In this document: one piece after another, positions 1 to 64,000 of the stretch
How positions within the stretch are numbered: position 1 is the stretch's first letter
How the letters are laid out: every line of letters starts with the position of its first letter
Source of the DNA: a virus
Reading direction: 5' to 3' (one strand)
DNA length: 64,000 nt
IMG/VR virus record: IMGVR_UViG_3300047476_001831
Coordinates: 1 to 64,000 of that record
The notes under the pieces: generated by a model
Database searches by the model: none
What the model was told of the DNA's origin: nothing
The model's input: the letters and a program-made list of their open reading frames with translations, nothing else
Made by a program: the position numbers and the translations under genes

Positions 1-769
1 CTTGTAAGCGATGCTCAAGCCCCAAATACCCACCATTTACTCTTTTTGTTACTTTTCCAACAACATCATCACTTGAACCTTCATCACAAATTGACCAAAG
101 ATTATTACTATTGAAAAAATAACCTGCGGAAGCTAAAGGATAGGTTGTAGCAACTAAATCAGGATTAGATAATAAATCAACACCTAAGAAGTCACCTAAC
201 CTTTTGTAGTTTTCCTTACCGGTAGTTTGTAAAAAACCCCTCCCACGGAATTTGAATCCCTCTTTAGTAGTTTCATCACCATTACCCATTCTACTTCCAT
301 AAACACGAGAAGCAATTTTTTCAGGTTGGTTAGCATAAGACTCGGCTAATGTACCAGGGAAGTATTTTGGAAATACTCTCATCAAACCATCTTTAGAATA
401 GTTGAGATTTTCAGTAACTGCTTTGAAGTTACCTGATTCGTGAGCACATTGTGCTAAGAAATGAGCCAAACGAAGATTCGTGATGATACCAAACTTGTCA
501 GCAATCAATGAAATTTCATTAATAACTGAATCAGGGACATTTCCTTTAAGTCTTTCAGTTTTTAATGTTTCTTTTTGCACTGTTGGTAAAGAAACACCCA
601 TTTTTTCAAGTGTTGCAGGACCCGCAATACCATCGGCAGTCAAACCATTTTTTGTTTGCCATTCTTTCACTGCTTTTTCAGTACCAGGACCGAAGGAACC
701 ATCTGCAGTGATACCCAATTTTTCTTGTAGGAGTTTAACCAAAGCTCCTTGTGAACCGATTTTTAGCAT
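1..769 (-). CDS. Endolysin: peptidoglycan-binding domain plus GH19/lysozyme-type domain (3' end outside window)
   Basis: Cell-wall hydrolase for lysis. Reading the minus strand from the ATG at 769 gives an open frame of 256 codons that runs off the left edge. Residues about 1-55 form a PG_binding_1-type repeat (GSQGALVKLLQEKLG, then DGSFGPGTEKAVKEWQ). From about residue 85 the sequence is typical of chitinase-like GH19 phage lysozymes (LAHFLAQCAHESGNF with the likely catalytic Glu, then FRGRGFLQTTGKENY). A late-type motif, TATTTATA on the coding strand, lies at 787-794, 17 bases before the start. The divergent signalling operon begins at 844. The family call is firm; the exact glycosidic specificity is not. 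Confidence 0.88.
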   Translation of the reverse strand, partial: MLKIGSQGALVKLLQEKLGITADGSFGPGTEKAVKEWQTKNGLTADGIAGPATLEKMGVSLPTVQKETLKTERLKGNVPDSVINEISLIADKFGIITNLRLAHFLAQCAHESGNFKAVTENLNYSKDGLMRVFPKYFPGTLAESYANQPEKIASRVYGSRMGNGDETTKEGFKFRGRGFLQTTGKENYKRLGDFLGVDLLSNPDLVATTYPLASAGYFFNSNNLWSICDEGSSDDVVGKVTKRVNGGYLGLEHRLQ

Positions 770-786
770 AGTTTTATAGTTTTTTT

Positions 787-824
787 TATAAATACCAATT
801 ATATAGTTTGGATTAGTATTTATA
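787..824. promoter_or_regulatory. Divergent pair of late-type motifs (TATTTATA)
   Basis: TATAAATA at 787-794 reads TATTTATA on the minus strand, toward the endolysin. TATTTATA at 817-824 reads plus, toward the histidine-kinase operon starting at 844. The same orientation rule holds across the window. Seen in sequence; promoter function is inferred. Confidence 0.5.
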
Positions 825-843
825 TAAATAAAAATTTTAAAAA

Positions 844-2064
844 ATGTCAAAAAAAATAAGATTCTCTATTTACTTTTCATATTCACTAATATTGATGTTT
901 GTTGTTACCAACATTTTATCGATTTTTTTACCGAATTGTTACTTTATTTTTTTTAGTATTTTAGAGGTTAGCTTTCTTTTATTATTTATCCCTCCTTTTG
1001 TATTACTAAACAATGAATATGGTAAAAAACTTAAAGACGATTTAAATAATTTTGAAAATTTTGTTAATAATTCAGTCTTGGTGTCAAAGGCTGATAGAAA
1101 TGGGAATATAACATTTGTGAATAAGAAATTCGAAGACGTATCTGGTTGGAAATTAGAGGAGGTTAAAGGTAAAAATCATAATATTGTTAATTCAGGGCAA
1201 CATCCCAAGGAATTTTGGGTTAATATGTATAAGACAGTTGTTAAAGATAAGGAAATATGGAATGAGGTCGTGACCAACAAAAACAAAAATGGGGATTTAT
1301 ACTGGGTTGATTCATATATAAAGGCTGATTTTGATGATGATGGTAAGTTGATAGGTTACAATTCATTGAGATATAATGTAACAGAAATCGTAAAACAAAA
1401 TATTGAGATTGAAACTAAAAACACTTATTTGGAACACGCTGCCAAGATTTTAAGACACGATATGCACTCAGGGATTAATACATATATACCAAGGGGTATT
1501 AGTTCGTTAGAACGAAGATTATCACCTGAACAAATGGAAGAATTGAAAATAACAGCTCCATTTAAAATGATAAAAGAGGGGTTAATTCACACCCAAAAGG
1601 TTTATAAGGGTGTATATGAGTTTACTAACTTAGTTAAAAAGGGTGCTTGTTTGAATGTCACAAATTGTGACCTAAAAGAAATATTGGATAACTATTTGTC
1701 TTCAACTTCTTATAAAAGTCAAGTTGTTATACATCAATTAGTTAAAATAGAGGTTAATGAATCCTTATTTTGTACTGCGATTGACAATCTGATTAGAAAT
1801 GGATTAAAGTATAACGATTCCAACACCAAGGTTGTGACTATTGAAATGGAGAGTGAATTGTTGGTTATACAAGACAATGGTAGAGGAATGACACAAGAGG
1901 AATTTTTACATTTATCTAAACCATATACAAGAAAGTCCGGACAAAAAGAGAGTGGAACCGGATTAGGATTGAATATCTGCGTTGCAATATTGAAAGAACA
2001 CGGATTTGAGGTTAGTTGTGAAAAAAATGAAATTGGAACAAAAATGAAAATTAAATTGAAATGA
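844..2064 (+). CDS. PAS-domain membrane sensor histidine kinase
   Basis: 406 aa. Two N-terminal membrane helices (about 8-28 and 33-52), a PAS domain (about 70-180, with SKADRNGNITFVNKKFEDVSGW split over the core strands), then a kinase module. The H-box is RHDMHSGIN with the likely phospho-His at 205. The N-box is NLIRNGLKYND, and the ATP-lid glycine boxes are DNGRGM and GTGLGLNIC. It probably autophosphorylates in response to a cue sensed by the membrane or PAS part and passes phosphate to the receiver protein two genes downstream. It overlaps the next kinase by 4 bases (ATGA), so the two are translationally coupled. Histidine kinases are rare in phages. Kinase identity is firm; the signal is unknown. 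Confidence 0.9.
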   Translation: MSKKIRFSIYFSYSLILMFVVTNILSIFLPNCYFIFFSILEVSFLLLFIPPFVLLNNEYGKKLKDDLNNFENFVNNSVLVSKADRNGNITFVNKKFEDVSGWKLEEVKGKNHNIVNSGQHPKEFWVNMYKTVVKDKEIWNEVVTNKNKNGDLYWVDSYIKADFDDDGKLIGYNSLRYNVTEIVKQNIEIETKNTYLEHAAKILRHDMHSGINTYIPRGISSLERRLSPEQMEELKITAPFKMIKEGLIHTQKVYKGVYEFTNLVKKGACLNVTNCDLKEILDNYLSSTSYKSQVVIHQLVKIEVNESLFCTAIDNLIRNGLKYNDSNTKVVTIEMESELLVIQDNGRGMTQEEFLHLSKPYTRKSGQKESGTGLGLNICVAILKEHGFEVSCEKNEIGTKMKIKLK

Positions 2065-3449
2065 GATTTATAGTTTTTATTTTATTTTTAATGTTATCAA
2101 CATTCGTTTTTTCCCAAAATATCAAACCACAAAAGGTTGATAGTTGGTGGGATCAAGGTGTCCCCACCATGCCCGATAACCCATACATTATGGGATTGAT
2201 TTATCAATTAGGTGATACATTAGATAAGTGGGATTTTGTAACAACTCAATCCAAAGCAAAAATGTGTAGAGAAATAGGACTAGCATTTTATGATAGAGGA
2301 ATGTATGACGCAGCTGATTGGTATTTGGTTAGATCTAAAAACTATAGAGAGGAAGTTAAAATTGAGAAAGACCAATCAAAAATTTTAGAAAAAGAAGTAA
2401 AATCTTTAGAAAAGGACAAGATTTTCTTGGAAAAATTACCAGTTTCTTTTGAAAGTATGTCAAGGTCAGACTTAAAGAAACTTGTGTCTCAGGTTGATGA
2501 ACAAATCAAGAAATTATTAAGGGAAAGAGATTCTTTGATTAAAGAGAAGGCGCCCCAAATTGTTATAGATTCTAAAAATCAAACTATAAAGTCCTTGAAA
2601 AAAGAGAGAGATTTCATCAAAATGAATATCAAGAATTACAATTTATTAGATGAAATCAAGAAAATTAAAAATTATGTATTTTGGTTAATAATTGGGATTA
2701 TAACTCTTATTTTGGCGATTGTCGCTTTATTACAAAGGAACACAATAAAATATAAAGACAAAAAAATAGTCAGTCAACTTAAAGAAATTGGTAAAAAGAA
2801 CACCTATTTGGAACACGCAGCAAGAATCATTCGTCACGATATGCACTCTGGTATCAACACATATATTCCCAAAGGGATTTCTACTTTAGAAAAAAGATTG
2901 TCATCTGATGATATCAAAAATCTTAAAATTGAACTTCCGATAAAAATGATTAAAGAGGGGTTAAACCATACACAGAGAGTTTACAAAAGTGTTTATGAAT
3001 TTACGAATTTAGTTAAACAAAATGTTGTATTAGAAAAGGTAAAAGTGGATGTTAAAGAATCGTTGTATAGATATTTATTAAGTACTTCTTACAAGTCACT
3101 AGTTATGATTGATAATTTGGGTGAACTGGAAGTGAACGAAACGTTATTTTGTAACGCAATCGATAATTTAATTAGAAATGGTCTTAAATATAATGATAAC
3201 GAGGATAAATTTGTTAGGATTTATAAAGAGGACAATAAGTTAATAATACAAGACAATGGTAGAGGTATGACACAGAAACAATTTAATGAGATTTCTACAG
3301 CATATCTCAAAAACAAGAATAAGGACATTGATAAGGGTGTCTCAGGATTAGGATTAAACATTTGTATTACAATATTAGAGGAACACGGATTTAAACTAAG
3401 TTGTGAAAAAAATGAAATTGGTACAAAAATGATAATAAACTTAAAATAA
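2061..3449 (+). CDS. Second sensor histidine kinase, exported sensor domain
   Basis: 462 aa. A signal peptide (about 1-18, ending VFSQ) precedes an extracytoplasmic segment with long charged helices (about 100-190, likely coiled coil), a membrane helix (about 205-225) and a kinase core. The core is nearly parallel to that of the upstream gene: NTYLEHAARIIRHDMHSGIN (His about 259), NLIRNGLKYND, DNGRGM and SGLGLNIC. The two kinases share the catalytic half but have unrelated sensors, as expected after duplication and domain swap. The start overlaps the previous stop (ATGA). The operon continues 16 bases later with a receiver protein. Confidence 0.9.
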   Translation: MRFIVFILFLMLSTFVFSQNIKPQKVDSWWDQGVPTMPDNPYIMGLIYQLGDTLDKWDFVTTQSKAKMCREIGLAFYDRGMYDAADWYLVRSKNYREEVKIEKDQSKILEKEVKSLEKDKIFLEKLPVSFESMSRSDLKKLVSQVDEQIKKLLRERDSLIKEKAPQIVIDSKNQTIKSLKKERDFIKMNIKNYNLLDEIKKIKNYVFWLIIGIITLILAIVALLQRNTIKYKDKKIVSQLKEIGKKNTYLEHAARIIRHDMHSGINTYIPKGISTLEKRLSSDDIKNLKIELPIKMIKEGLNHTQRVYKSVYEFTNLVKQNVVLEKVKVDVKESLYRYLLSTSYKSLVMIDNLGELEVNETLFCNAIDNLIRNGLKYNDNEDKFVRIYKEDNKLIIQDNGRGMTQKQFNEISTAYLKNKNKDIDKGVSGLGLNICITILEEHGFKLSCEKNEIGTKMIINLK

Positions 3450-3465
3450 AAAAAATTGATAAAAA

Positions 3466-3897
3466 ATGATTGAATCGTTGATGTTAGTAGATGATGAGGA
3501 TTTATTCCATTTGGTGTTTGAGGACGCTTGTTCTTTATTGGATATAAGTTTATCGTTAAAATCTTTAAAAAGTTCAGATGAAGCCGCAAAGTTGTTTGAA
3601 AAGTGGCATAGAGAAGGTGGAGGTAAACCTGAATGTGTTTTTGTTGATTTAAATATTATTGGTTCTTCGTTTGATGGGATTGAATTAATAAGAAAAATTA
3701 ATTTCGAGTTTGGAAATCATGTTGTAATTGGAATTATATCATCATCTAATGAACCTGAAGAACAATCTAAGGCAATCCAAGCCGGCGCACAATTTTGGAT
3801 TATTAAATCTGATGATATTGAACCTAGATTAGAACAATTTAAAATAGATTATCAAGGTTACAAAAATAGAACTAACCCATTTAAGGTTTATAGATAA
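3466..3897 (+). CDS. Receiver-only response regulator
   Basis: 143 aa, one REC domain and no output domain. The acidic pair is in LMLVDDED (D9, D10). The phospho-acceptor is Asp61 in VFVDLN, the conserved Ser/Thr position is in GIISSSNE, and Lys114 is in WIIKSD. All key residues are present, so it should accept phosphate from the two kinases upstream. With no DNA-binding domain it probably acts by protein contact (CheY or Spo0F style) or relays phosphate to a host partner. Its stop shares one base with the next gene's start (TAATG). Confidence 0.9.
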   Translation: MIESLMLVDDEDLFHLVFEDACSLLDISLSLKSLKSSDEAAKLFEKWHREGGGKPECVFVDLNIIGSSFDGIELIRKINFEFGNHVVIGIISSSNEPEEQSKAIQAGAQFWIIKSDDIEPRLEQFKIDYQGYKNRTNPFKVYR

Positions 3898-4574
3898 TGA
3901 AATTTAATAAGGAAACTAAAGAAGAGTTAATTGATTTACTCGAAAAGAAAAACATCGGTTTGGAAGGTAATATTTTGAAAGTAATTGATACTTCAGATGA
4001 CCCCAATTTTGCTAAATATGTCGAAAATTGTAAAGAAAAGGATAAAGAAAACAGAAAAAAAAGATTAGAAATCACAAAACAGGTTCAAGAAAAAAACAAA
4101 GAGTTAATTGAAGTCAATGATGAAAATGAAAGGATAATGAGAGAACTTCAATCAACTTTAAAAGAGGTTGAAGACGCTAAAATTACCTTTGAGGTACAAA
4201 ATAGAGAGTTGGTTGCATGGAAACAAGATAATGAAAGAATTAGTTTAGAGTTACAACAAGAGATGGCAAAGTCCGAATTAGCTAGAATTGAGGCTGAAGA
4301 GGCTAAAACAGCTGCAATTAATGATTTGGATGTATTACAAAAAAGAAAACAAACTGAATTAATTGGTAATATCGTTAAAATTGCTTTAGGTGTTATTGTT
4401 TCAATTGGTGTAATCACAACCTTTATGTATGTATTTGCAATTTTTATGAATAAAGACACCCAAATGATTGGTTCTACTTGGTCTAATATGTTAGGTATTC
4501 TTTTAACAAACGCATTCAGTATTATTGGTACTATTATGGGGGTAAAATACTCAGGTAAAGAAGATAAAGAATAA
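3897..4574 (+). CDS. Coiled-coil protein with two C-terminal membrane helices
   Basis: 225 aa. Residues about 45-150 are a long charged heptad region (KEKDKENRKKRLE, NERIMRELQSTLKEVEDAK). Two membrane helices follow (about 158-183 and 195-218). No enzymatic motif is visible. It is last in the signalling operon and coupled to the regulator by a one-base overlap. It is therefore a candidate output or scaffold at the membrane, but that is inferred from position only. Confidence 0.75.
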   Translation: MKFNKETKEELIDLLEKKNIGLEGNILKVIDTSDDPNFAKYVENCKEKDKENRKKRLEITKQVQEKNKELIEVNDENERIMRELQSTLKEVEDAKITFEVQNRELVAWKQDNERISLELQQEMAKSELARIEAEEAKTAAINDLDVLQKRKQTELIGNIVKIALGVIVSIGVITTFMYVFAIFMNKDTQMIGSTWSNMLGILLTNAFSIIGTIMGVKYSGKEDKE

Positions 4575-4577
4575 AAA

Positions 4578-4604
4578 AAAGGGGTCTATTTTGACCCCTT
4601 CTTT
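4578..4604. terminator. Bidirectional terminator between convergent operons
   Basis: Stem GGGGTC (4581-4586) pairs with GACCCC (4593-4598), loop TATTTT, flanked by an A-run and T-rich sequence. It can end both the plus-strand signalling operon and the minus-strand gene whose stop codon (4586-4588) lies in the stem-loop. Confidence 0.75.
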
Positions 4605-4771
4605 AATTTACTAAACTTAGTTTCCCCTTTATATACATTTTCCACTTCATAAGCATTTCTACCTAATTTTTTATCATATCTCCATATTTGGATAATATCT
4701 CCGTGGTCAATAACAACTTCTGTTTTTGTAATTTCTGTAGTTTGAGGTTCCGTATTTAGTTTTTTTGCCAT
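4586..4771 (-). CDS. Small basic protein of unknown function
   Basis: 61 aa, unrecognised. The N-terminal third is polar and Thr/Lys-rich (MAKKLNTEPQTTEITKTE). The rest (DHGDIIQIWRYDKKLGRNAY) looks like a small beta-barrel fold. It starts 2 bases after the synthetase-like gene ends and is probably co-transcribed with it. Its stop is inside the shared terminator hairpin. Confidence 0.6.
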   Translation of the reverse strand: MAKKLNTEPQTTEITKTEVVIDHGDIIQIWRYDKKLGRNAYEVENVYKGETKFSKLKKGSK

Positions 4772-4773
4772 AG

Positions 4774-5607
4774 TTATGCTATTGATTCTGCTAATTTTTT
4801 TGCGTTATTAAGTTCATATGCTCTTGCCAATCTGGTCATACCACAACCCCAACCAAATCTTGGGAAGAAATCCAAAGATAAGAAATCTTCTAAATCTTTT
4901 TCTACTCTTTCCTTACCAAATAATTCAAAAAGTTTTCCAGCGTAGTTTCCACCTTCGATTGTGTAGAACATTTCTTTCATACTTTCCTTATCACAACTTC
5001 TTTCAGCTGAACCGATAGTTTCTTGACCGAATAGGATAACATCAACCTTTTGGAATTTGTCACCTTCACCTTTTTGCATATTCCAGAATGGGTTTGTTCT
5101 TAATGGGAAGTTTTGTAGAGAGATTGAGTCACCGATTTCATTCCACATTTTTGTTTCGTGTTCAGCTTCAAGGATATCAGTTCCGTATTTTTCACAAAGT
5201 TCGTTATAATCTACAATCTTTGGAGTATCAAAACCAAGGTATTCTAACATTTCAGCTTGAAGTTTAACCATATCTTCTTTTGTTCCTTTTGTTTCCACCT
5301 CAAACATAGGAAAAATTAAATCGTGTCTTCCAGGGATTGGGGTTGCTTCTTGTCTATATGATGTTGAGATACAATATACACCAGGATATTCAGGATTTTG
5401 TAATAATTCGTATTCTAACCACATTTGACCTGTTTGGGGTAATGGCCAAACCTCACCTGAGTATTCAAATTTTGTAATACTATGTGGATTTTCACATGCG
5501 GCAAGGATTGATAATCTTGATTGAACTGGAACTTCTAAGAAACCTTTAGCTTGGAAGAATGTTCTCATTTTTTGGACTAACTCATTGTAGATTTTTGTGT
5601 TTTTCAT
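4774..5607 (-). CDS. Class II aminoacyl-tRNA synthetase-like catalytic domain (Asn/Asp group)
   Basis: 277 aa. Motif 2 is recognisable (CISTSYRQEATPIPGRHDLI, followed by FPMFEVETKG), as are a central ILFGQETIGSAERS segment and motif 3 (GWGCGMTRLARAYEL). This is the fold of AspRS/AsnRS and of the AsnA-type asparagine synthetase. The N-terminal anticodon-binding OB domain (about 100 residues) is absent, so classic tRNA charging by anticodon recognition is doubtful. It may be an AsnA-like amidating enzyme, a paralogue that acylates another substrate, or a minimal synthetase. Its place in a phage with a full tRNA set makes a translation role attractive but unproven. Confidence 0.75.
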   Translation of the reverse strand: MKNTKIYNELVQKMRTFFQAKGFLEVPVQSRLSILAACENPHSITKFEYSGEVWPLPQTGQMWLEYELLQNPEYPGVYCISTSYRQEATPIPGRHDLIFPMFEVETKGTKEDMVKLQAEMLEYLGFDTPKIVDYNELCEKYGTDILEAEHETKMWNEIGDSISLQNFPLRTNPFWNMQKGEGDKFQKVDVILFGQETIGSAERSCDKESMKEMFYTIEGGNYAGKLFELFGKERVEKDLEDFLSLDFFPRFGWGCGMTRLARAYELNNAKKLAESIA

Positions 5608-5650
5608 TTTTGTTTGTAAGTGTTTTTATTGGTTAATGTTTATTTGAATA

Positions 5651-5683
5651 TAAAAAAAATCCCCCTAATAATAGGAGGATTTA
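5651..5683 (-). terminator. Terminator-like hairpin in the leader of the synthetase-like gene
   Basis: On the minus strand, AAATCCTCCT and AGGGGGATTT form a 10-bp stem (one mismatch, loop ATTATT) followed by eight T. It lies about 45-75 bases before the minus-strand start at 5607 and would stop transcripts before that gene. It may be an attenuator or the end of a short leader RNA. No gene lies directly upstream on that strand. Confidence 0.55.
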
Positions 5684-5806
5684 AGAGATTGATTTTGATA
5701 TGTTGTTGTGTAGATTGATGTCCATTTTTTTATACTTTTAGGAATAAATACGATTAATTTTTGTAAAAATCAATTTTTAAGAAAAAATATATAAAAAAAA
5801 ATTAAA

Positions 5807-5833
5807 TTGTCATAAAAACTGACAATTTGTCAG
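5807..5833. promoter_or_regulatory. Palindromic operator upstream of dnaK (TGACA-N3-TGTCA)
   Basis: TGACA-ATT-TGTCA at 5820-5832 (flanked by C and G to give a 6-bp arm), with an extra half-site TTGTCA at 5807-5812. The same palindrome with the same 3-base centre, plus a half-site, lies between clpC and the UVR gene (50607-50646). The surrounding 5684-5932 stretch holds no gene I can support. Confidence 0.5.
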
Positions 5834-5932
5834 TATAAATTGGGTTGGATTGATTTTTAATAATAAAAGTTTGGAATTGAAATTGACTCCATAAAAAATA
5901 AACTATATAATTCAATCAAAAAACACACAATT

Positions 5933-7798
5933 ATGAGTAAAATTATAGGAATTGACTTAGGTACGACAAATTCGTGCGTTGCCGTTATGGAAAACGGAGA
6001 ACCAATTGTAATAACAAACAATGAAGGTAAAAGAACAACGCCTTCAATCATTGGTTTTGTTGACAATGGTGAAAGAAAGATTGGTGACCCTGCCAAAAGA
6101 CAGTCAGTAACAAATCCTGACAAAACAATTTATTCAATCAAACGATTTATGGGTTCTAATTTTGATGAAACAAAGTCAGAGGTTAGTAGAGTACCATATA
6201 AAGTTGTTAAGGGTAAAAACAATACACCAAGAGTTGAGATTGATGGTAAACAATACTCACCACAAGAATTATCAGCAATGGTGTTACAAAAAATGAAACA
6301 AACGGCTGAAGACTATTTGGGTCAAGAAGTAACAGAAGCTGTAATCACAGTTCCAGCATACTTCAACGATGCTCAAAGACAAGCAACAAAAGAAGCTGGT
6401 GAGATTGCGGGACTAACAGTTAAAAGAATTATCAACGAACCAACAGCTGCAGCCCTTGCCTATGGTCTTGATAAGAAAAACAAAGACTCCAAAATTGTTG
6501 TTTTTGACTGTGGTGGTGGAACACATGACGTATCTATCCTTGAATTAGGTGGTGGAGTATTTGAAGTATTATCAACAGATGGTGATACACACTTAGGGGG
6601 GGATGACTTTGACAATGCAATTGTTGATTGGTTAACATCAGAGTTCAAAAATGAAAATGGTGGAGCTTGGAACGATGATTCTATGGCAATCCAAAGATTG
6701 AGAGAGGCTGCAGAGAAAGCAAAGATTGAATTATCTTCTTCTCAATCAACAGAAATCAATTTACCTTACTTTATGGTGATTGATAATCAACCAAAACACC
6801 TTGTAAAAACACTTACAAGAGCAAAATTTGAACAATTGATTGATAAGTTGGTTGAAAGAACAATTGCACCTTGTAAATCAGCACTTAAAAACGCTAATCT
6901 TACTATTGGAGAAATTGATGAGGTAATTTTAGTTGGAGGTTCTACTAGAATCCCAGCAATCCAAGAAGCAGTTAAGAAGTTTTTTGGTAAAGAACCATCA
7001 AAAGGTGTAAATCCTGATGAAGTTGTTGCTTTAGGTGCGGCAATTCAAGGTGGTGTATTAGCTGGTGATGTAAAAGACGTTCTTTTATTAGATGTAACCC
7101 CACTTTCATTGGGTATTGAAACTATGGGTGGAGTATTCACTAAATTAATTGAGGCAAACACCACAATTCCTACCAAAAAGTCACAGATTTTCTCTACAGC
7201 GGTAGATAATCAACCATCGGTAGAAATACATGTACTACAAGGTGAAAGACCAATGGCAAAGGATAATAGAAGTATTGGAAGATTCCATTTAGATGGTATC
7301 CCACCTTCAATGAGGGGTATTCCACAGATTGAAGTTACATTTGATATTGATTCAAATGGTATTATCAATGTTGCTGCTTTAGATAAAGGTACAAACAAGA
7401 AACAAACAATCAGAATTGAGTCTTCTTCTGGTTTATCACAAGATGAAATTGATAGAATGAAACGTGAAGCGGAAGAAAATGCTGAAACTGATAGATTAGC
7501 TAAAGAAAAAGCTGAGAAAATCAATGAAGCTGATAGTACAATCTTCAACATTGAGAAAACAATGAAGGATTTGGATGAGAAAATCAGTGATGAACATAAA
7601 GAAAACATCAAAAAAGAACTAGAATCACTAAAAGAAGCTAAAAATAGTGGTGATGTTGAAGTAATTAACAAAGCATTGGATAGTATTAATATGAAAATGC
7701 AAGAAATTACACAAGAACTTTACAGTAATGTAAATGAACAAACTGAACCAACAGATGGATTTAATGGTTCTGATGTTGAATTTGAAGAAGTTAAGTAA
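5933..7798 (+). CDS. dnaK: DnaK (Hsp70) chaperone, full length
   Basis: 621 aa, a normal length for bacterial DnaK. It has an N-terminal ATPase domain ([55 protein letters not shown]), the linker [19 protein letters not shown], the substrate-binding domain and helical lid, and the C-terminal EFEEVK tail. The second phosphate loop reads [10 protein letters not shown] where most DnaKs have DLGGGTFDVS. ATP-driven folding of host or phage proteins is expected, using host DnaJ/GrpE since neither is visible here. A complete dnaK is unusual in a phage and was probably acquired from the host. A likely operator lies upstream and a strong terminator follows. Confidence 0.97.
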
Positions 7799-7805
7799 AA
7801 ATGAA

Positions 7806-7834
7806 AAACCCCTGAGTTACTCGGGGGTTTCTTC
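7806..7834. terminator. Terminator after dnaK
   Basis: An 11-bp stem (7806-7816 with 7820-7830, one G-T pair) with loop TTA closes with TTT and a T-rich tract. It is usable from both strands, ending dnaK and the minus-strand gene that stops at 7817. Confidence 0.85.
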
Positions 7835-8110
7835 TTTTACATCTTCTGTTTTCTTTTCTTTTTGAATTTGGTGAATTATGTAACCTGAAATTGCAAACTC
7901 AACCCCAGCCCACATAATTAAATCAGTCATAGTTAATGTGGAATGTTTTTCTAATAAGAAAAATATCATTCCCCACTGAGCAACTAGAAAAGCAATACCA
8001 GATTCAATTCTTTTTTTGGAAAAAAATGATTCTTTTGAGGAATACATATTTGTAACTTCTCTAATTAACCATTTTATATTTTCCCACCCAAAAAATAATT
8101 TATTTTTCAT
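7817..8110 (-). CDS. Small two-helix membrane protein
   Basis: 97 aa from the ATG at 8110, chosen because a late-type TATTTATA lies 12 bases upstream (8122-8129) and a terminator sits inside the longer upstream frame. Two hydrophobic helices (around GIAFLVAQWGMIFFLLEK and LIMWAGVEFAISGYIIHQI) and an acidic C-terminus. Function unknown. Confidence 0.7.
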   Translation of the reverse strand: MKNKLFFGWENIKWLIREVTNMYSSKESFFSKKRIESGIAFLVAQWGMIFFLLEKHSTLTMTDLIMWAGVEFAISGYIIHQIQKEKKTEDVKEETPE

Positions 8111-8139
8111 AAGGTTTTTATTATAAATAGGATATAAAT

Positions 8140-8171
8140 AAAAAAGAGGACGTAGCGATGTCCTCTTTTCT
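8140..8171 (-). terminator. Terminator after the 8220-8747 gene
   Basis: AAAAGAGGAC (8142-8151) pairs with GTCCTCTTTT (8160-8169). On the minus strand it is followed by a T-run. The late motif of the next minus-strand gene lies just beyond, so the two genes are separate transcription units. Bases 8172-8219 form further short hairpins. Confidence 0.8.
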
Positions 8172-8219
8172 TGTTGCCGTAACAGCAAACGGTCCTAATA
8201 GTCCTCTTAAGAGGTTAGA

Positions 8220-8747
8220 TTAGTTACCCTTAACGAGTTCCAAACATCTTTTAAGATATTCTTTAGCTCTTGGTGAGGGTGTGTATTCATCATCTTTTGT
8301 TTGAAGATTTAAAACTCTTTCAATATCTTTAACTAATTCAGTTCCATGTTCATTTTCTTTATACAATTCTATAATTTTATCCATAGCTTTGTTACAACCA
8401 TTACTTGTTTCATCATAGTAATTTTTGTTTCTGAATTTGTTAAGATGGTGCATCATATCATAAGCTAAATGAGCTCCACCATCTTTGATATCTCTGAATA
8501 ATCTAAGATTATTAAGTATTCCCAATGTATCTACCATTGAGTTAACTCCTAATTTTCGTTTACTTACACCAGGTGCATACTCACTATAATCATCAGCAGT
8601 ACCAACAATTTCTTCTAATGGTACAACATTTTCTGGAACACAACGAGGTTTGTCTTTAACCTCTTTCATTTCCATATTCTCTTCTTCCAAAATGGTTCTT
8701 CTAATTATTTTTCTTAGTTCAGATTCTTTGATTGTATAATGTTTCAT
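8220..8747 (-). CDS. Phage protein with capsid-targeting-like N-terminus
   Basis: 175 aa. The first 22 residues (MKHYTIKESELRKIIRR, then TILEEEN) match a basic amphipathic leader seen on several proteins in this window. By analogy with T4 it may direct the protein into the prohead and be cut after an LxE-type site by the protease at 61328. The remainder is helical and soluble without a known motif. TATTTATA on the coding strand at 8761-8768 precedes the start by 13 bases, consistent with late expression. Confidence 0.65.
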   Translation of the reverse strand: MKHYTIKESELRKIIRRTILEEENMEMKEVKDKPRCVPENVVPLEEIVGTADDYSEYAPGVSKRKLGVNSMVDTLGILNNLRLFRDIKDGGAHLAYDMMHHLNKFRNKNYYDETSNGCNKAMDKIIELYKENEHGTELVKDIERVLNLQTKDDEYTPSPRAKEYLKRCLELVKGN

Positions 8748-8825
8748 AAAAATTTTTCTTTATAAATATATCATAAAGGAATAAACGAAACCACCCAAAT
8801 ACTAATATTAGGGGTTATTTTTCAT

Positions 8826-9029
8826 TTAATCCTTGTTTTCATTAGAATCATTTTTATTTGGTAATATGATTTCTAACCAAATATCAAATATTAGAAAATA
8901 AATCCACCAAGTTAGTACTGATATTGGATATGACTCAGGATATAAACTAGTCATGAATAAAAGAAAAGATATTTTAGCAAAGATATAGATTCTTATAATG
9001 ACATAAAAAAAACGATAGAATGATAGCAT
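8826..9029 (-). CDS. Small membrane protein
   Basis: 67 aa, mostly hydrophobic with two or three helices, ending in a polar tail (PNKNDSNENKD). Its pattern WWIYFLIFDIWLEIILP resembles MWGVLYISYDFTTKFILP in the protein at 27935, so the two may be distant paralogues. Function unknown. Confidence 0.55.
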   Translation of the reverse strand: MLSFYRFFYVIIRIYIFAKISFLLFMTSLYPESYPISVLTWWIYFLIFDIWLEIILPNKNDSNENKD

Positions 9030-9097
9030 ATTTGTTGAAAAGTTTGTTTGTTGAATTATGATTATAAAATAAGAATATTTATTTAAAAAACAAAGTT

Positions 9098-9724
9098 ATG
9101 AAAAATAATTTAGATAATTTAATTAAAAAGGTATTAAGAGAATCATTCAATCAACCAATGAGACTAATTGAAACTTCGTTAATTTCGGAGGAGTTGAGTT
9201 ATCATTTAGAAAATAAAATTCCATTGAATGAGAACGTTTTTAGAATATATTCGGACAAATATTTTAAACTTATAAATGAAGTAAGAAATCTTTACAATGA
9301 AGGTAAAATAGAATTGAATAAAGAGGATACTTGGTTAGTTCAATCTGATTTAGGTAAAAAGGTTTTATTAGAGAATGGTGATGAGGTTTGGTTAGATGCT
9401 CCTATGTATGAAGAAGAGGTTGAAGAATTGTTATCAGAGGCGAAACATAGAGGTAAAAATGTAAAATTGAACTCACCTTTTAGAACACCAGGTGGTCCTA
9501 AGAAGTTTGCAGTATATGTAAAAACTCCAAAAGGGACAATTAAAAAGGTTACATTTGGAGACCCAAATCTAAAAGTTAGAAATAGAAATCCTAAAGCTGC
9601 AAAATCTTTCAGAGCTAGACATAAATGCGACCAAAAGAAAGACAGAACTACTGCAGGATATTGGAGTTGTAATGTTGGTCGTCATGCAAAAAAATTGGGA
9701 TTAAAATCTAGTAAAAGTTGGTAA
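9098..9724 (+). CDS. Phage protein with C-terminal FRARHxC...YWSC domain
   Basis: 208 aa. The leader LDNLIKKVLRESF is of the capsid-targeting type (possible cut VLRE/S). The last about 75 residues form a basic domain with GDPNLKVRNRNPKAAKSFRA, RHKCDQKKDRTTAGYWSC and NVGRHAKKLG. I recall this signature from many marine T4-like phages but know no assigned function; the Cys/His spacing suggests metal binding. A late-type motif lies at 9076-9083, and the cupin gene follows one base later. Confidence 0.7.
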   Translation: MKNNLDNLIKKVLRESFNQPMRLIETSLISEELSYHLENKIPLNENVFRIYSDKYFKLINEVRNLYNEGKIELNKEDTWLVQSDLGKKVLLENGDEVWLDAPMYEEEVEELLSEAKHRGKNVKLNSPFRTPGGPKKFAVYVKTPKGTIKKVTFGDPNLKVRNRNPKAAKSFRARHKCDQKKDRTTAGYWSCNVGRHAKKLGLKSSKSW

Positions 9725-9725
9725 T

Positions 9726-9995
9726 ATGCAAGATTTCCCTTTTCAACAAGAAATTATAAATAATATCAAAATCAGAACATTTTTAGAAAATGTTGATGAT
9801 GATGAATTGAAATGGCATAGGGATAGAGAGGATAGACTTGTTGAAGTTTTGGAGGGGAGTAATTGGTATTTACAAATGGATAATGAATTACCTACACCTT
9901 TAATTGTTGGTCAGAAATATTTTATCCCTAAAGGTGTTTATCACCGAGTAATTAAAGGTATAGGTAACTTAAAAGTTAGTATAGAAATACAATAG
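9726..9995 (+). CDS. Small single-domain cupin protein
   Basis: 89 aa. The segment WHRDREDRLVEVLEG, the turn PLIVGQKYFIPKGVYHRVIK and a final strand outline a minimal cupin barrel with His and Glu in metal-ligand-like positions. Substrate unknown. It is coupled to the upstream gene (1-base gap) and converges on the IMPDH-like gene, whose stop lies 2 bases away. Confidence 0.65.
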   Translation: MQDFPFQQEIINNIKIRTFLENVDDDELKWHRDREDRLVEVLEGSNWYLQMDNELPTPLIVGQKYFIPKGVYHRVIKGIGNLKVSIEIQ

Positions 9996-9996
9996 A

Positions 9997-11022
9997 TTAT
10001 TTGTCAAATCGTTTAAGTGCGTTCTGAGTAATAAAGACATATTCAGTTTCTTTAAACTCCTCCAATGTTTTAGAATTAGTATAAGACATTGCTGACTTGA
10101 GATAATCTTGTAGATTTTCAACCCACTTATTCAAAGTATATTCAACTTTGTTATATTTTGAAATCCCTTCTGATGTTATTAATTTATCTTTCCCCCACTT
10201 TTTCTGAACTTCTTTTGTACTCATACCTCTAAACTTTTTATACATTATTTTTCTTAGAGGTGGATGATTATTCCATATATAATTTGAGAATGATTCACTG
10301 ATTGGAAATACTTTTCCTAAATAAATTGGTGAACAGGATTCCAAACATTTGTTGAGTACCCCACCTAACATAACATAATCGGCGCCAATGGCTAAGGCCT
10401 TAATAATATCATCATAATTTCTAAATCCACCATCAGCAACGATGTTAGTTTTGTAACCTCTTTTCTTTTTGATTTGATAACATTCTGAGATTAGTGATGC
10501 CATTGGATAATGAACACCAGTATTTGCTGAAGTTAAACAACCTGAACCACCACCAATTCCAACACGAACATAATCAACACCCAATTCGGCAAACTTTTCG
10601 TAAGTTGATGGGTTAGCAATGTTACCAATCATTAATTTATGTGTAGTTTTTATGTTCTCAACAAAATATTTACACAAATCATAGAGCTTTGACATATGTC
10701 CATTTGCAATATCAATTAAAATCTTCTGATACTTTGGTAGTTTTTCAAATTTTTGATGGTTTGAAACCATAATCTCAAAATCATATAAAGATATAGAAGT
10801 GAAAACATTGTTATCGTAAGTGTATTCACCTCTAGGTAAACATACTTCTAAATTAGTGTCTAGAAATCTTTCATAATTTTCGTAGTTAACCACAGTATCC
10901 ATAGGGCTTACTATGATTGGAAGTGTCATTTCTTCGGTAAAAATATTAATCTCACTTCTTGAACTGATTGTTGAGAGTGTTTCAGGTACTAATGTAATGT
11001 CTTTGAAATCAAATTTGTGCAT
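9997..11022 (-). CDS. IMP dehydrogenase / GMP reductase family enzyme
   Basis: 341 aa TIM-barrel enzyme of purine nucleotide metabolism. Visible family marks are IIVSPMDTVV, the active-site loop GIGGGSGCLTSANTGVHYP with Cys as nucleophile, the phosphate site IVADGGFRNYDDIIKALAIG, ADYVMLGG, and a flap-like MYKKFRGMSTKEVQ. No CBS domains are present, so its length fits GMP reductase or the short phage forms of IMPDH. I cannot decide between NAD-dependent oxidation of IMP and NADPH-dependent reduction of GMP. It probably adjusts guanine nucleotide pools during replication. Confidence 0.85.
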   Translation of the reverse strand: MHKFDFKDITLVPETLSTISSRSEINIFTEEMTLPIIVSPMDTVVNYENYERFLDTNLEVCLPRGEYTYDNNVFTSISLYDFEIMVSNHQKFEKLPKYQKILIDIANGHMSKLYDLCKYFVENIKTTHKLMIGNIANPSTYEKFAELGVDYVRVGIGGGSGCLTSANTGVHYPMASLISECYQIKKKRGYKTNIVADGGFRNYDDIIKALAIGADYVMLGGVLNKCLESCSPIYLGKVFPISESFSNYIWNNHPPLRKIMYKKFRGMSTKEVQKKWGKDKLITSEGISKYNKVEYTLNKWVENLQDYLKSAMSYTNSKTLEEFKETEYVFITQNALKRFDK

Positions 11023-11070
11023 AATTTATCCTTTTTTAGTAAGGATAAATGAAATGGATTAAAAGTTCAA

Positions 11071-11697
11071 TTATTTTTCTTTAAATCTTCTTATCAATCT
11101 GATAAGTAAATTTTTGAATAGAATACCAGAAATAGTTATACCAGCATAAGAAATTATTCTTGTAGCAAAATCTTTCATATCCACACCTTCAAGTGAACCA
11201 CTGTGAACCATATTTATAATTGGGGAAATTAGTGGGATTATGAAAGCGAAACTTAACATATTTGATACTCTGTAGAAACTAAAATTTAAACTTTCCAAAA
11301 AATCAAATAGTGCATTCCTTAGTTCATCACTTTTTTTAAGAACTTTTTCAAAAATATTTGATAATCCTTCTTCACGAATTTTATCATATATTTTTTTCAA
11401 ATGTTTTTGATTATCTATGAAGTATGTCGCTGTGATACCAATTAATATTAATGAAAACTGTTCCTCTGTAAGTTGAGGAAATTTACCTTCCAAAAATTGT
11501 GTAATTGGCCCCATAAAACCAGTTACACTGGCAGAGAATGACAAAAAAATTTTAGCATCTATACCGAATTGAGTTTGAAGCTCATCAACAGTTTCTTTTA
11601 CAAAATTTTTACCCCTTTTTAAAATATTACCTAGTTCCTCACTGGCACTTTCTAATAATATTCTTCTTTTTTGACTTTCTGTGATTACTATTTTCAT
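11071..11697 (-). CDS. Membrane-associated phage protein with capsid-targeting-like leader
   Basis: 208 aa from the ATG at 11697; an upstream TTG is less likely. The leader MKIVITESQKRRILLESASE has a possible LLE/S cut. Hydrophobic stretches lie near residues 50-95 and 145-200 (SNMLSFAFIIPLISPIINMV). TATTTATA on the coding strand at 11713-11720 precedes the start by 15 bases. Possibly a packaged protein that acts at the membrane on infection; that is inference. Confidence 0.65.
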   Translation of the reverse strand: MKIVITESQKRRILLESASEELGNILKRGKNFVKETVDELQTQFGIDAKIFLSFSASVTGFMGPITQFLEGKFPQLTEEQFSLILIGITATYFIDNQKHLKKIYDKIREEGLSNIFEKVLKKSDELRNALFDFLESLNFSFYRVSNMLSFAFIIPLISPIINMVHSGSLEGVDMKDFATRIISYAGITISGILFKNLLIRLIRRFKEK

Positions 11698-11741
11698 AAA
11701 CAATAAATATTCTATAAATATTTATTAATAAAATAAAAAAT

Positions 11742-12035
11742 ATGATTAATCCAAAATTAAAAATAGGTGAAAGAGTTGTGTGTATATCAATGGATGATCC
11801 AGAACCGATAAGTTTTGGTGAAATGGGTGAAGTTGTTGGAGTAACTCAAAACTTCGGATTTAATAGTTACAATGTTAAATGGGATAATGGTAGAAGATTA
11901 GATTTGTTGGAGGATGCGGACAAATGGATGAAAGTGGAAGACTTTGAAGAACTGAAAAGAAAGAAACGGAAATTAGAAGAAGGTTACACATTAAAGAAGA
12001 GTGACTTGTTAGTGAAGTTAAATAAAACACTATAA
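11742..12035 (+). CDS. Small SH3-like barrel protein
   Basis: 97 aa. The first 60 residues (KIGERVVCISMDDPEP, MGEVVGVTQNFGFNSYNVKW, DNGRRLDLL) read like a KOW/SH3-type barrel, followed by a charged helix. It shares an intergenic region with two opposite late-type motifs, its own at 11719-11726. Function unknown. Confidence 0.6.
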   Translation: MINPKLKIGERVVCISMDDPEPISFGEMGEVVGVTQNFGFNSYNVKWDNGRRLDLLEDADKWMKVEDFEELKRKKRKLEEGYTLKKSDLLVKLNKTL

Positions 12036-12055
12036 TATTTATATTAAAAACAATT

Positions 12056-12562
12056 ATGAACGCATATTTTTTTAAAATGAATCAAGCTGAGAAAAACGAT
12101 ATTCTCGACCAACATAAAAAGGTTTATGATGGATTTGTAACAACATATGGACAACAAATTAATCAACAACCTTTGTACGTTCAAGACTTTGCAAATGATA
12201 AAGAAGGTGTAACTGTAAGTAATAAAGGTGTTGTAAAACCTTATACTAATATGAGGATAAATGAAATGAGACATGATGGTATGAGTACTGGTCTTTTTTC
12301 AGATGAAGAGGATAAATACGAATTTATAACACCAAAAAAAGAATTTACTGGTTTAGACCAAATTGGTGATGGAGAAAATGATTTAGAATACGGTACAATG
12401 GATGATGAAGATTTAGATGATGTTGAATATTACATTGAATTTGATACGGATGAAGTAAATGATGATGAAATATTTGACGAGATTGATGAAGAACTTATTG
12501 AACCATTACAAGAACAACTTAACAAATCATTAGATATGTTTAAAAGATTTTCAAAATATTAA
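12056..12562 (+). CDS. Acidic phage protein
   Basis: 168 aa. The N-terminal half carries MNQAEKNDILDQHKKVYDGF and NQQPLYVQDFANDKEGVTVS, a pattern I associate with conserved phage proteins of unknown function. The C-terminal half is strongly acidic (DDEDLDDVEYYIEFDTDEV). A late-type motif lies at 12036-12043, 12 bases before the start. It opens a tightly spaced run of genes to 13123. Confidence 0.65.
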   Translation: MNAYFFKMNQAEKNDILDQHKKVYDGFVTTYGQQINQQPLYVQDFANDKEGVTVSNKGVVKPYTNMRINEMRHDGMSTGLFSDEEDKYEFITPKKEFTGLDQIGDGENDLEYGTMDDEDLDDVEYYIEFDTDEVNDDEIFDEIDEELIEPLQEQLNKSLDMFKRFSKY

Positions 12563-12566
12563 TAAT

Positions 12567-12875
12567 ATGGAAATTGTAGAAGTTGTAACATATCATTTAA
12601 ATAATTTGGAGGAGGTCTTAGAGATTTCTTTCAGAACCAATTCAGATACTGAAGATGTGATAAGAGAGACAAGTATTCCATATTCAGACATTGAGGATTT
12701 TGGTTATGAATTTCATAATTTCTCAACAGATTCTGAAATGTTAAACGAGGAAGATGATTTTTTTGATGATTTTGAAGACGATGATTTATTTGTTGATGAA
12801 TCTGAAGTTTTATCATTCTTAAATGAATATTATACCCTCTTTATGGATAAATTACCAAAACCAGAACTTTTTTAA
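12567..12875 (+). CDS. Acidic hypothetical protein
   Basis: 102 aa, very acidic in the middle (NEEDDFFDDFEDDDLFVDES), no known motif. It starts 4 bases after the previous gene. Its last base is the first base of the next start codon (TAATG), so the genes are coupled. Confidence 0.6.
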   Translation: MEIVEVVTYHLNNLEEVLEISFRTNSDTEDVIRETSIPYSDIEDFGYEFHNFSTDSEMLNEEDDFFDDFEDDDLFVDESEVLSFLNEYYTLFMDKLPKPELF

Positions 12876-13123
12876 TGGATAGATATGAAGTTGATGAACT
12901 AATTTCATTAATGAAAAAATATACAAAATTAAATCGTAATGAAGAATTGGGGGAACAAGATGCCGCAGCAGCTGGAACATCAGCTGGTGGAGGTGGTACA
13001 AAATATCCCACAGTGACAAAATGGGAATCAGGTGTTACAAGAGGACCAGCAAATCAAATCGGTTTAACAAAGTGGAGAGATATCGTTAAAATAAACAGAG
13101 GTAAAGCAAATACTTTATTATAA
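12875..13123 (+). CDS. Small phage protein with conserved C-terminus
   Basis: 82 aa. A short helical start (VDELISLMKKYTKLNRNEEL) leads to a Gly/Ala linker (AAAAGTSAGGGG) and a KYPTVTKWESGVTRGPANQ - GLTKWRDIVKINRGKANTLL tail. The tail looks conserved and may bind a partner, while the N-terminal part may be a removable leader. Coupled to the previous gene by a one-base overlap. Confidence 0.55.
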   Translation: MDRYEVDELISLMKKYTKLNRNEELGEQDAAAAGTSAGGGGTKYPTVTKWESGVTRGPANQIGLTKWRDIVKINRGKANTLL

Positions 13124-13145
13124 TTCTTCATATTTATACTATAAA

Positions 13146-14729
13146 ATGACTAAATTGAAAAACACTAAGTTAATAGGGGTGTCAGATGATTTTAATTATA
13201 TCTTTACAAATGAGGGTGTAGTTAAAGTATCAAGTTTATCTAATGACTTGAAAGGACAAAATGTAATACCTTATACATTTGAAAATTTAGATGTTGCAAT
13301 AGACATTCTTAAAGAAAATTACCTTTATAATTACAAAACAAACAAATTATCTCTTCAGGAATATCTAGGTAAATCAAGAAAGTTTCTATATACAATAGTA
13401 GAAACTCTCAAACCGAATAATAGTTTTTCAATAATAACAGAATGGGAAAGTAGATTTGGTAACAAATTAGTTCTAATAAATGAATCCGTTGATAAATTAG
13501 TTATTGAAGAAAGAGTTAATCAATCATTTGATTTTTTCAAAAAAGTTCTTTTAGAATTTGACCCAATAGGGATGGTTAAATCAGGGGCTCAAAATGCTTT
13601 ATCGTTTGCAGGTAAGACCCTCAAATCCGTTGGTGATTGGACTGTTGACCAAGCAAAACAAATCAAAGAAAAAGGTTTAGCAACTTACGCTAAGGAGGCT
13701 GGTATTTCTATTTGGAATGTTGTCAGTAATCAAATTGCATCCGCATGGAAATGTGTCAAAAGTGGTGTTGAGTGTACTATGGAAGGTATAAGAAAACTTT
13801 TATTTTCTGTAGGAGCTACTGTTGCACTTTCAGCGGTATCAACAATTCCTGTTGTAGGACAAGTAACCAATGGTGTTTTATATGGTACAATGTTAATATG
13901 GGATTTATATAAAATGATGAGTGGTAAATATGAATCAGGTCCATATCAATGGAGTATTTTTGATATAATTTTTGATATAATAGGTGCAATATTTCCTTAT
14001 GCAGCAAGAATTGGTAAAACAGCTTTTGCTGGAATAAAATCCTTTGCACAGTTTGGAAAAATGGCTGCAGCTAAAGGTGGGATTTGGGGTAGTCTATATA
14101 AAGCAATAATTAATGGAGTTGGAAAACTTCAAAATTTAATTGGTCAAGGAGCTAAGTTTTTAGGTGAAAAATTGGGTATTAAATCATTAGCACAATGGGG
14201 TTCAAAAGCATCTCAGAAAGTAAAAGAATTGGCAGATGAAATGGCAGCGGGGGCTAAAGGGAGTCAAGTAGCAACTCAAAGTGGTCAAGCGGCTAAATCT
14301 TTAACTAAAAGTTTGACTCAAACTGAGAAGCTTGAATTTGATAAATTAGTGAGTAATTGGAAAACACAACAAGCTAATTTGGGTAAATCAGCTGACTTAA
14401 GAACTATGACTAAAGAGACGAAAAATCAATTAGTTCAACAAGCTAAACAAAATGCTAATCCTTCATTGAAACAACAAGTTAAACAAATATGGACTAAAGG
14501 ACCTAAAACCCCAATGCCAACAAATGGTCAATTAATAAAAACAGCTCGTGGTTCATTTGTCTTTAGTTTAGGAGCATGCGCTGTTTTGGGAGTTCCTAAT
14601 GCTGAGGAATGTTTGGGTAGAATTAAAAATGACTTAATCAGTCAGGAAGAATATGCTGATGCTGAAATAGATTATCAAAATCAATTAGCTCAAGGTATTG
14701 AAGACATTGAAATACAAGGTGAATTATAA
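13146..14729 (+). CDS. Large protein with central membrane-active region
   Basis: 527 aa, not recognised. Residues about 215-310 are hydrophobic with Gly/Ala-rich helices (LLFSVGATVALSAVSTIPVV, SIFDIIFDIIGAIFPYAARI). The C-terminal third is helical and Ala/Lys/Gln-rich. The composition resembles virion proteins that insert into membranes during DNA entry or polymorphic-toxin carriers, but no toxin or nuclease motif is visible. TATTTATA at 13131-13138. It is first of three consecutive large genes. Confidence 0.6.
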   Translation: MTKLKNTKLIGVSDDFNYIFTNEGVVKVSSLSNDLKGQNVIPYTFENLDVAIDILKENYLYNYKTNKLSLQEYLGKSRKFLYTIVETLKPNNSFSIITEWESRFGNKLVLINESVDKLVIEERVNQSFDFFKKVLLEFDPIGMVKSGAQNALSFAGKTLKSVGDWTVDQAKQIKEKGLATYAKEAGISIWNVVSNQIASAWKCVKSGVECTMEGIRKLLFSVGATVALSAVSTIPVVGQVTNGVLYGTMLIWDLYKMMSGKYESGPYQWSIFDIIFDIIGAIFPYAARIGKTAFAGIKSFAQFGKMAAAKGGIWGSLYKAIINGVGKLQNLIGQGAKFLGEKLGIKSLAQWGSKASQKVKELADEMAAGAKGSQVATQSGQAAKSLTKSLTQTEKLEFDKLVSNWKTQQANLGKSADLRTMTKETKNQLVQQAKQNANPSLKQQVKQIWTKGPKTPMPTNGQLIKTARGSFVFSLGACAVLGVPNAEECLGRIKNDLISQEEYADAEIDYQNQLAQGIEDIEIQGEL

Positions 14730-14749
14730 AAATATATAAAAAATAAATT

Positions 14750-16132
14750 ATGAAAACTAATATAATAAACGAAGAAATAAAAAGAGCCAAATTATTGATG
14801 GGTTATAAACCCGATTTGACTCTAACTGAAAACGAATCAAAGATAGAAGTAAATGAAAAACTCGAACTAGATGAACAATCGGGTAAAGAGTTTGTAAAGT
14901 TATTTTTTGGTAAAGTTGATGATGTTGCAGCATCAAATGCAGGAAAGTTCACAAGTTACCTTCAGAAGGCAAAAGCAGCTGAATATACTGCAGCTAAAAA
15001 TTTATTAAGTAATGTTAGTAGTAAGGTGGGTGGTGTACTTTTGAAAAATGGTTCAACAATAAGTAAGGCTGATGATATTATTAATGCTATGAGAGCTGGT
15101 ACAATAAGTCCAAAGGGTATGAGTGATTTAGCAAAAGGTTTGATGAAGTCTGGGGGTTTGAAAGGTGATTTAAGAACTAAATTGATACAAAAAGCGGCAG
15201 ATTTAAGTATCAAAAATAATCAATTTGCCAATATGAGTGAAAAACAAATAGCAAAAGCTTTGAAGGCTAAGGGATATGCTAGTGATGTTGCCGATGATAT
15301 AGCAAATAGAATTTCTAAAGGAGGTTCAAAAAACCCTATCCCAATCAACCCAGATCCAGTTCCACTACCTCAACCTGAACCTTGGTGGAAAGAAAGATGG
15401 AGAAATTTCAAATATAAAGATGCTTTGAAAATCGCTGGTGGTATTGGAGCCGGTGCTTTATTATACTGGTGGATGTCGGGTGGAGATGACCAATCTGGAT
15501 TTCCTCCATGTTTAACAAAAGTAACAAAGGGTAAAGGTTTCACTGAAACTGACTTGAAGAAATTAGAACAGGTTGGTGGGGCATATTTACCAATGTCTAT
15601 GCCAAATATGGTAACTTCAGAGAAAGAACCTGCAAATGTTGCTGATGCAAAGTTCTTCAAAGATGGTACTTTTGAAGCTGATGGAACTAAAGGACAATGG
15701 CAACAAAAGGGAGGTAATATAGAGATTTCACATAATGGTGCGGTTTATTTCATTGTTTGTGGTGATTTAGTAATAAATAATACACCACCAACACCAGCAC
15801 CAAATCCTCAACCTGGTAGTGGTTGTTCACCAGCTTCAGATTTTCCATTTAGTTTTTATCAAATGAATTCTATGATTGGTAAAGTACAAAGTTGTGTAGG
15901 AACAAGACAAGATAATTGTATGGGTCCACAGACTGCTGCGAAAATTATGGCTTTCTTAGGGTTATCTGAAGCACCAAATCAATTAACTAAAGATATTTAT
16001 GATAAAGTTATGGCTAAGTGTGGAGGTAGTTCTACAACAACTAAAACTGAACCTATGAAAGAACCACAACAAATTAGTGGTGGTGTTACAACAAGTAACA
16101 AACCTGAAAGTAGTGATGACTTCGAATTCTAA
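14750..16132 (+). CDS. Single-span protein with C-terminal peptidoglycan-binding-like repeat
   Basis: 460 aa. The N-terminus INEEIKRAKLLMGYK belongs to a tag-like motif also found at the C-termini of the proteins at 42320 and 43072. A helical, Ala/Lys-rich region follows, then one membrane helix (about 225-240, IAGGIGAGALLYWWMSGG). The C-terminal part FPFSFYQMNSMIGKVQSCVG - NCMGPQTAAKIMAFLGLS resembles a PG_binding repeat. It may be a virion protein that contacts the cell envelope. Function not proven. Confidence 0.6.
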   Translation: MKTNIINEEIKRAKLLMGYKPDLTLTENESKIEVNEKLELDEQSGKEFVKLFFGKVDDVAASNAGKFTSYLQKAKAAEYTAAKNLLSNVSSKVGGVLLKNGSTISKADDIINAMRAGTISPKGMSDLAKGLMKSGGLKGDLRTKLIQKAADLSIKNNQFANMSEKQIAKALKAKGYASDVADDIANRISKGGSKNPIPINPDPVPLPQPEPWWKERWRNFKYKDALKIAGGIGAGALLYWWMSGGDDQSGFPPCLTKVTKGKGFTETDLKKLEQVGGAYLPMSMPNMVTSEKEPANVADAKFFKDGTFEADGTKGQWQQKGGNIEISHNGAVYFIVCGDLVINNTPPTPAPNPQPGSGCSPASDFPFSFYQMNSMIGKVQSCVGTRQDNCMGPQTAAKIMAFLGLSEAPNQLTKDIYDKVMAKCGGSSTTTKTEPMKEPQQISGGVTTSNKPESSDDFEF

Positions 16133-16144
16133 AACAAAAAAACT

Positions 16145-17977
16145 ATGAAATTTAGAAATATGATTAACGAACAAGAATCTTTACCAGGTCCTAACAAACT
16201 TGGAAGTGAAAATGTTAAAAACAAACTTTTGAAGTTAGCAATTGATAATAATTGTTATACTAATAAAGGATTTCCTGCTGCAGCCTTTATTGATTCTAAA
16301 ACTAATAAAGAGGTATTATATAAAAAGTCTGACAACCCCAAACTAGTTGAGGAAAAAAGAAATTACATATTTATTGTTCCTCAAGAGGATGGTGTTACAT
16401 TTACTGTAGAATATAGGGATAGACCTGATGACCAAGGTAAGGTAATTAAATCCAAATCTGGTATTAGATGTCAGGCAATCAAACAAACAACAGATCCAGC
16501 ATTAACACCTGACCAAGAACAAATTATTTCATTTTTGAAGGGTCAAGGATTTAAGGCTTATAGTGAAGTACCAGCAACTGAATGGAATAACTATTCTTTG
16601 GTTGACATATATAAAGATCCATCTGTTGTTGAAATTATGAAAGATAAACCTTATTTACAACAACAAATTGAATCCAATAAGGATAGAGTTTTTTGGATGT
16701 GGAAAGGAAAAGGTTTAGGTGCAAAAAAAGAAGATAAAACGACTAAAGGGACTGTCTTTGTTGATTTTTTGATTAAAAAAGGTTGGAAAAAACCTAGTGA
16801 AATAACACCTGACATAAGTACTAGTTATTTGGTGGTAGATTTGGGTGATTCCGAGACTTACAAAACTAACTCATTACTATCTCAATATAAAGACCAACTT
16901 AGTAATTTCCAAAAAGGTTATATTTTGTACGAACCTGTTGTAAACAAATCACCACAAGAAATAAGTAATCAATATCAACAAGAACTACAAAAGGCTAAAC
17001 AAGACTTTGATAAGAAAACTTGTAGAAATGTAATTGTTGGTTATTATAATGAATTCAAATCATCATCAGTCGAACAAGTTCCTGCACCAGGAACTAAAAA
17101 AATTGTTGAAAAATGTTTATATTATAATAAAGGGAAATATCCTGGTCTTAGGGATGTTATTGATACTTTGATTAGAGGTGATTATACAAAACCTAATTAC
17201 AAATTGAGTACTGATATTGATTTTTACTCAAAAAGTGTAAAAGAAAGTGAAGAAAAATTACTTAAACAAACAATAACTGAAAGTCTTAATAAACTAAAAA
17301 CAAAAAAAAAAGGTATTTTAACTGAATCTAAAACAGTTAAAAAAAGATTAGAATTTTTGGTTGAAAATAGAGATTTAAACAAACAAAGAGATTTAAATTT
17401 ATTTTTCAAAGACTTTTTAATTGAGAGTGCTTATTTAAATTCTGAGGGTTATAATTCTGAAGTTATTTCTGAACAATTCTTGGATTTATTAAAAGGATTT
17501 TTTACTGGTACTGGTGTTGAATCAGTTTTATCATCCTTCAAGGAATATGCAACAAAATGGTTGGTGGGTAAATTAAAAATAGACACATCAGGTTGGTTAG
17601 GTTCTATAATAATAACAGCAATGGGTAATCTTAAATTTGGTGATTTAGGAAAAATAACAAATTGTGACTTTTTAGTACCTTATTTGGCCAAAACTATTGG
17701 AGAAAGTGCTGTAAGAAAATTTATGGCAGAAAAAGGAATGGATAATCCTTTATCAACTGTCATCAGAAATGCTGTAGTTGAAGTTTTAGAAGATTCCGCA
17801 TTTGGTCAAGCTATTGAAAATGGTTTAATGAAAGTTATTTGTCCTTCATTAGGTCAATTAAAAAGTAAAATGGATGTAGCAACTAATAAAATTAAAGATA
17901 AAGCTTTAGATGATAGTGGTACAAAATCAACACCAGCATCATTAGCGCCAAATTTGGGTGTAGCATCAATGTTATAA
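16145..17977 (+). CDS. Large hypothetical phage protein
   Basis: 610 aa, not recognised. It begins MKFRNMINEQESLPGPNKLG, a short leader reminiscent of the INEE tags. The middle is a mixed soluble region with several W/Y-rich repeats. Residues about 480-600 hold amphipathic helices (WLGSIIITAMGNLKFGDLG, FLVPYLAKTIGESAVRKFM). Third of the large-gene run, 12 bases after its neighbour, and followed by a terminator. Confidence 0.6.
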   Translation: MKFRNMINEQESLPGPNKLGSENVKNKLLKLAIDNNCYTNKGFPAAAFIDSKTNKEVLYKKSDNPKLVEEKRNYIFIVPQEDGVTFTVEYRDRPDDQGKVIKSKSGIRCQAIKQTTDPALTPDQEQIISFLKGQGFKAYSEVPATEWNNYSLVDIYKDPSVVEIMKDKPYLQQQIESNKDRVFWMWKGKGLGAKKEDKTTKGTVFVDFLIKKGWKKPSEITPDISTSYLVVDLGDSETYKTNSLLSQYKDQLSNFQKGYILYEPVVNKSPQEISNQYQQELQKAKQDFDKKTCRNVIVGYYNEFKSSSVEQVPAPGTKKIVEKCLYYNKGKYPGLRDVIDTLIRGDYTKPNYKLSTDIDFYSKSVKESEEKLLKQTITESLNKLKTKKKGILTESKTVKKRLEFLVENRDLNKQRDLNLFFKDFLIESAYLNSEGYNSEVISEQFLDLLKGFFTGTGVESVLSSFKEYATKWLVGKLKIDTSGWLGSIIITAMGNLKFGDLGKITNCDFLVPYLAKTIGESAVRKFMAEKGMDNPLSTVIRNAVVEVLEDSAFGQAIENGLMKVICPSLGQLKSKMDVATNKIKDKALDDSGTKSTPASLAPNLGVASML

Positions 17978-17986
17978 CCAAAGACA

Positions 17987-18050
17987 CCTGCAAGGTAGGA
18001 CTTGCATGGGATAAACTCAACTAAAGAAAGGGAGGTATCCAACATCTACC
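17987..18050 (+). ncRNA. Structured 3' region, possible small RNA
   Basis: TGCAAG-N6-CTTGCA (about 17991-18008) is followed by GGATA pairing with TATCC across an A/G-rich loop, directly before the terminator. Three hairpins in about 95 bases suggest a processed 3'-UTR RNA, but this could be chance. Confidence 0.3.
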
Positions 18051-18079
18051 AAAAGGACGTGTAAACGTCCTTTTGTGTT
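18051..18079. terminator. Bidirectional terminator
   Basis: AAAAGGACGT (18051-18060) pairs with ACGTCCTTTT (18065-18074), loop GTAA. It ends the large-gene run (plus) and the HNH gene (minus, stop at 18080). Confidence 0.88.
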
Positions 18080-18571
18080 TTAGTAAAATGACTTTTTAAA
18101 TTCCTCCCAAATTTCACCAACTGAAGAATTAATTATTTCTGAAAATATAGTTGGTTCGTAAGGTTTAATGTTTAATTTTAGATTTGCTTCTTCTGGTGTT
18201 CTATCACCCTTCAATCTATTACAAGATGAACAACAAGTTACTAAATTAGTCCAAGTATTTTGACCCCCTCTAGATTTGGGTAAAATATGGTCAATAGTTA
18301 GATTTCTTTTACTACCACAATAAGTACACTCATGATTATCCCTTTTATATAATCTGTGTCTATTAATTTTTAACTTATGAACTCTATACTTCACAAAATT
18401 TAACAGTCTTATAATCAAGGGACGAATAAAATTACTCCTACCTGATGATATTGGTTTATCACTAGCTTTAATAACTTCAGCTTTCCCTTTATTTACTAAA
18501 GTGAAACCTTTATAAACACTTGTTATGTTTATTGGTGTGAAATCCGCGTTAAGAACTAATACCTTTTCCAT
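18080..18571 (-). CDS. HNH endonuclease
   Basis: 163 aa. N-terminal LVLNADFTPINITSVYKG is typical of a bacterial HNH family. The nuclease core (about 80-135) has two Cys pairs (CTYCG and CCSSC) framing LTIDHILPKSRGG and WTNLVTCCSSCN-RLKGDR, so a zinc-supported HNH site is complete. A free-standing nuclease for DNA processing, homing or host DNA attack is possible. No adjacent gene fixes the role. Confidence 0.85.
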   Translation of the reverse strand: MEKVLVLNADFTPINITSVYKGFTLVNKGKAEVIKASDKPISSGRSNFIRPLIIRLLNFVKYRVHKLKINRHRLYKRDNHECTYCGSKRNLTIDHILPKSRGGQNTWTNLVTCCSSCNRLKGDRTPEEANLKLNIKPYEPTIFSEIINSSVGEIWEEFKKSFY

Positions 18572-18706
18572 AGATTTGATTAAAAATACTTATATAAATA
18601 TTAAACAATAAAACTGACAAAAAAAACTTTAGTGACCATTATTCAAGATTTTTTTAATTTGTCAATAAAAAATGAATGAATATTTTTTTTATTTCAGATT
18701 TTTCAA

Positions 18707-18714
18707 TATCTTTG
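18707..18714 (+). promoter_or_regulatory. Host-type -7 element (TATCTTTG)
   Basis: TATCTTTG fits the Bacteroidota TAnnTTTG element, 22 bases before the protease start. The upstream -33 position is only T-rich. Half-sites TGACA (18614-18618) and TGTCA (18659-18663) lie upstream. Confidence 0.5.
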
Positions 18715-18735
18715 TTCTAACAAAAAAATACAACT

Positions 18736-19407
18736 ATGCTTGACTTCATAAAAATTACAATCGCGGCTTTCATCTTTTTCTCTGTTTTGGGTTATATGAA
18801 CGAAAACAATTTAACATTAGTTGAAATGTTTACAACTTTTCCTAATAGTGAAAAAATAGATTCAGTTAGTCTTAAAATTGATACGTATGAACAAATTGTT
18901 AGTGAATACCCAACTAATGAATCAACAATTTCTGAACCTACAGTTAACAATGAAACTGTAATTGTTAAAGCTTTGGGTAATGTTGATAATAGTGATTTGA
19001 CAGATGCCGTTAACATCATTAAAAATTTTTATGGTTATAATTGTGTTATTGGTAATGCCGAACCTATTACTGATGAACTTTATATACCTGGTACTACTGA
19101 AATCCTTAATGCTCAAACCTGTCTTGATAAGTTCAATACAAATAACAAAGTTGTATATATTGTTGACAAAAGACTTTGGGCTAGAGGTGAACATTTAAGA
19201 GGATACGCATCAGTCGGTGGTGGATTTGTAATTGTTCGTGGTGAAAAAAGTTTTTTACAAGAAACAATAATTCACGAAATTGGTCATACTCTTGGTTTAG
19301 GTCATTGTGATGATATGAGTTGTATTATGGCAGTTAATAATGACTTAGAGGATAGTGGTACTTTTTGTAACAAATGTAGAAATCAAATCAGTCATACTTT
19401 CCAATAA
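18736..19407 (+). CDS. Archaemetzincin-like zinc metalloprotease, membrane-anchored
   Basis: 223 aa. One N-terminal hydrophobic segment (about 5-20), a linker, then a metzincin domain. The zinc motif HEIGHTLGLGHCDDMSCIM contains HExxHxxGxxH followed by Cys-x4-Cys and a Met. A CNKC pair follows 12 residues later, matching the second structural zinc site of the archaemetzincin (M54) family. Substrates of this family are poorly known. A protease of this type is unusual in a phage. It is preceded by a TATCTTTG promoter element and followed by three small genes. Confidence 0.82.
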   Translation: MLDFIKITIAAFIFFSVLGYMNENNLTLVEMFTTFPNSEKIDSVSLKIDTYEQIVSEYPTNESTISEPTVNNETVIVKALGNVDNSDLTDAVNIIKNFYGYNCVIGNAEPITDELYIPGTTEILNAQTCLDKFNTNNKVVYIVDKRLWARGEHLRGYASVGGGFVIVRGEKSFLQETIIHEIGHTLGLGHCDDMSCIMAVNNDLEDSGTFCNKCRNQISHTFQ

Positions 19408-19415
19408 TTTAAACT

Positions 19416-19796
19416 ATGAAATCATCAACAGAAAAATTATTGAAATTTTACCAAGAAAATGGAATACTAGAGCTTAGTGAAGTAACAGGTCAATCCTTGG
19501 AAAAGTTAAATCAATTACTTAACCTTAATCTCAAAACATTTGAGGATATCAATTTTGAAAAACACGAGGAATTGGGTGGTGTAGTGGGTAGAATTACATT
19601 TGAAAATGGATATGGTGCATCAGTTGTTAGTCATATAATGTCATATGGTGGTAAACTAGGACTTTATGAGTTAGCCGTACTTGACAAAGAGGGTGAATTA
19701 ACTTATGATACACCTATAACAAATGATGTCGTAGGTCATTTAACTCCTAAAGAAGTAACAAATTATTTAATAAAAATCCAAGATTTAAAAAATTAA
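19416..19796 (+). CDS. Hypothetical protein
   Basis: 126 aa. The second half (FENGYGASVVSHIMSYGG, GLYELAVLDKEGELTYDTP) has a compact beta-rich pattern that I recall from other phage genomes without an assigned function. It starts 8 bases after the protease gene and likely shares its transcript. Confidence 0.6.
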   Translation: MKSSTEKLLKFYQENGILELSEVTGQSLEKLNQLLNLNLKTFEDINFEKHEELGGVVGRITFENGYGASVVSHIMSYGGKLGLYELAVLDKEGELTYDTPITNDVVGHLTPKEVTNYLIKIQDLKN

Positions 19797-19800
19797 AATT

Positions 19801-20073
19801 ATGCCAACAATTTATCAAGATGTTGAAGCTGAAGTCGATATTGATGTTGAAGATTTTATTGACGAATGCTCTGATAGAGAAATAGAAAAACTAATCAAAT
19901 ATTTGATTGCTGAAGGTAAATTACCCAAAACTTTAACGAAATATGGTCAGAGTCAAAATCTTTCAGTAAATGATGTTCTTTGGTATGAAACAATATCAAA
20001 AATACAGAGTAATAGATTAGCTATGACTGATGAGGAAATTGAAATAATTGAAAAAATTGCAAAAAGATTTTAA
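19801..20073 (+). CDS. Small acidic helical protein
   Basis: 90 aa, helical, with an acidic start (DVEAEVDIDVEDFIDEC). No motif recognised. Spaced 4 bases from the previous gene, same likely transcript. Confidence 0.55.
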   Translation: MPTIYQDVEAEVDIDVEDFIDECSDREIEKLIKYLIAEGKLPKTLTKYGQSQNLSVNDVLWYETISKIQSNRLAMTDEEIEIIEKIAKRF

Positions 20074-20075
20074 TC

Positions 20076-20252
20076 ATGTATATTATCATTAAAAAAATTG
20101 AACAACCCAACGGTGTGGTTCTTCCTGTAGTTATTTTGGATGCAAATAGTGAGGTGTGGGAATTCCCCACTTCTGAAGATGCTGAACACATCAGAGATAT
20201 ATTCGAGACGAACTCTGACTCAGGTCACAAATATGAAATAAAAAAGATTTAG
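20076..20252 (+). CDS. Small hypothetical protein
   Basis: 58 aa, starting 2 bases after the previous stop (MYIIIKKIEQPNGVVLPVVI, then DANSEVWEFPTSEDAEHIRD). The tight spacing and protein-like composition support it as real. Function unknown. Confidence 0.55.
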   Translation: MYIIIKKIEQPNGVVLPVVILDANSEVWEFPTSEDAEHIRDIFETNSDSGHKYEIKKI

Positions 20253-20312
20253 AATTACTTGACAAGTTAGAATTAATCACTTAGGTTTTACAACACAATT
20301 AAAAGAAACGAT

Positions 20313-21710
20313 ATGAACTTCATTGATGCTTTACAATCAGAGGATACTTTAACGGAAAACGGAATGGTAACAAATTCTTCAACTTTGAACGAATGTGTAA
20401 ACCTATTCTTCACAATTGGTGCTATGAGAGGACAAGATAAGCAAAGACTTATTTCCACATTCTCAAAAGCATTCAATGAGAATCCGTTAACTGCATTGAA
20501 AATCTTATTTTGGGTTAGAGATGTAAGAGGTGGCGCAGGTGAAAGACAAATCTTCCGTGATATTCTAAAATATCTAGTGGAGAATCATCCGAATGTAGTA
20601 AAACAAAACATTCAAGCAATACCACATTTTGGTAGATGGGATGACCTTTCAGTTCTTTTTGGTACCGAGTTGGAAGCTGATGCTACCAATATGTTTGTAA
20701 GTGGTCTAATTGTAGAAAATGGACTATGTGCAAAGTGGATACCAAGAAAGGGTGTTATCTTCAATGCAATTAGAAAGGTATTGAAAACCACCCCTAAAAA
20801 CCTTCGTAATCTGTTGGTAGGAATTTCTAATACTGTTGAGCAAAAGATGTGTGCTAACCAATGGAATGAGATTGAGTATGAAAAGACTCCATCATTGGCT
20901 ATGGGTAGATACACAAAGGCTTTTGCAAAACACGACTTAGGTGGTTTTACTGAGTATTTAAATAAGTTAAAAAAAGGAGAAACCAAAGTCAATGCGGGTG
21001 CTGTATATCCTTACAATGTGGTTCAAACAATGAATCAAGGTAGTTGGGAATTAGCAAACGAGCAATGGAAATCTTTACCAAACTTTATGGAAGGTACAAC
21101 TGAAAGGATTTTACCTGTGGTTGATGTATCTGGGTCAATGGGTTCAGTAGTTTCTGGTAGTATAACTTGTCTAGATGTAGCAATTTCTTTGGGATTATAT
21201 ATCTCTGAAAGAAATGAAGGGGTGTTCAAAGATAGTTTCATTACTTTCTCTGAAAAACCTCAACTTCAAGTACTTTCAGGTTCATTGAGAGAACGTTACA
21301 ACCAAATGAGTCAAGCTGATTGGGGTATGAATACAAATCTTGAATTAGTATTTAATGTTGTCCTAAATCAAGCTTTGAAACACAAAGTTCTGCCTGAAGA
21401 TATGCCTTCTAAAATATTGATTATGTCTGATATGGAATTTGACCAAGCTACAAGACAATCTGAAAGTGCGATACAGATGATTAGAAGACAATATGAAGAA
21501 AGTGGTTATTCACTACCACAAATCATATTTTGGAACATCCAATCTAGGGGAGGAAACTTCCCAGTAAGACATAATGAATCGGGGACTGCATTAATCTCAG
21601 GACTTTCACCAAGTATTGTAAAGTCAGTATTGGGTGGAAAAGAGATGACACCAATATCTATTATGAATGAGACAATCAATTCAGAAAGATATTCAATCAT
21701 CGAGATGTAA
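20313..21710 (+). CDS. Ro60-like TROVE-vWA RNA-binding protein
   Basis: 465 aa. Residues about 1-255 form a HEAT-like TROVE/DUF2828 ring (LKILFWVRDVRGGAGERQIF, HFGRWDDLSVLFG, MGRYTKAFAKHDLGGFTEYL). Residues about 265-465 are a von Willebrand A domain with an intact MIDAS start DVSGSMGS (Asp271). Ro proteins hold the 3' ends of misfolded RNAs in the ring and bind Y RNAs on the outside; in bacteria they tether exonucleases. A strong Y-RNA-like structure begins one base after the stop and a large tRNA array follows, making a phage Ro RNP likely. RNA binding is inferred from family and context. Confidence 0.87.
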   Translation: MNFIDALQSEDTLTENGMVTNSSTLNECVNLFFTIGAMRGQDKQRLISTFSKAFNENPLTALKILFWVRDVRGGAGERQIFRDILKYLVENHPNVVKQNIQAIPHFGRWDDLSVLFGTELEADATNMFVSGLIVENGLCAKWIPRKGVIFNAIRKVLKTTPKNLRNLLVGISNTVEQKMCANQWNEIEYEKTPSLAMGRYTKAFAKHDLGGFTEYLNKLKKGETKVNAGAVYPYNVVQTMNQGSWELANEQWKSLPNFMEGTTERILPVVDVSGSMGSVVSGSITCLDVAISLGLYISERNEGVFKDSFITFSEKPQLQVLSGSLRERYNQMSQADWGMNTNLELVFNVVLNQALKHKVLPEDMPSKILIMSDMEFDQATRQSESAIQMIRRQYEESGYSLPQIIFWNIQSRGGNFPVRHNESGTALISGLSPSIVKSVLGGKEMTPISIMNETINSERYSIIEM

Positions 21711-21872
21711 AAGAAAAAGGAAAAATTGGTTCATAAAGAATGATTCCTGCAAACTAACAAACATTGAATCATTTATATAAGAACCGAGTTGGTTTACTCA
21801 TTTTCCCAATCGCAAGGGAATAAATAAAAAAATCAAAAAACTCATTCTGAGACCAATTTTTCCATTTTTCTT
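21711..21872 (+). ncRNA. Y-RNA-like cloverleaf RNA downstream of the Ro-like gene
   Basis: The ends pair: 21711-21718 with 21865-21872 (8 bp), 21719-21730 with 21852-21863 (12 bp), and 21731-21733 with 21848-21850 (3 bp). Single bulged bases lie at 21864 and 21851. Inside are three hairpins: 21739-21746 with 21766-21773, AACC-N5-GGTT near 21782-21795, and TTCCC-N8-GGGAA near 21803-21820. A long 5'/3' stem with a bulged helix (GGTTCA opposite TGAGACC) plus a multibranch head is the architecture of Y RNAs, and bacterial YrlA RNAs carry a tRNA-like module. Identity rests on structure and its place beside the TROVE gene. Confidence 0.6.
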
Positions 21873-21904
21873 TACTTAATGAAACTTTTTAATTAATTTA
21901 GCGT

Positions 21905-22045
21905 TATATAGAACAAAGGATAGATTCAGCAAACTATAAATCAAAACTTGTAAATTTGAAAAAAACTATCCTGACAATTTAGGTAATAACGAATGGGTTC
22001 AGCAATTGACTTTTGAATGCAAACCAAAAAAACCATTCCGAACCA
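21905..22045 (+). ncRNA. Two further stem-loops with a TTCAGCAA loop motif
   Basis: AGGATAG (21917-21923) pairs with CTATCCT (21966-21972). GAATGG (21991-21996) pairs with CCATTC (22033-22038). Both stems lead into TTCAGCAA, and the large hairpin of the Y-like RNA contains a related TTCCTGCAA. A direct repeat (AAACTTTTTAAT followed by AATTTAG) lies before 21900 and again at about 22045-22065. They may be additional small Y-like RNAs or one RNA with two domains. Confidence 0.4.
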
Positions 22046-22087
22046 AACTTTTTAATAATTTAGTAATACTTATATACAAATAAAACA

Positions 22088-22183
22088 ATGAGAAACTCAA
22101 TCAATCATATTAGTAAGTCAGTACAGCCGCAATTTAGCAATTGTTGGTCGACTAATCCGTATGGTTCAGATAGAGTGTCGTAA
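22088..22183 (+). CDS. Possible leader peptide before an intrinsic terminator
   Basis: 31 codons (MRNSINHISKSVQPQF, then SNCWSTNPYGSDRVS). It is followed 30 bases later by a strong terminator and then the tRNA array, an arrangement seen in attenuation leaders. No recognised family. It could also be a non-coding RNA. Confidence 0.3.
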   Translation: MRNSINHISKSVQPQFSNCWSTNPYGSDRVS

Positions 22184-22212
22184 TAGGTATAAAGTAATAA
22201 TTTTTATATGAG

Positions 22213-22243
22213 ACCCTGAACCAAAAAAGTTTAGGGTTTTTTT
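22213..22243 (+). terminator. Terminator before the tRNA array
   Basis: ACCCTGAAC (22213-22221) pairs with GTTTAGGGT (22229-22237), loop CAAAAAA, followed by a T-run. It separates the Ro/Y-RNA block from the first tRNA. Confidence 0.85.
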
Positions 22244-22273
22244 GTGTTCTTTGACATCGTGGGTAAAATATAC

Positions 22274-22346
22274 TCCCCCTTGGTATAATGGTTGATTACA
22301 TCAGATTTTGATTCTGAGGATGGTGGTTCGATTCCATCAGGGGGAA
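22274..22346 (+). tRNA. tRNA-Gln (TTG)
   Basis: Acceptor TCCCCCT/AGGGGGA, anticodon stem TCAGA/TCTGA with loop TTTTGAT giving anticodon TTG, T-loop TTCGATT, discriminator A. The CCA end is not encoded. Confidence 0.9.
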
Positions 22347-22366
22347 CTTAAAAAAATTACAAAACA

Positions 22367-22398
22367 TTTGGAAATATCAAAAATTGATTGTAGTTTTG
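22367..22398 (+). promoter_or_regulatory. Host-type promoter inside the tRNA array (TTTG-N20-TAGTTTTG)
   Basis: TTTG at 22367-22370, 20-base spacer starting GAAATAT, TAGTTTTG at 22391-22398. Closely similar copies, including the spacer, occur at 22916, 25654 and 30518. It fits the Bacteroidota sigma consensus. Confidence 0.65.
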
Positions 22399-22401
22399 TG
22401 G

Positions 22402-22469
22402 AAGAGTAAGGAAAGGTCGTAGGTAGCACTGTCCACAACCAGCCTTAAACGTGGTGGATACTTACTCTA
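22402..22469 (+). ncRNA. Small hairpin RNA transcribed from the 22367 promoter
   Basis: AGAGTAAG (22403-22410) pairs with CTTACTCT (22461-22468), and an inner CCAC/GTGG helix lies within. It starts at the expected transcription start. It lacks a T-loop or anticodon loop, so it is not a tRNA. Function unknown. Confidence 0.45.
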
Positions 22470-22475
22470 ATTTAT

Positions 22476-22548
22476 GGTGGGATTGCCAAGTTGGTCAAGG
22501 CGAATGGCTGAAGATCATTTAATGTAGGTTCGATTCCTACTCCCACCA
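22476..22548 (+). tRNA. tRNA-Phe (GAA)
   Basis: Acceptor GGTGGGA/TCCCACC, D-stem GCC/GGC, anticodon loop CTGAAGA, T-loop TTCGATT. CCA is encoded after the discriminator A (22549-22551). Confidence 0.9.
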
Positions 22549-22558
22549 CCAAACAAAT

Positions 22559-22633
22559 GTGGTATGTACCCCAACTGGTAGAGGGGCATCATTGTGGATG
22601 ATGTATGTGTGGGTTCAAATCCCATCATACCAC
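22559..22633 (+). tRNA. tRNA-His (GTG) with encoded G-1
   Basis: TGGTATG pairs with CATACCA, and an extra 5' G (22559) faces C73 (22633), the histidine identity pair. Anticodon loop TTGTGGA. Confidence 0.88.
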
Positions 22634-22643
22634 CAAACAAATT

Positions 22644-22726
22644 GGAAGAGGTCCGAATGGACGAGGACACTGTCTTGAAAACAGCTGGGCGTAATTGCTT
22701 TGGGGGTTCGATTCCCTTCTCTTCCG
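22644..22726 (+). tRNA. tRNA-Ser (TGA)
   Basis: Acceptor GGAAGAG/CTCTTCC, anticodon loop CTTGAAA, long class II variable arm, discriminator G. Confidence 0.92.
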
Positions 22727-22739
22727 CAACTTATAAAAT

Positions 22740-22811
22740 GTCTCTATGGTGAAAAGGCAATCACACTTGACTGTTAATCAAGTATTCCTGGTTCGAGTCC
22801 AGGTGGGGACG
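22740..22811 (+). tRNA. tRNA-Asn (GTT)
   Basis: Acceptor GTCTCTA/TGGGGAC (two G-T pairs), anticodon stem CTTGA/TCAAG with loop CTGTTAA, discriminator G. Confidence 0.9.
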
Positions 22812-22820
22812 CAACTTTTT

Positions 22821-22893
22821 AGTCCCATAGTTCAACGGATTAGAACCTATCACTACGGATGATAAGATACCTGTTCGAATCGGGTTGGGACTA
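22821..22893 (+). tRNA. tRNA-Arg (ACG)
   Basis: Acceptor AGTCCCA/TGGGACT, anticodon loop CTACGGA. The A34 would need deamination to inosine by the host TadA. Discriminator A. Confidence 0.9.
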
Positions 22894-22915
22894 CAAAAAA
22901 AAACTTTACTTATTA

Positions 22916-22947
22916 TTTGGAAATAAGAAAAACAAATTGTAGTTTTA
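22916..22947 (+). promoter_or_regulatory. Repeat of the tRNA-array promoter (TTTG-N20-TAGTTTTA)
   Basis: TTTG 22916-22919 and TAGTTTTA 22940-22947, spacer GAAATAAGAAAAACAAATTG. It precedes the small membrane-protein gene at 22973. Confidence 0.55.
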
Positions 22948-22972
22948 CATAACAATAAAAAATAATAAAAAA

Positions 22973-23125
22973 ATGAGAAATTTAATGTTCATCTTGGTTT
23001 TCGGTTTTGTACTTAGTATTCTATTACCTCTTCCAAAATTAATAGGCACACCTATGACACTTGTTGTTTTAGGTTTGATTTTGGGAGTAGTGTCAATTTT
23101 AGAAAACACAAGAAAAAAAGTTTAA
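22973..23125 (+). CDS. Small two-helix membrane protein
   Basis: 50 aa, hydrophobic with a basic tail (ENTRKKV). It follows a promoter of the repeated type and precedes tRNA-Ser(GCT). Unknown function; similar in style to the 49-aa protein at 23231. Confidence 0.55.
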   Translation: MRNLMFILVFGFVLSILLPLPKLIGTPMTLVVLGLILGVVSILENTRKKV

Positions 23126-23131
23126 TCAATT

Positions 23132-23216
23132 GGAGGGTAAAGTAATCAGGGTCATTACCACCGCCTGCTAAGCGAGTGATACCAATAGGTATGTGTTTCG
23201 AGTACACTGTCCTCCA
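23132..23216 (+). tRNA. tRNA-Ser (GCT)
   Basis: Acceptor GGAGGGT/GTCCTCC, anticodon loop CTGCTAA, long variable arm (ATACC-N3-GGTAT), T-arm GTGTTTCGAGTACAC, discriminator A. Confidence 0.85.
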
Positions 23217-23230
23217 CAAAAAATTAAAAA

Positions 23231-23380
23231 ATGTTATTAATTATTGGTCTTTTATTTTTGATAATTGGAGTAATCTTATTAGTTTTGTCTTTCATCAAAA
23301 GAAACTCGGATTTGTTTGTAATAGGATTTATATTTCTAATCGTTCTTTTGTTGGGAATTATTTATGGTTTAATAATATAG
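23231..23380 (+). CDS. Small two-helix membrane protein
   Basis: 49 aa, two hydrophobic helices joined by SFIKRNSD. Its TAG stop overlaps the first two bases of tRNA-Pro. Function unknown. Confidence 0.55.
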   Translation: MLLIIGLLFLIIGVILLVLSFIKRNSDLFVIGFIFLIVLLLGIIYGLII

Positions 23381-23453
23381 GGGTGTAGCTCAGTTGGTTA
23401 AGAGTACTAGTTTTGGGAACTAGTGGTCGCAGGTTCGAGCCCTGTCACCCCTA
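23379..23453 (+). tRNA. tRNA-Pro (TGG)
   Basis: Acceptor AGGGGTG/CACCCCT, anticodon stem CTAGT/ACTAG with loop TTTGGGA, discriminator A. It shares two bases with the upstream stop codon. Confidence 0.88.
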
Positions 23454-23463
23454 CAATACATTT

Positions 23464-23538
23464 TGTCCTGTAACTCAGTTGGTTTAGAGTACTACGCTGA
23501 TACCGTAGGTGCCGTGGGTTCAAGTCCCACCAGGACAA
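23464..23538 (+). tRNA. tRNA-Ile (GAT)
   Basis: Acceptor TGTCCTG/CAGGACA, anticodon stem CTACG/CGTAG with loop CTGATAC, discriminator A. Confidence 0.9.
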
Positions 23539-23562
23539 CTATTTTTTTAATACTTAAAAATT

Positions 23563-23967
23563 ATGAATCAAGAATTTGTACCCTTTGAAGAATCCTTGGA
23601 ATTAAAAGAAATGGGATTTGATGAATTATGTTTTGGATATTACTCGAATGGTCAAATAACGAATGTTGACTTGAATTGGGTAAGTACTTCAATCAATCCC
23701 CCCACTTTAATTGATGGTGGATTCTATAGTATGAAAAATAGTGACACCACTAATGAACTTAATTGCACTGCACCAATCTATTCACAAGTATTCCATTGGT
23801 TTATGGAAACCCATAAAATAGATTCCAGTGTGATGGAAATGAAGTTTGTGATTGAGTCTGATGAAGATTTACCGAAATGGTTTTATGGGTTCAATAATTA
23901 TGACGAAACAAAATTAGGATGTTTAAGACAATTAATTAGAAAGGTTAAAAAAAATGGAAAGGGTTAA
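23563..23967 (+). CDS. Hypothetical phage protein
   Basis: 134 aa, soluble. The pattern LELKEMGFDELCFGYYSNGQ and later APIYSQVFHWFMETHKI resembles proteins I recall from Bacteroidota phages, with no known function. It overlaps the next gene by 14 bases. Confidence 0.65.
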   Translation: MNQEFVPFEESLELKEMGFDELCFGYYSNGQITNVDLNWVSTSINPPTLIDGGFYSMKNSDTTNELNCTAPIYSQVFHWFMETHKIDSSVMEMKFVIESDEDLPKWFYGFNNYDETKLGCLRQLIRKVKKNGKG

Positions 23968-24211
23968 AATTGGTGAATACAAAATTGGGGATAATTTGAT
24001 TATCGAATTTGGTGAAAACAATCCCAACAATAAGGAAGTTCAGGTTAGAGCGATAGTTGATATGGAGGTTGTAATTTTATTGGATAAGAATCAAAATTAT
24101 TTAATGGAAACAGTAAAATATATGAATCTTTTATGTAGATTTGGGAACGTTATTCGTGAAAAGAATGATGTGAGATTTCAAACCGAATTAATTCACGACC
24201 CAAGAATCTAA
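23954..24211 (+). CDS. Small hypothetical protein
   Basis: 85 aa, beta-rich (VKIGEYKIGDNLIIEFGENN). No motif known. Overlaps its upstream neighbour by 14 bases and is 3 bases from the next gene, so the three form one translational unit. Confidence 0.55.
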   Translation: MERVKIGEYKIGDNLIIEFGENNPNNKEVQVRAIVDMEVVILLDKNQNYLMETVKYMNLLCRFGNVIREKNDVRFQTELIHDPRI

Positions 24212-24214
24212 ATT

Positions 24215-24511
24215 ATGCTAAAAAGAATTATCAAAAGGAGTACTTGTAAGTTTTACGAATCAATTAGAAACCGATTTAATATGGAGTGTGTGTTGAGAGA
24301 AGGTGATTATGTTTATGATATTGAGGATGGGAGTGAATGGTTGTTATTGGAAAATCCCAATAAAGGTGGTTCGGCAAAAAGTATTTGTACATTTGCGCCT
24401 GAAGGTTGTGTGTATAAAATAGGAACACCATTCAAAAGATGTTATTTTGATGAGTTTGGTAAATTGAGAAAATACCTCAAAAGAGGTATGAACCCAGAAA
24501 GAAATTTTTAA
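24215..24511 (+). CDS. Small hypothetical protein
   Basis: 98 aa with a basic N-terminus (MLKRIIKRSTCKFYESIRNR). The middle (DYVYDIEDGSEWLLLENPNK) suggests a small beta fold. Last of a three-gene unit before tRNA-Lys. Confidence 0.55.
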   Translation: MLKRIIKRSTCKFYESIRNRFNMECVLREGDYVYDIEDGSEWLLLENPNKGGSAKSICTFAPEGCVYKIGTPFKRCYFDEFGKLRKYLKRGMNPERNF

Positions 24512-24516
24512 TTAAT

Positions 24517-24591
24517 GACCCTGTGGCTTAGCTGGTTTAAAGCACAATACTTTTAATATTGGGATCGGGAGTTCGAATCTCCCCAGGGTCA
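24517..24591 (+). tRNA. tRNA-Lys (TTT)
   Basis: Acceptor GACCCTG/CAGGGTC, anticodon stem CAATA/TATTG with loop CTTTTAA, discriminator A. Confidence 0.93.
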
Positions 24592-24816
24592 CTTAGGTAT
24601 AGTTTGGATTATTAATCCCATTGAACTTGCGGTTACTTTATATGTGAATAATGAAGGGGTAAAATTAATACCCATTTGTTTGAAATCGAAAACTTCGAAT
24701 TCTTGTTCCTCATAAACTCCAACAATCGAACTTGTTTCGTTATTGATGTATAAGGAATCAAAGGTTTTTAAGTTTATTACTAAACCTATTTCAACTGGGG
24801 GGATAAGTATTGTCAT
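24589..24816 (-). CDS. Small hypothetical protein on the minus strand
   Basis: 75 aa, beta-rich, no motif. A late-type TATTTATT on its coding strand at 24832-24839 supports it. Its stop codon overlaps the 3' end of tRNA-Lys on the other strand. Confidence 0.55.
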   Translation of the reverse strand: MTILIPPVEIGLVINLKTFDSLYINNETSSIVGVYEEQEFEVFDFKQMGINFTPSLFTYKVTASSMGLIIQTIPK

Positions 24817-24860
24817 TTAATGGTTTTGTTAAATAAATATTGAATTTAAATTAAATTTTT

Positions 24861-25544
24861 ATGTCAACAACTTGGAATGAAATTTGGAAAAATAGGAAGG
24901 TAGAATTTGATTCGTTGGATTATTCTAATTTATTGAAACTGAATGGTTATGATGGTCCTCAAAGTAATCTAACTCCACAAAATTTAAATCTAGCTCATAA
25001 GATTTATGCGGAAAAAATGAATTTAAAACCTAATCAGAGTATTTTTGAGGTTGGTTGTGGGGCAGGTTCTTTCCTGTACAATTGGTATAATAGTGGACAT
25101 AAAGTTGGTGGATGTGACATATCTAAAAACTTATTGGAATGTACAAAAAAAATCTTACCAAGAGGTGAATGGTATTTAGCTTCAGATAGTGAATTTGAAA
25201 AAGAGCCTAAATGGGATCACTTGGTATCTTTTGGTGTGTGTATGTATTTAACACCAAGAGAGGTTTTGAATTTAATCGATAGAATGATAAATAAAGCGAA
25301 TTTTAGTGTATCATTATTCGAAATCTCTGATTTAGACAAGATGATAGATTGTGAAAAAGAAAGAAGAAGAATGATTCCTAATTATGAGGTTAAATACAAA
25401 GACTTAAACCATTTTTATCATAGTAAAAATGATATTTCTGAACATTTAAATAAGTTAGGTTTAAATTATACCATTTATGATCAATACATACCTGGTTATG
25501 AAAATTCTAAATGGAGATTTAATGTAACTATTAATTTGGTTTGA
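24861..25544 (+). CDS. Class I SAM-dependent methyltransferase
   Basis: 227 aa. The Rossmann motif I is SIFEVGCGAGSFLYNW (about 60-75), followed by a GGCDISKNLLE acidic strand and a VSFGVCMYLTP motif. The fold is that of small-molecule methyltransferases (Methyltransf_11/25 type), so substrate cannot be assigned. Free-standing between a minus-strand gene and tRNA-Val. Confidence 0.8.
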   Translation: MSTTWNEIWKNRKVEFDSLDYSNLLKLNGYDGPQSNLTPQNLNLAHKIYAEKMNLKPNQSIFEVGCGAGSFLYNWYNSGHKVGGCDISKNLLECTKKILPRGEWYLASDSEFEKEPKWDHLVSFGVCMYLTPREVLNLIDRMINKANFSVSLFEISDLDKMIDCEKERRRMIPNYEVKYKDLNHFYHSKNDISEHLNKLGLNYTIYDQYIPGYENSKWRFNVTINLV

Positions 25545-25558
25545 TTAATATAAATTCT

Positions 25559-25633
25559 ACTTCCTTAGCTCAGTTGGTTTAGAGTAACATCCTTACAAGG
25601 TGAAGGTCATTGGTTCGAATCCAATAGGAAGTA
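25559..25633 (+). tRNA. tRNA-Val (TAC)
   Basis: Acceptor ACTTCCT/AGGAAGT, anticodon loop CTTACAA, T-loop TTCGAAT, discriminator A. The anticodon stem has one A-A mismatch at its outer pair. Confidence 0.87.
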
Positions 25634-25653
25634 CAAAAAAACTTTACAAAGTG

Positions 25654-25685
25654 TTTGGAAATATGAAAAACAAGTTGTAAGTTTG
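25654..25685 (+). promoter_or_regulatory. Repeat of the tRNA-array promoter (TTTG-N20-TAAGTTTG)
   Basis: TTTG 25654-25657, spacer GAAATATGAAAAACAAGTTG, TAAGTTTG 25678-25685. A consensus match about 10 bases before the abnormal tRNA-like gene. Confidence 0.65.
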
Positions 25686-25694
25686 TAAGACACT

Positions 25695-25770
25695 AGTTTT
25701 GTAGCTTAATGTGTGAAAGCGTTCAATGGGTAACTGTTGAAAGATTTAGGTTAGAATCCTGTCAGGACTA
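25695..25770 (+). pseudogene. Degenerate tRNA-like sequence
   Basis: Acceptor AGTTTTG/CAGGACT pairs with G-T wobbles and the D-arm is present. The anticodon arm TTCAAT/GTTGAA closes an 8-base loop GGGTAACT. The T-loop is TTAGAAT, lacking the invariant C56. Either a decaying tRNA or a tRNA mimic. It has a good promoter of its own. Confidence 0.5.
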
Positions 25771-25774
25771 CAAA

Positions 25775-25915
25775 AAAAATGTACCTCGATGCCTCTCATA
25801 AGAACGGCACACTAGCAGAGGTCTTGTTGCTTGTAAACGAATAGCCCAAGGTATAAGTTAGGAAGCTTAACTCAACCTATCCCCCACTGACGAGTGGGGT
25901 GAAGTTGGGGGATTA
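25775..25915 (+). ncRNA. Structured RNA with mutually exclusive 3' pairings
   Basis: CCTCT/AGAGG closes a 5' domain. Near the 3' end CCCCACT-GACG-AGTGGGG competes with ATCCCCCA pairing to TTGGGGGAT, a switch-like arrangement. The only reading frame inside is 21 codons. No Rfam family recognised with confidence; transposon-associated RNAs of the HEARO/omega type are a possibility, but no tnpB is present. Confidence 0.4.
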
Positions 25916-25972
25916 AAAAGAAATATTATATATCTGCAATATATAAAATTCATTAACTTAAAAACAATCAAT

Positions 25973-26938
25973 ATGAAAAAATTAACTTTATTTATTTTAA
26001 TCAATTTTTTTTTAAACAATTTTAATTGTTACTCTCAAATAAAAACTTTAGAAGTCAGTAAACAAAAAGAAATTTTAGATACAATAACATATGACAGCTC
26101 AAAAAATTTTTTAGGCGAGAATGTTTATATGTATAAAAATCAAGAATTATATGTAATGCCACAACACCCTAGTTTAAGGAAATATGGGTATAGTTATTTT
26201 TACACTGACTATAAAAAGGAGGTAAAATACAAGTGTTGTGATGGTATTGGTTCAAAATATAGTGATTTAGTTGGTCAATATTTTCTTGTCGTAGATATAA
26301 TAAAAATAGAAAAATCTGTTGATGATATTGTAGATACCGATAAGTTTTACCTCAAATTAAGGAATAAAAAAACATCTGAAATACTATACTTCAAATATAA
26401 CACCAAATATGAATCTGATTTTCCTTTTTTAGTTGTTGGATATTATGAAAAACAAAATGAAATTAATGTTGGTAAAGAAATTATTCTAAAAAATGGAAAA
26501 TGGTTAGAAATATGGTATGGTAAAGGAGAACCAATAATAGATTTAAAGACCGGTAGTATTTTGAATATTCAACAAGGTAGTAAATGGAAATGTGTAAATG
26601 TTATGGTTGAGGAGAAATGTTTTACTTTTGCTATGATTTTAGAAAATAATTTAGGACACACAATATTTTTACCATTATCATCATATAATAAACCAAGTTT
26701 CAAGATACAATGGGGAATATATAATCCGATAGAGGTAAAAAATTATATTGAAAGATTTGGTGTTGAGAATTGGGAAATAATTTTGAATAGTGAAATAAAA
26801 ATTGGATTTACTGAAGAAATGGTTAAACTTGCTTGGGGGTTACCTAAAAAAATAAACAGAACGTCTGGTTTGGATCAATGGGTTTATGAAAATCAATATC
26901 TTTACTTTAACAATGGTAAATTAGAAGCGTATAATTAA
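25973..26938 (+). CDS. Exported hypothetical protein
   Basis: 321 aa with a signal peptide (LFILINFFLNNFNCYSQ, cut after the SQ typical of flavobacteria). Mature beta-rich protein. The last 45 residues (FTEEMVKLAWGLPKKINR, YENQYLYFNNGKLEAY) resemble the BamE/SmpA-like module seen at the end of secreted Bacteroidota proteins. Probably acts in the periplasm or cell surface; role unknown. It lies between the structured RNA and tRNA-Cys. Confidence 0.7.
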   Translation: MKKLTLFILINFFLNNFNCYSQIKTLEVSKQKEILDTITYDSSKNFLGENVYMYKNQELYVMPQHPSLRKYGYSYFYTDYKKEVKYKCCDGIGSKYSDLVGQYFLVVDIIKIEKSVDDIVDTDKFYLKLRNKKTSEILYFKYNTKYESDFPFLVVGYYEKQNEINVGKEIILKNGKWLEIWYGKGEPIIDLKTGSILNIQQGSKWKCVNVMVEEKCFTFAMILENNLGHTIFLPLSSYNKPSFKIQWGIYNPIEVKNYIERFGVENWEIILNSEIKIGFTEEMVKLAWGLPKKINRTSGLDQWVYENQYLYFNNGKLEAYN

Positions 26939-26948
26939 TTATAAAATT

Positions 26949-27033
26949 GGTCGGGTGGCCGAGTTGGTTAAGGCAATAGTCTGCAAAACTATCGAAAAAC
27001 ATTTCATCGTGGGTTCAAGTCCCACCCCGACCT
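26949..27033 (+). tRNA. tRNA-Cys (GCA) with long variable arm
   Basis: Acceptor GGTCGGG/CCCGACC, anticodon stem ATAGT/ACTAT with loop CTGCAAA, T-loop TTCAAGT, discriminator T (U73 is a cysteine identity base). The variable region holds a GAAA-AACA-TTTC stem, a class II shape unusual for tRNA-Cys. Confidence 0.87.
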
Positions 27034-27085
27034 CAAAAAATAGTTCAGTTAGTTATTTTTACTCATTTTGTTGATATTTATATAT

Positions 27086-27817
27086 ATGAAATGGAATGAT
27101 AACGATATTGAAAAATTGATTGATTTAGTTAATCAAGGATTAAAACCGAATAGGATTGCTGAGATTTTTGGGGTTTCGTATAAAACGATAACTAACAAAA
27201 TGTTTAGGATGGGTTTACAAGTAATTTATACGACAAATAAAACTTGTAAAAATTGTGGTAATAGTTTTGAATCTTATTTGAGTAAAAACAAATTGTTTTG
27301 TAATTCATCTTGTTCAACGACATTCAATAATAAAAATCGTAAACATACTGAAGAAACTAAAAATAAAATTGCAAAAACCCTAAAGAATAAGCCAACTAAA
27401 CCTAAAGTTAAAAAAATCAAAACTTGTAGGATTTGTAATAACGAGGTTGTTGAAAAATATAAGATTGTTTGTGAAGATTGTAGATTGGAGTATTATCAAT
27501 ATTATAGACCTTCTTGTACTTTTCAGTTTGATGTAAAAGATTATCCACAAGAATTTGATTTGAGTTTAATTGAACAACATGGATGGTATTCTCCAACAAA
27601 TAAAAAAAATAATTTAGGGGGTGTCACAAAAGACCATAAATATTCAGTGATGGAGGGTTTTAGAAATAAGATAGACCCAAGTATTTTATCACATCCTGTA
27701 AATTGTAAATTACTTTTATTTTCAGAGAATTCATCCAAAAATGATAAATCATCATTAACCTTAAATGAACTACTTGAAAATATTGAAATTTGGAATAAAA
27801 AATACGGAAATAGTTAA
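27086..27817 (+). CDS. HNH-type homing endonuclease, free-standing
   Basis: 243 aa from the ATG at 27086; an upstream TTG frame adds six residues. An N-terminal helix-turn-helix (LKPNRIAEIFGVSYKTITNK) is followed by two Cys-rich zinc-binding segments (CKNCGNSF - CNSSCS and CRICNN - CEDCR). The C-terminal nuclease has TKDHKYSVMEGF, SHPVNCKLLLF and NSSKNDKSSL, an H-N-K variant common in phage homing enzymes. It sits between intact tRNA-Cys and tRNA-Trp genes, so no intron is involved. TTTGTTGATATTTATATAT precedes it, as before the intron nuclease at 35471. Confidence 0.8.
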   Translation: MKWNDNDIEKLIDLVNQGLKPNRIAEIFGVSYKTITNKMFRMGLQVIYTTNKTCKNCGNSFESYLSKNKLFCNSSCSTTFNNKNRKHTEETKNKIAKTLKNKPTKPKVKKIKTCRICNNEVVEKYKIVCEDCRLEYYQYYRPSCTFQFDVKDYPQEFDLSLIEQHGWYSPTNKKNNLGGVTKDHKYSVMEGFRNKIDPSILSHPVNCKLLLFSENSSKNDKSSLTLNELLENIEIWNKKYGNS

Positions 27818-27845
27818 AAGTTATTATTATCTTTACATAACATAT

Positions 27846-27920
27846 GGGGATGTAGCTCAATTGGTTTAGAGTGGTGGTCTCCAAAACCACAGGTTATAGG
27901 TTCGAGTCCTATCGTCCTCG
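27846..27920 (+). tRNA. tRNA-Trp (CCA)
   Basis: Acceptor GGGGATG/CGTCCTC, anticodon stem GTGGT/ACCAC with loop CTCCAAA, discriminator G as expected for Trp. Confidence 0.92.
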
Positions 27921-27934
27921 CAAAACTTAAAAAA

Positions 27935-28135
27935 ATGAAAGAAATTAAATACAGATTTTTGTTAACTTTTTATTCGGCTTTTATTTTTTTTCTAATTATG
28001 ATTCCACAGATTCTAATTAGTAAACACATTTTTAATTTGAAATTTAATGAATATCTAATGTGGGGTGTTTTATATATCTCATATGATTTCACAACAAAAT
28101 TTATTTTACCCAAGAAAAAGAAAAAAGATATTTAA
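27935..28135 (+). CDS. Small membrane protein
   Basis: 66 aa, two hydrophobic helices and a basic end (ILPKKKKKDI). Similar in pattern to the protein at 8826. It leads a closely spaced set of genes to 30311. Confidence 0.6.
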   Translation: MKEIKYRFLLTFYSAFIFFLIMIPQILISKHIFNLKFNEYLMWGVLYISYDFTTKFILPKKKKKDI

Positions 28136-28136
28136 T

Positions 28137-28457
28137 ATGGTAAGGGATTACATAATCGAGACATTATTGAAAATAAAAGAACACGATGAAAAGGTACATA
28201 AACTCTATACTCTCGGAGTTGATATTATTGACTTTGACAACTCCTTTTCGCAACTTGAAAAAAGTATTCCGACCTTACTCCGAAAAGAAAAAGACAAACA
28301 ATTCGGATACATTCAGGACTTAGTTGGTTGGTGGTTATACGAAGATGTTGATAAAATAATTTATGTTGATGATATAGAGATTAATGTTGACAAAGTCGTG
28401 GAATTTGTTGACTATTTATTAAGAGAGTATGGAACAAATGACATACCCACAAATTAG
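28137..28457 (+). CDS. Acidic helical hypothetical protein
   Basis: 106 aa from the ATG at 28137, one base after the previous stop (MVRDYIIETLLKIKEHDEKV). The C-terminal part has DLVGWWLYEDVDKIIYVDDI. No known family; looks like a small helical phage protein. Confidence 0.6.
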   Translation: MVRDYIIETLLKIKEHDEKVHKLYTLGVDIIDFDNSFSQLEKSIPTLLRKEKDKQFGYIQDLVGWWLYEDVDKIIYVDDIEINVDKVVEFVDYLLREYGTNDIPTN

Positions 28458-28459
28458 AT

Positions 28460-29101
28460 ATGGCTTATATTGAAAGTAATTTTTTCCCACTTAAAGTTTA
28501 TGTTCGTAATGAATATATGTATCAGAACCAAAAAGGTTTTGGGGAGTTTACTGAGGCTGTAATCACATCAATTAGATGTTTACCTGGACAAGCAACATTA
28601 TTTCAAGTATTGTTAAATAATGGTGTTATGAGAGATAAATTACCCTCTCATGCCTTGTTAACAAAACCTGAATTACCAAATCCTGATTTTCCATTTCATT
28701 ACCTACAAATATGGAACTCTTTTTCTTACAATTTCTCACTTATACAATTGAATTATTTACCTAATGCACCAGTCAGTGTTTTTATGAAAAACAAAAAATG
28801 GATGGATGGTAATTATTTTGCAACAATAAATTGGGGATCAAGTGATATGAACACCAATCTAAGTTTAGCTGAGGATGGTATGGAACACAAGTGTCACCAT
28901 ATTATATTACTAAAAAATGGACAAATTGCATTACAACCGAATAATAGAATTAAATGGTTTGAAGCAAGTTTTGTAACCAAAGATTTTCCTAAAAAACCTG
29001 ATTATTTGGTTAATGACCAAATATGGAATTGTGAAACAACAGAAAAGTGGGCAACTGAAGATTCGGATTATATGTTCTACGATAACGATTTAAAAAATTA
29101 A
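28460..29101 (+). CDS. Hypothetical phage protein
   Basis: 213 aa, soluble, aromatic-rich (PDFPFHYLQIWNSFSYNFSL, WMDGNYFATINWGSSDMN). The sequence reads as a compact alpha/beta protein without catalytic motifs that I recognise. Two bases after the previous gene and 2 before the SET gene. Confidence 0.62.
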   Translation: MAYIESNFFPLKVYVRNEYMYQNQKGFGEFTEAVITSIRCLPGQATLFQVLLNNGVMRDKLPSHALLTKPELPNPDFPFHYLQIWNSFSYNFSLIQLNYLPNAPVSVFMKNKKWMDGNYFATINWGSSDMNTNLSLAEDGMEHKCHHIILLKNGQIALQPNNRIKWFEASFVTKDFPKKPDYLVNDQIWNCETTEKWATEDSDYMFYDNDLKN

Positions 29102-29103
29102 TT

Positions 29104-29487
29104 ATGTTCAAATATAAAGTAGAAGTAAAAAATTCAAAGAATCCTAAAATGGGATTAGGTTTGTTTGCAAATGAAATTATAAAAAGTGACACAATTGTTT
29201 GGGAGTTTATTGAGGGTTTGGATATAAGAATAGACCAAGATACCTTAAACAAATTAAATGATACTCAAAGGGAGTTTTTCAAGAAATATGGGTGGAAGGA
29301 AGATGATGGAAATTATTATTCCTCTTGTGATTTAACGAATTTTATAAATCATAGTTTTACCCCCAATCTGATTTGTGTTGGAGAGATAATAAAAACAAAT
29401 AAAGATATTGAAATTGGTGAAGAATTATTTATCAATTATGAAGAATTCGATGTTGAGTTCGACACTTACAAAAATGAACTTATTTAA
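29104..29487 (+). CDS. SET-domain protein
   Basis: 127 aa, essentially one SET domain. It shows KMGLGLFANEIIKSDTIVWEF near the start, NFINHSFTPNLICVG in the middle and IEIGEELFINYEEFD at the end, matching the G-x-G, NHS-x-x-PN and GEE-x-x-x-Y elements. SET domains transfer methyl groups to lysine. Possible targets are ribosomal or nucleoid proteins of the host, but nothing here indicates which. Rare in phages. It lies within a run of small genes. Confidence 0.8.
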   Translation: MFKYKVEVKNSKNPKMGLGLFANEIIKSDTIVWEFIEGLDIRIDQDTLNKLNDTQREFFKKYGWKEDDGNYYSSCDLTNFINHSFTPNLICVGEIIKTNKDIEIGEELFINYEEFDVEFDTYKNELI

Positions 29488-29496
29488 TTTTTAAAG

Positions 29497-29997
29497 ATGA
29501 AAGAAATGGTAATTGTAAACTTCTACAAAAAATATGAAGCAAATTGGGATGAACTCCAAATGATAGCCTTGGACACAATTGCCAAAATGGAAGAAAGTTT
29601 GGAAGATGTTGAAATTGGTGAACTTTCAGTTTATCAACAATATGAAGATTATAGGACAGCTTGTATGCAAGGATTAAAAACATTTATCCTTCAAGTATTA
29701 AATGATTGGGAGAATATGAACATTTTAGTGTTGAATGGGGAGTTTTATAAGAAATTCGAGTTCTTAGAAATGGAAGGGATTCTAAACGATTGGGAATACT
29801 CAAGTTTATATAGAAATTCAAAAGAACTATTCACCTTCTTTAATAAAGAAAAGTTTCAACTAACACCAGAACAATTTGATTTTATTCATGCTCTTTATTC
29901 AAAAAATGATGATGTAATTTGTAACTTATTGTCATTTGAATATGAGGTAAGGGAAATAAGTGAAGAAGATGACAATACTGACGATTTAATTGATTAA
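29497..29997 (+). CDS. Helical hypothetical protein
   Basis: 166 aa, acidic and helical (DELQMIALDTIAKMEESLED), ending in an acidic tail (ISEEDDNTDDLID). No recognised motif. Two bases before the next gene. Confidence 0.58.
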   Translation: MKEMVIVNFYKKYEANWDELQMIALDTIAKMEESLEDVEIGELSVYQQYEDYRTACMQGLKTFILQVLNDWENMNILVLNGEFYKKFEFLEMEGILNDWEYSSLYRNSKELFTFFNKEKFQLTPEQFDFIHALYSKNDDVICNLLSFEYEVREISEEDDNTDDLID

Positions 29998-29999
29998 TT

Positions 30000-30311
30000 A
30001 TGAAAAACAATATTTTTACAAAAGAAATAAAAGTCGCTGATGCTAATACATCAGTTAGTGAATTACTAAGAGAAACACTAATTAATTTCAGTTGGGGTTT
30101 CTTTGGTAACTCAATTGTTGTGTTTATGGCCAAAGAAATTGATATCGCAGTATTGGTTAATTTCTTCTTATATTATATCCTAATTTCAATGATTGTTAAT
30201 CGTGCTAAATATGAAACTAACTTGGGGAAATTCTTTGTTTTACCCGGTTCAGCAGCTCTTGGAGCATTCACAGGATATAAAGTAGCACAAATTATTTCAA
30301 CTTTTTTGTAA
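30000..30311 (+). CDS. Small membrane protein
   Basis: 103 aa with about three hydrophobic helices (NFSWGFFGNSIVVFM, VNFFLYYILISMIV, SAALGAFTGYKVAQII). Function unknown. Last of the run that starts at 27935. Confidence 0.6.
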   Translation: MKNNIFTKEIKVADANTSVSELLRETLINFSWGFFGNSIVVFMAKEIDIAVLVNFFLYYILISMIVNRAKYETNLGKFFVLPGSAALGAFTGYKVAQIISTFL

Positions 30312-30316
30312 CATAC

Positions 30317-30345
30317 TTGACACTTTTTCGTTTTATCATTATATT
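30317..30345 (+). promoter_or_regulatory. Promoter (TTGACA-N17-TATATT)
   Basis: TTGACA at 30317-30322 and TATATT at 30340-30345, 17-base spacer. The same bases also fit TTG-N20-TAnnTTT of the Bacteroidota type. It precedes the short frame at 30374. Confidence 0.5.
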
Positions 30346-30373
30346 TAATAAAAAAATAGTAAAAACTTCACAA

Positions 30374-30445
30374 ATGAAATACAATCTCTATATGGACTTA
30401 ACGATAGCAACTGAGGGTAGAAACCCTCGGATGGAGATGATATGA
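30374..30445 (+). CDS. Possible leader peptide
   Basis: 23 codons (MKYNLYMDLTIATEGRNP, then RMEMI) between a promoter and a terminator. A GAGGG-N6-CCCTC hairpin lies in the second half. It may be a leader peptide or merely part of a small RNA (about 30350-30508). Confidence 0.3.
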   Translation: MKYNLYMDLTIATEGRNPRMEMI

Positions 30446-30472
30446 TAATAGGTTTTAATTGTTAATAATGTC

Positions 30473-30508
30473 AATCCATCTTCCTAAAAAAAAGATGGAT
30501 TTTTTTTT
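30473..30508 (+). terminator. Terminator
   Basis: AATCCATCTT (30473-30482) pairs with AAGATGGATT (30492-30501), followed by a T-run. It closes the short leader-like unit and is followed 10 bases later by the next promoter. Confidence 0.85.
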
Positions 30509-30517
30509 GTCACAAAG

Positions 30518-30548
30518 TTTGGAAATTAGAAATGGTTTTGTAACTTTG
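30518..30548 (+). promoter_or_regulatory. Consensus host-type promoter (TTTG-N19-TAACTTTG)
   Basis: TTTG 30518-30521 and TAACTTTG 30541-30548 with a 19-base spacer. The start codon at 30553 is so close that the transcript must be nearly leaderless. Confidence 0.7.
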
Positions 30549-30552
30549 TAGT

Positions 30553-31032
30553 ATGAGAAAACAAACACCATACATATCATCTTCAGTCGCCATAAAAGGG
30601 ATTAATGATTCAGTACTTGCGAAGTCAGAGAACAACGATTGTGTAGTAAGAGCTTTTGCTTCAGCATACAATGTATCTTATGATTTTGCACACAAAAAAG
30701 TCGCTGAATTATTTGGAAGAAAAAATAGACAAGGGACATTTTGTTTCAGTATTGTAATGAGACAAATGGAACTTCAAGATGTAAGGATAAATAAGAAAAA
30801 AGTTCAAACAATAAGAAAAGATGTGAATCTATCTTATTGGGTAAAAGTAAAAGGTGTGAACAAATTAAGAAATATGACAACTGCAAAGTTTTTAGAGGAT
30901 TTTCCCACTGGAACTTACATTGTCACAGTCAAAGGACATGCTTTTACAATAAAGGATGGAGTGGTAATTGGAAATCCAGAAGATGCAACTCAAAGAAAAA
31001 AAAATATCTTTGGTGCTTGGAAAATAGGATAA
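30553..31032 (+). CDS. Cysteine-peptidase-like phage protein
   Basis: 159 aa. The motif ENNDCVVRAFASAYNVSYDF with a candidate catalytic Cys, and GTYIVTVKGHAFTIKDG with a candidate His, fit the papain-like C39 fold used by several phage proteins. GRKNRQGTFCF lies between them. The substrate is unknown, and activity is uncertain because only the Cys and His can be placed by eye. Confidence 0.6.
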   Translation: MRKQTPYISSSVAIKGINDSVLAKSENNDCVVRAFASAYNVSYDFAHKKVAELFGRKNRQGTFCFSIVMRQMELQDVRINKKKVQTIRKDVNLSYWVKVKGVNKLRNMTTAKFLEDFPTGTYIVTVKGHAFTIKDGVVIGNPEDATQRKKNIFGAWKIG

Positions 31033-31047
31033 GATTACTTAACTTTG
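31017..31047 (+). promoter_or_regulatory. Host-type promoter (TTG-N20-TAACTTTG)
   Basis: TTG 31017-31019 and TAACTTTG 31040-31047. It precedes tRNA-Asp by 27 bases and probably drives the tRNA block to 31941. Confidence 0.6.
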
Positions 31048-31074
31048 TAAAGTTAATTGAAATTGAGGAATAAA

Positions 31075-31148
31075 GGGCTATTGGTGTAGAGGTCGAACAT
31101 GCCACCCTGTCACGGTGGAGATCAGGGGTTCAAATCCCCTATAGCTCG
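31075..31148 (+). tRNA. tRNA-Asp (GTC)
   Basis: Acceptor GGGCTAT/ATAGCTC, anticodon stem CCACC/GGTGG with loop CTGTCAC, discriminator G (Asp identity). Confidence 0.92.
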
Positions 31149-31165
31149 CAAAAAAAATTAATATT

Positions 31166-31300
31166 ATGACAAAGTTTATTATTGCTTGTATTGGTATAAT
31201 TATTTTGGGTTTTATTGGGAACTACATCATTAAAAAATATCCAAATTCTTGGGTTGCAAAATGGTGGGATGATATGACTGATAATGCCCATTGGTGGTAA
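31166..31300 (+). CDS. Tiny membrane protein
   Basis: 44 aa: one hydrophobic helix (FIIACIGIIILGFIGNYII) and a Trp-rich tail (WVAKWWDDMTDNAHWW). It sits between tRNA-Asp and tRNA-Glu. Function unknown. Confidence 0.5.
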   Translation: MTKFIIACIGIIILGFIGNYIIKKYPNSWVAKWWDDMTDNAHWW

Positions 31301-31307
31301 AATATAT

Positions 31308-31380
31308 GTTCCATTCGACAAGGGGTCTAAGTCACCTCCCTTTCACGGAGGAGTCATGGGTTCGAATCCCATATGGAATA
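31308..31380 (+). tRNA. tRNA-Glu (TTC)
   Basis: Acceptor GTTCCAT/ATGGAAT, anticodon stem CCTCC/GGAGG with loop CTTTCAC, discriminator A. Confidence 0.9.
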
Positions 31381-31430
31381 CAAATCTCAGAAGTAATTAA
31401 TCTGGGGCTGAGAGGTTCGAAACTCTCGAA

Positions 31431-31559
31431 TGGCTATGGTGTAAGGGCACACGGTCCCCCTGGGCGACAATATTGCGAAAGGGTATCCTTAATAGGAGAG
31501 AGTATTGTGAAACGATAGAAGTAAGGGACTGGGGAAGGGTTCGAATCCTTTTTAGTCAA
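31431..31559 (+). tRNA. tRNA-like gene with about 58-base insertion in the anticodon region
   Basis: Acceptor TGGCTA/TAGTCA, D-stem GTG/CAC, anticodon stem GTCCC/GGGAC, variable loop TGGGG, T-arm AAGGG-TTCGAAT-CCTTT, discriminator A. Between the anticodon-stem halves lie about 65 bases instead of 7. They include ACAATA/TATTGT around TCCT-TAAT-AGGA. It could be an interrupted tRNA, a tRNA mimic or a decaying gene. The anticodon cannot be assigned. Confidence 0.5.
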
Positions 31560-31568
31560 CAAACATAA

Positions 31569-31640
31569 TGCAAGGAAGTGTAGAGGTTGCACATTGGGCT
31601 CATAACCCAAAGGTAGTGGGTTCGATTCCCACCCTTGCGT
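31569..31640 (+). tRNA. tRNA-fMet-like (CAT)
   Basis: Anticodon stem TTGGG/CCCAA gives the three G-C pairs next to the loop CTCATAA that mark initiators. The first acceptor pair is weak (T1-G72), then GCAAGG/CCTTGC. The discriminator T is unusual. Confidence 0.78.
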
Positions 31641-31649
31641 CAAACACAA

Positions 31650-31724
31650 TGCAAGATGGACTGGAAGTGGTTCCAGCTCGGTCTCATAAGCCGTACCATG
31701 TGGGTTCGACTCCCACTCTTGCAT
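31650..31724 (+). tRNA. tRNA-Met-like (CAT)
   Basis: Acceptor TGCAAGA/TCTTGCA, anticodon loop CTCATAA, T-arm GTGGG-TTCGACT-CCCAC, discriminator T. Elongator Met, or Ile if C34 is modified to lysidine. Confidence 0.8.
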
Positions 31725-31737
31725 CTAAATTATTAAT

Positions 31738-31819
31738 GGGAAAGCGCCGAAGTAGGAGAGTCGGGGATGACTGTAAATCATTTGCTTTAGCTGAGGGGGT
31801 TCGAATCCCTCTTTTCCCA
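31738..31819 (+). tRNA. tRNA-Tyr (GTA)
   Basis: Acceptor GGGAAAG/TTTTCCC, anticodon stem GATGA/TCATT with loop CTGTAAA, class II variable arm normal for bacterial Tyr, discriminator A. CCA is encoded at 31820-31822. Confidence 0.9.
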
Positions 31820-31868
31820 CCACAATGCAGTAACAGCTCAATGAAGTTTGAAACATAAACAATAAAAA

Positions 31869-31941
31869 GCATCAATAGCTCAATTGGTAGAGTCCTTGTC
31901 TTCCAAACAAGATGTTACGAGTTCGAATCTCGTTTGATGCT
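31869..31941 (+). tRNA. tRNA-Gly (TCC)
   Basis: Acceptor GCATCAA/TTGATGC, anticodon stem CTTGT/ACAAG with loop CTTCCAA, discriminator T. Confidence 0.92.
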
Positions 31942-31961
31942 CAAAATATAAATAAACCGCT

Positions 31962-32171
31962 ATGAATCAGTTACAATTTAATAATCTTAAAGTGGGTGAT
32001 AAAATACATATAAAATCTCGTGATGGTTTATACACCTTCTTGAAAAAAGATTTTAGATATGGAGAAATACACATTACTTGTAACAGATGGCAATATGAAG
32101 AAAATCCAATAAGGATAACAACTTTTGATGACTTCAAATGTTTAGCTGGTGGTTTATGGAGGATAAGATAA
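31962..32171 (+). CDS. Small hypothetical protein
   Basis: 69 aa, beta-rich (FNNLKVGDKIHIKSRDGLYT). Resembles a small SH3-like or cold-shock-sized barrel but no family is certain. Placed between tRNA-Gly and tRNA-Ala. Confidence 0.55.
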   Translation: MNQLQFNNLKVGDKIHIKSRDGLYTFLKKDFRYGEIHITCNRWQYEENPIRITTFDDFKCLAGGLWRIR

Positions 32172-32178
32172 ATTAAAT

Positions 32179-32253
32179 GGGGACGCATGTACCAAGGCAG
32201 GGCGACAGACATTTGCAATGTCCGTGAGGTGAGTTCGATTCTCACCGTTTCCA
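32179..32253 (+). tRNA. tRNA-Ala (TGC)
   Basis: Acceptor GGGGACG/CGTTTCC (two G-T pairs), anticodon stem GACA/TGTC with loop TTTGCAA, T-loop TTCGATT, discriminator A. CCA is encoded at 32254-32256. The acceptor lacks the usual G3-T70 strength pattern but position 3 is G-T, the alanine identity pair. Confidence 0.85.
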
Positions 32254-32268
32254 CCAAAAAAAAGTTAT

Positions 32269-32871
32269 ATGAAAAAAGTATTTTTATTTTTGATGTGTTT
32301 TGTATTACTCACATCGTTTTCAACCCCACCTTTGAGGGTTTTATTCATTGGAGATAGTTTAACTTGTTATACTGGTGGTTGGCAAGACCAAGTGTGTAGA
32401 TATTTTGGATATCAAAGTGTCAATAGGTCAGTTGGTGGTAAAAGAACTGAATGGATGAGGTTGACATTAAATGAACATTTGAAGAGGGATTCATCTTTCA
32501 CTTATTGTTTTATCTATGGGGGTTGTAATGATGCTTATTCTTATGTGAATCTTCAAGGCGCTGTAAACAATATACAGATGATGGTGGATAGTTGTAATAG
32601 GAGGGGAATTAAGCCTATTGTAATCGTTGGTTATGACCCAGCTAAAGTATCAATCAAAACTGTTTATGATGCTGCAACCACAAAGAGATGTAGAGAAAGA
32701 TATGTGGAGTTTCAAAAGTTAATGGTTCATCCTGAAACTGGACTTAAAAATTGTAAAATCATTCCAAAGGATACAACAGTAACATTTCAGGATGCCGGTG
32801 ATGGAATCCATCTTGGTGGAAATGGACAAAGGAAATTTGCTAATTGGGTAATAAATCACTTAAATCAATAA
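32269..32871 (+). CDS. Exported SGNH/GDSL hydrolase
   Basis: 200 aa. Signal peptide (KVFLFLMCFVLLTSFS), block I LRVLFIGDSLTCY with the nucleophile Ser, block III YGGCNDAYSY with Gly/Asn oxyanion residues, block V DGIHLGGNG with catalytic Asp and His. A secreted esterase or deacetylase that may act on surface polysaccharide or cell-wall modifications. It precedes a small membrane-bound protein by 2 bases. Confidence 0.85.
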   Translation: MKKVFLFLMCFVLLTSFSTPPLRVLFIGDSLTCYTGGWQDQVCRYFGYQSVNRSVGGKRTEWMRLTLNEHLKRDSSFTYCFIYGGCNDAYSYVNLQGAVNNIQMMVDSCNRRGIKPIVIVGYDPAKVSIKTVYDAATTKRCRERYVEFQKLMVHPETGLKNCKIIPKDTTVTFQDAGDGIHLGGNGQRKFANWVINHLNQ

Positions 32872-32873
32872 TA

Positions 32874-33146
32874 ATGAAATATATAATTCCAACAGTTTTT
32901 ATTACAATTATGTGGATTTTTTTAATTACTGGAATCCTTAATACTATCCCAACACCTAAAATAGAAAATGGGGATATTCTTAAAAATTGTGTAATTGATA
33001 CGATGTATGTTACAGAATCCCCATCTACAATTGAATATGGAAAACGATATAATTACAAGACAAGTTGTGATGAAGTTATTTTAACCAAGAGAAAGGATGT
33101 ATATTCAATTGGTGATACAATAACTTATGTATATAAAAAAAGATAA
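32874..33146 (+). CDS. Membrane-anchored small protein
   Basis: 90 aa from the ATG at 32874. One N-terminal helix (IIPTVFITIMWIFLITGIL), then an exported beta-rich part with two Cys (ILKNCVID, YKTSCDEV). Likely co-expressed with the hydrolase 2 bases upstream. Confidence 0.6.
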   Translation: MKYIIPTVFITIMWIFLITGILNTIPTPKIENGDILKNCVIDTMYVTESPSTIEYGKRYNYKTSCDEVILTKRKDVYSIGDTITYVYKKR

Positions 33147-33154
33147 TACACTTT

Positions 33155-33228
33155 GCCGACATAGCTCAGCTGGCCAGAGCACGTGATTTGTAATCTCGGG
33201 GTCGTGGGTTCAAATCCCTCTGTCGGCT
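33155..33228 (+). tRNA. tRNA-Thr (TGT)
   Basis: Acceptor GCCGACA/TGTCGGC, anticodon loop TTTGTAA in a stem with one T-T mismatch, T-loop TTCAAAT, discriminator T. Confidence 0.85.
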
Positions 33229-33258
33229 CAAATATTTTTCAAAATTATTCCACTATTG

Positions 33259-33289
33259 TTGTGTGAATTAAAAACTCTTCTTATATTTG
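33259..33289 (+). promoter_or_regulatory. Host-type promoter (TTG-N20-TATATTTG)
   Basis: TTG 33259-33261 and TATATTTG 33282-33289, 22 bases before the gene at 33312. Confidence 0.6.
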
Positions 33290-33311
33290 TGAACACTAAA
33301 ACGGAAACACA

Positions 33312-33542
33312 ATGGCAAAAGAGAAAAAAACAATTCAAGTTGAGTTTATTAAAAACTTTGCAAATCTACAATTAGCAAATCCAAATAACTCAATTCAAGC
33401 GAAACTTGGAGTAATTGCGATGTTAGAAAAGGTTTTAAGTGAAGCAAATGCTTACAAAGGTTATATGTATTTGTCTTTAGGTCCTAACAATACACCACCT
33501 GAATTTGGTAGTGAGGGATGGGCATCAAGAAAGTATTTCTAA
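33312..33542 (+). CDS. Small hypothetical protein
   Basis: 76 aa, helical (QAKLGVIAMLEKVLSEANAY) with a polar tail (LGPNNTPPEFGSEGWASRKY). Clear promoter upstream. Function unknown. Confidence 0.6.
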   Translation: MAKEKKTIQVEFIKNFANLQLANPNNSIQAKLGVIAMLEKVLSEANAYKGYMYLSLGPNNTPPEFGSEGWASRKYF

Positions 33543-33660
33543 TGGTTGTGACACCTAGTAATTCACAAGTAGTGGTTGACACTTTGAATGTTACCTGACT
33601 TTAAGGTTTTGAAGAGTAAAACCAGAAATCTTCTAAAAAACTTCTAAAAAATTTACAACT

Positions 33661-33921
33661 ATGGCACTGATTTATTTAGTTATTGATAGACTTGATAAGA
33701 TTCCAATTTTAACAGCATCCACGCGTGAAAAGGCGAAAGAACTCTTGGATGAGTTTATGGGATTACCTCCATACTTTGAAGATAAGGATGTGGAATATTT
33801 GGGTTATTTTCCTTACAATTGTAAATGGCCTGACATATATGAGGGTGACTTTAAGTATAGAGATGGGGAAGATATACAAGTGTTCAGTTTGTATTGTATG
33901 ACATTAGATGAATTGAATTGA
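33661..33921 (+). CDS. Small hypothetical protein
   Basis: 86 aa (IYLVIDRLDKIPILTASTRE, then KELLDEFMGLPPYFEDKDVE). Alpha/beta, no motif. The preceding 118 bases hold a GGTTTT-N7-AAAACC hairpin and nothing else I can name. Confidence 0.55.
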   Translation: MALIYLVIDRLDKIPILTASTREKAKELLDEFMGLPPYFEDKDVEYLGYFPYNCKWPDIYEGDFKYRDGEDIQVFSLYCMTLDELN

Positions 33922-33927
33922 TAATAT

Positions 33928-34042
33928 AGTCCTGTGGCGGAATTGGTAGACGCTAAGTAAGATGGTGTACATTTGTCCCATAAGAAAGACCGATGCAACA
34001 GAAATGTGAAGGGTCGTATAGGTTCAAATCCTATCTTGACTA
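33928..34042 (+). pseudogene. Leu-like tRNA gene with expanded, degenerate middle
   Basis: D-arm TGGCGGAATTGGTAGACGC is typical of tRNA-Leu and the T-arm ATAGG-TTCAAAT-CCTAT is intact. The acceptor (AGTCCTG with CTTGACT) has two mismatches. About 70 bases replace the anticodon and variable arms, with ACATTT/AAATGT closing an inner hairpin. It is similar in plan to the element at 31431. The anticodon is not identifiable. Confidence 0.45.
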
Positions 34043-34255
34043 CAATGAGTAAGAGATACTCAGTGGTCTTTTATCCAAGACCCATTTAACAATGGATAGG
34101 TTCAATTTGGACAACCTCAATGCCAAATCGTGGGAATAAAGGCAGGTAGCAGAGCCTCCCAGTAGCTTGACTAATTTTAAGAGGGATGACCCACAGGTTT
34201 ATTGAAAGCAAGAAAACCGATATATCTACTCACTTGGAATCTCAGAGTGGGGAAA
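34043..34255 (+). ncRNA. Densely structured region between two tRNA genes
   Basis: Successive hairpins: TGAGTA-AGAGA-TACTCA, GGTCTT-TTATCC-AAGACC, CCATT-TAAC-AATGG and AGGTT/AACCT. A long-range GTGGG/CCCAC helix encloses GGC/GCC. No reading frame of note. It may be a separate small RNA or a long tRNA spacer; group I core sequences are not convincing. Confidence 0.4.
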
Positions 34256-34258
34256 TTT

Positions 34259-34330
34259 GCACCCATAGTTAAAAGGATATAACCTATCTCTTCTAAAGAT
34301 ATATTCCTAGTTCGAGTCTAGGTGGGTGTA
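34259..34330 (+). tRNA. tRNA-Arg (TCT)
   Basis: Acceptor GCACCCA/TGGGTGT, anticodon stem TATCT/AGATA with loop CTTCTAA, T-loop TTCGAGT, discriminator A. Confidence 0.9.
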
Positions 34331-34354
34331 CTAACTATAAAAAAAACATAAACA

Positions 34355-34774
34355 ATGAAAAACTTTTTATTTTCTATACTCTTTATTTTACCATTAGTTT
34401 CATTTGGTCAATTAGGAAAAACACAAAAAGAAATCAAAGAAACTTTAGGTAATGAATATGCAGTAGATTTTGTGGATAGATTTACAAACTACATTTATGA
34501 TTTCAATTTCCTATATGAAGACAAATGGATGACTGAAAGATATATTTTCACATTTGAAAGGGTAAATGGTGATATGTATTGCACAAATTGGCAAATAGTT
34601 CGTCCAATTGAAACATACAATCAAACATATTGGGAGTTAGAAGATTATTTCAAACTAAACGATACCATTTATATTGGTGAAATTGATAAAACCAAAATGA
34701 ATATAAACTTGTTTAGAGGAGAGGGTTATTATTGTATAAATGTCACATATAAACCAGAATATAAATTAAATTAA
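34355..34774 (+). CDS. Exported small protein
   Basis: 139 aa with a signal peptide (FLFSILFILPLVSFGQ). The mature part begins LGKTQKEIKETLGNEYAVDF, reminiscent of BamE-like modules, then beta strands. Function unknown. Confidence 0.62.
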   Translation: MKNFLFSILFILPLVSFGQLGKTQKEIKETLGNEYAVDFVDRFTNYIYDFNFLYEDKWMTERYIFTFERVNGDMYCTNWQIVRPIETYNQTYWELEDYFKLNDTIYIGEIDKTKMNINLFRGEGYYCINVTYKPEYKLN

Positions 34775-34783
34775 ATTAAAATT

Positions 34784-34957
34784 ATGAAGTTCAAAGTAGG
34801 AGACAAAGTTTTCAAACCAAAAGGTTACAAATTCCCAGGTATTGTTGTTGCGGTATTCCAAACCACATCAGGTGACACGAGAGTTGTTGCAGAGTTAATT
34901 GATAACGGAATGTTACACATTTTTAGTGAGAGTCAATTGGAACTTGATAATAACTAA
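34784..34957 (+). CDS. Small beta-barrel-like protein
   Basis: 57 aa, starting 9 bases after the preceding gene (MKFKVGDKVFKPKGYKFPGI). The pattern of short strands resembles an SH3/KOW barrel. Function unknown. Confidence 0.6.
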   Translation: MKFKVGDKVFKPKGYKFPGIVVAVFQTTSGDTRVVAELIDNGMLHIFSESQLELDNN

Positions 34958-34976
34958 ATTAAAAACTAATATTGAG

Positions 34977-35216
34977 ATGAAAAAAACCCCAATTCAAAAT
35001 GTTATTGACAAAGTTGAGAAACTCGTAAGAGAAAGTGAAGTTGGTACAGAGGAAAGAAGAAAACTGAATCTTGTAGTTTCTTATCTGTGGGACGAACTTG
35101 ACAATGAGAGGAAAAATATGACTGAAGTGTTTGATTCTTGTAAAAAAGAACATAGGGAGGTAACAGGAAAAATGTGGGTTAATAAACATTTTATGGATTA
35201 CGAAAAATTTTTATGA
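34977..35216 (+). CDS. Small helical protein
   Basis: 79 aa from the ATG at 34977; a longer frame exists but overlaps the previous gene. Charged helices (IQNVIDKVEKLVRESEVGTE). Overlaps the next start (ATGA). Confidence 0.55.
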   Translation: MKKTPIQNVIDKVEKLVRESEVGTEERRKLNLVVSYLWDELDNERKNMTEVFDSCKKEHREVTGKMWVNKHFMDYEKFL

Positions 35217-35344
35217 TGGAAAACGAAAATCAGGGTAAAACACCAAAACAAATCAAATTATCCTACCAAATCTTTGCAGGTTCAATGTTGGGTTTAATTA
35301 TATTAGGTTTGGTTTATCTCATTAAGTTGGGATTTGGATTGTAA
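35213..35344 (+). CDS. Tiny membrane protein
   Basis: 43 aa: a polar start (MMENENQGKTPKQIKLSYQI) and one helix (GSMLGLIILGLVYLIKLG). Coupled to the previous gene by ATGA overlap. It ends 5 bases before the split tRNA-Leu. Confidence 0.52.
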   Translation: MMENENQGKTPKQIKLSYQIFAGSMLGLIILGLVYLIKLGFGL

Positions 35345-35447
35345 ATGAAGGTTGGGTGGTGTAATGGTAGCCACGCAAGACTTAAAGAAAACTCGTAAAA
35401 TTCTAAAAAAAATGTGTTTGTTAGTTCGGTTTAGGTACATTTGTTGA

Positions 35448-35455
35448 TATTTATA
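35448..35455 (+). promoter_or_regulatory. Late-type motif inside the intron (TATTTATA)
   Basis: TATTTATA 15 bases before the HNH start. The 19-base context TTTGTTGATATTTATATAT is identical before the free-standing HNH gene (27069-27087). T4 intron nucleases are also driven by internal late promoters. Confidence 0.5.
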
Positions 35456-35470
35456 TATAAAGAAGTTTAT

Positions 35471-36304
35471 ATGAAAACAAAATACAACAAAGAGGTATTA
35501 ACCGAGGCAATTAGAAAAAGTTTTTCGATTGCCGAAACTTGTAGAAATCTGTCAATTAGACCTAGTGGTGGTAATTACAAAACATTAAATTCTTTAATAA
35601 AAGAATACGATATTGACATTACTCACTTTACAGGACAAGGTTGGAATGTTGGATTGAAATTTAGACCAATGAAAACTTACTTATTAGAAGATATCTTGGT
35701 TGAAGATTCACAATATAGAAGTTCTTACAAACTAAAAAACAAATTGTTTGAAAATGGGATTAAACAAGAAAAATGTGAGGTTTGTTCAAATTCGGTATGG
35801 AACAATAAAAAAATTCCTCTTGAACTCCACCATATAAATGGAGTGAATACTGATAACAGAATAGAAAACTTACAGATTTTATGTTGTAATTGTCACGCAC
35901 AAACTGAAAATTTTAGAAAAGGGAAGAGTGCTCTCGCTGAAAAGAGGGAAGTAGAATACCGTAAATTCAAGGAAGCCTCAGCTAGTAATGTTGGTGGTAA
36001 TCTTGAGCCAAGTCTCAGGAATGAGAAAGGTGCAGAGACTAGACACGGTACATCTAAGTCTAAAAAACCAAAAAGACTTTGTAGTCTTTGTGATAAAGTT
36101 TTGAAGAATAATCAGACAACATATTGTTCAACAGAATGTTATTATCAAGGAACAAAAGGTAAAAGACCCCCAGTATTTGAACTTATTAAAAAATTTGAAG
36201 ACCTAAAAACATTTGTTAGTGTTGGAAAATTTTATAATGTTAGTGATAATGCAGTTAGGAAATGGTGTTCTTATTATGGTATTTTAGATATGGTGAAGGT
36301 ATAG
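35471..36304 (+). CDS. Intron-encoded HNH homing endonuclease
   Basis: 277 aa from the ATG at 35471. An N-terminal helix-turn-helix (VLTEAIRKSFSIAETCRNLS) precedes the HNH core (about 95-145: CEVCSNSVWNN, PLELHHINGVNTDNRIENLQ, LCCNCHAQT). Next comes a stretch (ASASNVGGNLEPSLRNEKG, AETRHG) that is the translation of the intron catalytic core. A second zinc-finger-like part (CSLCDKV - CSTECYYQ) and a helical end follow. It probably cuts intron-less tRNA-Leu alleles to spread the intron. Confidence 0.83.
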   Translation: MKTKYNKEVLTEAIRKSFSIAETCRNLSIRPSGGNYKTLNSLIKEYDIDITHFTGQGWNVGLKFRPMKTYLLEDILVEDSQYRSSYKLKNKLFENGIKQEKCEVCSNSVWNNKKIPLELHHINGVNTDNRIENLQILCCNCHAQTENFRKGKSALAEKREVEYRKFKEASASNVGGNLEPSLRNEKGAETRHGTSKSKKPKRLCSLCDKVLKNNQTTYCSTECYYQGTKGKRPPVFELIKKFEDLKTFVSVGKFYNVSDNAVRKWCSYYGILDMVKV

Positions 36305-36405
36305 TCCAGACTACAAACAAGAAATTGGTGGTGAAAACCATAGTAGTAAGAAAATCTTGTGGTCAGTAAGACCGTGCGGGTTCGAGTCCCGCCCCGACTA
36401 CTAAA

Positions 36406-36479
36406 GATTCTATAGCTCAATTGGTTAGAGCTTTCCGCTCATAACGGAGGGGTTCGAGGTTCAAGTCCTCGTGGAATCA
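36406..36479 (+). tRNA. tRNA-Met or tRNA-Ile2 (CAT)
   Basis: Acceptor GATTCTA/TGGAATC, anticodon stem TTCCG/CGGAG with loop CTCATAA, discriminator A. Third CAT tRNA of the window. The body suggests elongator Met or a lysidine-modified Ile tRNA; sequence alone does not decide. Confidence 0.88.
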
Positions 36480-36484
36480 CAATT

Positions 36485-36570
36485 GCCTAAGTGGCGGAAT
36501 TGGTAAACGCAATTGTCTTAGAAACAATCGTCACATAAATGACTTGTGGGTTCGACTCCCACCTTGGGTA
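36485..36570 (+). tRNA. tRNA-Leu (TAG)
   Basis: Acceptor GCCTA AG with CTTGGGT (G-T pairs), D-arm TGGCGGAATTGGTAAACGC, anticodon stem ATTGT/ACAAT with loop CTTAGAA, class II variable arm, discriminator A. Confidence 0.9.
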
Positions 36571-36603
36571 CAATATTTTTTCACGTCTAATTCAATTAAT
36601 TAA

Positions 36604-36882
36604 ATGAAAGACATTATAAAAACTTTTTTATTCCTCAATTTAATATTCTATACTTTGGGGATGTATCACTTCAATACAATAAACATCTTTAAGTTTGATG
36701 AAATTGATAGTATATTAAATCAACATACCGATTCTAACAATTCAATTAATTTTTTATTAGGTTGTGAATTGGTGTTATTTTTTATTTCATTTCTATTAAA
36801 AAAGATTACTACAATGTTATATATCTTATTAGGATTTTTGTTAGTAATGTATTTCTTGGGGTTTCTAAATCCTGAACAATAA
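36604..36882 (+). CDS. Small membrane protein
   Basis: 92 aa with an N-terminal helix and two C-terminal helices (LLGCELVLFFISFLLKK, MLYILLGFLLVMYFLGF). Unknown function; first gene after the tRNA region. Confidence 0.58.
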   Translation: MKDIIKTFLFLNLIFYTLGMYHFNTINIFKFDEIDSILNQHTDSNNSINFLLGCELVLFFISFLLKKITTMLYILLGFLLVMYFLGFLNPEQ

Positions 36883-36895
36883 GATATTTATTGTT

Positions 36896-37075
36896 ATGAA
36901 AAGAATTTTTATTTTCATTTTAATCACATTTCTAATCTCTTCTTGTAATGTCTTTTACAGAGAGAATTGTGCGTCTTATTCCCAATCTAGTATTAGACAC
37001 AAAACCAAAAGTCCCAACTTAAAATATAAAGGAAAAGGAAACTCATTACCAAGATATATGAGAAATAGGGACTAA
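36896..37075 (+). CDS. Small lipoprotein
   Basis: 59 aa. Signal peptide with lipobox LISSC (Cys17) and a short basic mature part (RHKTKSPNLKYKGKG). Late-type TATTTATT just upstream. Possibly involved in lysis or superinfection exclusion, as small phage lipoproteins often are, but no evidence here decides. Confidence 0.6.
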   Translation: MKRIFIFILITFLISSCNVFYRENCASYSQSSIRHKTKSPNLKYKGKGNSLPRYMRNRD

Positions 37076-37122
37076 TCTTATTTGATTTTTTCATCCTTTA
37101 TTTATATGTTTCTGTAAAAATT

Positions 37123-37431
37123 ATGGAACTGAAAATACTAAAAAAAGATACCAATGTTACTTACTATTTTCCCCACGGAAATAACGAACCATATTGTGTT
37201 ACCTTCTTAAAATCAGGATGGAAAGGACAATATCACGTAATATCTGAATGGGGTGATTCTGGTGACTTTACACACAGATTGATGAGTCCGATTCAAATAA
37301 TAGATTTGTATCATATTGATGCTAACGATTTACCTATAAATGACCAAGTATATTGTGTAACTAAACAAGAGATTTTGAATCATCCAAATGATTATGATTT
37401 AGGTGAATTTGTTAGGAGAAAAATTTCTTAA
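37123..37431 (+). CDS. Hypothetical protein
   Basis: 102 aa, beta-rich (YYFPHGNNEPYCVTFLKSGW, HVISEWGDSGDFTHRLM). TATTTATA at 37099-37106, 16 bases upstream of the start. No known family. Confidence 0.6.
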   Translation: MELKILKKDTNVTYYFPHGNNEPYCVTFLKSGWKGQYHVISEWGDSGDFTHRLMSPIQIIDLYHIDANDLPINDQVYCVTKQEILNHPNDYDLGEFVRRKIS

Positions 37432-37446
37432 TCCGAATAGTTTGTT

Positions 37447-37454
37447 TATCTTTG
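37447..37454 (+). promoter_or_regulatory. Host-type -7 element (TATCTTTG)
   Basis: TATCTTTG with TTTC 19 bases upstream, a near match to TTTG-N19-TAnnTTTG. It precedes the genes at 37472 and 37620. Confidence 0.5.
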
Positions 37455-37471
37455 TATGAAACAAAATAGTT

Positions 37472-37645
37472 ATGAAAAAGGAGAACAAAATAAAAACAAC
37501 AATTGATGCCATAGGGAATGGTGCTCGTTTGGTTTATTTAGAGAAAAATCCACATGGATATTCTTCTGTAACAAAGATTCATAAAAGTAATAAACAATAT
37601 TCACGTAAAAACAAAAGATATGAAATACAAAATCTATTTGGATGA
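37472..37645 (+). CDS. Small basic protein
   Basis: 57 aa, basic C-terminus (HKSNKQYSRKNKRYEIQNLF). It starts 17 bases after a TATCTTTG element and overlaps the next gene by 26 bases in another frame. Plausible but unproven. Confidence 0.45.
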   Translation: MKKENKIKTTIDAIGNGARLVYLEKNPHGYSSVTKIHKSNKQYSRKNKRYEIQNLFG

Positions 37646-38048
37646 TGAAAGAACTCCAAACGACAAAGATTGGGTAATCGTTAGAAACTATGGTCAATTT
37701 ATCAAAAAAATATCCGATATTGGATTGGAGAATATTGATATGATTTCATTTGATCACGATTTAGGTGACACTGCCGTTGAGGAATATTATAGAAATGTTA
37801 TTAAAAAAGGTATATTAGATTATGACAATATCGAAGAAAGAACTGGTTATGATGCGGCTAAATGGTTGGTCGGATATTACATGGACAATTACACCAACTC
37901 AACTCATTTTCCTCAAGTATTTGTCCACTCAGCCAATCCTGTGGGAGCTGCTAATATTGTTAATTATATTAATGGTTTCCTAAGACATATGGACAAAAAA
38001 GAAACCGCAAAATTGAAAGTTCACCCGTTCACCATTCAAGATAAATAA
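37620..38048 (+). CDS. Cyclic-phosphate-processing receiver-domain protein (cREC-like)
   Basis: 142 aa. KIYLDDERTPNDKDWVIVRN at the start, ISFDHDLGD in the middle and FVHSANPVGAANIVNYINGF near the end match the receiver-derived cREC family proposed to act on cyclic phosphate ends or nucleotides in RNA repair and defence contexts. The acidic residues are intact. It has no output domain. The next gene starts at the following base, so the two are coupled. The exact reaction is unknown. Confidence 0.72.
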   Translation: MKYKIYLDDERTPNDKDWVIVRNYGQFIKKISDIGLENIDMISFDHDLGDTAVEEYYRNVIKKGILDYDNIEERTGYDAAKWLVGYYMDNYTNSTHFPQVFVHSANPVGAANIVNYINGFLRHMDKKETAKLKVHPFTIQDK

Positions 38049-38540
38049 ATGAATATCTTTTTTTTGGATTATGATGTTGTCAAATGTGCCAAATACCATT
38101 GTGACAAACACGTTGTTAAAATGATTTTGGAATCAGCACAATTACTTTGTTCTGCACACCACGTTACAAACTCCAAATTAGAAATTCCTTACAAACTTTC
38201 ACACAGAAACCACCCCTGTTCAATATGGGTTAGAGAATCGTTATCAAACTATTTCTATCTATGTGAATTGGGGTTGGAATTGTGTAAAGAATACACTTAT
38301 CGTTATGGTAAAAGACATAAGTCCCAAGATGTTATTGAGTGGTGTGTAATAAATCCTATTAATGTAATTGATAAAGATTTTACTGAGCCACCCAAGGCTA
38401 TGCCTGATGAATATAAGGTTAAATCTGTAATTGAAAGTTATAGGAATTATTATATTGGTGCAAAAAAATCTTTTGTTTCTTGGAAAAATCGTGATATTCC
38501 CTATTGGTTTTGTGAAGAAAATCACTTAGAATTAGTATAA
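38049..38540 (+). CDS. Conserved phage protein with DKHVVKMILE motif
   Basis: 163 aa. The pattern MNIFFLDYDVVKCAKYHCDK, HVVKMILESAQLLCSAHHV and a later YRNYYIGAKK is widespread in T4-like phages and, as I recall, sometimes annotated as pyrimidine-dimer glycosylase-like. I cannot verify glycosylase activity. The His/Cys/Lys-rich N-terminal helix looks functional. Confidence 0.65.
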   Translation: MNIFFLDYDVVKCAKYHCDKHVVKMILESAQLLCSAHHVTNSKLEIPYKLSHRNHPCSIWVRESLSNYFYLCELGLELCKEYTYRYGKRHKSQDVIEWCVINPINVIDKDFTEPPKAMPDEYKVKSVIESYRNYYIGAKKSFVSWKNRDIPYWFCEENHLELV

Positions 38541-38546
38541 AAAATT

Positions 38547-38807
38547 ATGACAGAGGAAAAATTCAATGAGTTGAAAACTCTAAAAGAAGAAATAAATAAA
38601 TTGGAGCGTAAGTTATCTACGATTAATAATTTGTTGGAATCCGTTAATTTGAATATGGAAATCAAAGGAACTTCCACTTGTCATTTCAAGATTAACAGAT
38701 TTATTAATATTGATGGGGATGATTTTATTAAAACTATTTTAGATTCCGAGAGAAAAACAACTGAATTTAATTTATCACAACTAAAACAAGAATTTGAAGC
38801 CAAATAA
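38547..38807 (+). CDS. Small coiled-coil protein
   Basis: 86 aa; about 45 residues of heptads (KFNELKTLKEEINKLERKLS) then a short beta segment. Unknown function. Confidence 0.6.
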   Translation: MTEEKFNELKTLKEEINKLERKLSTINNLLESVNLNMEIKGTSTCHFKINRFINIDGDDFIKTILDSERKTTEFNLSQLKQEFEAK

Positions 38808-38809
38808 TT

Positions 38810-38899
38810 ATGGATACATATAATAAAATTATGACAGCAATTTTGATGACCTTATTTTTCATTTTAATATGGAGAGTAAGAAAAAAAAGAAGAGCATGA
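38810..38899 (+). CDS. Tiny membrane protein
   Basis: 29 aa: KIMTAILMTLFFILIWRV followed by a basic tail (RKKRRA). It starts 2 bases after the previous stop and ends in an ATGA overlap with the next gene. That coupling supports translation. Confidence 0.5.
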   Translation: MDTYNKIMTAILMTLFFILIWRVRKKRRA

Positions 38900-39495
38900 T
38901 TCTTAAAAAACATATTGGGGTAATAGTTTTTAGTGTTGGGGTTATTTCATTATTTTGTACTTTTTGGTTTATTGGGTTAATCAAAAATCCATTTAAAAAA
39001 AATGAACTTAGAATTGAAAACACAAACATATTAGTTGACGATATAAAAGTAATATCTCAACTTTTTACTTCGTCATACTATACTGAAATAGTTGTAGATT
39101 CAATTAAAAAAACACCTGGAATATTCTCGGATTATAATTATCATTTGGTTATTGTAGCACGAGGAACATCTTATATTGGTACAGACCTCTCACAACTAGA
39201 CACATCAAATATTGTAATTAGTAAAGAAGATGATAAAATAAATTGTACTCTAATACTACCCTCAGCAAAAATATTTAACACGGTTGTTAATCCATCAGGA
39301 TTTAGTATTTTTATGGATAGTAAAGGATTTACACCTAACGAAGTTCAATCAACTAAGAACAAGGCCTTAATTGAAATTGAGAAGGATGTGGTAAAGAATG
39401 GGATGTTAGAAAAAGCGAATGAAAGAACAAAAAAATTATTTACTGACTTATTAGTTGGGATGGGATTTTCTAAAGTTACGATTATTATCAAATGA
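38896..39495 (+). CDS. DUF4230-like membrane-anchored protein
   Basis: 199 aa from the ATG at 38896 (ATGA overlap with the upstream gene). One N-terminal helix (GVIVFSVGVISLFCTFWFIG), then an exported domain with ARGTSYIGTDLSQLDTSNI and NCTLILPSAKIF-NTVVNPSGF, the pattern of DUF4230 proteins of Bacteroidota. The role of the family is unknown. It pairs with a lipoprotein of the same family that starts in its stop codon. Confidence 0.68.
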   Translation: MILKKHIGVIVFSVGVISLFCTFWFIGLIKNPFKKNELRIENTNILVDDIKVISQLFTSSYYTEIVVDSIKKTPGIFSDYNYHLVIVARGTSYIGTDLSQLDTSNIVISKEDDKINCTLILPSAKIFNTVVNPSGFSIFMDSKGFTPNEVQSTKNKALIEIEKDVVKNGMLEKANERTKKLFTDLLVGMGFSKVTIIIK

Positions 39496-40076
39496 GAAAA
39501 ATATTAATATTAATAGTGTTCTTTTTTATTTCTTGTGTTAAAGAAAAAGAATTACCCAATGAAGACCAAATCCTTAATAAGGTTAGTGAAATGTCTACAT
39601 TAGGTACGGTTGAATATAACTTAACTAAGATTATTCAAGTTGATGACAAACAATGGTATTCTATCGGACCTAGGAAGATATTGTTGGAGTGTAAAGCGTA
39701 TGTAAAAGCTGGAATTGATTTTAGAGAAATTAAAATTGTTGAAATTAATGATAGTTTAAAAAGTATTAAGGTTGAGATACCTGATGCAAAAATACTGATA
39801 GTTAATATCCCACCAAATGACATAAGAGTAATAAATACTCACGTTGGTTTGTTAAGGGCAAACTTTACCCACGAAGAATTGGATGAAATCCAAAAACAAG
39901 CCGAAGAAGATATCAATAACAAAATACAGGATTTGAATATTTTGTTTGATGCAAAAAAGAATGGGAAATTATTTTTACAAAACTTTTTAAGAAATTTAGG
40001 TTTCCAACGAATTACAATTATTGATAATAATTATATAATACCCACTATATCCAACTATGACACACAAACTAACTAA
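39492..40076 (+). CDS. DUF4230-like lipoprotein
   Basis: 194 aa. Signal peptide with lipobox FFISC (Cys15). The mature part has AYVKAGIDFREIKIVEINDS, VEIPDAKILIVNIPPNDI and FLQNFLRNLGFQRITII, parallel to the preceding protein. Probably two membrane-tethered relatives acting together at the envelope. ATGA coupling with the upstream gene. Confidence 0.66.
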   Translation: MRKILILIVFFFISCVKEKELPNEDQILNKVSEMSTLGTVEYNLTKIIQVDDKQWYSIGPRKILLECKAYVKAGIDFREIKIVEINDSLKSIKVEIPDAKILIVNIPPNDIRVINTHVGLLRANFTHEELDEIQKQAEEDINNKIQDLNILFDAKKNGKLFLQNFLRNLGFQRITIIDNNYIIPTISNYDTQTN

Positions 40077-40323
40077 ATTTCAAACCCAAACTTGGGAAAA
40101 AATACAACCAATAATAAAAAAACATCCATACGAAGTAACTTTTAATTTTGATGATGATTTTGTAATTACACAACAAATAAAAGATAAGAATTACACCATT
40201 ACTTTATTTCCAAAAGATGAAGTTTCATTCACAATATATAGACCTGATGGTGGTAGTAATTTGTATTTTTATAGTGATGTGTCTAAGTTTTTGTATGACT
40301 TAAAATCTTTGGTTGATTTATAA
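40057..40323 (+). CDS. Small hypothetical protein
   Basis: 88 aa (FQTQTWEKIQPIIKKHPYEV, then FNFDDDFVITQQIKDKNYTI), alpha plus beta, no motif. Overlaps the lipoprotein gene by 20 bases. Confidence 0.55.
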   Translation: MTHKLTKFQTQTWEKIQPIIKKHPYEVTFNFDDDFVITQQIKDKNYTITLFPKDEVSFTIYRPDGGSNLYFYSDVSKFLYDLKSLVDL

Positions 40324-40344
40324 TCTCCAAAAATATTTTTTAAA

Positions 40345-40391
40345 AAATCCCCATTTTAATTTTGATATTAGGATGGGGTTTTTTATCTTTG
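40345..40391 (+). promoter_or_regulatory. Terminator overlapping a host-type promoter
   Basis: AATCCCCAT and ATGGGG-TTTTTT form a terminator stem around 40346-40383. TTTG at 40361-40364, 19 bases, then TATCTTTG at 40384-40391 forms a promoter in the same stretch, so the hairpin's 3' arm is the promoter spacer. Confidence 0.55.
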
Positions 40392-40414
40392 TAAGACAAT
40401 AAAACGAAATAGAA

Positions 40415-40900
40415 ATGGGAACAAATTACTACAGAATACCAAGTGTTGAAGAAATGGAAAAAAGAAAAGAAGAATTGATTGACAATATCAACTCCTTGGA
40501 TATTTCACCATTGTCAATTGAAAGAAAATTTACAACAATCCAAAAAGAAAATGATTGGGATACTTATTCAATTTGGGATTTGTTCACCGAAAATACAAGT
40601 ATTCATTTAGGTAAGCGTAGTAGTGGATGGAAATTTTTATGGAACTTTCATCAAAACAAATTCTACTCCAACAAAGAAGAACTATTTAATTTTATAAGAA
40701 GTGGTAGAGTTGTAGATGAATATGGTGATGAAATGGAAGTTGAGGAGTTTATCACAATGGCATTAGAGTGGGGACAACCTAATGGTTTAGATAGTGAAAC
40801 ATATCGTAAAGAACATCCTCGTCAATACCACTACGATTTTGAAGAAAAAGAAAAATATATTGATGGGCTTAGAGTTTCACCTCATACAGATTTTTGTTAA
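40415..40900 (+). CDS. Conserved phage protein (MGTNYY...HLGKRSSGW family)
   Basis: 161 aa. The start MGTNYYRIPSVEEMEKRKEE and the central SIHLGKRSSGWKFLWNFHQN are landmarks of a family widespread in phages and bacteria, without a known function. Own host-type promoter 24 bases upstream. Confidence 0.68.
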   Translation: MGTNYYRIPSVEEMEKRKEELIDNINSLDISPLSIERKFTTIQKENDWDTYSIWDLFTENTSIHLGKRSSGWKFLWNFHQNKFYSNKEELFNFIRSGRVVDEYGDEMEVEEFITMALEWGQPNGLDSETYRKEHPRQYHYDFEEKEKYIDGLRVSPHTDFC

Positions 40901-40921
40901 CAATTTAAAATATTAAGAACT

Positions 40922-41215
40922 ATGGCAAAGAGATTATCATATGAAGAAAAGAAAGAAAAATTATTGGTTGATATAATCAATAAAATGTTTGAAATTGCAG
41001 GACATGATGTTACCTTTGAGGATATCAAAGACCGAAAAGATGATTGGTATAATCAATGGACTATGACTGAAGACCAATACAATGAATGGAGAAAATGGGG
41101 TGCTAAACAAATCAAAAAGTTGATGAAGTTAACTGATGTTTATGCTGACAGACAAATGGCAATGATTGGATTGAATTATGGATTGAAATTTGAAAAACCT
41201 ATAGAAATATCTTAA
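40922..41215 (+). CDS. Small helical protein
   Basis: 97 aa, charged helices (YEEKKEKLLVDIINKMFEIA, then WTMTEDQYNEWRKWGAKQI). Unknown. Directly abuts the metallopeptidase gene, suggesting a functional pair. Confidence 0.6.
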   Translation: MAKRLSYEEKKEKLLVDIINKMFEIAGHDVTFEDIKDRKDDWYNQWTMTEDQYNEWRKWGAKQIKKLMKLTDVYADRQMAMIGLNYGLKFEKPIEIS

Positions 41216-41629
41216 ATGGAAAAAGACATAATCACCTATCAAAGTGTTTTCTTGGATGATGTAAACATTACAGTCCTATTTAAAGAAAATGAAAATTACG
41301 ATATTGTTAAAAATCTTTTTGACAAATATGGATTTGGTTTTTATTATCCGAAATCAAAAACAATTATAATTGATGGTGAGATATTTCTTGATACTGAACT
41401 AACATTTGATGATTTGAGATTTGTTGAGGCACACGAGATAGGTCATCTGTTGTTAAATCACAAAGGTGGAATTAGATATGATGAAGACGAAATTGATGCT
41501 GATTTAGTTGCATATATGTTACTCAAAAAACAAGGATTAACCACCGATAGATTGGTGGATACATTTGAAGAAAGACACGGAGTTGAGTTTTCAACAGAAT
41601 TACTCAAAAGAGTAAAAAACAAGTTTTAA
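41216..41629 (+). CDS. ImmA/IrrE-type metallopeptidase-like protein
   Basis: 137 aa. A zinc motif AHEIGHLLLNHKG (HExxH) and a downstream acidic helix EIDADLVAYMLLKKQ match the IrrE/ImmA N-terminal domain. In other systems such peptidases cut regulators. The start immediately follows the previous stop, so the adjacent 97-aa protein may be the partner. A strong terminator follows. Confidence 0.78.
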   Translation: MEKDIITYQSVFLDDVNITVLFKENENYDIVKNLFDKYGFGFYYPKSKTIIIDGEIFLDTELTFDDLRFVEAHEIGHLLLNHKGGIRYDEDEIDADLVAYMLLKKQGLTTDRLVDTFEERHGVEFSTELLKRVKNKF

Positions 41630-41633
41630 CAAC

Positions 41634-41662
41634 AAAGTCCAACTTAGGTTGGACTTTTTTAA
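41634..41662 (+). terminator. Terminator
   Basis: AAAGTCCAAC (41634-41643) pairs with GTTGGACTTT (41648-41657), loop TTAG, then T-run. Confidence 0.88.
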
Positions 41663-41712
41663 TTTAATTGGTATTTATTTGTTATAAATAAATTATCAAA
41701 AATTTGTATTGA

Positions 41713-42318
41713 ATGTCCTCAGATATTATTGTAGCATTTATTTCAGGGGTGATGGGACCTGTGACATTATTATATGCAAAACACTTATTAGATAAAAGAA
41801 AGAAAAAACCTGATATGTTACAAGATGCACTCAAAGTTGGGGAACTTGTAATGTCAAAAATAGAACATATAAGAGACGAATTGAATTGTGATAGAGTTTG
41901 GGTTACTCAGTTCCATAATGGAGGTAACTTCTATCCAACAGGGAAATCTATGGCTAAATTCAGTATGATATATGAAGTTGTTGGGCCTAATACAAATTCT
42001 AAACAAAACAACTTTAAAAATTTGCCAGTAAATCTTTTCACAAAATCAATTAATGAATTATTTGAAAATGATATAATTGAAATTCCTGATTTCAAAGATG
42101 AAACAATTGCAACATTTGGATTAAAATATATTGCTGAAGAAACGAATTGTAAGTCACAATATATTTTCGCAATTAAAACTTTGGATAATAAGTTTATTGG
42201 AACTCTCGGAATTGATTATACAAAAAGAAAAACAAAATTGGATATGGAAACAATAAACCACATTGCAGTTCATGCTGGAACATTAGGTGGTGTACTAATG
42301 AATCATTTAAAACAATAG
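41713..42318 (+). CDS. Membrane-anchored GAF-like protein
   Basis: 201 aa. N-terminal helix (IIVAFISGVMGPVTLLYA), a basic linker, then a domain with CDRVWVTQFHNGGNFYPTGK, a central acidic loop and KTLDNKFIGTLGIDYTKRK, which reads like a GAF/PAS sensor. Possible ligand-binding regulator at the membrane; no output domain. One base from the next gene. Confidence 0.62.
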   Translation: MSSDIIVAFISGVMGPVTLLYAKHLLDKRKKKPDMLQDALKVGELVMSKIEHIRDELNCDRVWVTQFHNGGNFYPTGKSMAKFSMIYEVVGPNTNSKQNNFKNLPVNLFTKSINELFENDIIEIPDFKDETIATFGLKYIAEETNCKSQYIFAIKTLDNKFIGTLGIDYTKRKTKLDMETINHIAVHAGTLGGVLMNHLKQ

Positions 42319-42319
42319 T

Positions 42320-43075
42320 ATGTCTAATGTAAAAAATAATATTAAAAGTATTTCAAACATTAATCTCACAAATTTGAATGAATTTAGAGATAATGTAGAT
42401 GAAAATTTTGGGAAAGCCCTTGAACTTTTGATTACTAATTGGGTAAGTAATGGTAAATTCACAATAAGTATTGCAACAATTCCAAACGATAACAGTAAAG
42501 TTAAATTTTCTACATTTTTGTCAGGAACAACAACTGACGTTAAATATGATTTTCTTAAACATATTAATGAAAATATAAATACAAATGACCAAATAAAAAA
42601 ACTAGGACAATTTTCAGTTGACACTTCAAACAATGAATTAGGTTTTAAATCATCAACAACTCCAGCTGTAGATTGGAAAAATTATCCTTGTGTTACAAGT
42701 TCAACAGATAAAAAAGAAGTAAAATTAGTTGATGGTAGTGTTACTTATGAAATAAGTGGATTCACATATTACGCTAATGGTACAAAAAAAGATAAAACCG
42801 GGAATGTATCAAATTATGTTTGTTCTGAAGATAAAAAAACAATTATGTCAGCTTCAACAACAACATTAACTGTAGGAGGTGGTTCACCAAGTAGTGGAGG
42901 TTCAACTGGATTAGCAACAGGTAGGTCAGCTATTGCCGCTGAATTAGAAAAACAAGGTGCCGGGGGAAGTCTTGCAACAACTGTTAAAAATTTAAAAACT
43001 ACTACCACCGAATCAACATCAAATAAAACTTTACTTGAAGAAGTAAAAAGAATGAAAAAATTAATGTCATTATGA
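42320..43075 (+). CDS. Hypothetical protein with C-terminal tag-like helix
   Basis: 251 aa, not recognised. Ser/Thr/Gly-rich linker (TTLTVGGGSPSSGGSTGLAT) before a C-terminal LLEEVKRMKKLMSL, the same motif found at the C-terminus of the next protein and the N-terminus of the 14750 protein. Likely a virion or prohead cargo protein. Overlaps the next start (ATGA). Confidence 0.6.
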   Translation: MSNVKNNIKSISNINLTNLNEFRDNVDENFGKALELLITNWVSNGKFTISIATIPNDNSKVKFSTFLSGTTTDVKYDFLKHINENINTNDQIKKLGQFSVDTSNNELGFKSSTTPAVDWKNYPCVTSSTDKKEVKLVDGSVTYEISGFTYYANGTKKDKTGNVSNYVCSEDKKTIMSASTTTLTVGGGSPSSGGSTGLATGRSAIAAELEKQGAGGSLATTVKNLKTTTTESTSNKTLLEEVKRMKKLMSL

Positions 43076-43716
43076 GTTTTGTAAAACCAATTAAATATGG
43101 AACACTTACTAGTGATTCATCTAAAACATTTGTTTACACACCAGAACAAAATGATCAAATTGTAGCACCATTTGATGGTGTTATTACTGATACCAATTTA
43201 AACAAATGTGGTGGTTTTATACAATTATCTCATTTGATTGGTGGAAAACTTATCTATTCTGAAATATGTGGTGTAAATAAAAATATTTTGGTAGGTAGTG
43301 GTATGGAGGTAAAAAAGGGTGAAGTTATTGGACAATGTGGTGGAAAAGATGTTACGTTTGAAGTAAAGGATTCAAATAAAGATAAGATAACTATAGCACA
43401 ATTCTTTTCTACTAAATCAGAGGTTGAAAAGAATAAGAAAGAAGATGAAACTAAAAAGTCTGATGACTCTAAGAAAAAAGAAGAAAAGAAAAAACAAGAA
43501 AAGAATCAAGAGGATAATTTAAATGAACCCAAGGATAAAAAAGGTTGGGATTGGAAAAATCCAAGAAATCCTAAAGAGCTTCCTAATTTGTTTACAAGTT
43601 TAATGTTAACCCCTTTTGCAATGATAGAAAAAGGACTTACATCAAAGAAAAAAGAAAACAAAGAAGAAGATGAAAAATTAAACGAAGAACTAAAAAGAAT
43701 TAAAAAATTATTATAA
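43072..43716 (+). CDS. M23-peptidase-like domain protein
   Basis: 214 aa. Residues about 25-110 (IVAPFDGVITDTNLNKCGGF, IQLSHLIGGKLIYSEICGV, VKKGEVIGQCGGKDVTFEVK) trace the lysostaphin/M23 beta fold. Of the usual H-x-H and H-x-x-x-D ligands only some could be present, so it may be an inactive envelope-binding version. A Lys/Glu-rich linker and the tag-like end LNEELKRIKKLL follow. Confidence 0.65.
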   Translation: MSFVKPIKYGTLTSDSSKTFVYTPEQNDQIVAPFDGVITDTNLNKCGGFIQLSHLIGGKLIYSEICGVNKNILVGSGMEVKKGEVIGQCGGKDVTFEVKDSNKDKITIAQFFSTKSEVEKNKKEDETKKSDDSKKKEEKKKQEKNQEDNLNEPKDKKGWDWKNPRNPKELPNLFTSLMLTPFAMIEKGLTSKKKENKEEDEKLNEELKRIKKLL

Positions 43717-43719
43717 TAA

Positions 43720-43752
43720 AAAATCCCCATCCAAAAGGTGGGGATTCTTATT
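43720..43752. terminator. Bidirectional terminator
   Basis: AATCCCCA-T-CC pairs with GG-TGGGGATT around CAAAA, with one bulged T and T-runs on both sides. It ends the plus-strand gene and the minus-strand lipoprotein gene. Confidence 0.82.
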
Positions 43753-43771
43753 TTTTGGTTAGAAATTAAAA

Positions 43772-43936
43772 CTATTTCTCAACCTTAGCAGAATCAACAG
43801 AAGGGGTTGTTACTGTAGTAGTTTCAACTGCTGTAGAATCTGTTGCAGGAGTTGTTTCTTCAGTAGATGCAGTAGAACCACAAGAAGCTAAAATAGTGCT
43901 TAGAACTACGATTGTTCCAAAAAGTACGTTTTTCAT
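43772..43936 (-). CDS. Small Thr-rich lipoprotein
   Basis: 54 aa from the ATG at 43936. Signal peptide and lipobox VLSTILASC (Cys19), then a Ser/Thr/Glu-rich mature part (STEETTPATDSTAVETTTV). It resembles small abundant lipoproteins of Bacteroidota. It could be a surface or superinfection-exclusion protein. Confidence 0.68.
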   Translation of the reverse strand: MKNVLFGTIVVLSTILASCGSTASTEETTPATDSTAVETTTVTTPSVDSAKVEK

Positions 43937-44053
43937 TTTTTAAAAATTTTTTTTAAGATTTAATTTTGTATTTGTTATTGAACACTTAATAAATACACAA
44001 TTATGGATAAGAAGTCAAATCTATTTGATTTTTTTTTGTTAAAATTTATACTT

Positions 44054-44428
44054 ATGAAAAAAATATATAATATGAATTGGAAACACACCTTAATTATCGT
44101 GGTGTCTATTCTTTTTATTGGTATGGGACTTGGATATCTAATCAGTTATAATGCTGTGGAAACAAGATCCATCAATCAACAAATTATAGATACTGAAAGA
44201 AAAGTAATTGATTCCTTATTTAAGGAATTAACCATTATGAAAGCTGAGAGAGAGAAAATGGAATCTCAACTAGATGAACTCACTGCTGGTATTAGAATCA
44301 GTGAAACGAATTTGTCAACAAAAATAAACCAACTAAAAATTCAAAACAATGTTAAGATTGACGCTATTACTAGTAGTACTAATGACCAGCTTCTCGATGG
44401 GTTACGCGCAAGATTCTATAAAAAATAA
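44054..44428 (+). CDS. Spanin-like inner-membrane coiled-coil protein
   Basis: 124 aa from the ATG at 44054; other in-frame starts lie at 44003 and 44072. One N-terminal membrane helix (HTLIIVVSILFIGMGLGYLI) and a long coiled coil (SLFKELTIMKAEREKMESQL). This is the plan of Rz-type i-spanins. The next gene starts inside it in another frame, as Rz1 does in Rz, but that partner is not a lipoprotein. Confidence 0.58.
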   Translation: MKKIYNMNWKHTLIIVVSILFIGMGLGYLISYNAVETRSINQQIIDTERKVIDSLFKELTIMKAEREKMESQLDELTAGIRISETNLSTKINQLKIQNNVKIDAITSSTNDQLLDGLRARFYKK

Positions 44429-44843
44429 TTCAGATACAATCAAACCTCAAATTGATTTAATGATAATTAATGGTGATACCTTATTCACTATCAACAGAAA
44501 GTTAGCTGAAACTATTGCAATAGAACATGATTCTTTGGAGTTAACAGCGGAACGATTAAATGATTGTACAGATGCTTTGATAAGTTGTATTGATGTGAAA
44601 AACCAATATAAAGTAGCATTAGAAAAATCAGAGGGAATTACTGATATGTTGAAGAAGGAATTGGATAAAAAGGATAGGATTATACAAGGTTATCAAACAA
44701 TAGATGTATCACAACAAAAAATTATTGGGGAACTACATAATGAGTTTAAGAAAGCAAGAAATAGAAATAAGTGGTTGACAGGCATTACAATTGGAGGGAC
44801 TACTTTAGGGTTTACTTCAATAATCCTTTTACTTCTAAAATGA
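44349..44843 (+). CDS. Exported coiled-coil protein with C-terminal membrane helix
   Basis: 164 aa, overlapping the previous gene by 80 bases. N-terminal signal (LTLLLVVLMTSFSMGYAQ), a periplasmic coiled coil (about 60-135), and a C-terminal helix (GITIGGTTLGFTSIILLLL). Possible spanin component or envelope-spanning lysis protein, but the expected lipobox is missing. Confidence 0.58.
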   Translation: MLRLTLLLVVLMTSFSMGYAQDSIKNNSDTIKPQIDLMIINGDTLFTINRKLAETIAIEHDSLELTAERLNDCTDALISCIDVKNQYKVALEKSEGITDMLKKELDKKDRIIQGYQTIDVSQQKIIGELHNEFKKARNRNKWLTGITIGGTTLGFTSIILLLLK

Positions 44844-44895
44844 TTTATTTAGATTTAATATGTCTTCGGACATTAAATTTAAATAATTTATTATT

Positions 44896-45276
44896 ATGGA
44901 AATTACTTATTTTGCTTTAGGTATGCTCTCGATGGTGGCTCTAGTATTTGTTGGAGTTATTGTTTGGGGTGTGTTTAAGGTTATGAAAATTGAAAACCAA
45001 ATTGTTGGTATAAAAGAAAGTCATAGATTTGATGTTGATAACATTCAACGTCAATTCGATAATGTCTATAGGTCTATTGGTGAACTTAGAGATGATTCGT
45101 ACAGAGGAATTCACGAGTTTAATAAAGATGTTCACAAAAAAATTGAAGATATTGAAGGGCATCATAACATTAAGTTCGATGAAATTTCAAGAATGGTTAA
45201 TGATATGTATAATGATGCTTGTAGATATACAGATAGAAGATTTGATAAAGCAAAACCACAAAAAGAAGTTCTATAA
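44896..45276 (+). CDS. Membrane protein with coiled-coil tail
   Basis: 126 aa. One N-terminal helix (LGMLSMVALVFVGVIVWGVF), then an amphipathic coiled coil with repeated I/V-x-x-I-x-x spacing (DNVYRSIGELRDDSYRGIHE). Function unknown. Confidence 0.6.
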   Translation: MEITYFALGMLSMVALVFVGVIVWGVFKVMKIENQIVGIKESHRFDVDNIQRQFDNVYRSIGELRDDSYRGIHEFNKDVHKKIEDIEGHHNIKFDEISRMVNDMYNDACRYTDRRFDKAKPQKEVL

Positions 45277-45279
45277 ATT

Positions 45280-45312
45280 AAAAACCCCTCTTTATCGGAG
45301 GGGTTATTTTTT
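45280..45312 (+). terminator. Terminator
   Basis: AACCCCTC (around 45283-45290) pairs with GAGGGGTT (45298-45305), then a T-run. It lies between the plus-strand gene and the 3' end of the minus-strand tmRNA. Confidence 0.82.
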
Positions 45313-45693
45313 TGGTGGAGGCATAGGGAGTCGAACCCTTTCCTGTCCATCTTAACTATTAAGGACTACATGCTTAGGACAACATTATTCACAATGTTCC
45401 GAGTTAGTTAATTTTTGATACCCCAAAATCAACAAAATCAGTCAATTCATTTTTAGGGATGAGAATTGATTAGACAACCCTATAGTACTTCTGTTCCTGA
45501 GTGAATGTACCCCGACTCGAAAGTAATGACCTATTGACTAGGCTACTACTGCTTCTTCAGCACGGATTAAACCTACTGCAGAAAGTTTGTTGATAACGTT
45601 GCCGTTTATCGTTTCAAACCAGTTTAACAGACTTAGTTTAGGTCTGGCATGCCCCAAATAACTAACTATGTCAGTCGATACCAAATTGCCCCC
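45313..45693 (-). ncRNA. ssrA: tmRNA (ssrA) with unusual long tag
   Basis: 381 bases. The 5' end GGGGGCA pairs with TGCCTCC before discriminator A and an encoded CCA (45313-45315). The T-arm is AAGGG-TTCGACT-CCCTA-like, and the 5' side has the tmRNA signature GGTATCGAC. A tag frame starts with GGC at RNA position 91, about where the E. coli resume codon lies. It runs 21 codons and ends in RAEEAVVA before TAG. Bacteroidota tags are normally short and end in ALAA. Host-type promoter upstream. It would rescue stalled ribosomes and tag products for proteolysis. Confidence 0.9.
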
Positions 45694-45714
45694 ATATTTT
45701 CAAATAACAATACT

Positions 45715-45745
45715 CAAATATAAATATAGTTATTGATTAAACCAA
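45715..45745 (-). promoter_or_regulatory. Host-type promoter of the tmRNA gene (TTG-N20-TATATTTG)
   Basis: On the minus strand TTG (45745-45743), 20 bases, TATATTTG (45722-45715), then 21 bases to the tmRNA 5' end. It matches the promoters in the tRNA array. Confidence 0.65.
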
Positions 45746-45779
45746 TAAATTAAGGTATTTATTAATAAAAATATTTTTT

Positions 45780-47180
45780 ATGACACCAAAGGAATTAGCT
45801 GATGAACAATCAAAGGTGATATTTGAGAATGACGATGTTATGTTCATTGAAATATATGGTTATCAGGCAATGGAATATTATGGTTCTGAATACTTGAATC
45901 GTACATATAAACCGAATAAATTAAGAGGTGGGGATTTGTATTTAGTTATTGATAAAAATGGAGATAACAATTATCAAATATTTGAACCGAAACATGGTAA
46001 TGTTGAGATTGAGGATTTTGATGGTAGAATGAAAGAATTTGTTGATGTGATTAAAAAATATCCTGATTTAGAAAAAATACTTATTGATTTGGTAACAATT
46101 AATACACCCTATGGGATGTTGTTAGCGATAAAAAATGGTATTGATGTTGATAGATGGAGATTAAGAGATATTGATGATTGTTTTTCTAAAGTAGTTTTGA
46201 ACCAAAAAAATCCAGGAAAAAGTATGATTGAGCTGAGTTTTGATGAGAGTGAATTTTTCGATTTTTTTGAGTTTACTAATGGGGATTGGGACAAGAAAAT
46301 ACTATCTAGTTTATTTGGTGGTAGGTATGGTGGATACTATGGATATGACATTTATGATAGTGATACGATTTATTACGATTGGAAAGAAGGATACATTTTG
46401 AGAAATATTAATGATGAAAATGAACAATTACTTACAAAAATAGTAACAATCGCATCACCAGCTCTATTGAAATTCAAAGATAATCAAGACAAATATTATG
46501 AAAGTGTTTCCAAATTTTTAGATGACAACTTTAACGGTGAGGCGGAGAATATGAAAGATGAATATAAGGATTTGTTAAATAATGGAGCTGATGAAAAAAT
46601 TAAGAAATTTGCAATAAGTGATATTGGTGATCCATTTAGAGACTATGGTGTGATAGTAAAGGGTGAAAAATATTTTAGTAATTATGTTACAACCGTAAAT
46701 GTCCTATTAACACTATATAAAATGATGGGTGTTGACAAATCCGCAACTTTGAAAGAATTATTTGAAAAATTAGGTAAAAGTTTGAATTTGAATATTGGAA
46801 ACTATAACGAGATTGGAAGAGAAGCTTACGAAATTGATGAGGAAAGATGGAATGATGTGGTTAAATCTAACTTGGAGGAAATTCTAGAATACATAGAAGA
46901 AAATCCTGAACAATTTGAAGGAACAAAAAAATATGGTGAAGTTCTTCAAGCAATAGATAAGATGGGATATGAAATCGGTAGTGATTATCCTTTACCTTAT
47001 GATAGAAAAAAAATATTTAGAATTGATGATATAAACAAAGAAAACTTAAGAATTATTTTAAGTTACAATGGTGATAAAGGATTCGAAAGGAGAACTTATT
47101 CTTTAGAGGAATTCAATAATTTTTTACAATCACCAGAATTATTTGAAAGTTTAGTAAAAAAATTAAAAAAAATGTTGTAA
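45780..47180 (+). CDS. Large hypothetical protein
   Basis: 466 aa, acidic, soluble. The start (SKVIFENDDVMFIEIYGYQA) and NYQIFEPKHGNVEIEDFDGR suggest an alpha/beta domain, followed by a long helical part and a basic end (LVKKLKKML). No family recognised. TATTTATT at 45756-45763, so probably late. Nine bases before the peptidase gene. Confidence 0.62.
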   Translation: MTPKELADEQSKVIFENDDVMFIEIYGYQAMEYYGSEYLNRTYKPNKLRGGDLYLVIDKNGDNNYQIFEPKHGNVEIEDFDGRMKEFVDVIKKYPDLEKILIDLVTINTPYGMLLAIKNGIDVDRWRLRDIDDCFSKVVLNQKNPGKSMIELSFDESEFFDFFEFTNGDWDKKILSSLFGGRYGGYYGYDIYDSDTIYYDWKEGYILRNINDENEQLLTKIVTIASPALLKFKDNQDKYYESVSKFLDDNFNGEAENMKDEYKDLLNNGADEKIKKFAISDIGDPFRDYGVIVKGEKYFSNYVTTVNVLLTLYKMMGVDKSATLKELFEKLGKSLNLNIGNYNEIGREAYEIDEERWNDVVKSNLEEILEYIEENPEQFEGTKKYGEVLQAIDKMGYEIGSDYPLPYDRKKIFRIDDINKENLRIILSYNGDKGFERRTYSLEEFNNFLQSPELFESLVKKLKKML

Positions 47181-47189
47181 GATTGTGTT

Positions 47190-48008
47190 ATGAAACACGA
47201 TTACAATTTACTAAAAAAGGTTTTGTCCGTACCTACCAAGACATACAAAGAGGACTTAATGATTCAATTCCTTTGTGAATGGTTAACAGAAAACAACATC
47301 CCATATAATGTTGATAAAATGGGTAATGTTTATGCGACCAAACAAACAGATGAAATTGAATACTTTCCTTGTGTTGTTGCTCACACAGATACAGTCCACG
47401 AATTAGACACAATCAACATCCGAGAAATGATGTTACCCAACGACCAAAATGAATTAAAGATGGCGTTGAAAGCATTTAATGATGAAGGATTACCCACAGG
47501 AATTGGGGGTGATGATAAATGTGGTGTCTATGTATGTTTGGAACTATTAAAAAGTTTACCAAATATTAAAGCAGCTTTCTTTGTCTCAGAGGAAACTGGT
47601 TGTCACGGTTCAAGAAAGGCTGATAAAGATTTTTTCTCAAACGTTGGTTATGTACTACAATTTGACGCCCCAGGTAATTGGATGGTAAGTGAATATTGTA
47701 TGGGTGTTAAACTTTTTGATAAAGAATCTGACTTTTTCAATAAATGTGACAAGGTATTAACTGAAGGTTTCAATAATAGAAACAAATATCAGTCACATCC
47801 ATACACAGATGTTTATGCACTTAAACAACAATTTGATTTTTCATGTATTAATTTTGCGGTTGGATATTATAACTATCATACTCCTCACGAGTATGTTATT
47901 GTTGATGATGTATTCAATACTTTGGATATTGCAAATAAAATGATTGGTGAATTGGGATGTGAAAAATATGAAAAGAAGTTAGAATCAAGAGGAAATTCAA
48001 TCCTTTAA
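47190..48008 (+). CDS. M20/M28-type zinc aminopeptidase or carboxypeptidase
   Basis: 272 aa. Metal-site motifs in order: VVAHTDTVHEL, PTGIGGDDKCGVYVCLELL, FFVSEETGCHGSRKADKDFF, VLQFDAPG, and YYNYHTPHEYV. They match the catalytic domain of co-catalytic zinc exopeptidases (peptidase T/M20 group), without the lid domain. It may recycle peptides or act on cell-wall peptides. The nearby tmRNA and ClpC make peptide clean-up a tempting but unproven idea. Confidence 0.82.
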   Translation: MKHDYNLLKKVLSVPTKTYKEDLMIQFLCEWLTENNIPYNVDKMGNVYATKQTDEIEYFPCVVAHTDTVHELDTINIREMMLPNDQNELKMALKAFNDEGLPTGIGGDDKCGVYVCLELLKSLPNIKAAFFVSEETGCHGSRKADKDFFSNVGYVLQFDAPGNWMVSEYCMGVKLFDKESDFFNKCDKVLTEGFNNRNKYQSHPYTDVYALKQQFDFSCINFAVGYYNYHTPHEYVIVDDVFNTLDIANKMIGELGCEKYEKKLESRGNSIL

Positions 48009-48035
48009 AGATATTTATAATTTAAAAAGATTAAA

Positions 48036-48509
48036 ATGAAAAAAATTATTTATTTGACTGAAAGTGATTTATATAGGATTAGTGAAAAAATCATAAAGGA
48101 GGGCGAGATTGAAGAGGGGATTTTTGATGGAATAAGTAACATCTACCAAGGACTAAAAGGTGTATGGAGAGGTGAGGGGTTTGAATTTTTCAAACATTTA
48201 AGTTCACTCAAAAATTTAGCTAAAGAACTTAAAAAGTTAGATAAACCAAATGTAAAAATAATGACAAAGCTTACTGAATTAAAAAGTAAGATATCAAGTT
48301 CAAAAATGCCTGATGATAAAAAAGGACAACTAATATATGAAATTGATGAAGCTCTTAAAAATTTTAATGAATATTCAACACACATTGATAATTTAGAAAA
48401 GGTTGCATCTGAAAGATTACAGGGTACATCAAATTTTACAGGTAATCCAAAAAGTGGATTAACATCACAACCAACATCAACACAACAAACTGGTCTTACA
48501 CCACCATAA
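48036..48509 (+). CDS. Phage protein with capsid-targeting-like leader
   Basis: 157 aa. The leader IIYLTESDLYRISEKIIKEG contains LTE/S and IKE/G sites. It is followed by helical repeats and a Thr/Gln/Pro-rich end (TSQPTSTQQTGLTPP). TATTTATA at 48012-48019. Candidate internal head protein. Confidence 0.6.
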   Translation: MKKIIYLTESDLYRISEKIIKEGEIEEGIFDGISNIYQGLKGVWRGEGFEFFKHLSSLKNLAKELKKLDKPNVKIMTKLTELKSKISSSKMPDDKKGQLIYEIDEALKNFNEYSTHIDNLEKVASERLQGTSNFTGNPKSGLTSQPTSTQQTGLTPP

Positions 48510-48510
48510 A

Positions 48511-48538
48511 AAAAAGGGACTATTCAGTCCCTTTTTTC
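48511..48538. terminator. Bidirectional terminator
   Basis: A 12-bp stem (48511-48522 with 48527-48538), loop ATTC, A-run and T-run. It ends the plus gene and the minus-strand clpC. Confidence 0.9.
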
Positions 48539-50550
48539 TTTTTAACCTTTTTAACTTCTTTTGGTTTGAAAATAACATTTTCTTCTTCTACTGTAAGTGT
48601 ATATTCATCATTCTCAACTACATTTCCATTTAATACTTCCTCCGATATAAAATCTTCAATTTTATCTTGTATTGCACGTTTGATTGGTCTAGCTCCATAA
48701 GTTTCATCAAAACCTACTTTGGATATTAGTTCCAATACTTTTTCATCACAATTGATGTTATAATTTAAACCTTTCAATCTACTGATTAATTTATCAATTT
48801 CTAGTTTAACTATTTGTTTAACTTCATCTTCTTTCAATGTGTTGAAAACAATAATTTCGTCAATACGATTTAAAAACTCAGGGGCAAAAAACTTTTTGAG
48901 TTCTTTTTTCAGAGTGTCTCTTTTTTGTTCCTCTTCAATATATGTGTTCGTCATTGTTTTAAATCCAACACCAGTCCCAAAGTCTTGTAATTTTTTAACA
49001 CCCAAATTTGATGTCATAATAATGACACAATTTTTAAAGTTAATTTTTCTACCCAATCCATCAGTAAGATGTCCATCATCTAAAACTTGGAGTAAGGTTG
49101 AAAATACATCTTTATTAGCCTTTTCAATTTCATCAAAAAGAATTACAGAATATGGTTTATTTTTAACTTGTTCTGTTAATTGTCCCCCTTCATCATAACC
49201 AACATAACCAGGAGGTGAACCAATCAATCTTGATATTGTGTGTTTTTCTTGGAACTCTGACATATCTACACGAATAAGATTATCTTCACTTCCAAAGATT
49301 TCTTTTGCTAATTGTTTTGCAAGATAAGTTTTACCCACACCTGTTGACCCTAAGAAAATAAATGAACCAATTGGTTTAGATGGGTCTTTAATACCTAATC
49401 TGTTTCTTCTTATGGCTTTAGCTATTTTAGAAACAGCTTCAGACTGACCAATTACTTTTGAAGATAGATTTTCATCTAATGAAGATAATTTATTGGTTTC
49501 ATCTGAACTCATTTTTGATACAGGTATTTTAGTCATATTAGATACTACTTCATATACTAATTCAGAACTAACCTCTTTTTTCTTATGTAATAAATCAAAT
49601 TCAAATTTCTTTTTTTCATCTTCCAATCTATCTAAGATTTTTGTTTCCTTGTCTCTTAAATCTGCAGCTAATTCGTAGTTTTGAGTTTTAACAACCTCAA
49701 TCTTTTCTTGTTTGATTCGTTGTGCTTGAAGTTTTAAATCTTCAATAACTTGGGGCATTTTGATTTCAACTTGACTTCTTGCCCCAACTTCATCAATAAT
49801 ATCAAATGCTTTATCTGGGAACTCTCTGTCTGTGATATATCTTTCCGCTAAATCAACACATAATTTTAAAACCTCATCGGTATAACTTACTTTGTGGTAA
49901 TTTTCATATTTTTCTTTAACATTGATAAGGATTTGTAATGTTTCATCTTTTGATGATGGGTCAACAATTACTTTTTGGAAACGTCTTTCTAATGCCCCAT
50001 CTTTTTCAAAGTTCTTTCTATATTCATCTAGTGTTGTTGCACCAATACATTGGATTTCACCCCTTGCCAAAGCTGGTTTGAATATGTTTGATGCGTCTAA
50101 AGAACCTGAAGAATTACCAGCACCTACTATTTGATGGATTTCATCTATAAATAATATAATATTTGGGGCTGATTGTAACTCTTCAATAATTACTTTCATT
50201 CTTTCTTCAAATTGGCCACGATACTTAGTTCCAGCAACAATTGAAGTCATATCCAAAGACATAATTCTCTTATCCATTAGATTTCTTGGACATTCACCAT
50301 TCAATATTTTTAGTGCTAATCCTTCAACAATTGCAGTTTTACCACAACCTGGTTCACCAATTATAATTGGGTTGTTTTTCTTTCTTCTTGATAAGATTTG
50401 TGCAATCCTTGTGATTTCTCTATCACGACCTACAACCGGGTCAAGTTTTCCTTCTTCAGCAAGTTTTACCAAATCTTTTGCAAAGTTATTTAGTACTGGT
50501 GTATCACCCTTACCTTTACTTGAGTAATCTCCATCTTTAGAATCTATCAT
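48520..50550 (-). CDS. clpC: ClpC-type AAA+ unfoldase without N domain
   Basis: 676 aa, about 140 shorter than ClpC because the N-terminal adaptor domain is missing. AAA-1 has Walker A GEPGCGKT (about 65-72), ILFIDEIH and pore loop YRGQ. The M region carries a UVR motif (QNYELAADLRDKETKIL). AAA-2 has GSTGVGKT, pore GYVG and VILFDEIEKA. The loop DFGTGVGF matches the ClpP-docking tripeptide region, so it can probably use host ClpP. It lies divergent from a double-UVR protein across a shared operator and next to tmRNA. ClpB is excluded by the short M region. Confidence 0.93.
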   Translation of the reverse strand: MIDSKDGDYSSKGKGDTPVLNNFAKDLVKLAEEGKLDPVVGRDREITRIAQILSRRKKNNPIIIGEPGCGKTAIVEGLALKILNGECPRNLMDKRIMSLDMTSIVAGTKYRGQFEERMKVIIEELQSAPNIILFIDEIHQIVGAGNSSGSLDASNIFKPALARGEIQCIGATTLDEYRKNFEKDGALERRFQKVIVDPSSKDETLQILINVKEKYENYHKVSYTDEVLKLCVDLAERYITDREFPDKAFDIIDEVGARSQVEIKMPQVIEDLKLQAQRIKQEKIEVVKTQNYELAADLRDKETKILDRLEDEKKKFEFDLLHKKKEVSSELVYEVVSNMTKIPVSKMSSDETNKLSSLDENLSSKVIGQSEAVSKIAKAIRRNRLGIKDPSKPIGSFIFLGSTGVGKTYLAKQLAKEIFGSEDNLIRVDMSEFQEKHTISRLIGSPPGYVGYDEGGQLTEQVKNKPYSVILFDEIEKANKDVFSTLLQVLDDGHLTDGLGRKINFKNCVIIMTSNLGVKKLQDFGTGVGFKTMTNTYIEEEQKRDTLKKELKKFFAPEFLNRIDEIIVFNTLKEDEVKQIVKLEIDKLISRLKGLNYNINCDEKVLELISKVGFDETYGARPIKRAIQDKIEDFISEEVLNGNVVENDEYTLTVEEENVIFKPKEVKKVKKKKGTE

Positions 50551-50600
50551 AATTTGTTTTTACTTAATAATAATATTTTATTCAATATTTTCAACTGGTT

Positions 50601-50647
50601 ATACTATGACAAAATGTCAGTGTAATTTTTAATAAAACTGACAATCT
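50601..50647. promoter_or_regulatory. Shared operator between clpC and the UVR gene (TGACA-N3-TGTCA)
   Basis: TGACA-AAA-TGTCA at 50607-50619 plus a half-site CTGACAA near 50638-50644. The same palindrome lies before dnaK (5820-5832). It sits in the 170-base divergent promoter region, so one regulator could control both genes and dnaK. Confidence 0.5.
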
Positions 50648-50720
50648 TGATTATTTTATATAAATGGTATATTATTCGTGTTATAGAAATTAAAATAAAC
50701 TTTAAAACAAAAATATTAAT

Positions 50721-51164
50721 ATGTCAAACAGAGATTTTTTAAAAAAATTTGATGAAATTTTACAAGAGATTTTTGGCGAGGTTAAGGGTAACCCATCAAC
50801 ACCATTTCAAAGTTTTTCTGACAACCTAAATTATGATAATTTAAATTCAGATTTCAGTAAGTTTAGAAATTCTGTAAGAAAAACAAAAGATGGAATTGTT
50901 ACAACAATTTATTATGTAATTGGTGATGATAATAAATGGACTTCAGCTAATGATAACAATCTTAAAAATTTACAAAAAGAATTAGATGAGTGTATTAAAA
51001 ATGAGGATTTTGAAAAAGCTGTCGTGTTACGTGACAAAATAAAGAATTTTAAAAATAACTCAACCAAAATTGAAAATTTGAAAAAAGAGATGGATATTGC
51101 AATTAAAGAACAAAACTTTGAAAAAGCAATTGAAATCAGAGATGAATTAAAAAAAATAAATTAA
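50721..51164 (+). CDS. McsA-like protein with two UVR motifs
   Basis: 147 aa. After a polar N-terminal part come two tandem UVR motifs: LQKELDECIKNEDFEKAVVL, RDKI (about 90-115) and LKKEMDIAIKEQNFEKAIEI, RDEL (about 120-145). UVR motifs pair with one another in UvrB/UvrC and in McsA/ClpC, and the divergent phage ClpC has one in its M region. Zinc-binding CxxC pairs of true McsA are absent. It probably acts as adaptor or activator of that ClpC. Confidence 0.8.
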   Translation: MSNRDFLKKFDEILQEIFGEVKGNPSTPFQSFSDNLNYDNLNSDFSKFRNSVRKTKDGIVTTIYYVIGDDNKWTSANDNNLKNLQKELDECIKNEDFEKAVVLRDKIKNFKNNSTKIENLKKEMDIAIKEQNFEKAIEIRDELKKIN

Positions 51165-51168
51165 CCCT

Positions 51169-51197
51169 AACCCCCATTGAACTTGGGGGTTTTAAAT
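51169..51197 (+). terminator. Terminator
   Basis: AACCCCCA (51169-51176) pairs with TGGGGGTT (51184-51191), then T-rich sequence. Confidence 0.82.
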
Positions 51198-51207
51198 TTA
51201 AAATATT

Positions 51208-51450
51208 ATGGCAATAATAAGAGAACAAATTAATGGTACTAAAATCATCAATGAAATTCAGTCTAGTAATATTAGAAAAACTGAGTTTGATACTGAAACA
51301 AAAGAGTTAGTTGTGGAATTTAACAACGGACTAAGATATTCTTATGAAAATGTACCCCATCAAGTTTATACACAATTCAGAATGTCAGAATCTCAAGGTA
51401 AGTATTTTAATTCCAAAATTGCAAAGACTTATAAATACAAAAAGTTATGA
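51208..51450 (+). CDS. KTSC-domain protein
   Basis: 80 aa, a single KTSC domain: FDTETKELVVEFNNGLRYSY, ENVPHQVYTQF, and ESQGKYFNSKIAKTYKYKKL. These small domains occur in phages and next to lysyl-tRNA synthetase and RNA-processing proteins; molecular role unknown. Confidence 0.8.
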   Translation: MAIIREQINGTKIINEIQSSNIRKTEFDTETKELVVEFNNGLRYSYENVPHQVYTQFRMSESQGKYFNSKIAKTYKYKKL

Positions 51451-51484
51451 TAATTATTGTGGAAACACAATATATTTATTATAG

Positions 51485-52231
51485 ATGGAAAATCTTAATT
51501 CTGTAATATCAAGTTTTAACTTACAAAAGACATTACAACCTAAAATTTGGGTTGACAATGGTAAAAAAATGAATCCAAAGGTTAGAAAAAATCTTTTGGA
51601 AATAGCATATCAATTCATAGACTCATTTGGATTGGATGTCGTGGTTGATGACATCATAGTAGTTGGTTCTATCGCTAACTACAATTGGTCAAAATTTTCT
51701 GATATTGATTTACATATATTGATAGACTATAATCAATTCCCTAAAAAACTAAAACCTCTCTACATTGAATATTTTGATCTTAAAAAGATAGTCTTTAATC
51801 AAAAAAGGGATATTAAAATGTTTGGGTATGATGTTGAAGTATATGCTGAAGACAGTGATATGAAAGGGGTTAGTGGTGGAATTTATTCAATTTTGAATGA
51901 CGAATGGTTATCAAAACCAAAAAAGGAAAGTATGGATAAACCAAATTTTACGTCAATCAAACAAAAGTCAAAACAATGGATGAGAATTATTGATGGTGTG
52001 ATTGAAAATATTGAAAACGAATCCCCCAATGAGATTAAAAACATTATTAAAAAATACAAAGAGAAACTAAAAAAATATAGGTTATGTGGACTTGAGAAAG
52101 GTGGGGAAATGTCAACTGAAAATTTAGTATTTAAAGTCTTAAGAAGAAATGGTTATATTGAAAAATTATACAATATACCAACTAAACTCATAGATAAAAA
52201 ACTTTCTTTGGATGAAAAGCTAAAGAATTAA
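51485..52231 (+). CDS. Nucleotidyltransferase-fold protein
   Basis: 248 aa. Residues about 55-120 carry the polymerase-beta-type signature: IIVVGSIANYNWSKFSDIDL, HILID with the metal-binding Asp pair, and a third acidic position in YDVEVYAED. The helical C-terminal part has no known motif. It might add nucleotides to RNA or protein. Late-type TATTTATT at 51473-51480. Confidence 0.75.
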   Translation: MENLNSVISSFNLQKTLQPKIWVDNGKKMNPKVRKNLLEIAYQFIDSFGLDVVVDDIIVVGSIANYNWSKFSDIDLHILIDYNQFPKKLKPLYIEYFDLKKIVFNQKRDIKMFGYDVEVYAEDSDMKGVSGGIYSILNDEWLSKPKKESMDKPNFTSIKQKSKQWMRIIDGVIENIENESPNEIKNIIKKYKEKLKKYRLCGLEKGGEMSTENLVFKVLRRNGYIEKLYNIPTKLIDKKLSLDEKLKN

Positions 52232-52270
52232 ATAATTCTGTATATTTATATTTAAAAAACAAAAAAAATT

Positions 52271-53455
52271 ATGGGAAATTTAAAACCTATTGGTAGTGAA
52301 AAATTACAAGGATTAGATAAAATTAGAAGAATTATCGAAATATCTAATTACAATCTTAATACTCCGAAATCAATCAACGAGGATTCATCAAACGAATATA
52401 AAAAAACATTAGCTGATGGTAATACATATCACATTGTTAAAGAAAAAAGTGGATATGTTATTAAAAAAGGATTAAATGAATCTGTTGCAGAATATATTGA
52501 ACCAATTAAAAACAGAAAATTTTATCCATCGTATTCTCAAGCTCTTAAAAGATTAAATATTATAACTAAAGAAGTTAACATAGTTGAGGGGCAAGTTAAA
52601 AATCTTTCATTATTTAATGAAAGTGAGGATATGGAATATTACTTAGATTTAGAAGAACAAGAAACAACTCCAGCACCAGCTCAAGCTCCAGTACCTGCAG
52701 GTCCACCAGCTCCAGCTGAACCTACAATACCTGAACCAGAAATACCTACAGAAGAACCTATGCCAGAACCTGAAATGCCTCCAATGGATGAAGAAGGTGA
52801 GGACGATGAAGAAATGATTACTATGAAATCAGTTCAAAAGGCAACTGGAAAATTGGCTCAAAAGATTAGAGCTTTTTTAGGTAATGAAGAAAATGAAATG
52901 ACTTCAGAGGATACTAAATATGTTATTAATTCTATTCTTTCAGCATTAGATTTATCATCTTTGGATGACGAAGATTTAGATGAAATTATGTCTAAATTTG
53001 AAGGCGAAGAAGGTGGAGAAGAGGAAATGGGTAGTGAAGAAGGATTATCACCTGAAATTGGTGGTGAAATGGGAGGAGAAATGTCACCAGAGGAAATGAG
53101 TCCTGAACCTCCAGTAGCACCTGAAGGTGGTGAAATGGCAGAATATCGTTTACATGGTGCAAGAAAAAATAGACATATGCAGAAAATGGAAGAAATGTTT
53201 GAAGACATTTTTTCTGAATCAAAAATTGATAAAGTTTTAAGTAAATATTTTGTTGAACAAACACCTAAAAAACAAGATAGAACAATAACGAAAATACAGA
53301 ATTTAGCTGAATCTTTTAAACAAGAAGTAAAATCAGTTAAACTTTATGAAAAATACAATAATTCCAAATTTTTAGGTAAAAACAAATACGGTCAATTGGT
53401 ATTTGAAATGAACGACAAAAGAATTAGAGTTAATCCTAATGGGGAAATTTTATGA
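52271..53455 (+). CDS. Acidic proline-rich structural candidate
   Basis: 394 aa. Leader KIRRIIEISNYNLN, a middle Pro/Ala/Glu linker (TPAPAQAPVPAGPPAPAEP) and Glu/Gly-rich repeats (MGGEMSPEEMSPEPP), then a basic C-terminal domain (KYNNSKFLGKNKYGQLVF). Probably a virion component upstream of the terminase. TATTTATA at 52243-52250. Overlaps the next gene by 4 bases. Confidence 0.6.
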   Translation: MGNLKPIGSEKLQGLDKIRRIIEISNYNLNTPKSINEDSSNEYKKTLADGNTYHIVKEKSGYVIKKGLNESVAEYIEPIKNRKFYPSYSQALKRLNIITKEVNIVEGQVKNLSLFNESEDMEYYLDLEEQETTPAPAQAPVPAGPPAPAEPTIPEPEIPTEEPMPEPEMPPMDEEGEDDEEMITMKSVQKATGKLAQKIRAFLGNEENEMTSEDTKYVINSILSALDLSSLDDEDLDEIMSKFEGEEGGEEEMGSEEGLSPEIGGEMGGEMSPEEMSPEPPVAPEGGEMAEYRLHGARKNRHMQKMEEMFEDIFSESKIDKVLSKYFVEQTPKKQDRTITKIQNLAESFKQEVKSVKLYEKYNNSKFLGKNKYGQLVFEMNDKRIRVNPNGEIL

Positions 53456-53859
53456 ATTTTTTGATATACGTTAATAAGTTAGGCCAAAATTATAAAGGAG
53501 AAAATTTATATGAATTCATTTTCTCAGAAAACTTGGAAAGTATTTGGGGTGAATCATGGGATAGTAAACCAGCAAATGGTTATCCATCTCCACCTGATTT
53601 AGAACTTGTATCAAAAGTTGGATTGTTAAAAAACGTTTTAGATTTTGAAGTCTTACAAAATTCAGATATATTTTCAATGATTGATGGTATGGATGATGTA
53701 ATTGCCTTAGCATGGGAAAATGAATCTGAAAATGTTAATTTTGACAAACAAAAAAGATTGGTTTTCAGATTTGGGGATAAAATTGAAGATGTAAAAAATA
53801 AACTATACGAAAGAGACATCGTATTAGAATTTGAAAGAAAAGTACAATATGAATCTTAA
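53452..53859 (+). CDS. Hypothetical protein
   Basis: 135 aa, acidic, with LYEFIFSENLESIWGESWDS near the start. ATGA coupling with the previous gene; its stop overlaps the next start region. No family recognised, though the placement before the terminase is typical for conserved structural-module proteins. Confidence 0.6.
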   Translation: MNFLIYVNKLGQNYKGENLYEFIFSENLESIWGESWDSKPANGYPSPPDLELVSKVGLLKNVLDFEVLQNSDIFSMIDGMDDVIALAWENESENVNFDKQKRLVFRFGDKIEDVKNKLYERDIVLEFERKVQYES

Positions 53860-54580
53860 TAAAAAAATCGGTTTCTTATTAGATAATGGTTTAAGTCCCA
53901 ATTTTATATCTTCAATGAATGAGGGTCAGGTTAATACAATTTTTAATCGTTTGGTTGAGAATAAAAAAGAGACAAAGGAGGCTGTTCAAACAACTCAAAA
54001 ATCTGGATATGAAACAAAAATAACACCAGGTACTAAAGCTAATATCCAAATTGATGGTACTATAATTTCATCATCACCTGATAAAGGTATTACAATTCAG
54101 TCAACAAAAGCACCAGTAGGAACCGGTGAACAAACTGAAGGTGAGATGACAGAAAAATTTGAATCAAAAGCACAACAAGGTTTATTTTGGGCACGTTGTA
54201 ACAAATGTAAGGATGAAAATTGTAAGTGGTGTAAAATGGCGAAAGAATTTTCAAAGAGTACATCCAAGAAACAATATGAAAAAATGCCAGAAAAAAAACA
54301 TCCAGAAAAGACTGTAAAATATAAGAAAAAGAAAAAAACAAACGAGGAGTTTACAATGGCAAATTATTTTGATAAAGTTGCTAGTGTATATGCGAATAAT
54401 GCTATGGGTAAAACTGTTGACTCATTGACTAAGGAACAATTTGTAAAAAAACATATAAATAAAATTGTAGAAAACAATTTAAGACCAACTATGAAAAAAA
54501 GAGATTTATTAAAATTAATTGAATCTGAAATCAAACATAAAAAAGGTTTGAACGAAGATTTTTATATGGATGAAATTTGA
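53849..54580 (+). CDS. Hypothetical phage protein with Cys cluster
   Basis: 243 aa from the ATG at 53849 (an upstream TTG is less likely). It begins NLNKKIGFLLDNGLSPNFIS. The middle has a metal-site-like CNKCKDENCKWCKMAKEF (four Cys), then a Lys-rich linker and C-terminal helices (LRPTMKKRDLLKLIESEI). Possibly DNA-binding. Coupled to its neighbours by short overlaps. Confidence 0.6.
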   Translation: MNLNKKIGFLLDNGLSPNFISSMNEGQVNTIFNRLVENKKETKEAVQTTQKSGYETKITPGTKANIQIDGTIISSSPDKGITIQSTKAPVGTGEQTEGEMTEKFESKAQQGLFWARCNKCKDENCKWCKMAKEFSKSTSKKQYEKMPEKKHPEKTVKYKKKKKTNEEFTMANYFDKVASVYANNAMGKTVDSLTKEQFVKKHINKIVENNLRPTMKKRDLLKLIESEIKHKKGLNEDFYMDEI

Positions 54581-54839
54581 CTTTATGTCGGATGTTGAGA
54601 CAGCCCCAATCATCAAACCTAAAATCAAACCTAAAAGAGAAACTGAACCAGAATGGGAACCGGATGAAGAAGAACCTGTAATTCCTGATCCAAATGCAGA
54701 CCCAGAACCTCAAGCGGATACTGACTTAGAACTTCAAGCAAAAGAAGACGATTTTAGTGAATACAAAGATGATTTTGATTTTATTATGTCAAGAATGAAT
54801 GAAAGTTTATACAAACCAATCAAAGTTAATAGATTCTAA
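54570..54839 (+). CDS. Small Pro/Glu-rich protein
   Basis: 89 aa, disordered-looking (KPKRETEPEWEPDEEEPVIP). Start at 54570 overlaps the previous gene by 11 bases; an ATG at 54585 is also possible. Ends with a short helix (DDFDFIMSRMNESLYKPI). Unknown. Confidence 0.55.
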   Translation: MKFDFMSDVETAPIIKPKIKPKRETEPEWEPDEEEPVIPDPNADPEPQADTDLELQAKEDDFSEYKDDFDFIMSRMNESLYKPIKVNRF

Positions 54840-54841
54840 TA

Positions 54842-55999
54842 ATGAAAAGATTACTATATGAAGCACCTGTTGATGATTTTATGAGTCAAGAGGCCAAAGA
54901 AAAGATTCTTGGTGCTCAAAATAGAAAATATCAAAAGGCAAAAGAAGAAAGTGGGGATATATGGTTAGGTGAATTAATGGTTTATTTACCAAAAATAGAA
55001 AGTCAACATTATGGTAAATTGTTAAAACTCGCTAAAGCTTTATTTTTTTCAAGATTTCCAAAAATCAAAGAAAGAATTGATAATGGTTCAGTTACTCTTA
55101 ATGTAAATTTTTCAACTGGAGTGAATCCAAGAAAAACACAACAAACAATTACACCTCAGTTTATAGAAAAAGCAAAAGAGGTCGACCCATTGTTTGATGA
55201 AAGAGTTAAGGCCAGAAATTTTATTAATGCAACGACTCAAGGTAGTGCTTGGGCTGAGGGATTTAATTTGTATAAAGATGTTGAATCACAATTAAATCAA
55301 TTAGATCCTGAATTGACAAAACAATATAAAAAGTTTGAGAATTCAGCAACAGTATATTATAATGACAATTTAAATAATTTGGAACAAATGGCAAAAAGAG
55401 CAACAAATAGAGTAGCTTATGCTGATGTTGTTCCAGACCAAAGAAATCCTGGTAGTTGGATTATTAATGTTGAAGCCCCAAATTTTCCTTTATTGATGCA
55501 CGAGTTGTATAAAGCTGGGAGATACTTTAATTCTCTACTTTATTTACCAAAAGACAAAGACGTTAATAATACTCTTACAAAAATTACTGATATTCATAAA
55601 CACGAAATTCGTAATATGATTACTGGTAGAGAAATCAGTTCTAAATTGAGATTCTTATGGGGTGAATTAATTGATGATTACGAAACTTGGATGGATAGTG
55701 CAATACAAACTCAATTTAACAAATTAGCAAACGACAATCCAAAACTATTTAATGAAATTATGTATGATGGTGTTTTAAGTGGAAAACCAGCCGCAATGGA
55801 TAAGTTTGAAAAATTTTCACAAATGATAGTAAATACGATAAAGAAAAATCCTCCCAAAATGGAGAAACCAAATTATGATGAACTAATTAAATCTGAAAGA
55901 GGAATGGAATATGATGATGAAGATGATGAGGAATATGAAGATGAAGAAGACGATTTAAGTTGGTTAGACGATGTTGATTATGATGAAGATAAAGATTAA
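54842..55999 (+). CDS. Conserved protein upstream of terminase
   Basis: 385 aa, helical. The start MKRLLYEAPVDDF contains an LLYE/A site. Middle segments (VPDQRNPGSWIINVEAPNFP, LLMHELYKAGRYFNSLLYLP) look like a structured fold. The end is very acidic (DDEDDEEYEDEEDDLSWLDD). The position two genes before portal and next to TerL suggests a packaging or head role. Confidence 0.62.
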   Translation: MKRLLYEAPVDDFMSQEAKEKILGAQNRKYQKAKEESGDIWLGELMVYLPKIESQHYGKLLKLAKALFFSRFPKIKERIDNGSVTLNVNFSTGVNPRKTQQTITPQFIEKAKEVDPLFDERVKARNFINATTQGSAWAEGFNLYKDVESQLNQLDPELTKQYKKFENSATVYYNDNLNNLEQMAKRATNRVAYADVVPDQRNPGSWIINVEAPNFPLLMHELYKAGRYFNSLLYLPKDKDVNNTLTKITDIHKHEIRNMITGREISSKLRFLWGELIDDYETWMDSAIQTQFNKLANDNPKLFNEIMYDGVLSGKPAAMDKFEKFSQMIVNTIKKNPPKMEKPNYDELIKSERGMEYDDEDDEEYEDEEDDLSWLDDVDYDEDKD

Positions 56000-56012
56000 A
56001 TAAAATTATGAC

Positions 56013-56046
56013 AAAACCCCCATTTAGAAATAAGTGGGGGTTTTTA
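56013..56046 (+). terminator. Long terminator before the terminase gene
   Basis: A 14-bp stem (56013-56026 with 56031-56044, one G-T pair), loop GAAA, then T-run. The late motif of the terminase gene follows immediately (56047-56054), so this marks a transcription boundary. Confidence 0.88.
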
Positions 56047-56067
56047 TATTTATATAAAATACAATTT

Positions 56068-57837
56068 ATGAGTTTAACAAAAGAACAAGTGATGATAGAG
56101 TATGTAAGATGTATGAAAGATACACCTTACGCACTAAGAACATATTTGGAAACATACGACAACACCGTGTCAAAATATGTTCCTTTAGAGTTATTCCCAG
56201 ACCAAGTTTCATTATTAAATGATTATGAACAATACAATGAGAATATCGCATTAAAATACAGACAGGCTGGTGTATCAACAGTAACTGCAGCTTGGATTTC
56301 AAAAAAAATAGCTTTTGCCAAAAAGACAAAACCAGAAAAGATTTTGATTATTGCCAACAAATTGGACACCTCTTTAGAAATGGCCAATAAAATTAGAATG
56401 TTCATTAGTCAATGGCCTAGTTGGGTTGGAATTGACTTTGCGACTGAAAAGAACTCTCAAAAACATTATAAAACAAATAATGGTTGTGAAGTTAAGGCTG
56501 TTGCAACATCTAAGGATGCTTTACGTGGTTTTACCCCAACAATTCTTGTATTTGACGAAGCTGCGTTCATTGATGCTGATTCTGATTTTTGGGCTGCTTG
56601 TATGGCTTCATTATCAACTGGGGGTAAAGTTATTGTTGTTTCAACTCCAAATGGTTACGACCCAATTTATTATGAAATATATAACCAAGCAAGTAGAGGT
56701 ATGAATGATTTCAAAATCTCTGAAATGTATTGGTTTAGAGACCCAAGATACACCAAGGATTTATATTTGGTTAAAACTCAAGATGTTATTCATTATCTTT
56801 TAAATAAGGAAGAATACTCCAAAGAAAGTATTAATAGTTGGGAATCTATTCCATTTGAGGAAAGAAATTACGATGAACTCAAAATGATGATGGATTCTGG
56901 TTACAAACCTTGTTCGTCTTGGTTTGAGGGTATGGTCAAAAAATTGAAGTACGACAAACGTAAAGTTTCTCAAGAGTTGGAGTGTAACTTTTTAGGTTCT
57001 GGTGACAATGTATTTGATTCTTTGTTAATGCAAAAGATTAAAGAAAATTACATAAGAGAACCCCAAAATAAGATGATTGGTAATTCTTTATGGTTATGGA
57101 AAGAACCTGTGATGGGACATAAATACGTGATGGGTGTTGATGTTAGTAGAGGTGACAGTGAAGACTTTAGTTCATTTCAAATTATTGATTTTGATGAAAG
57201 AGAACAAGTTGCAGAATATGTGGGAAAATTACCACCAGATACGATGGCCGAATTATGTTATAAATGGGGTAATATGTATAATTGTTTTATTGTAATAGAC
57301 ATTACAGGTGGTATGGGTGTTTCAACATCAAGGAAACTACAAGAAATGGGTTACAAAAATTTGTATGTTGATGGTGTTGATTTAGCTAATAAATGGAAAT
57401 ATGACCCCAAGGCATTAGATAAAATACCCGGATTAAATTTTAACAACAAACGTGTTCAAATTATTGCATCATTTGAAGAAGCAATGAGACATGAGTTTAA
57501 GATTTATAGTATGAGATTGTTCAATGAAATGAATACTTTTGTATATATAAATGGAAGACCTGACCATCAAAAGGGTCAACATGACGACTTAATTATGTCA
57601 ATTGCGATGGCCACTTATGTTGCCGAATCGTCATTTACTAGTTTAGAGAGGGTTACAGAACAAACAAAAGCAATGTTGGATTCTTGGTCAGTAAGTAACA
57701 ATGAAAATGTTACTAAACAAATAGAATTTAATCCGGTAATGCCATATTATCAAGATAACAATTTCAATAGACATAATCAACAACAAATCAGTAAAGAGGA
57801 TTATATGAAATATTCTTGGTTATTTGGTGGGAGATAA
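56068..57837 (+). CDS. Terminase large subunit (T4 gp17 type)
   Basis: 589 aa from the ATG at 56068, chosen because a terminator lies inside the longer frame and TATTTATA (56047-56054) is 13 bases upstream. The packaging ATPase has KYRQAGVSTVTAAW (deviant Walker A, about 63-76), ILVFDEAAFID (Walker B) and the coupling motif VVSTPNG. The C-terminal RNase-H-like nuclease has VMGVDVSRGDSEDF, FIVIDITGGMG and DDLIMSIAMA with the three acidic residues. It translocates DNA into the prohead with the portal and cuts concatemers. Confidence 0.95.
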   Translation: MSLTKEQVMIEYVRCMKDTPYALRTYLETYDNTVSKYVPLELFPDQVSLLNDYEQYNENIALKYRQAGVSTVTAAWISKKIAFAKKTKPEKILIIANKLDTSLEMANKIRMFISQWPSWVGIDFATEKNSQKHYKTNNGCEVKAVATSKDALRGFTPTILVFDEAAFIDADSDFWAACMASLSTGGKVIVVSTPNGYDPIYYEIYNQASRGMNDFKISEMYWFRDPRYTKDLYLVKTQDVIHYLLNKEEYSKESINSWESIPFEERNYDELKMMMDSGYKPCSSWFEGMVKKLKYDKRKVSQELECNFLGSGDNVFDSLLMQKIKENYIREPQNKMIGNSLWLWKEPVMGHKYVMGVDVSRGDSEDFSSFQIIDFDEREQVAEYVGKLPPDTMAELCYKWGNMYNCFIVIDITGGMGVSTSRKLQEMGYKNLYVDGVDLANKWKYDPKALDKIPGLNFNNKRVQIIASFEEAMRHEFKIYSMRLFNEMNTFVYINGRPDHQKGQHDDLIMSIAMATYVAESSFTSLERVTEQTKAMLDSWSVSNNENVTKQIEFNPVMPYYQDNNFNRHNQQQISKEDYMKYSWLFGGR

Positions 57838-57857
57838 TATTTATAAATAAAAAAAAT

Positions 57858-58004
57858 ATGGGTTTAGTTGATAGAAAAAAACAAGGTAACAAAATATTAG
57901 CGGGGTCTAAATTGAATGTTCCTGGACAAGGTATTGCCTCAGTTAAAATTCAATCTCAAGATAAACCTAGTATTAAAAGTAACAAACAAAACACGAACAA
58001 TTAA
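57858..58004 (+). CDS. Tiny basic protein between terminase and portal
   Basis: 48 aa from the ATG at 57858 (MGLVDRKKQGNKILAGSKLN, then VPGQGIASVKIQSQDKPSIK). TATTTATA at 57838-57845 is 12 bases upstream. Probably a minor head or packaging factor; unknown. Confidence 0.6.
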   Translation: MGLVDRKKQGNKILAGSKLNVPGQGIASVKIQSQDKPSIKSNKQNTNN

Positions 58005-58041
58005 CTCTTTAGTTATTGTTACCTAAGATTAAATTAAATTT

Positions 58042-59817
58042 ATGGAACAAAATCAAAACAACTTAACGGTTTGGCAAAGGTTATCTCATGCGTTTGGTCC
58101 CAACGCACTATTGAATCAGGATTATCCGACTTATAAGTTTGATAAAAAAGAACTTTTAAGAACAACTTCCAAACAAGAATATGAAAAGGAACTACTTCAG
58201 GCTCAACAAACATATTATTTAGCAAATCAATGGACAAAAATTGAAAGTAATTTATATACACAAGCGGTATATTATGAACCAACAAGATTAGCATCGTTTT
58301 ATGATTATGAATCTATGGAATATACACCTGAAATATCTGCAGCATTAGACATTTATGGAGAAGAATCAACAACAGTTGATGAGGATGGGTTTATGTTACA
58401 GATTTATTCAGAATCTAAACGTATTAAAGGTATTTTAGCCGACTTATTTAATAATATTTTGGATATCAACACCAACTTACCTATGTGGACAAGAAACACA
58501 TGTAAGTATGGTGATAACTTTGTTTATCTCAAATTAGACCCTGAAAAGGGTGTTGTTGGTTGTATGCAATTACCAAACATTGAAATTGAACGTTTAGAAA
58601 GAGGTATGCCAGCACAAGCAAGTAGACAAAACGTTGAAGAACCTGCTGAAAACAAAGGTTTGAGATTTAAGTGGAAGGCTAAAGATATGGAGTTCAATTC
58701 ATGGGAAATTGCTCACTTCCGTTTATTAGGTGATGACAGAAAACTTCCTTACGGTACATCTATGTTAGAAAAGGCAAGACGTATTTGGAAACAATTATTG
58801 TTATCTGAGGATGCTATGTTAATATATAGAACTTCACGTGCACCTGAAAGAAGGGTATTCAAAGTATTTGTTGGTAATATGGATGATAAAGATGTTGAAC
58901 CATATGTACAACGTGTTGCAAATAAATTTAAACGTAGTCAAGTTGTAGATTCTCAAACAGGTAATGTTGATATGAGATTCAATCAAATGGCAGTTGACCA
59001 AGATTATTTTATTCCTGTTAGAGATGCCGCACAAACAATGCCAATTGAGACTTTGCCTGGTGGACAAAATTTAGGTGAAATTGCTGATATTGAATATATT
59101 CAAAAGAAATTATTAACCGCTTTACGTGTACCAAAAGCTTTCTTAGGTTTTGAAGAACCTGTTGGTGATGGTAAAAACTTATCATTGATAGACATCCGTT
59201 TTGCTAGAACAATCAATAGAATACAAAAATCTATGATTGCAGAATTAAATAAAATTGCTATCATACATTTATTCCTTTTGGGGTTTGAAGATGAATTAAA
59301 CAACTTTACTTTAGGATTAACCAATCCTTCAAGTCAAGCTGATTTATTGAAGATTGATATTTGGAAAGAAAAAATCGCATTATACAAAGAATGTGTTACG
59401 CCAATTGGTGGAACAGCTCCAACTTCTATTACTTGGGCTAAAAAACACATTTTAGGTTTTTCTGAAGATGAGATTAAAAATGACTTACAACAACAAAGAA
59501 TTGAAAAGGCAGTTGATGCCGAACTTACAAATACTGCAACAATCATAACTAAAACAGGTGTATTTGATATGGTTGATAAATTATACACTCAAAAAAGTGG
59601 TACTACTGCGGGTGGTGCTGCACCACCTCCACCAGCTGGGGCACCTACAACACCGGAAATTCCAGGAGGAATACCTGAAAGTACTAAAAAAGACAATTTG
59701 AAAATACTATTAGAAAGTAAAAGTATTTTAGACGAAGATGGTTACATAGATTTATCTAAAGGTAAAAATTACTTAGGAGAAATGGAAGCTGAATTGAATA
59801 AACTTATTAATGACTAA
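58042..59817 (+). CDS. Portal protein (T4 gp20 type)
   Basis: 591 aa. SFYDYESMEYTPEISAALDI, EESTTVDEDGFMLQIYSES, FRLLGDDRKLPYGTSMLEKA and SRAPERRVFKVFVGNM are typical of gp20 portals. The C-terminal LTALRVPKAFLGFEEPVGDG and a Pro/Gly/Ala linker end the protein. It forms the dodecameric DNA gate and nucleates prohead assembly. Downstream order (core protein, protease, scaffold) matches T4. Confidence 0.95.
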   Translation: MEQNQNNLTVWQRLSHAFGPNALLNQDYPTYKFDKKELLRTTSKQEYEKELLQAQQTYYLANQWTKIESNLYTQAVYYEPTRLASFYDYESMEYTPEISAALDIYGEESTTVDEDGFMLQIYSESKRIKGILADLFNNILDINTNLPMWTRNTCKYGDNFVYLKLDPEKGVVGCMQLPNIEIERLERGMPAQASRQNVEEPAENKGLRFKWKAKDMEFNSWEIAHFRLLGDDRKLPYGTSMLEKARRIWKQLLLSEDAMLIYRTSRAPERRVFKVFVGNMDDKDVEPYVQRVANKFKRSQVVDSQTGNVDMRFNQMAVDQDYFIPVRDAAQTMPIETLPGGQNLGEIADIEYIQKKLLTALRVPKAFLGFEEPVGDGKNLSLIDIRFARTINRIQKSMIAELNKIAIIHLFLLGFEDELNNFTLGLTNPSSQADLLKIDIWKEKIALYKECVTPIGGTAPTSITWAKKHILGFSEDEIKNDLQQQRIEKAVDAELTNTATIITKTGVFDMVDKLYTQKSGTTAGGAAPPPPAGAPTTPEIPGGIPESTKKDNLKILLESKSILDEDGYIDLSKGKNYLGEMEAELNKLIND

Positions 59818-59838
59818 TATTTATAATTAAAAACAATT

Positions 59839-60555
59839 ATGAAATTTGGAGTATTAAAATCAAAAATAGATTATGTTCTTTCAGAATCATTTAAGAATGA
59901 AGAACATTTTAAAGAAGAAGTTAAATTATTCAAAAAGAATATATTAGAAAACAAAACACTAAGTAAACTTTTTTACTTATATGACGAATTAAATTCTAAA
60001 AAGGGAGTTGATAAAAATATTGTCAACGATTACATAAATGAATCTGTAACAGTTTATGAAAACTTAATTAATAAACTTAAAAGAAAGGATTTAATAAATG
60101 TAAATCAATGGTTATTGGGGGTTAAAGTTGACAATAGTTATGAACATATTGACAATTTGTTTTCAACTGATATTCTCAAACTTGAAAACAAAATACAGAG
60201 TAAAAAAATTATTGCAGAATCACTAACCCAAAAATTAAAGGAAAACAAAGAACTTATCAATATCCCTATAAGTTCTATGATTAAATTAGCCAATAAGACT
60301 ATCAAAAATTTTGTTGAGGGGTTAAATGAAAGTGACAAACAAGAGTTAATTAAATTATTGTCTGAGGATGATAATACACTAGAAAGTAGATATAATGTTA
60401 TAAAAGAAGAAGTAATCGGTAAATTAACCAATCACAAAATGAATTCTGATTCTGAAACTTCTTATAAGATTGAAGAAACAATTACAAAAATCAAACAAGA
60501 TAAGTTTGACAAATTATCTTTCTACAAACTAAATAACTTGAATAATAATCTTTAA
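59839..60555 (+). CDS. Prohead core protein candidate
   Basis: 238 aa, highly helical and charged. The leader FGVLKSKIDYVLSESF contains an LSE/S site of the kind cut by T4 gp21. In T4 the small core proteins gp67 and gp68 lie at this place between portal and protease. TATTTATA at 59818-59825, 13 bases upstream. Sequence similarity to gp67/68 is not visible, so the role is inferred from order. Confidence 0.62.
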   Translation: MKFGVLKSKIDYVLSESFKNEEHFKEEVKLFKKNILENKTLSKLFYLYDELNSKKGVDKNIVNDYINESVTVYENLINKLKRKDLINVNQWLLGVKVDNSYEHIDNLFSTDILKLENKIQSKKIIAESLTQKLKENKELINIPISSMIKLANKTIKNFVEGLNESDKQELIKLLSEDDNTLESRYNVIKEEVIGKLTNHKMNSDSETSYKIEETITKIKQDKFDKLSFYKLNNLNNNL

Positions 60556-60746
60556 TTGTTTTCTTTTCTTCTGAAATTTTCAGAATAGATTGCTTTTTTA
60601 ATCTCCGTTCTTTTTTTCACGGATTTTTTTGTGAAATCTTTTCTATTCTTTAGTTCAGTCATCAACTTGGTTTTGATTACTTTACTTTTGAATATCTTTA
60701 ATGCTTTTTCAAGTGGGGTTTTACTGTCTACGTTTACGATTAACAT
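60552..60746 (-). CDS. rpsU: Ribosomal protein bS21
   Basis: 64 aa. The pattern ALKIFKSKVIKTKLMTELKN, RKDFTKKSVKKRTEIKKAIY matches bS21 along its whole length: two basic helices, the conserved F-x-K-x-S-x-x-KR core and a basic tail. In the 30S subunit bS21 sits beside the anti-Shine-Dalgarno sequence and can change which mRNAs are initiated. It is the only minus-strand gene in the head module. Some marine phages also carry bS21. Confidence 0.85.
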   Translation of the reverse strand: MLIVNVDSKTPLEKALKIFKSKVIKTKLMTELKNRKDFTKKSVKKRTEIKKAIYSENFRRKENN

Positions 60747-60832
60747 ACTTTTAGTTTATGATGATTATTTTTGACTATTAATATATAATTATTTATTTTT
60801 TTTCACAAGAATAAACTTAAAAAATATTATGA

Positions 60833-61285
60833 ATGAAAAAAGGTAAAACCTGTAAAATACAGGGATTCAAAACAACGAAAGTAGTGTATGGTACAACTGA
60901 CTCTTTTGATTTAAAATCAATCTATCTAAATTTACAGACTTGGGTTGAACCAAAAGAAGAACTTGAAAAGTGGGATAGAGTTGTATTAAACTTTTCAAGA
61001 CAAATCAAACACACAATATACAATCATATAAATACAAAATTGTTTGAAAAAAACTTTATTTCTGATTTAGATTTACGTTCTAGTGGACTTTTAATCAACA
61101 AAAAATCTTTCTTAAATCTAGAGGTAAATTTCTTCTTAAAAGAAAAAGAATTAGATTTTAAATCAACCATTCTCAAAAATGAATTAAAGGATTTAACAAA
61201 AAAAATTATTCAAGAAAACTTTAATAACAACCCTTATTTCTCCTTCACTCTCACAAAAAAGTGTAAAAACGAAGTTGGTGAATAA
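60833..61285 (+). CDS. Conserved phage protein
   Basis: 150 aa. The pattern IQGFKTTKVVYGTTDSFDLK, SIYLNLQTWVEPKEELEKW and ISDLDLRSSGLLINKKSFLN is distinctive, and I recall it in marine T4-like phages next to the prohead protease. Function unknown; probably part of head assembly. Confidence 0.68.
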   Translation: MKKGKTCKIQGFKTTKVVYGTTDSFDLKSIYLNLQTWVEPKEELEKWDRVVLNFSRQIKHTIYNHINTKLFEKNFISDLDLRSSGLLINKKSFLNLEVNFFLKEKELDFKSTILKNELKDLTKKIIQENFNNNPYFSFTLTKKCKNEVGE

Positions 61286-61327
61286 TAAATATAAAACTTT
61301 TAATATTTATTAATAAAAAATCACAAC

Positions 61328-62047
61328 ATGAATTTAAGACTTATTAAACCTGGAGAAATAGGTAAAGGTATTTTAATTGAAAATGATGGCTGGGTTTCAC
61401 CAACAAGTGAAAAGAATTCCTATATAATGGAACAAAAAACTTTGTTGGACTATTCTAAACCTTTTGAGTTTTATGCTGTACTACAAAAATATAACACACC
61501 AAATAGAAATGGTAGAATATATCCTGAAAGGATATTAAAGAGAGAAGCTGAAAATTATAAAAAAATGATTGCCAAGGGTACATCATTATCTGAGTTAAAT
61601 CACCCAGAATCATCTTTAATTGATTTGGATAGAGTTTCACACATTATTACAGACGTATGGTGGGAAGGACCTATTTTGATGGGTAAACTAAAATTATTAA
61701 CTTCACCAGGTTTTCACGAAAGAGGTATTGTATCAACAAAAGGAGATATGGCCGCTAACTATCTAAGACAAGGTGTTACATTAGGTATATCATCTCGTGG
61801 TGTAGGTTCACTTAAAAAGGTTGGGGAACAAAATGAAGTTCAAGACGATTTTGAACTTATATGTTTTGACTTAGTATCTTCTCCATCAACACCGGGTGCT
61901 TATTTATTTTTGAACAAAGAGGATAGAGATATGTATGCTGAAAACTTAGAAGAAGATAAAAGAGTTGCTATGGAAAGAAATGTTGGAGATTTTGGAAACA
62001 AATCTCTTGACTTAATGAAAAGATTAAACGATTATTTGGGATATTAA
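61328..62047 (+). CDS. Prohead maturation protease (T4 gp21 type)
   Basis: 239 aa. FYAVLQKYNTPNRNGRIYPE opens the fold. The catalytic His is in SLSELNHPESS and the Ser in GISSRGVGSLKKVG, with a second acid or His in FELICFDLVSSPSTPGAYLF. This is the herpesvirus-assemblin-like S78/gp21 protease. It would remove the core and cut leaders from packaged proteins at LxE-type sites; candidate substrates with such leaders occur across the window. TATTTATT at 61304-61311. Confidence 0.9.
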   Translation: MNLRLIKPGEIGKGILIENDGWVSPTSEKNSYIMEQKTLLDYSKPFEFYAVLQKYNTPNRNGRIYPERILKREAENYKKMIAKGTSLSELNHPESSLIDLDRVSHIITDVWWEGPILMGKLKLLTSPGFHERGIVSTKGDMAANYLRQGVTLGISSRGVGSLKKVGEQNEVQDDFELICFDLVSSPSTPGAYLFLNKEDRDMYAENLEEDKRVAMERNVGDFGNKSLDLMKRLNDYLGY

Positions 62048-62070
62048 GTTAAACCAAAAAAATTAAAGAA

Positions 62071-62286
62071 ATGGAAAACGGACAAAAATATTTCGTTGCA
62101 AAAATTAGTGAAGATTTAGTAGACGAAGAATCTGGAAAAGTAAAAAAGATTAAACTTGAAAAATTGGTGATGGGTTACAATCCAACCGATGTTGAAGCAA
62201 AAGTCACCAAAATCTATGAACATTACACAATGGATTGGAGAATTACAGCAATTGTGGAAAGTAAAATAGATGAAGTAATTGAGTAA
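62071..62286 (+). CDS. Small protein, possibly DUF4494-like
   Basis: 71 aa (YFVAKISEDLVDEESGKVKK, then LEKLVMGYNPTDVEAKVTKI). The pattern recalls DUF4494 of Bacteroidota phages and plasmids, a small alpha/beta fold. Followed by a terminator. Role unknown. Confidence 0.6.
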   Translation: MENGQKYFVAKISEDLVDEESGKVKKIKLEKLVMGYNPTDVEAKVTKIYEHYTMDWRITAIVESKIDEVIE

Positions 62287-62305
62287 AATTTAATAGAAAC
62301 TTAAA

Positions 62306-62345
62306 AAAGGGTAGTCAAATATTTGGCTACCCTTGTTTTTTTTTT
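62306..62345 (+). terminator. Terminator
   Basis: AAGGGTAG-TC (62307-62316) pairs with GG-CTACCCTT (62325-62334), then a long T-run. It precedes the scaffold gene's own late motif at 62432-62439. Confidence 0.85.
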
Positions 62346-62452
62346 ATATCAAACGATATTTATTGTTATCGTAAAATGAATTTTTTGTGTGTACATAAAA
62401 CACTACAAAAGATTTTTTTAATAAACTAATATATTTATATATAAAAACAAAA

Positions 62453-63967
62453 ATGACAGAAAAAAAATCATTAGTTGAAGAAGCAATACTACAGATGAAA
62501 AATCTAGAAGAAGCTGTTGCTGAAAACGCAAAAGGAATACTTGCCTCTACTATGAGACAAGAAATCAAAGACTTGGTAAAAGAATCTCTCAAAGAAGAAG
62601 AAGACGATGAAGAGATTGAAAGTGATGACGAAATGGAAGATTCAGAAGACATAGCTGACATCGAGTTCTCTGATGAAGATGAAGACATGGACGAAATGGA
62701 CATGGATGATGAAATGGAGGATGAAGATGAAATGGATATGGAAGATGAAGATGAAATGGATATGTCTGAACTTGATATGGAGGGTGACACAATAGACCTC
62801 ACAAATCAACCTACATCACAAGTGCTTAAAGTTTTCAAACTTTTGAGTCCTGAAGATGAAATTATTGTTACTAAGGACGATTCTGGAAACATCAATCTTA
62901 AAGACAATGCAACCGATAAGGAATATATGATTGTTTCTGAAGGTGAATTTGGAATGGATGAAGAGATGTACGAAATGGAAGACGAAATGTACGAAATGGA
63001 TGACATGGGAAAAGAAATGTACGAAATGGAAGACGAAATGTACGAAATGAATCACATGGATGAAGAAATGTACGAAATGGAGGACGAACTAAACATCGAA
63101 GATGAATTAGAAGATGTTTTCAGTGAAGAAGATACTGAAACAATTTATGAGGTTGAATTAGATGACGAATCTGAATTTGATTTAGATGAAATGGATTCTG
63201 AAGAAGAGGAATTTATGATGGAATCTAAAAAAATGAAAAAAGGATTCAAACCTAAAGGAATGAACTTAGGCGATGCAAAATCTTATAAAATTTCACCAAA
63301 ACCAAATATGGAAGGTGGTTTCAAAGTTGTAAAAACTAAAGCTGACAAAACTATGGGAACTGGAAGTGCATCTTCTTTCAAATATGGTAAAGTTGATGAT
63401 GGTGATTTCAAAATCAAACCTAAAGCTAGAAAAGAAACTAAAGAAGGTATGATGAAAATGCCTAAGAAAATGGAAACAAAAGAGGCTTCTCGTACTTATG
63501 CAATGGGTTCTAAAAGTGGTCGTGGTTTAAGAAAAGGTATTACACCTAATAGAAATCTTACATTTGAATCTACAGATTCTCAAGAATTGAATCTACTTAG
63601 AGAAAAAAATGAAGAGTACAGAAAAGCATTAAATATTTTTAGAAATAAACTTAATGAAGTTGCAATCTTTAATTCAAACTTGGCGTACGCAACAAGATTG
63701 TTTACAGAACACTCAACTTCTAAACAAGAAAAAATTAATATTCTAAAAAGATTTGATGGTGTTGAAACTCTTAAAGAATCTAAAAATCTTTATAAAGTTA
63801 TAAAAGACGAATTATCAAGTAATATTTCACAACCAATTACTGAATCTGTTGAAAGAACAATTGAAAAAACACCTTCAACTGGTTCTGCAATTAACTTGAT
63901 TGAATCAAAAACTTACGAAAATCCTCAATTCATGAGAATGAAGGATTTAATGTCAAAATTAAAATAA
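62453..63967 (+). CDS. Acidic scaffold/core protein (T4 gp22-like position)
   Basis: 504 aa. The N-terminal third is a charged helix, then a very acidic region (about 45-265) with repeated DEMYEMEDEMYEMDD units. A basic linker with Lys/Met repeats follows (MKKGFKPKGMNLGDAK), then a C-terminal coiled coil (LLREKNEEYRKALNIFRNKL). Order after the protease and composition fit the prohead core scaffold, which forms the mould for the major capsid protein expected just outside the window. TATTTATA at 62432-62439, 13 bases upstream. Confidence 0.75.
   Translation: MTEKKSLVEEAILQMKNLEEAVAENAKGILASTMRQEIKDLVKESLKEEEDDEEIESDDEMEDSEDIADIEFSDEDEDMDEMDMDDEMEDEDEMDMEDEDEMDMSELDMEGDTIDLTNQPTSQVLKVFKLLSPEDEIIVTKDDSGNINLKDNATDKEYMIVSEGEFGMDEEMYEMEDEMYEMDDMGKEMYEMEDEMYEMNHMDEEMYEMEDELNIEDELEDVFSEEDTETIYEVELDDESEFDLDEMDSEEEEFMMESKKMKKGFKPKGMNLGDAKSYKISPKPNMEGGFKVVKTKADKTMGTGSASSFKYGKVDDGDFKIKPKARKETKEGMMKMPKKMETKEASRTYAMGSKSGRGLRKGITPNRNLTFESTDSQELNLLREKNEEYRKALNIFRNKLNEVAIFNSNLAYATRLFTEHSTSKQEKINILKRFDGVETLKESKNLYKVIKDELSSNISQPITESVERTIEKTPSTGSAINLIESKTYENPQFMRMKDLMSKLK
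62950..63085 (+). repeat. In-frame tandem repeats in the scaffold gene
   Basis: GAAATGTACGAAATGGA-type units of 15-24 bases are repeated about seven times, coding EMYEMxDE. Copy number probably varies between related phages. Confidence 0.7.
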
Positions 63968-64000
63968 TAAATCAATAAACTCGCTAAAAAACAAAAACAA

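Follow-up and report, generated by a model that had tools for sequence, protein, structure and literature searches.

What a phage could do with a two-component signalling system of its own, and whether such a system may act in host lysis, is the question raised by positions 844-4574 of the 64,000-nt window analysed here (positions 1 to 64,000 of virus record IMGVR_UViG_3300047476_001831). The phage is of the T4 type, with a terminase and a gp20-like portal on the same record. Four ORFs were confirmed at this locus: two histidine kinases (HK1 and HK2), a response regulator (RR) and a coiled-coil membrane protein (CC). The reading preferred here, with a probability of roughly one half, is that the module is a phage phosphorelay regulating host lysis through CC. 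The signalling chemistry encoded by these genes is well supported, and we infer the control of lysis, its sign and signal included.

HK1 and HK2 overlap by 4 nt (ATGA) and RR and CC by 1 nt (TAATG), while HK2 and RR are close but not overlapping because of a 16-nt gap. The sequence-only reading had described a complete and translationally coupled two-component set; this was confirmed, and the set is conserved in many relatives. The operon is preceded by a divergent intergenic region of 74 bp (770-843, assigned to neither strand) with TATTTATATAAATA at 817-830, where the motif TATTTATA/TATAAATA sits 5' of HK1. Upstream of the genes of this phage, ATATTTAT is about 17-fold enriched (19/93 genes). 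Thus, the motif once called late-type is real and enriched, but its identity as a late promoter is conjectural. A terminator-like hairpin, read from the sequence (AAGGGGTC-TATTTT-GACCCCTT, 4579-4600, plus strand), lies directly 3' of CC.

Both kinases carry a HATPase_c domain scoring above the cut-off, together with TM or hydrophobic N-terminal segments, as expected for the membrane histidine kinases that they had been taken for. HK1 (844-2064, plus strand) consists, according to Pfam and residue alignment, of N-terminal TM segments, a PAS domain (PAS_3, 1.7e-7), a DHp region with phospho-His205 in the H-box RHDMHSGIN, and HATPase_c (5e-15). HK2 (2061-3449, plus strand) has a signal-like segment, an extracytoplasmic sensor region, a TM segment at about aa 206-224, a DHp region with His259, and HATPase_c (2.4e-12); its AlphaFold model resembles solved kinase cores, e.g. 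those of HK853 and CpxA. The Pfam HisKA model did not match the H-box of HK1 or HK2. The phospho-His (His205 in HK1, His259 in HK2) is invariant in 129/129 kinases, as are, within the N, G1 and G2 boxes of HATPase_c, the core N and G residues. The median dN/dS of the kinases, 0.20, indicates purifying selection. In three long records a kinase of this family occurs without RR.

RR (3466-3897, plus strand; Response_reg 3.3e-8) is a receiver-only response regulator of 143 aa, in which Pfam finds the receiver domain and neither an output nor a DNA-binding domain, in line with its first description. The catalytic residues attributed to it are all present, and D9, D10, D61 (codon 3646-3648), S92/S93 and K114 are invariant in 90/90 regulators; no homologue was found to have lost Asp61 or, among the kinases, the phospho-His. 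By size, 183/186 RR matches measure 100-149 aa and three 150-199 aa. Purifying selection is indicated here too (median dN/dS 0.07).

CC (3897-4574, plus strand), the start of which overlaps the RR stop, is the proposed membrane effector. Its AlphaFold model shows a long helix followed by a helical TM hairpin. Two TM segments are predicted, within about aa 153-185 and 198-216, and the C-terminal hairpin that they form (about aa 153-216; 4353-4544, plus strand) holds the most conserved part of the protein; the median dN/dS is 0.16, again indicating purifying selection. No Pfam family matched CC above the cut-off, and sequence and fold searches of the PDB, Pfam and PHROGs yielded no function, although 32/42 CC members matched phrog_1544, a PHROG of unknown function (best 1.3e-5). 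There was no significant match to holin families either, the best in Pfam being Phage_holin_9 (0.007, one member, below cut-off), and hhalign comparison of the hairpin with membrane families encoded nearby, including a neighbouring holin family, revealed no similarity. CC also exceeds typical holins in size, and is at most a candidate holin.

A possible function for the other end of CC is suggested by a bacterial homologue. On a Bacteroidetes MAG contig (L254, CANIVF010000058), HK and RR genes are followed by a gene in which the CC N-terminus is fused to a HisKA/HATPase kinase core; the part shared with this kinase (L254:8041-9090) is aa 1-75 of CC (3897-4121, plus strand). This operon resembles the phage module in its homologous HK core, its RR (65% identical), the CC N-terminal domain in the third gene and its overlapping genes, but the third protein ends in a kinase core and not in a TM hairpin. 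No phage genes were recognised among the flanking genes scanned. Given this fusion, RR is probably read by the CC N-terminus, with the membrane hairpin serving as a phage-specific effector. Such loci are rare in bacteria: two peptide patterns of CC found no match in 84,980 genomes, RR was found there at two loci, of which one is on a phage contig within a MAG, and a search of Bacteroidota with the CC N-terminus gave one convincing genome in about 790, a further weak match of 22 bits being judged due to chance.

In phages the module is conserved. Among 156 distinct RR neighbourhoods, 142 have the order HK(s)-RR-CC, RR is followed by CC in 153 and preceded by HK in 145, and the remaining 11 consist of RR-CC only. 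In almost every module the RR and CC genes share 4 or 1 nt. This close joining, together with the bacterial fusion, supports the earlier proposal that the output may run through the last gene by way of protein contact. The sensor ends of the kinases vary (PAS, extracytoplasmic and other), whereas the receiver is nearly invariant. The rarity claimed for phages holds for the cultured-phage records searched, from which the module is absent, but not for uncultivated contigs, where it is common. In tblastn searches of 50,697 phage records, RR and CC had no match at 0.01 and HK1 matched by its PAS domain only (E<=1e-5); looser searches gave generic HATPase matches (rIIA, topoisomerase) and chance matches only. 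The closest T4-type relatives by portal, namely Microcystis phage Mel-JY01, Flavobacterium phage immuto, cyanophages, T4 and an uncultured 484-kb phage, had no match to PHROG families resembling the module genes.

The neighbouring endolysin, noted at the outset as divergent, was confirmed as a GH19 enzyme with a peptidoglycan-binding domain (1-769, minus strand, start codon at 769, cut by the record edge; PG_binding_1 8e-15, Glyco_hydro_19 2e-8), and a relative matches phrog_181, an endolysin family. In the window it lies divergently across from the operon and is not adjacent to CC. In long phage records, a GH19 gene lies within 2 kb of the module in 13/17 cases against 0.7 expected, and within 5 kb in 15/17 against 1.2 expected, a linkage not reached in 200,000 simulations; these contigs are not independent, and such linkage can mirror late expression in common instead of a common function. 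In about 28 modules GH19 begins within 24 nt of the CC stop, and in 27 modules CC directly precedes it at a distance of 10-24 nt, where a classical holin would sit; in about 40 a lytic enzyme is divergent upstream. The linkage reappears with enzymes of more than one class and in more than one orientation, also across the at least 31 changes of module arrangement on the RR+CC tree. Some loci have an amidase and a Phage_holin_4_1 protein adjoining the module, and a separate recognised holin is present at some. Thus, the guess that the system serves lysis gains quantitative support from the linkage to endolysin, while lysis control itself is proposed on this basis.

According to the preferred reading, the membrane kinases, one or two in number and with sensor ends that can be exchanged, would autophosphorylate on the DHp histidine and hand the phosphate on to the module's only receiver, at Asp61. 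Once phosphorylated, this receiver would act by protein contact and not on DNA: it would bind the N-terminal domain of CC in the cytoplasm, and the change would travel along the coiled coil to the inner membrane, where the hairpin of two helices would lie. CC might then promote or restrain the neighbouring endolysin, in its release or its activity, whether as a holin, an antiholin or a regulator of holins. Phosphotransfer, the contact between RR and CC and the membrane insertion of CC are all predicted steps. More tentatively, the phosphorelay may directly gate a holin-like membrane protein of a new class, with the kinases reading the cell or its surroundings and the receiver touching the coiled-coil stem of CC to set the moment of lysis.

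It is rather unlikely, though worth weighing, that the relay is real and CC a membrane effector serving a purpose other than lysis, such as superinfection exclusion, envelope protection or remodelling of the host membrane, the endolysin being near since these would all be late genes. Of 83 modules with enough flank, there are 34 in which no lytic enzyme was recognised within 3 kb, and the lack of a holin match for CC fits this view, as does the frequent presence beside the module of DnaK, which is not a lysis gene; the linkage in long records far above chance, its recurrence across enzyme classes and orientations and the short CC-endolysin spacing speak for a role in lysis. Single-domain receivers of the Spo0F/CheY kind can also act as shuttles, and the phage proteins could conceivably rewire host signalling by exchanging phosphate with host two-component proteins, while CC holds the receiver at the membrane or buffers it there. 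Since the CC N-terminus sits on a second kinase in the bacterial homologue, the receiver can plausibly feed such a kinase. This is nevertheless improbable: kinase, receiver and effector travel together, and all 148 distinct complete CC copies in viruses carry the TM tail, none having a kinase domain or joining the N-terminus to another effector, which gives the impression of a phage set complete in itself.

Bacteria commonly possess two-component genes, and most control bacteria also give matches to the PHROG families that HK and RR match. This would fit recently captured bacterial genes without lasting use, or a virus record to which bacterial DNA had been wrongly assigned. Such a view is made highly improbable by the strong conservation of the module and the purifying selection on it in many phage contigs, by records of up to 385 kb with the kinase and up to 322 kb with the full module, by the T4-type terminase and portal, and by the near absence from the bacterial genomes searched. 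An artefact or bacterial contamination was rejected in view of the phage hallmarks and the conservation.

Single-domain receivers of the CheY/Spo0F type exert their output by protein contact. The module shares with these systems the DHp phospho-His, the HATPase_c core and the acidic pair, Asp, Ser/Thr and Lys of the receiver, but differs in being phage-borne, in an H-box that Pfam HisKA does not recognise, and in having an endolysin-linked membrane hairpin protein as partner. In Staphylococcus aureus, LytSR-LrgAB/CidAB places holin-like membrane proteins and autolysis under a two-component system; there LytR works on transcription as a DNA-binding regulator of the LytTR type, whereas the phage RR lacks that output domain. 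T4 lysis inhibition, in which antiholins RI and RIII act with holin T, is similar in that a T4-type phage adjusts its lysis by means of proteins that target a membrane holin, but it involves no phosphorelay. Among phage-borne components, Clostridium difficile phage phiCDHM1 encodes AgrC, the agr quorum-sensing kinase, in a genome without a response regulator (PMC3901668); both are phage histidine kinases, and only the present module has an RR. Pelagiphages carry one or two histidine kinases at a fixed place before curli (T8SS) genes, and the parts of that report consulted mention neither a partner receiver nor a CC-like protein (PMC9599517). The cREC domain of jumbo phages is, like RR, a receiver-like domain of large phages; it is tied to NAD+/ADP-ribose enzymes and, according to its authors, never occurs with histidine-kinase systems (PMC7824862). 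A phage two-component system controlling lysis was not found described in the open-access full text searched, which does not prove absence.

The timing of phage lysis is usually described as a preset holin clock with a few antiholin inputs. If the two-component system beside the endolysin controls lysis, then lysis would be a sensed decision in a large uncultivated T4-type group, in which sensors that can be exchanged feed a single, almost invariant receiver, all within a small system of three genes. The receiver would also be a candidate for a new mode of action, in which a docking domain without match to any named family lets it act on a membrane hairpin. Were CC directly gated, the bacterial form, with its reading domain on a second kinase, would imply that the output part has been swapped between cell and phage. 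Many uncultivated T4-related phages carry this sensor-relay circuit and its membrane protein, usually beside a gene for a wall-cutting enzyme, and they may therefore sense conditions before the timing of the burst is set.

The source record totals 82,085 bases, of which the window covers bases 1-64000, and is probably a phage fragment; since it encodes a T4-type terminase and a gp20-like portal, the phage is a tailed one. Four genes on the same strand (window 844-4574) encode the membrane histidine kinases HK1 (406 aa, PAS and HATPase_c domains) and HK2 (462 aa, with a signal-like segment, an extracytoplasmic region, one transmembrane segment and HATPase_c), the receiver-only response regulator RR (143 aa), and CC (225 aa), which combines a coiled coil with a transmembrane hairpin. 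The sequence-only reading had described the genes as translationally coupled; HK1/HK2 overlap by 4 nt and RR/CC by 1 nt, and HK2 and RR lie close together, separated by a 16-nt gap. The endolysin is indeed divergent, as had been proposed: a GH19 gene starts at position 769 in the opposite orientation. Directly 3' of CC a terminator-like hairpin can be read from the sequence. The 74-bp gap between the GH19 gene and HK1 contains TATTTATATAAATA, and the related ATATTTAT precedes 19 of the 93 genes of the phage, an enrichment of roughly 17-fold over the genome as a whole. In the form ATATTTAT(A) it stands just ahead of the start codons, and it is probably a phage promoter element.

Several other genes were identified in the window. 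A class II aminoacyl-tRNA-synthetase-like gene (4774-5607, minus strand; tRNA-synt_2, 1.5e-14; phrog_29758, a family of unknown function, 9e-92) is repeatedly seen in relatives too, on the downstream side of the module, and the phage DnaK (Hsp70; 5933-7798, plus strand) often adjoins the module there too. A small conserved membrane protein, RIESGIAFLVAQWGMIFFLLEKH... (7817-8116, minus strand), found near the module in several phages, had no family match and is a possible separate holin candidate. An IMP dehydrogenase/GMP reductase family protein is encoded at 9997-11022 (minus strand). The DUF2828/DUF7788 gene (20313-21710, plus strand; phrog_850, RNA-binding), possibly encoding a Ro60-like protein, lies directly ahead of a large cluster of 22 tRNA genes (22274-36571, plus strand) covering most amino acids. 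In several phages, a one-TM protein with a GAF-like domain (minus strand 10689-11300 in the phage locus L160; PF01590, 0.0014, below the cut-off), a possible further sensor, sits downstream of CC.

HK-RR-CC is a real and widespread module. IMG/VR scans returned at least 594 matching stretches for HK2, 580 for RR and 547 for CC. Among the matches listed in the first scans, 94 of 105 distinct RR neighbourhoods had the order HK(s)-RR-CC, and RR almost always overlapped CC, by either 4 nt or 1 nt. The search of related phages for the same gene set gave a larger set of 156 distinct RR neighbourhoods: 39 were HK-HK-RR-CC, as in the window, 103 HK-RR-CC, 11 RR-CC and 3 HK-HK-RR, these counts being drawn from related, over-represented contigs that are not independent. 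Each of 24 long records (82-385 kb) carries one to three family kinases, and 21 a single RR. Records L008 (281 kb), L015 (176 kb) and L036 (385 kb) have an extracytoplasmic-type family kinase alone, with no RR found record-wide; either these are orphan input kinases or the records are incomplete.

Loss of the phospho-His or Asp61 in homologues was looked for and not found: the former is kept in 129/129 kinases, and Asp9, Asp10, Asp61 and Lys114 in 90/90 receivers, the contigs here too being related to one another. RR is the most conserved part (median dN/dS 0.07, against 0.16 for CC and 0.20 for HK), and the RR+CC tree requires 25 or more switches in the sensor ends of the adjacent kinases (PAS, extracytoplasmic or other), as expected for a fixed receiver with exchangeable inputs. 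The kinase-to-receiver chemistry is thus well supported by residues and conservation, as a prediction.

For 83 modules the flanks on both sides reach 3 kb or more, and 49 of these have a lytic enzyme (GH19, L,D-transpeptidase-like or amidase-type) within 3 kb. Because short loci could bias linkage, whole records were compared. Seventeen phage records (82-322 kb) contain both RR and GH19; GH19 is no more than 2 kb from the module in 13 of them and no more than 5 kb in 15, where random placement expects 0.7 and 1.2, and the observed values were reached in 0 of 200,000 simulations, with CC lengths in the module extents being approximate and kinship of the records inflating the significance. The start of GH19 falls at most 24 nt past the CC stop in about 28 modules, where an endolysin commonly sits relative to its holin; about 40, like the window, have a divergent lytic enzyme upstream at a distance of up to ~700 nt, and some have both. 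The tree (FastTree on short proteins, hence approximate) implies a minimum of 31 changes in the class, side and orientation of the enzyme, so the lysis association recurred or was kept through rearrangement. CC had no significant holin family match, and 'holin' therefore denotes a hypothetical role, not membership; nor need CC be the sole holin, since in a few loci genes for an amidase and a Phage_holin_4_1 protein precede the module.

Scans of 84,980 genomes of bacteria and archaea, with two peptide patterns each for CC and RR, yielded two RR loci. One, L253, is in fact a phage contig within a MAG (T4-type terminase). The second contig, L254, comes from Bacteroidetes and also carries metabolic genes and one for a T9SS-tailed phosphatase; on it, HK (three PAS domains), RR and a third gene follow one another with overlapping ends. 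The third protein joins the CC N-terminal domain (98.7 bits) to HisKA, scoring slightly under the curated cut-off, and HATPase_c. The transmembrane tail is identical in kind in 148/148 distinct complete phage CC copies; what phage and bacterial third genes share is the N-terminal domain adjoining RR, which is therefore the best candidate for the part that reads RR, and probably its target. L254 aside, this domain is nearly absent from sampled Bacteroidota.

Known phage kinases and receivers include AgrC of phiCDHM1, a histidine kinase without a response regulator (PMC3901668), histidine kinases ahead of curli genes in pelagiphages (PMC9599517), and three automatically named uncultured-phage kinases in BFVD (39-61% identity to HK2 over the aligned part). 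The cREC of jumbo phages is a receiver-like domain explicitly without a tie to kinases (PMC7824862). As the open-access literature yielded no description of a complete phage kinase-receiver-effector set, nor of one tied to lysis, we rate the module as a two-component system whose setting and effector are new. In the likeliest mechanism, the kinases would sense a signal through their extracytoplasmic and PAS inputs and phosphorylate RR, which would then bind the CC N-terminus, a contact supported by the bacterial fusion and gene linkage. The coiled coil of CC may in turn alter the transmembrane hairpin and so permit or delay endolysin action, a putative control of lysis that the linkage supports.
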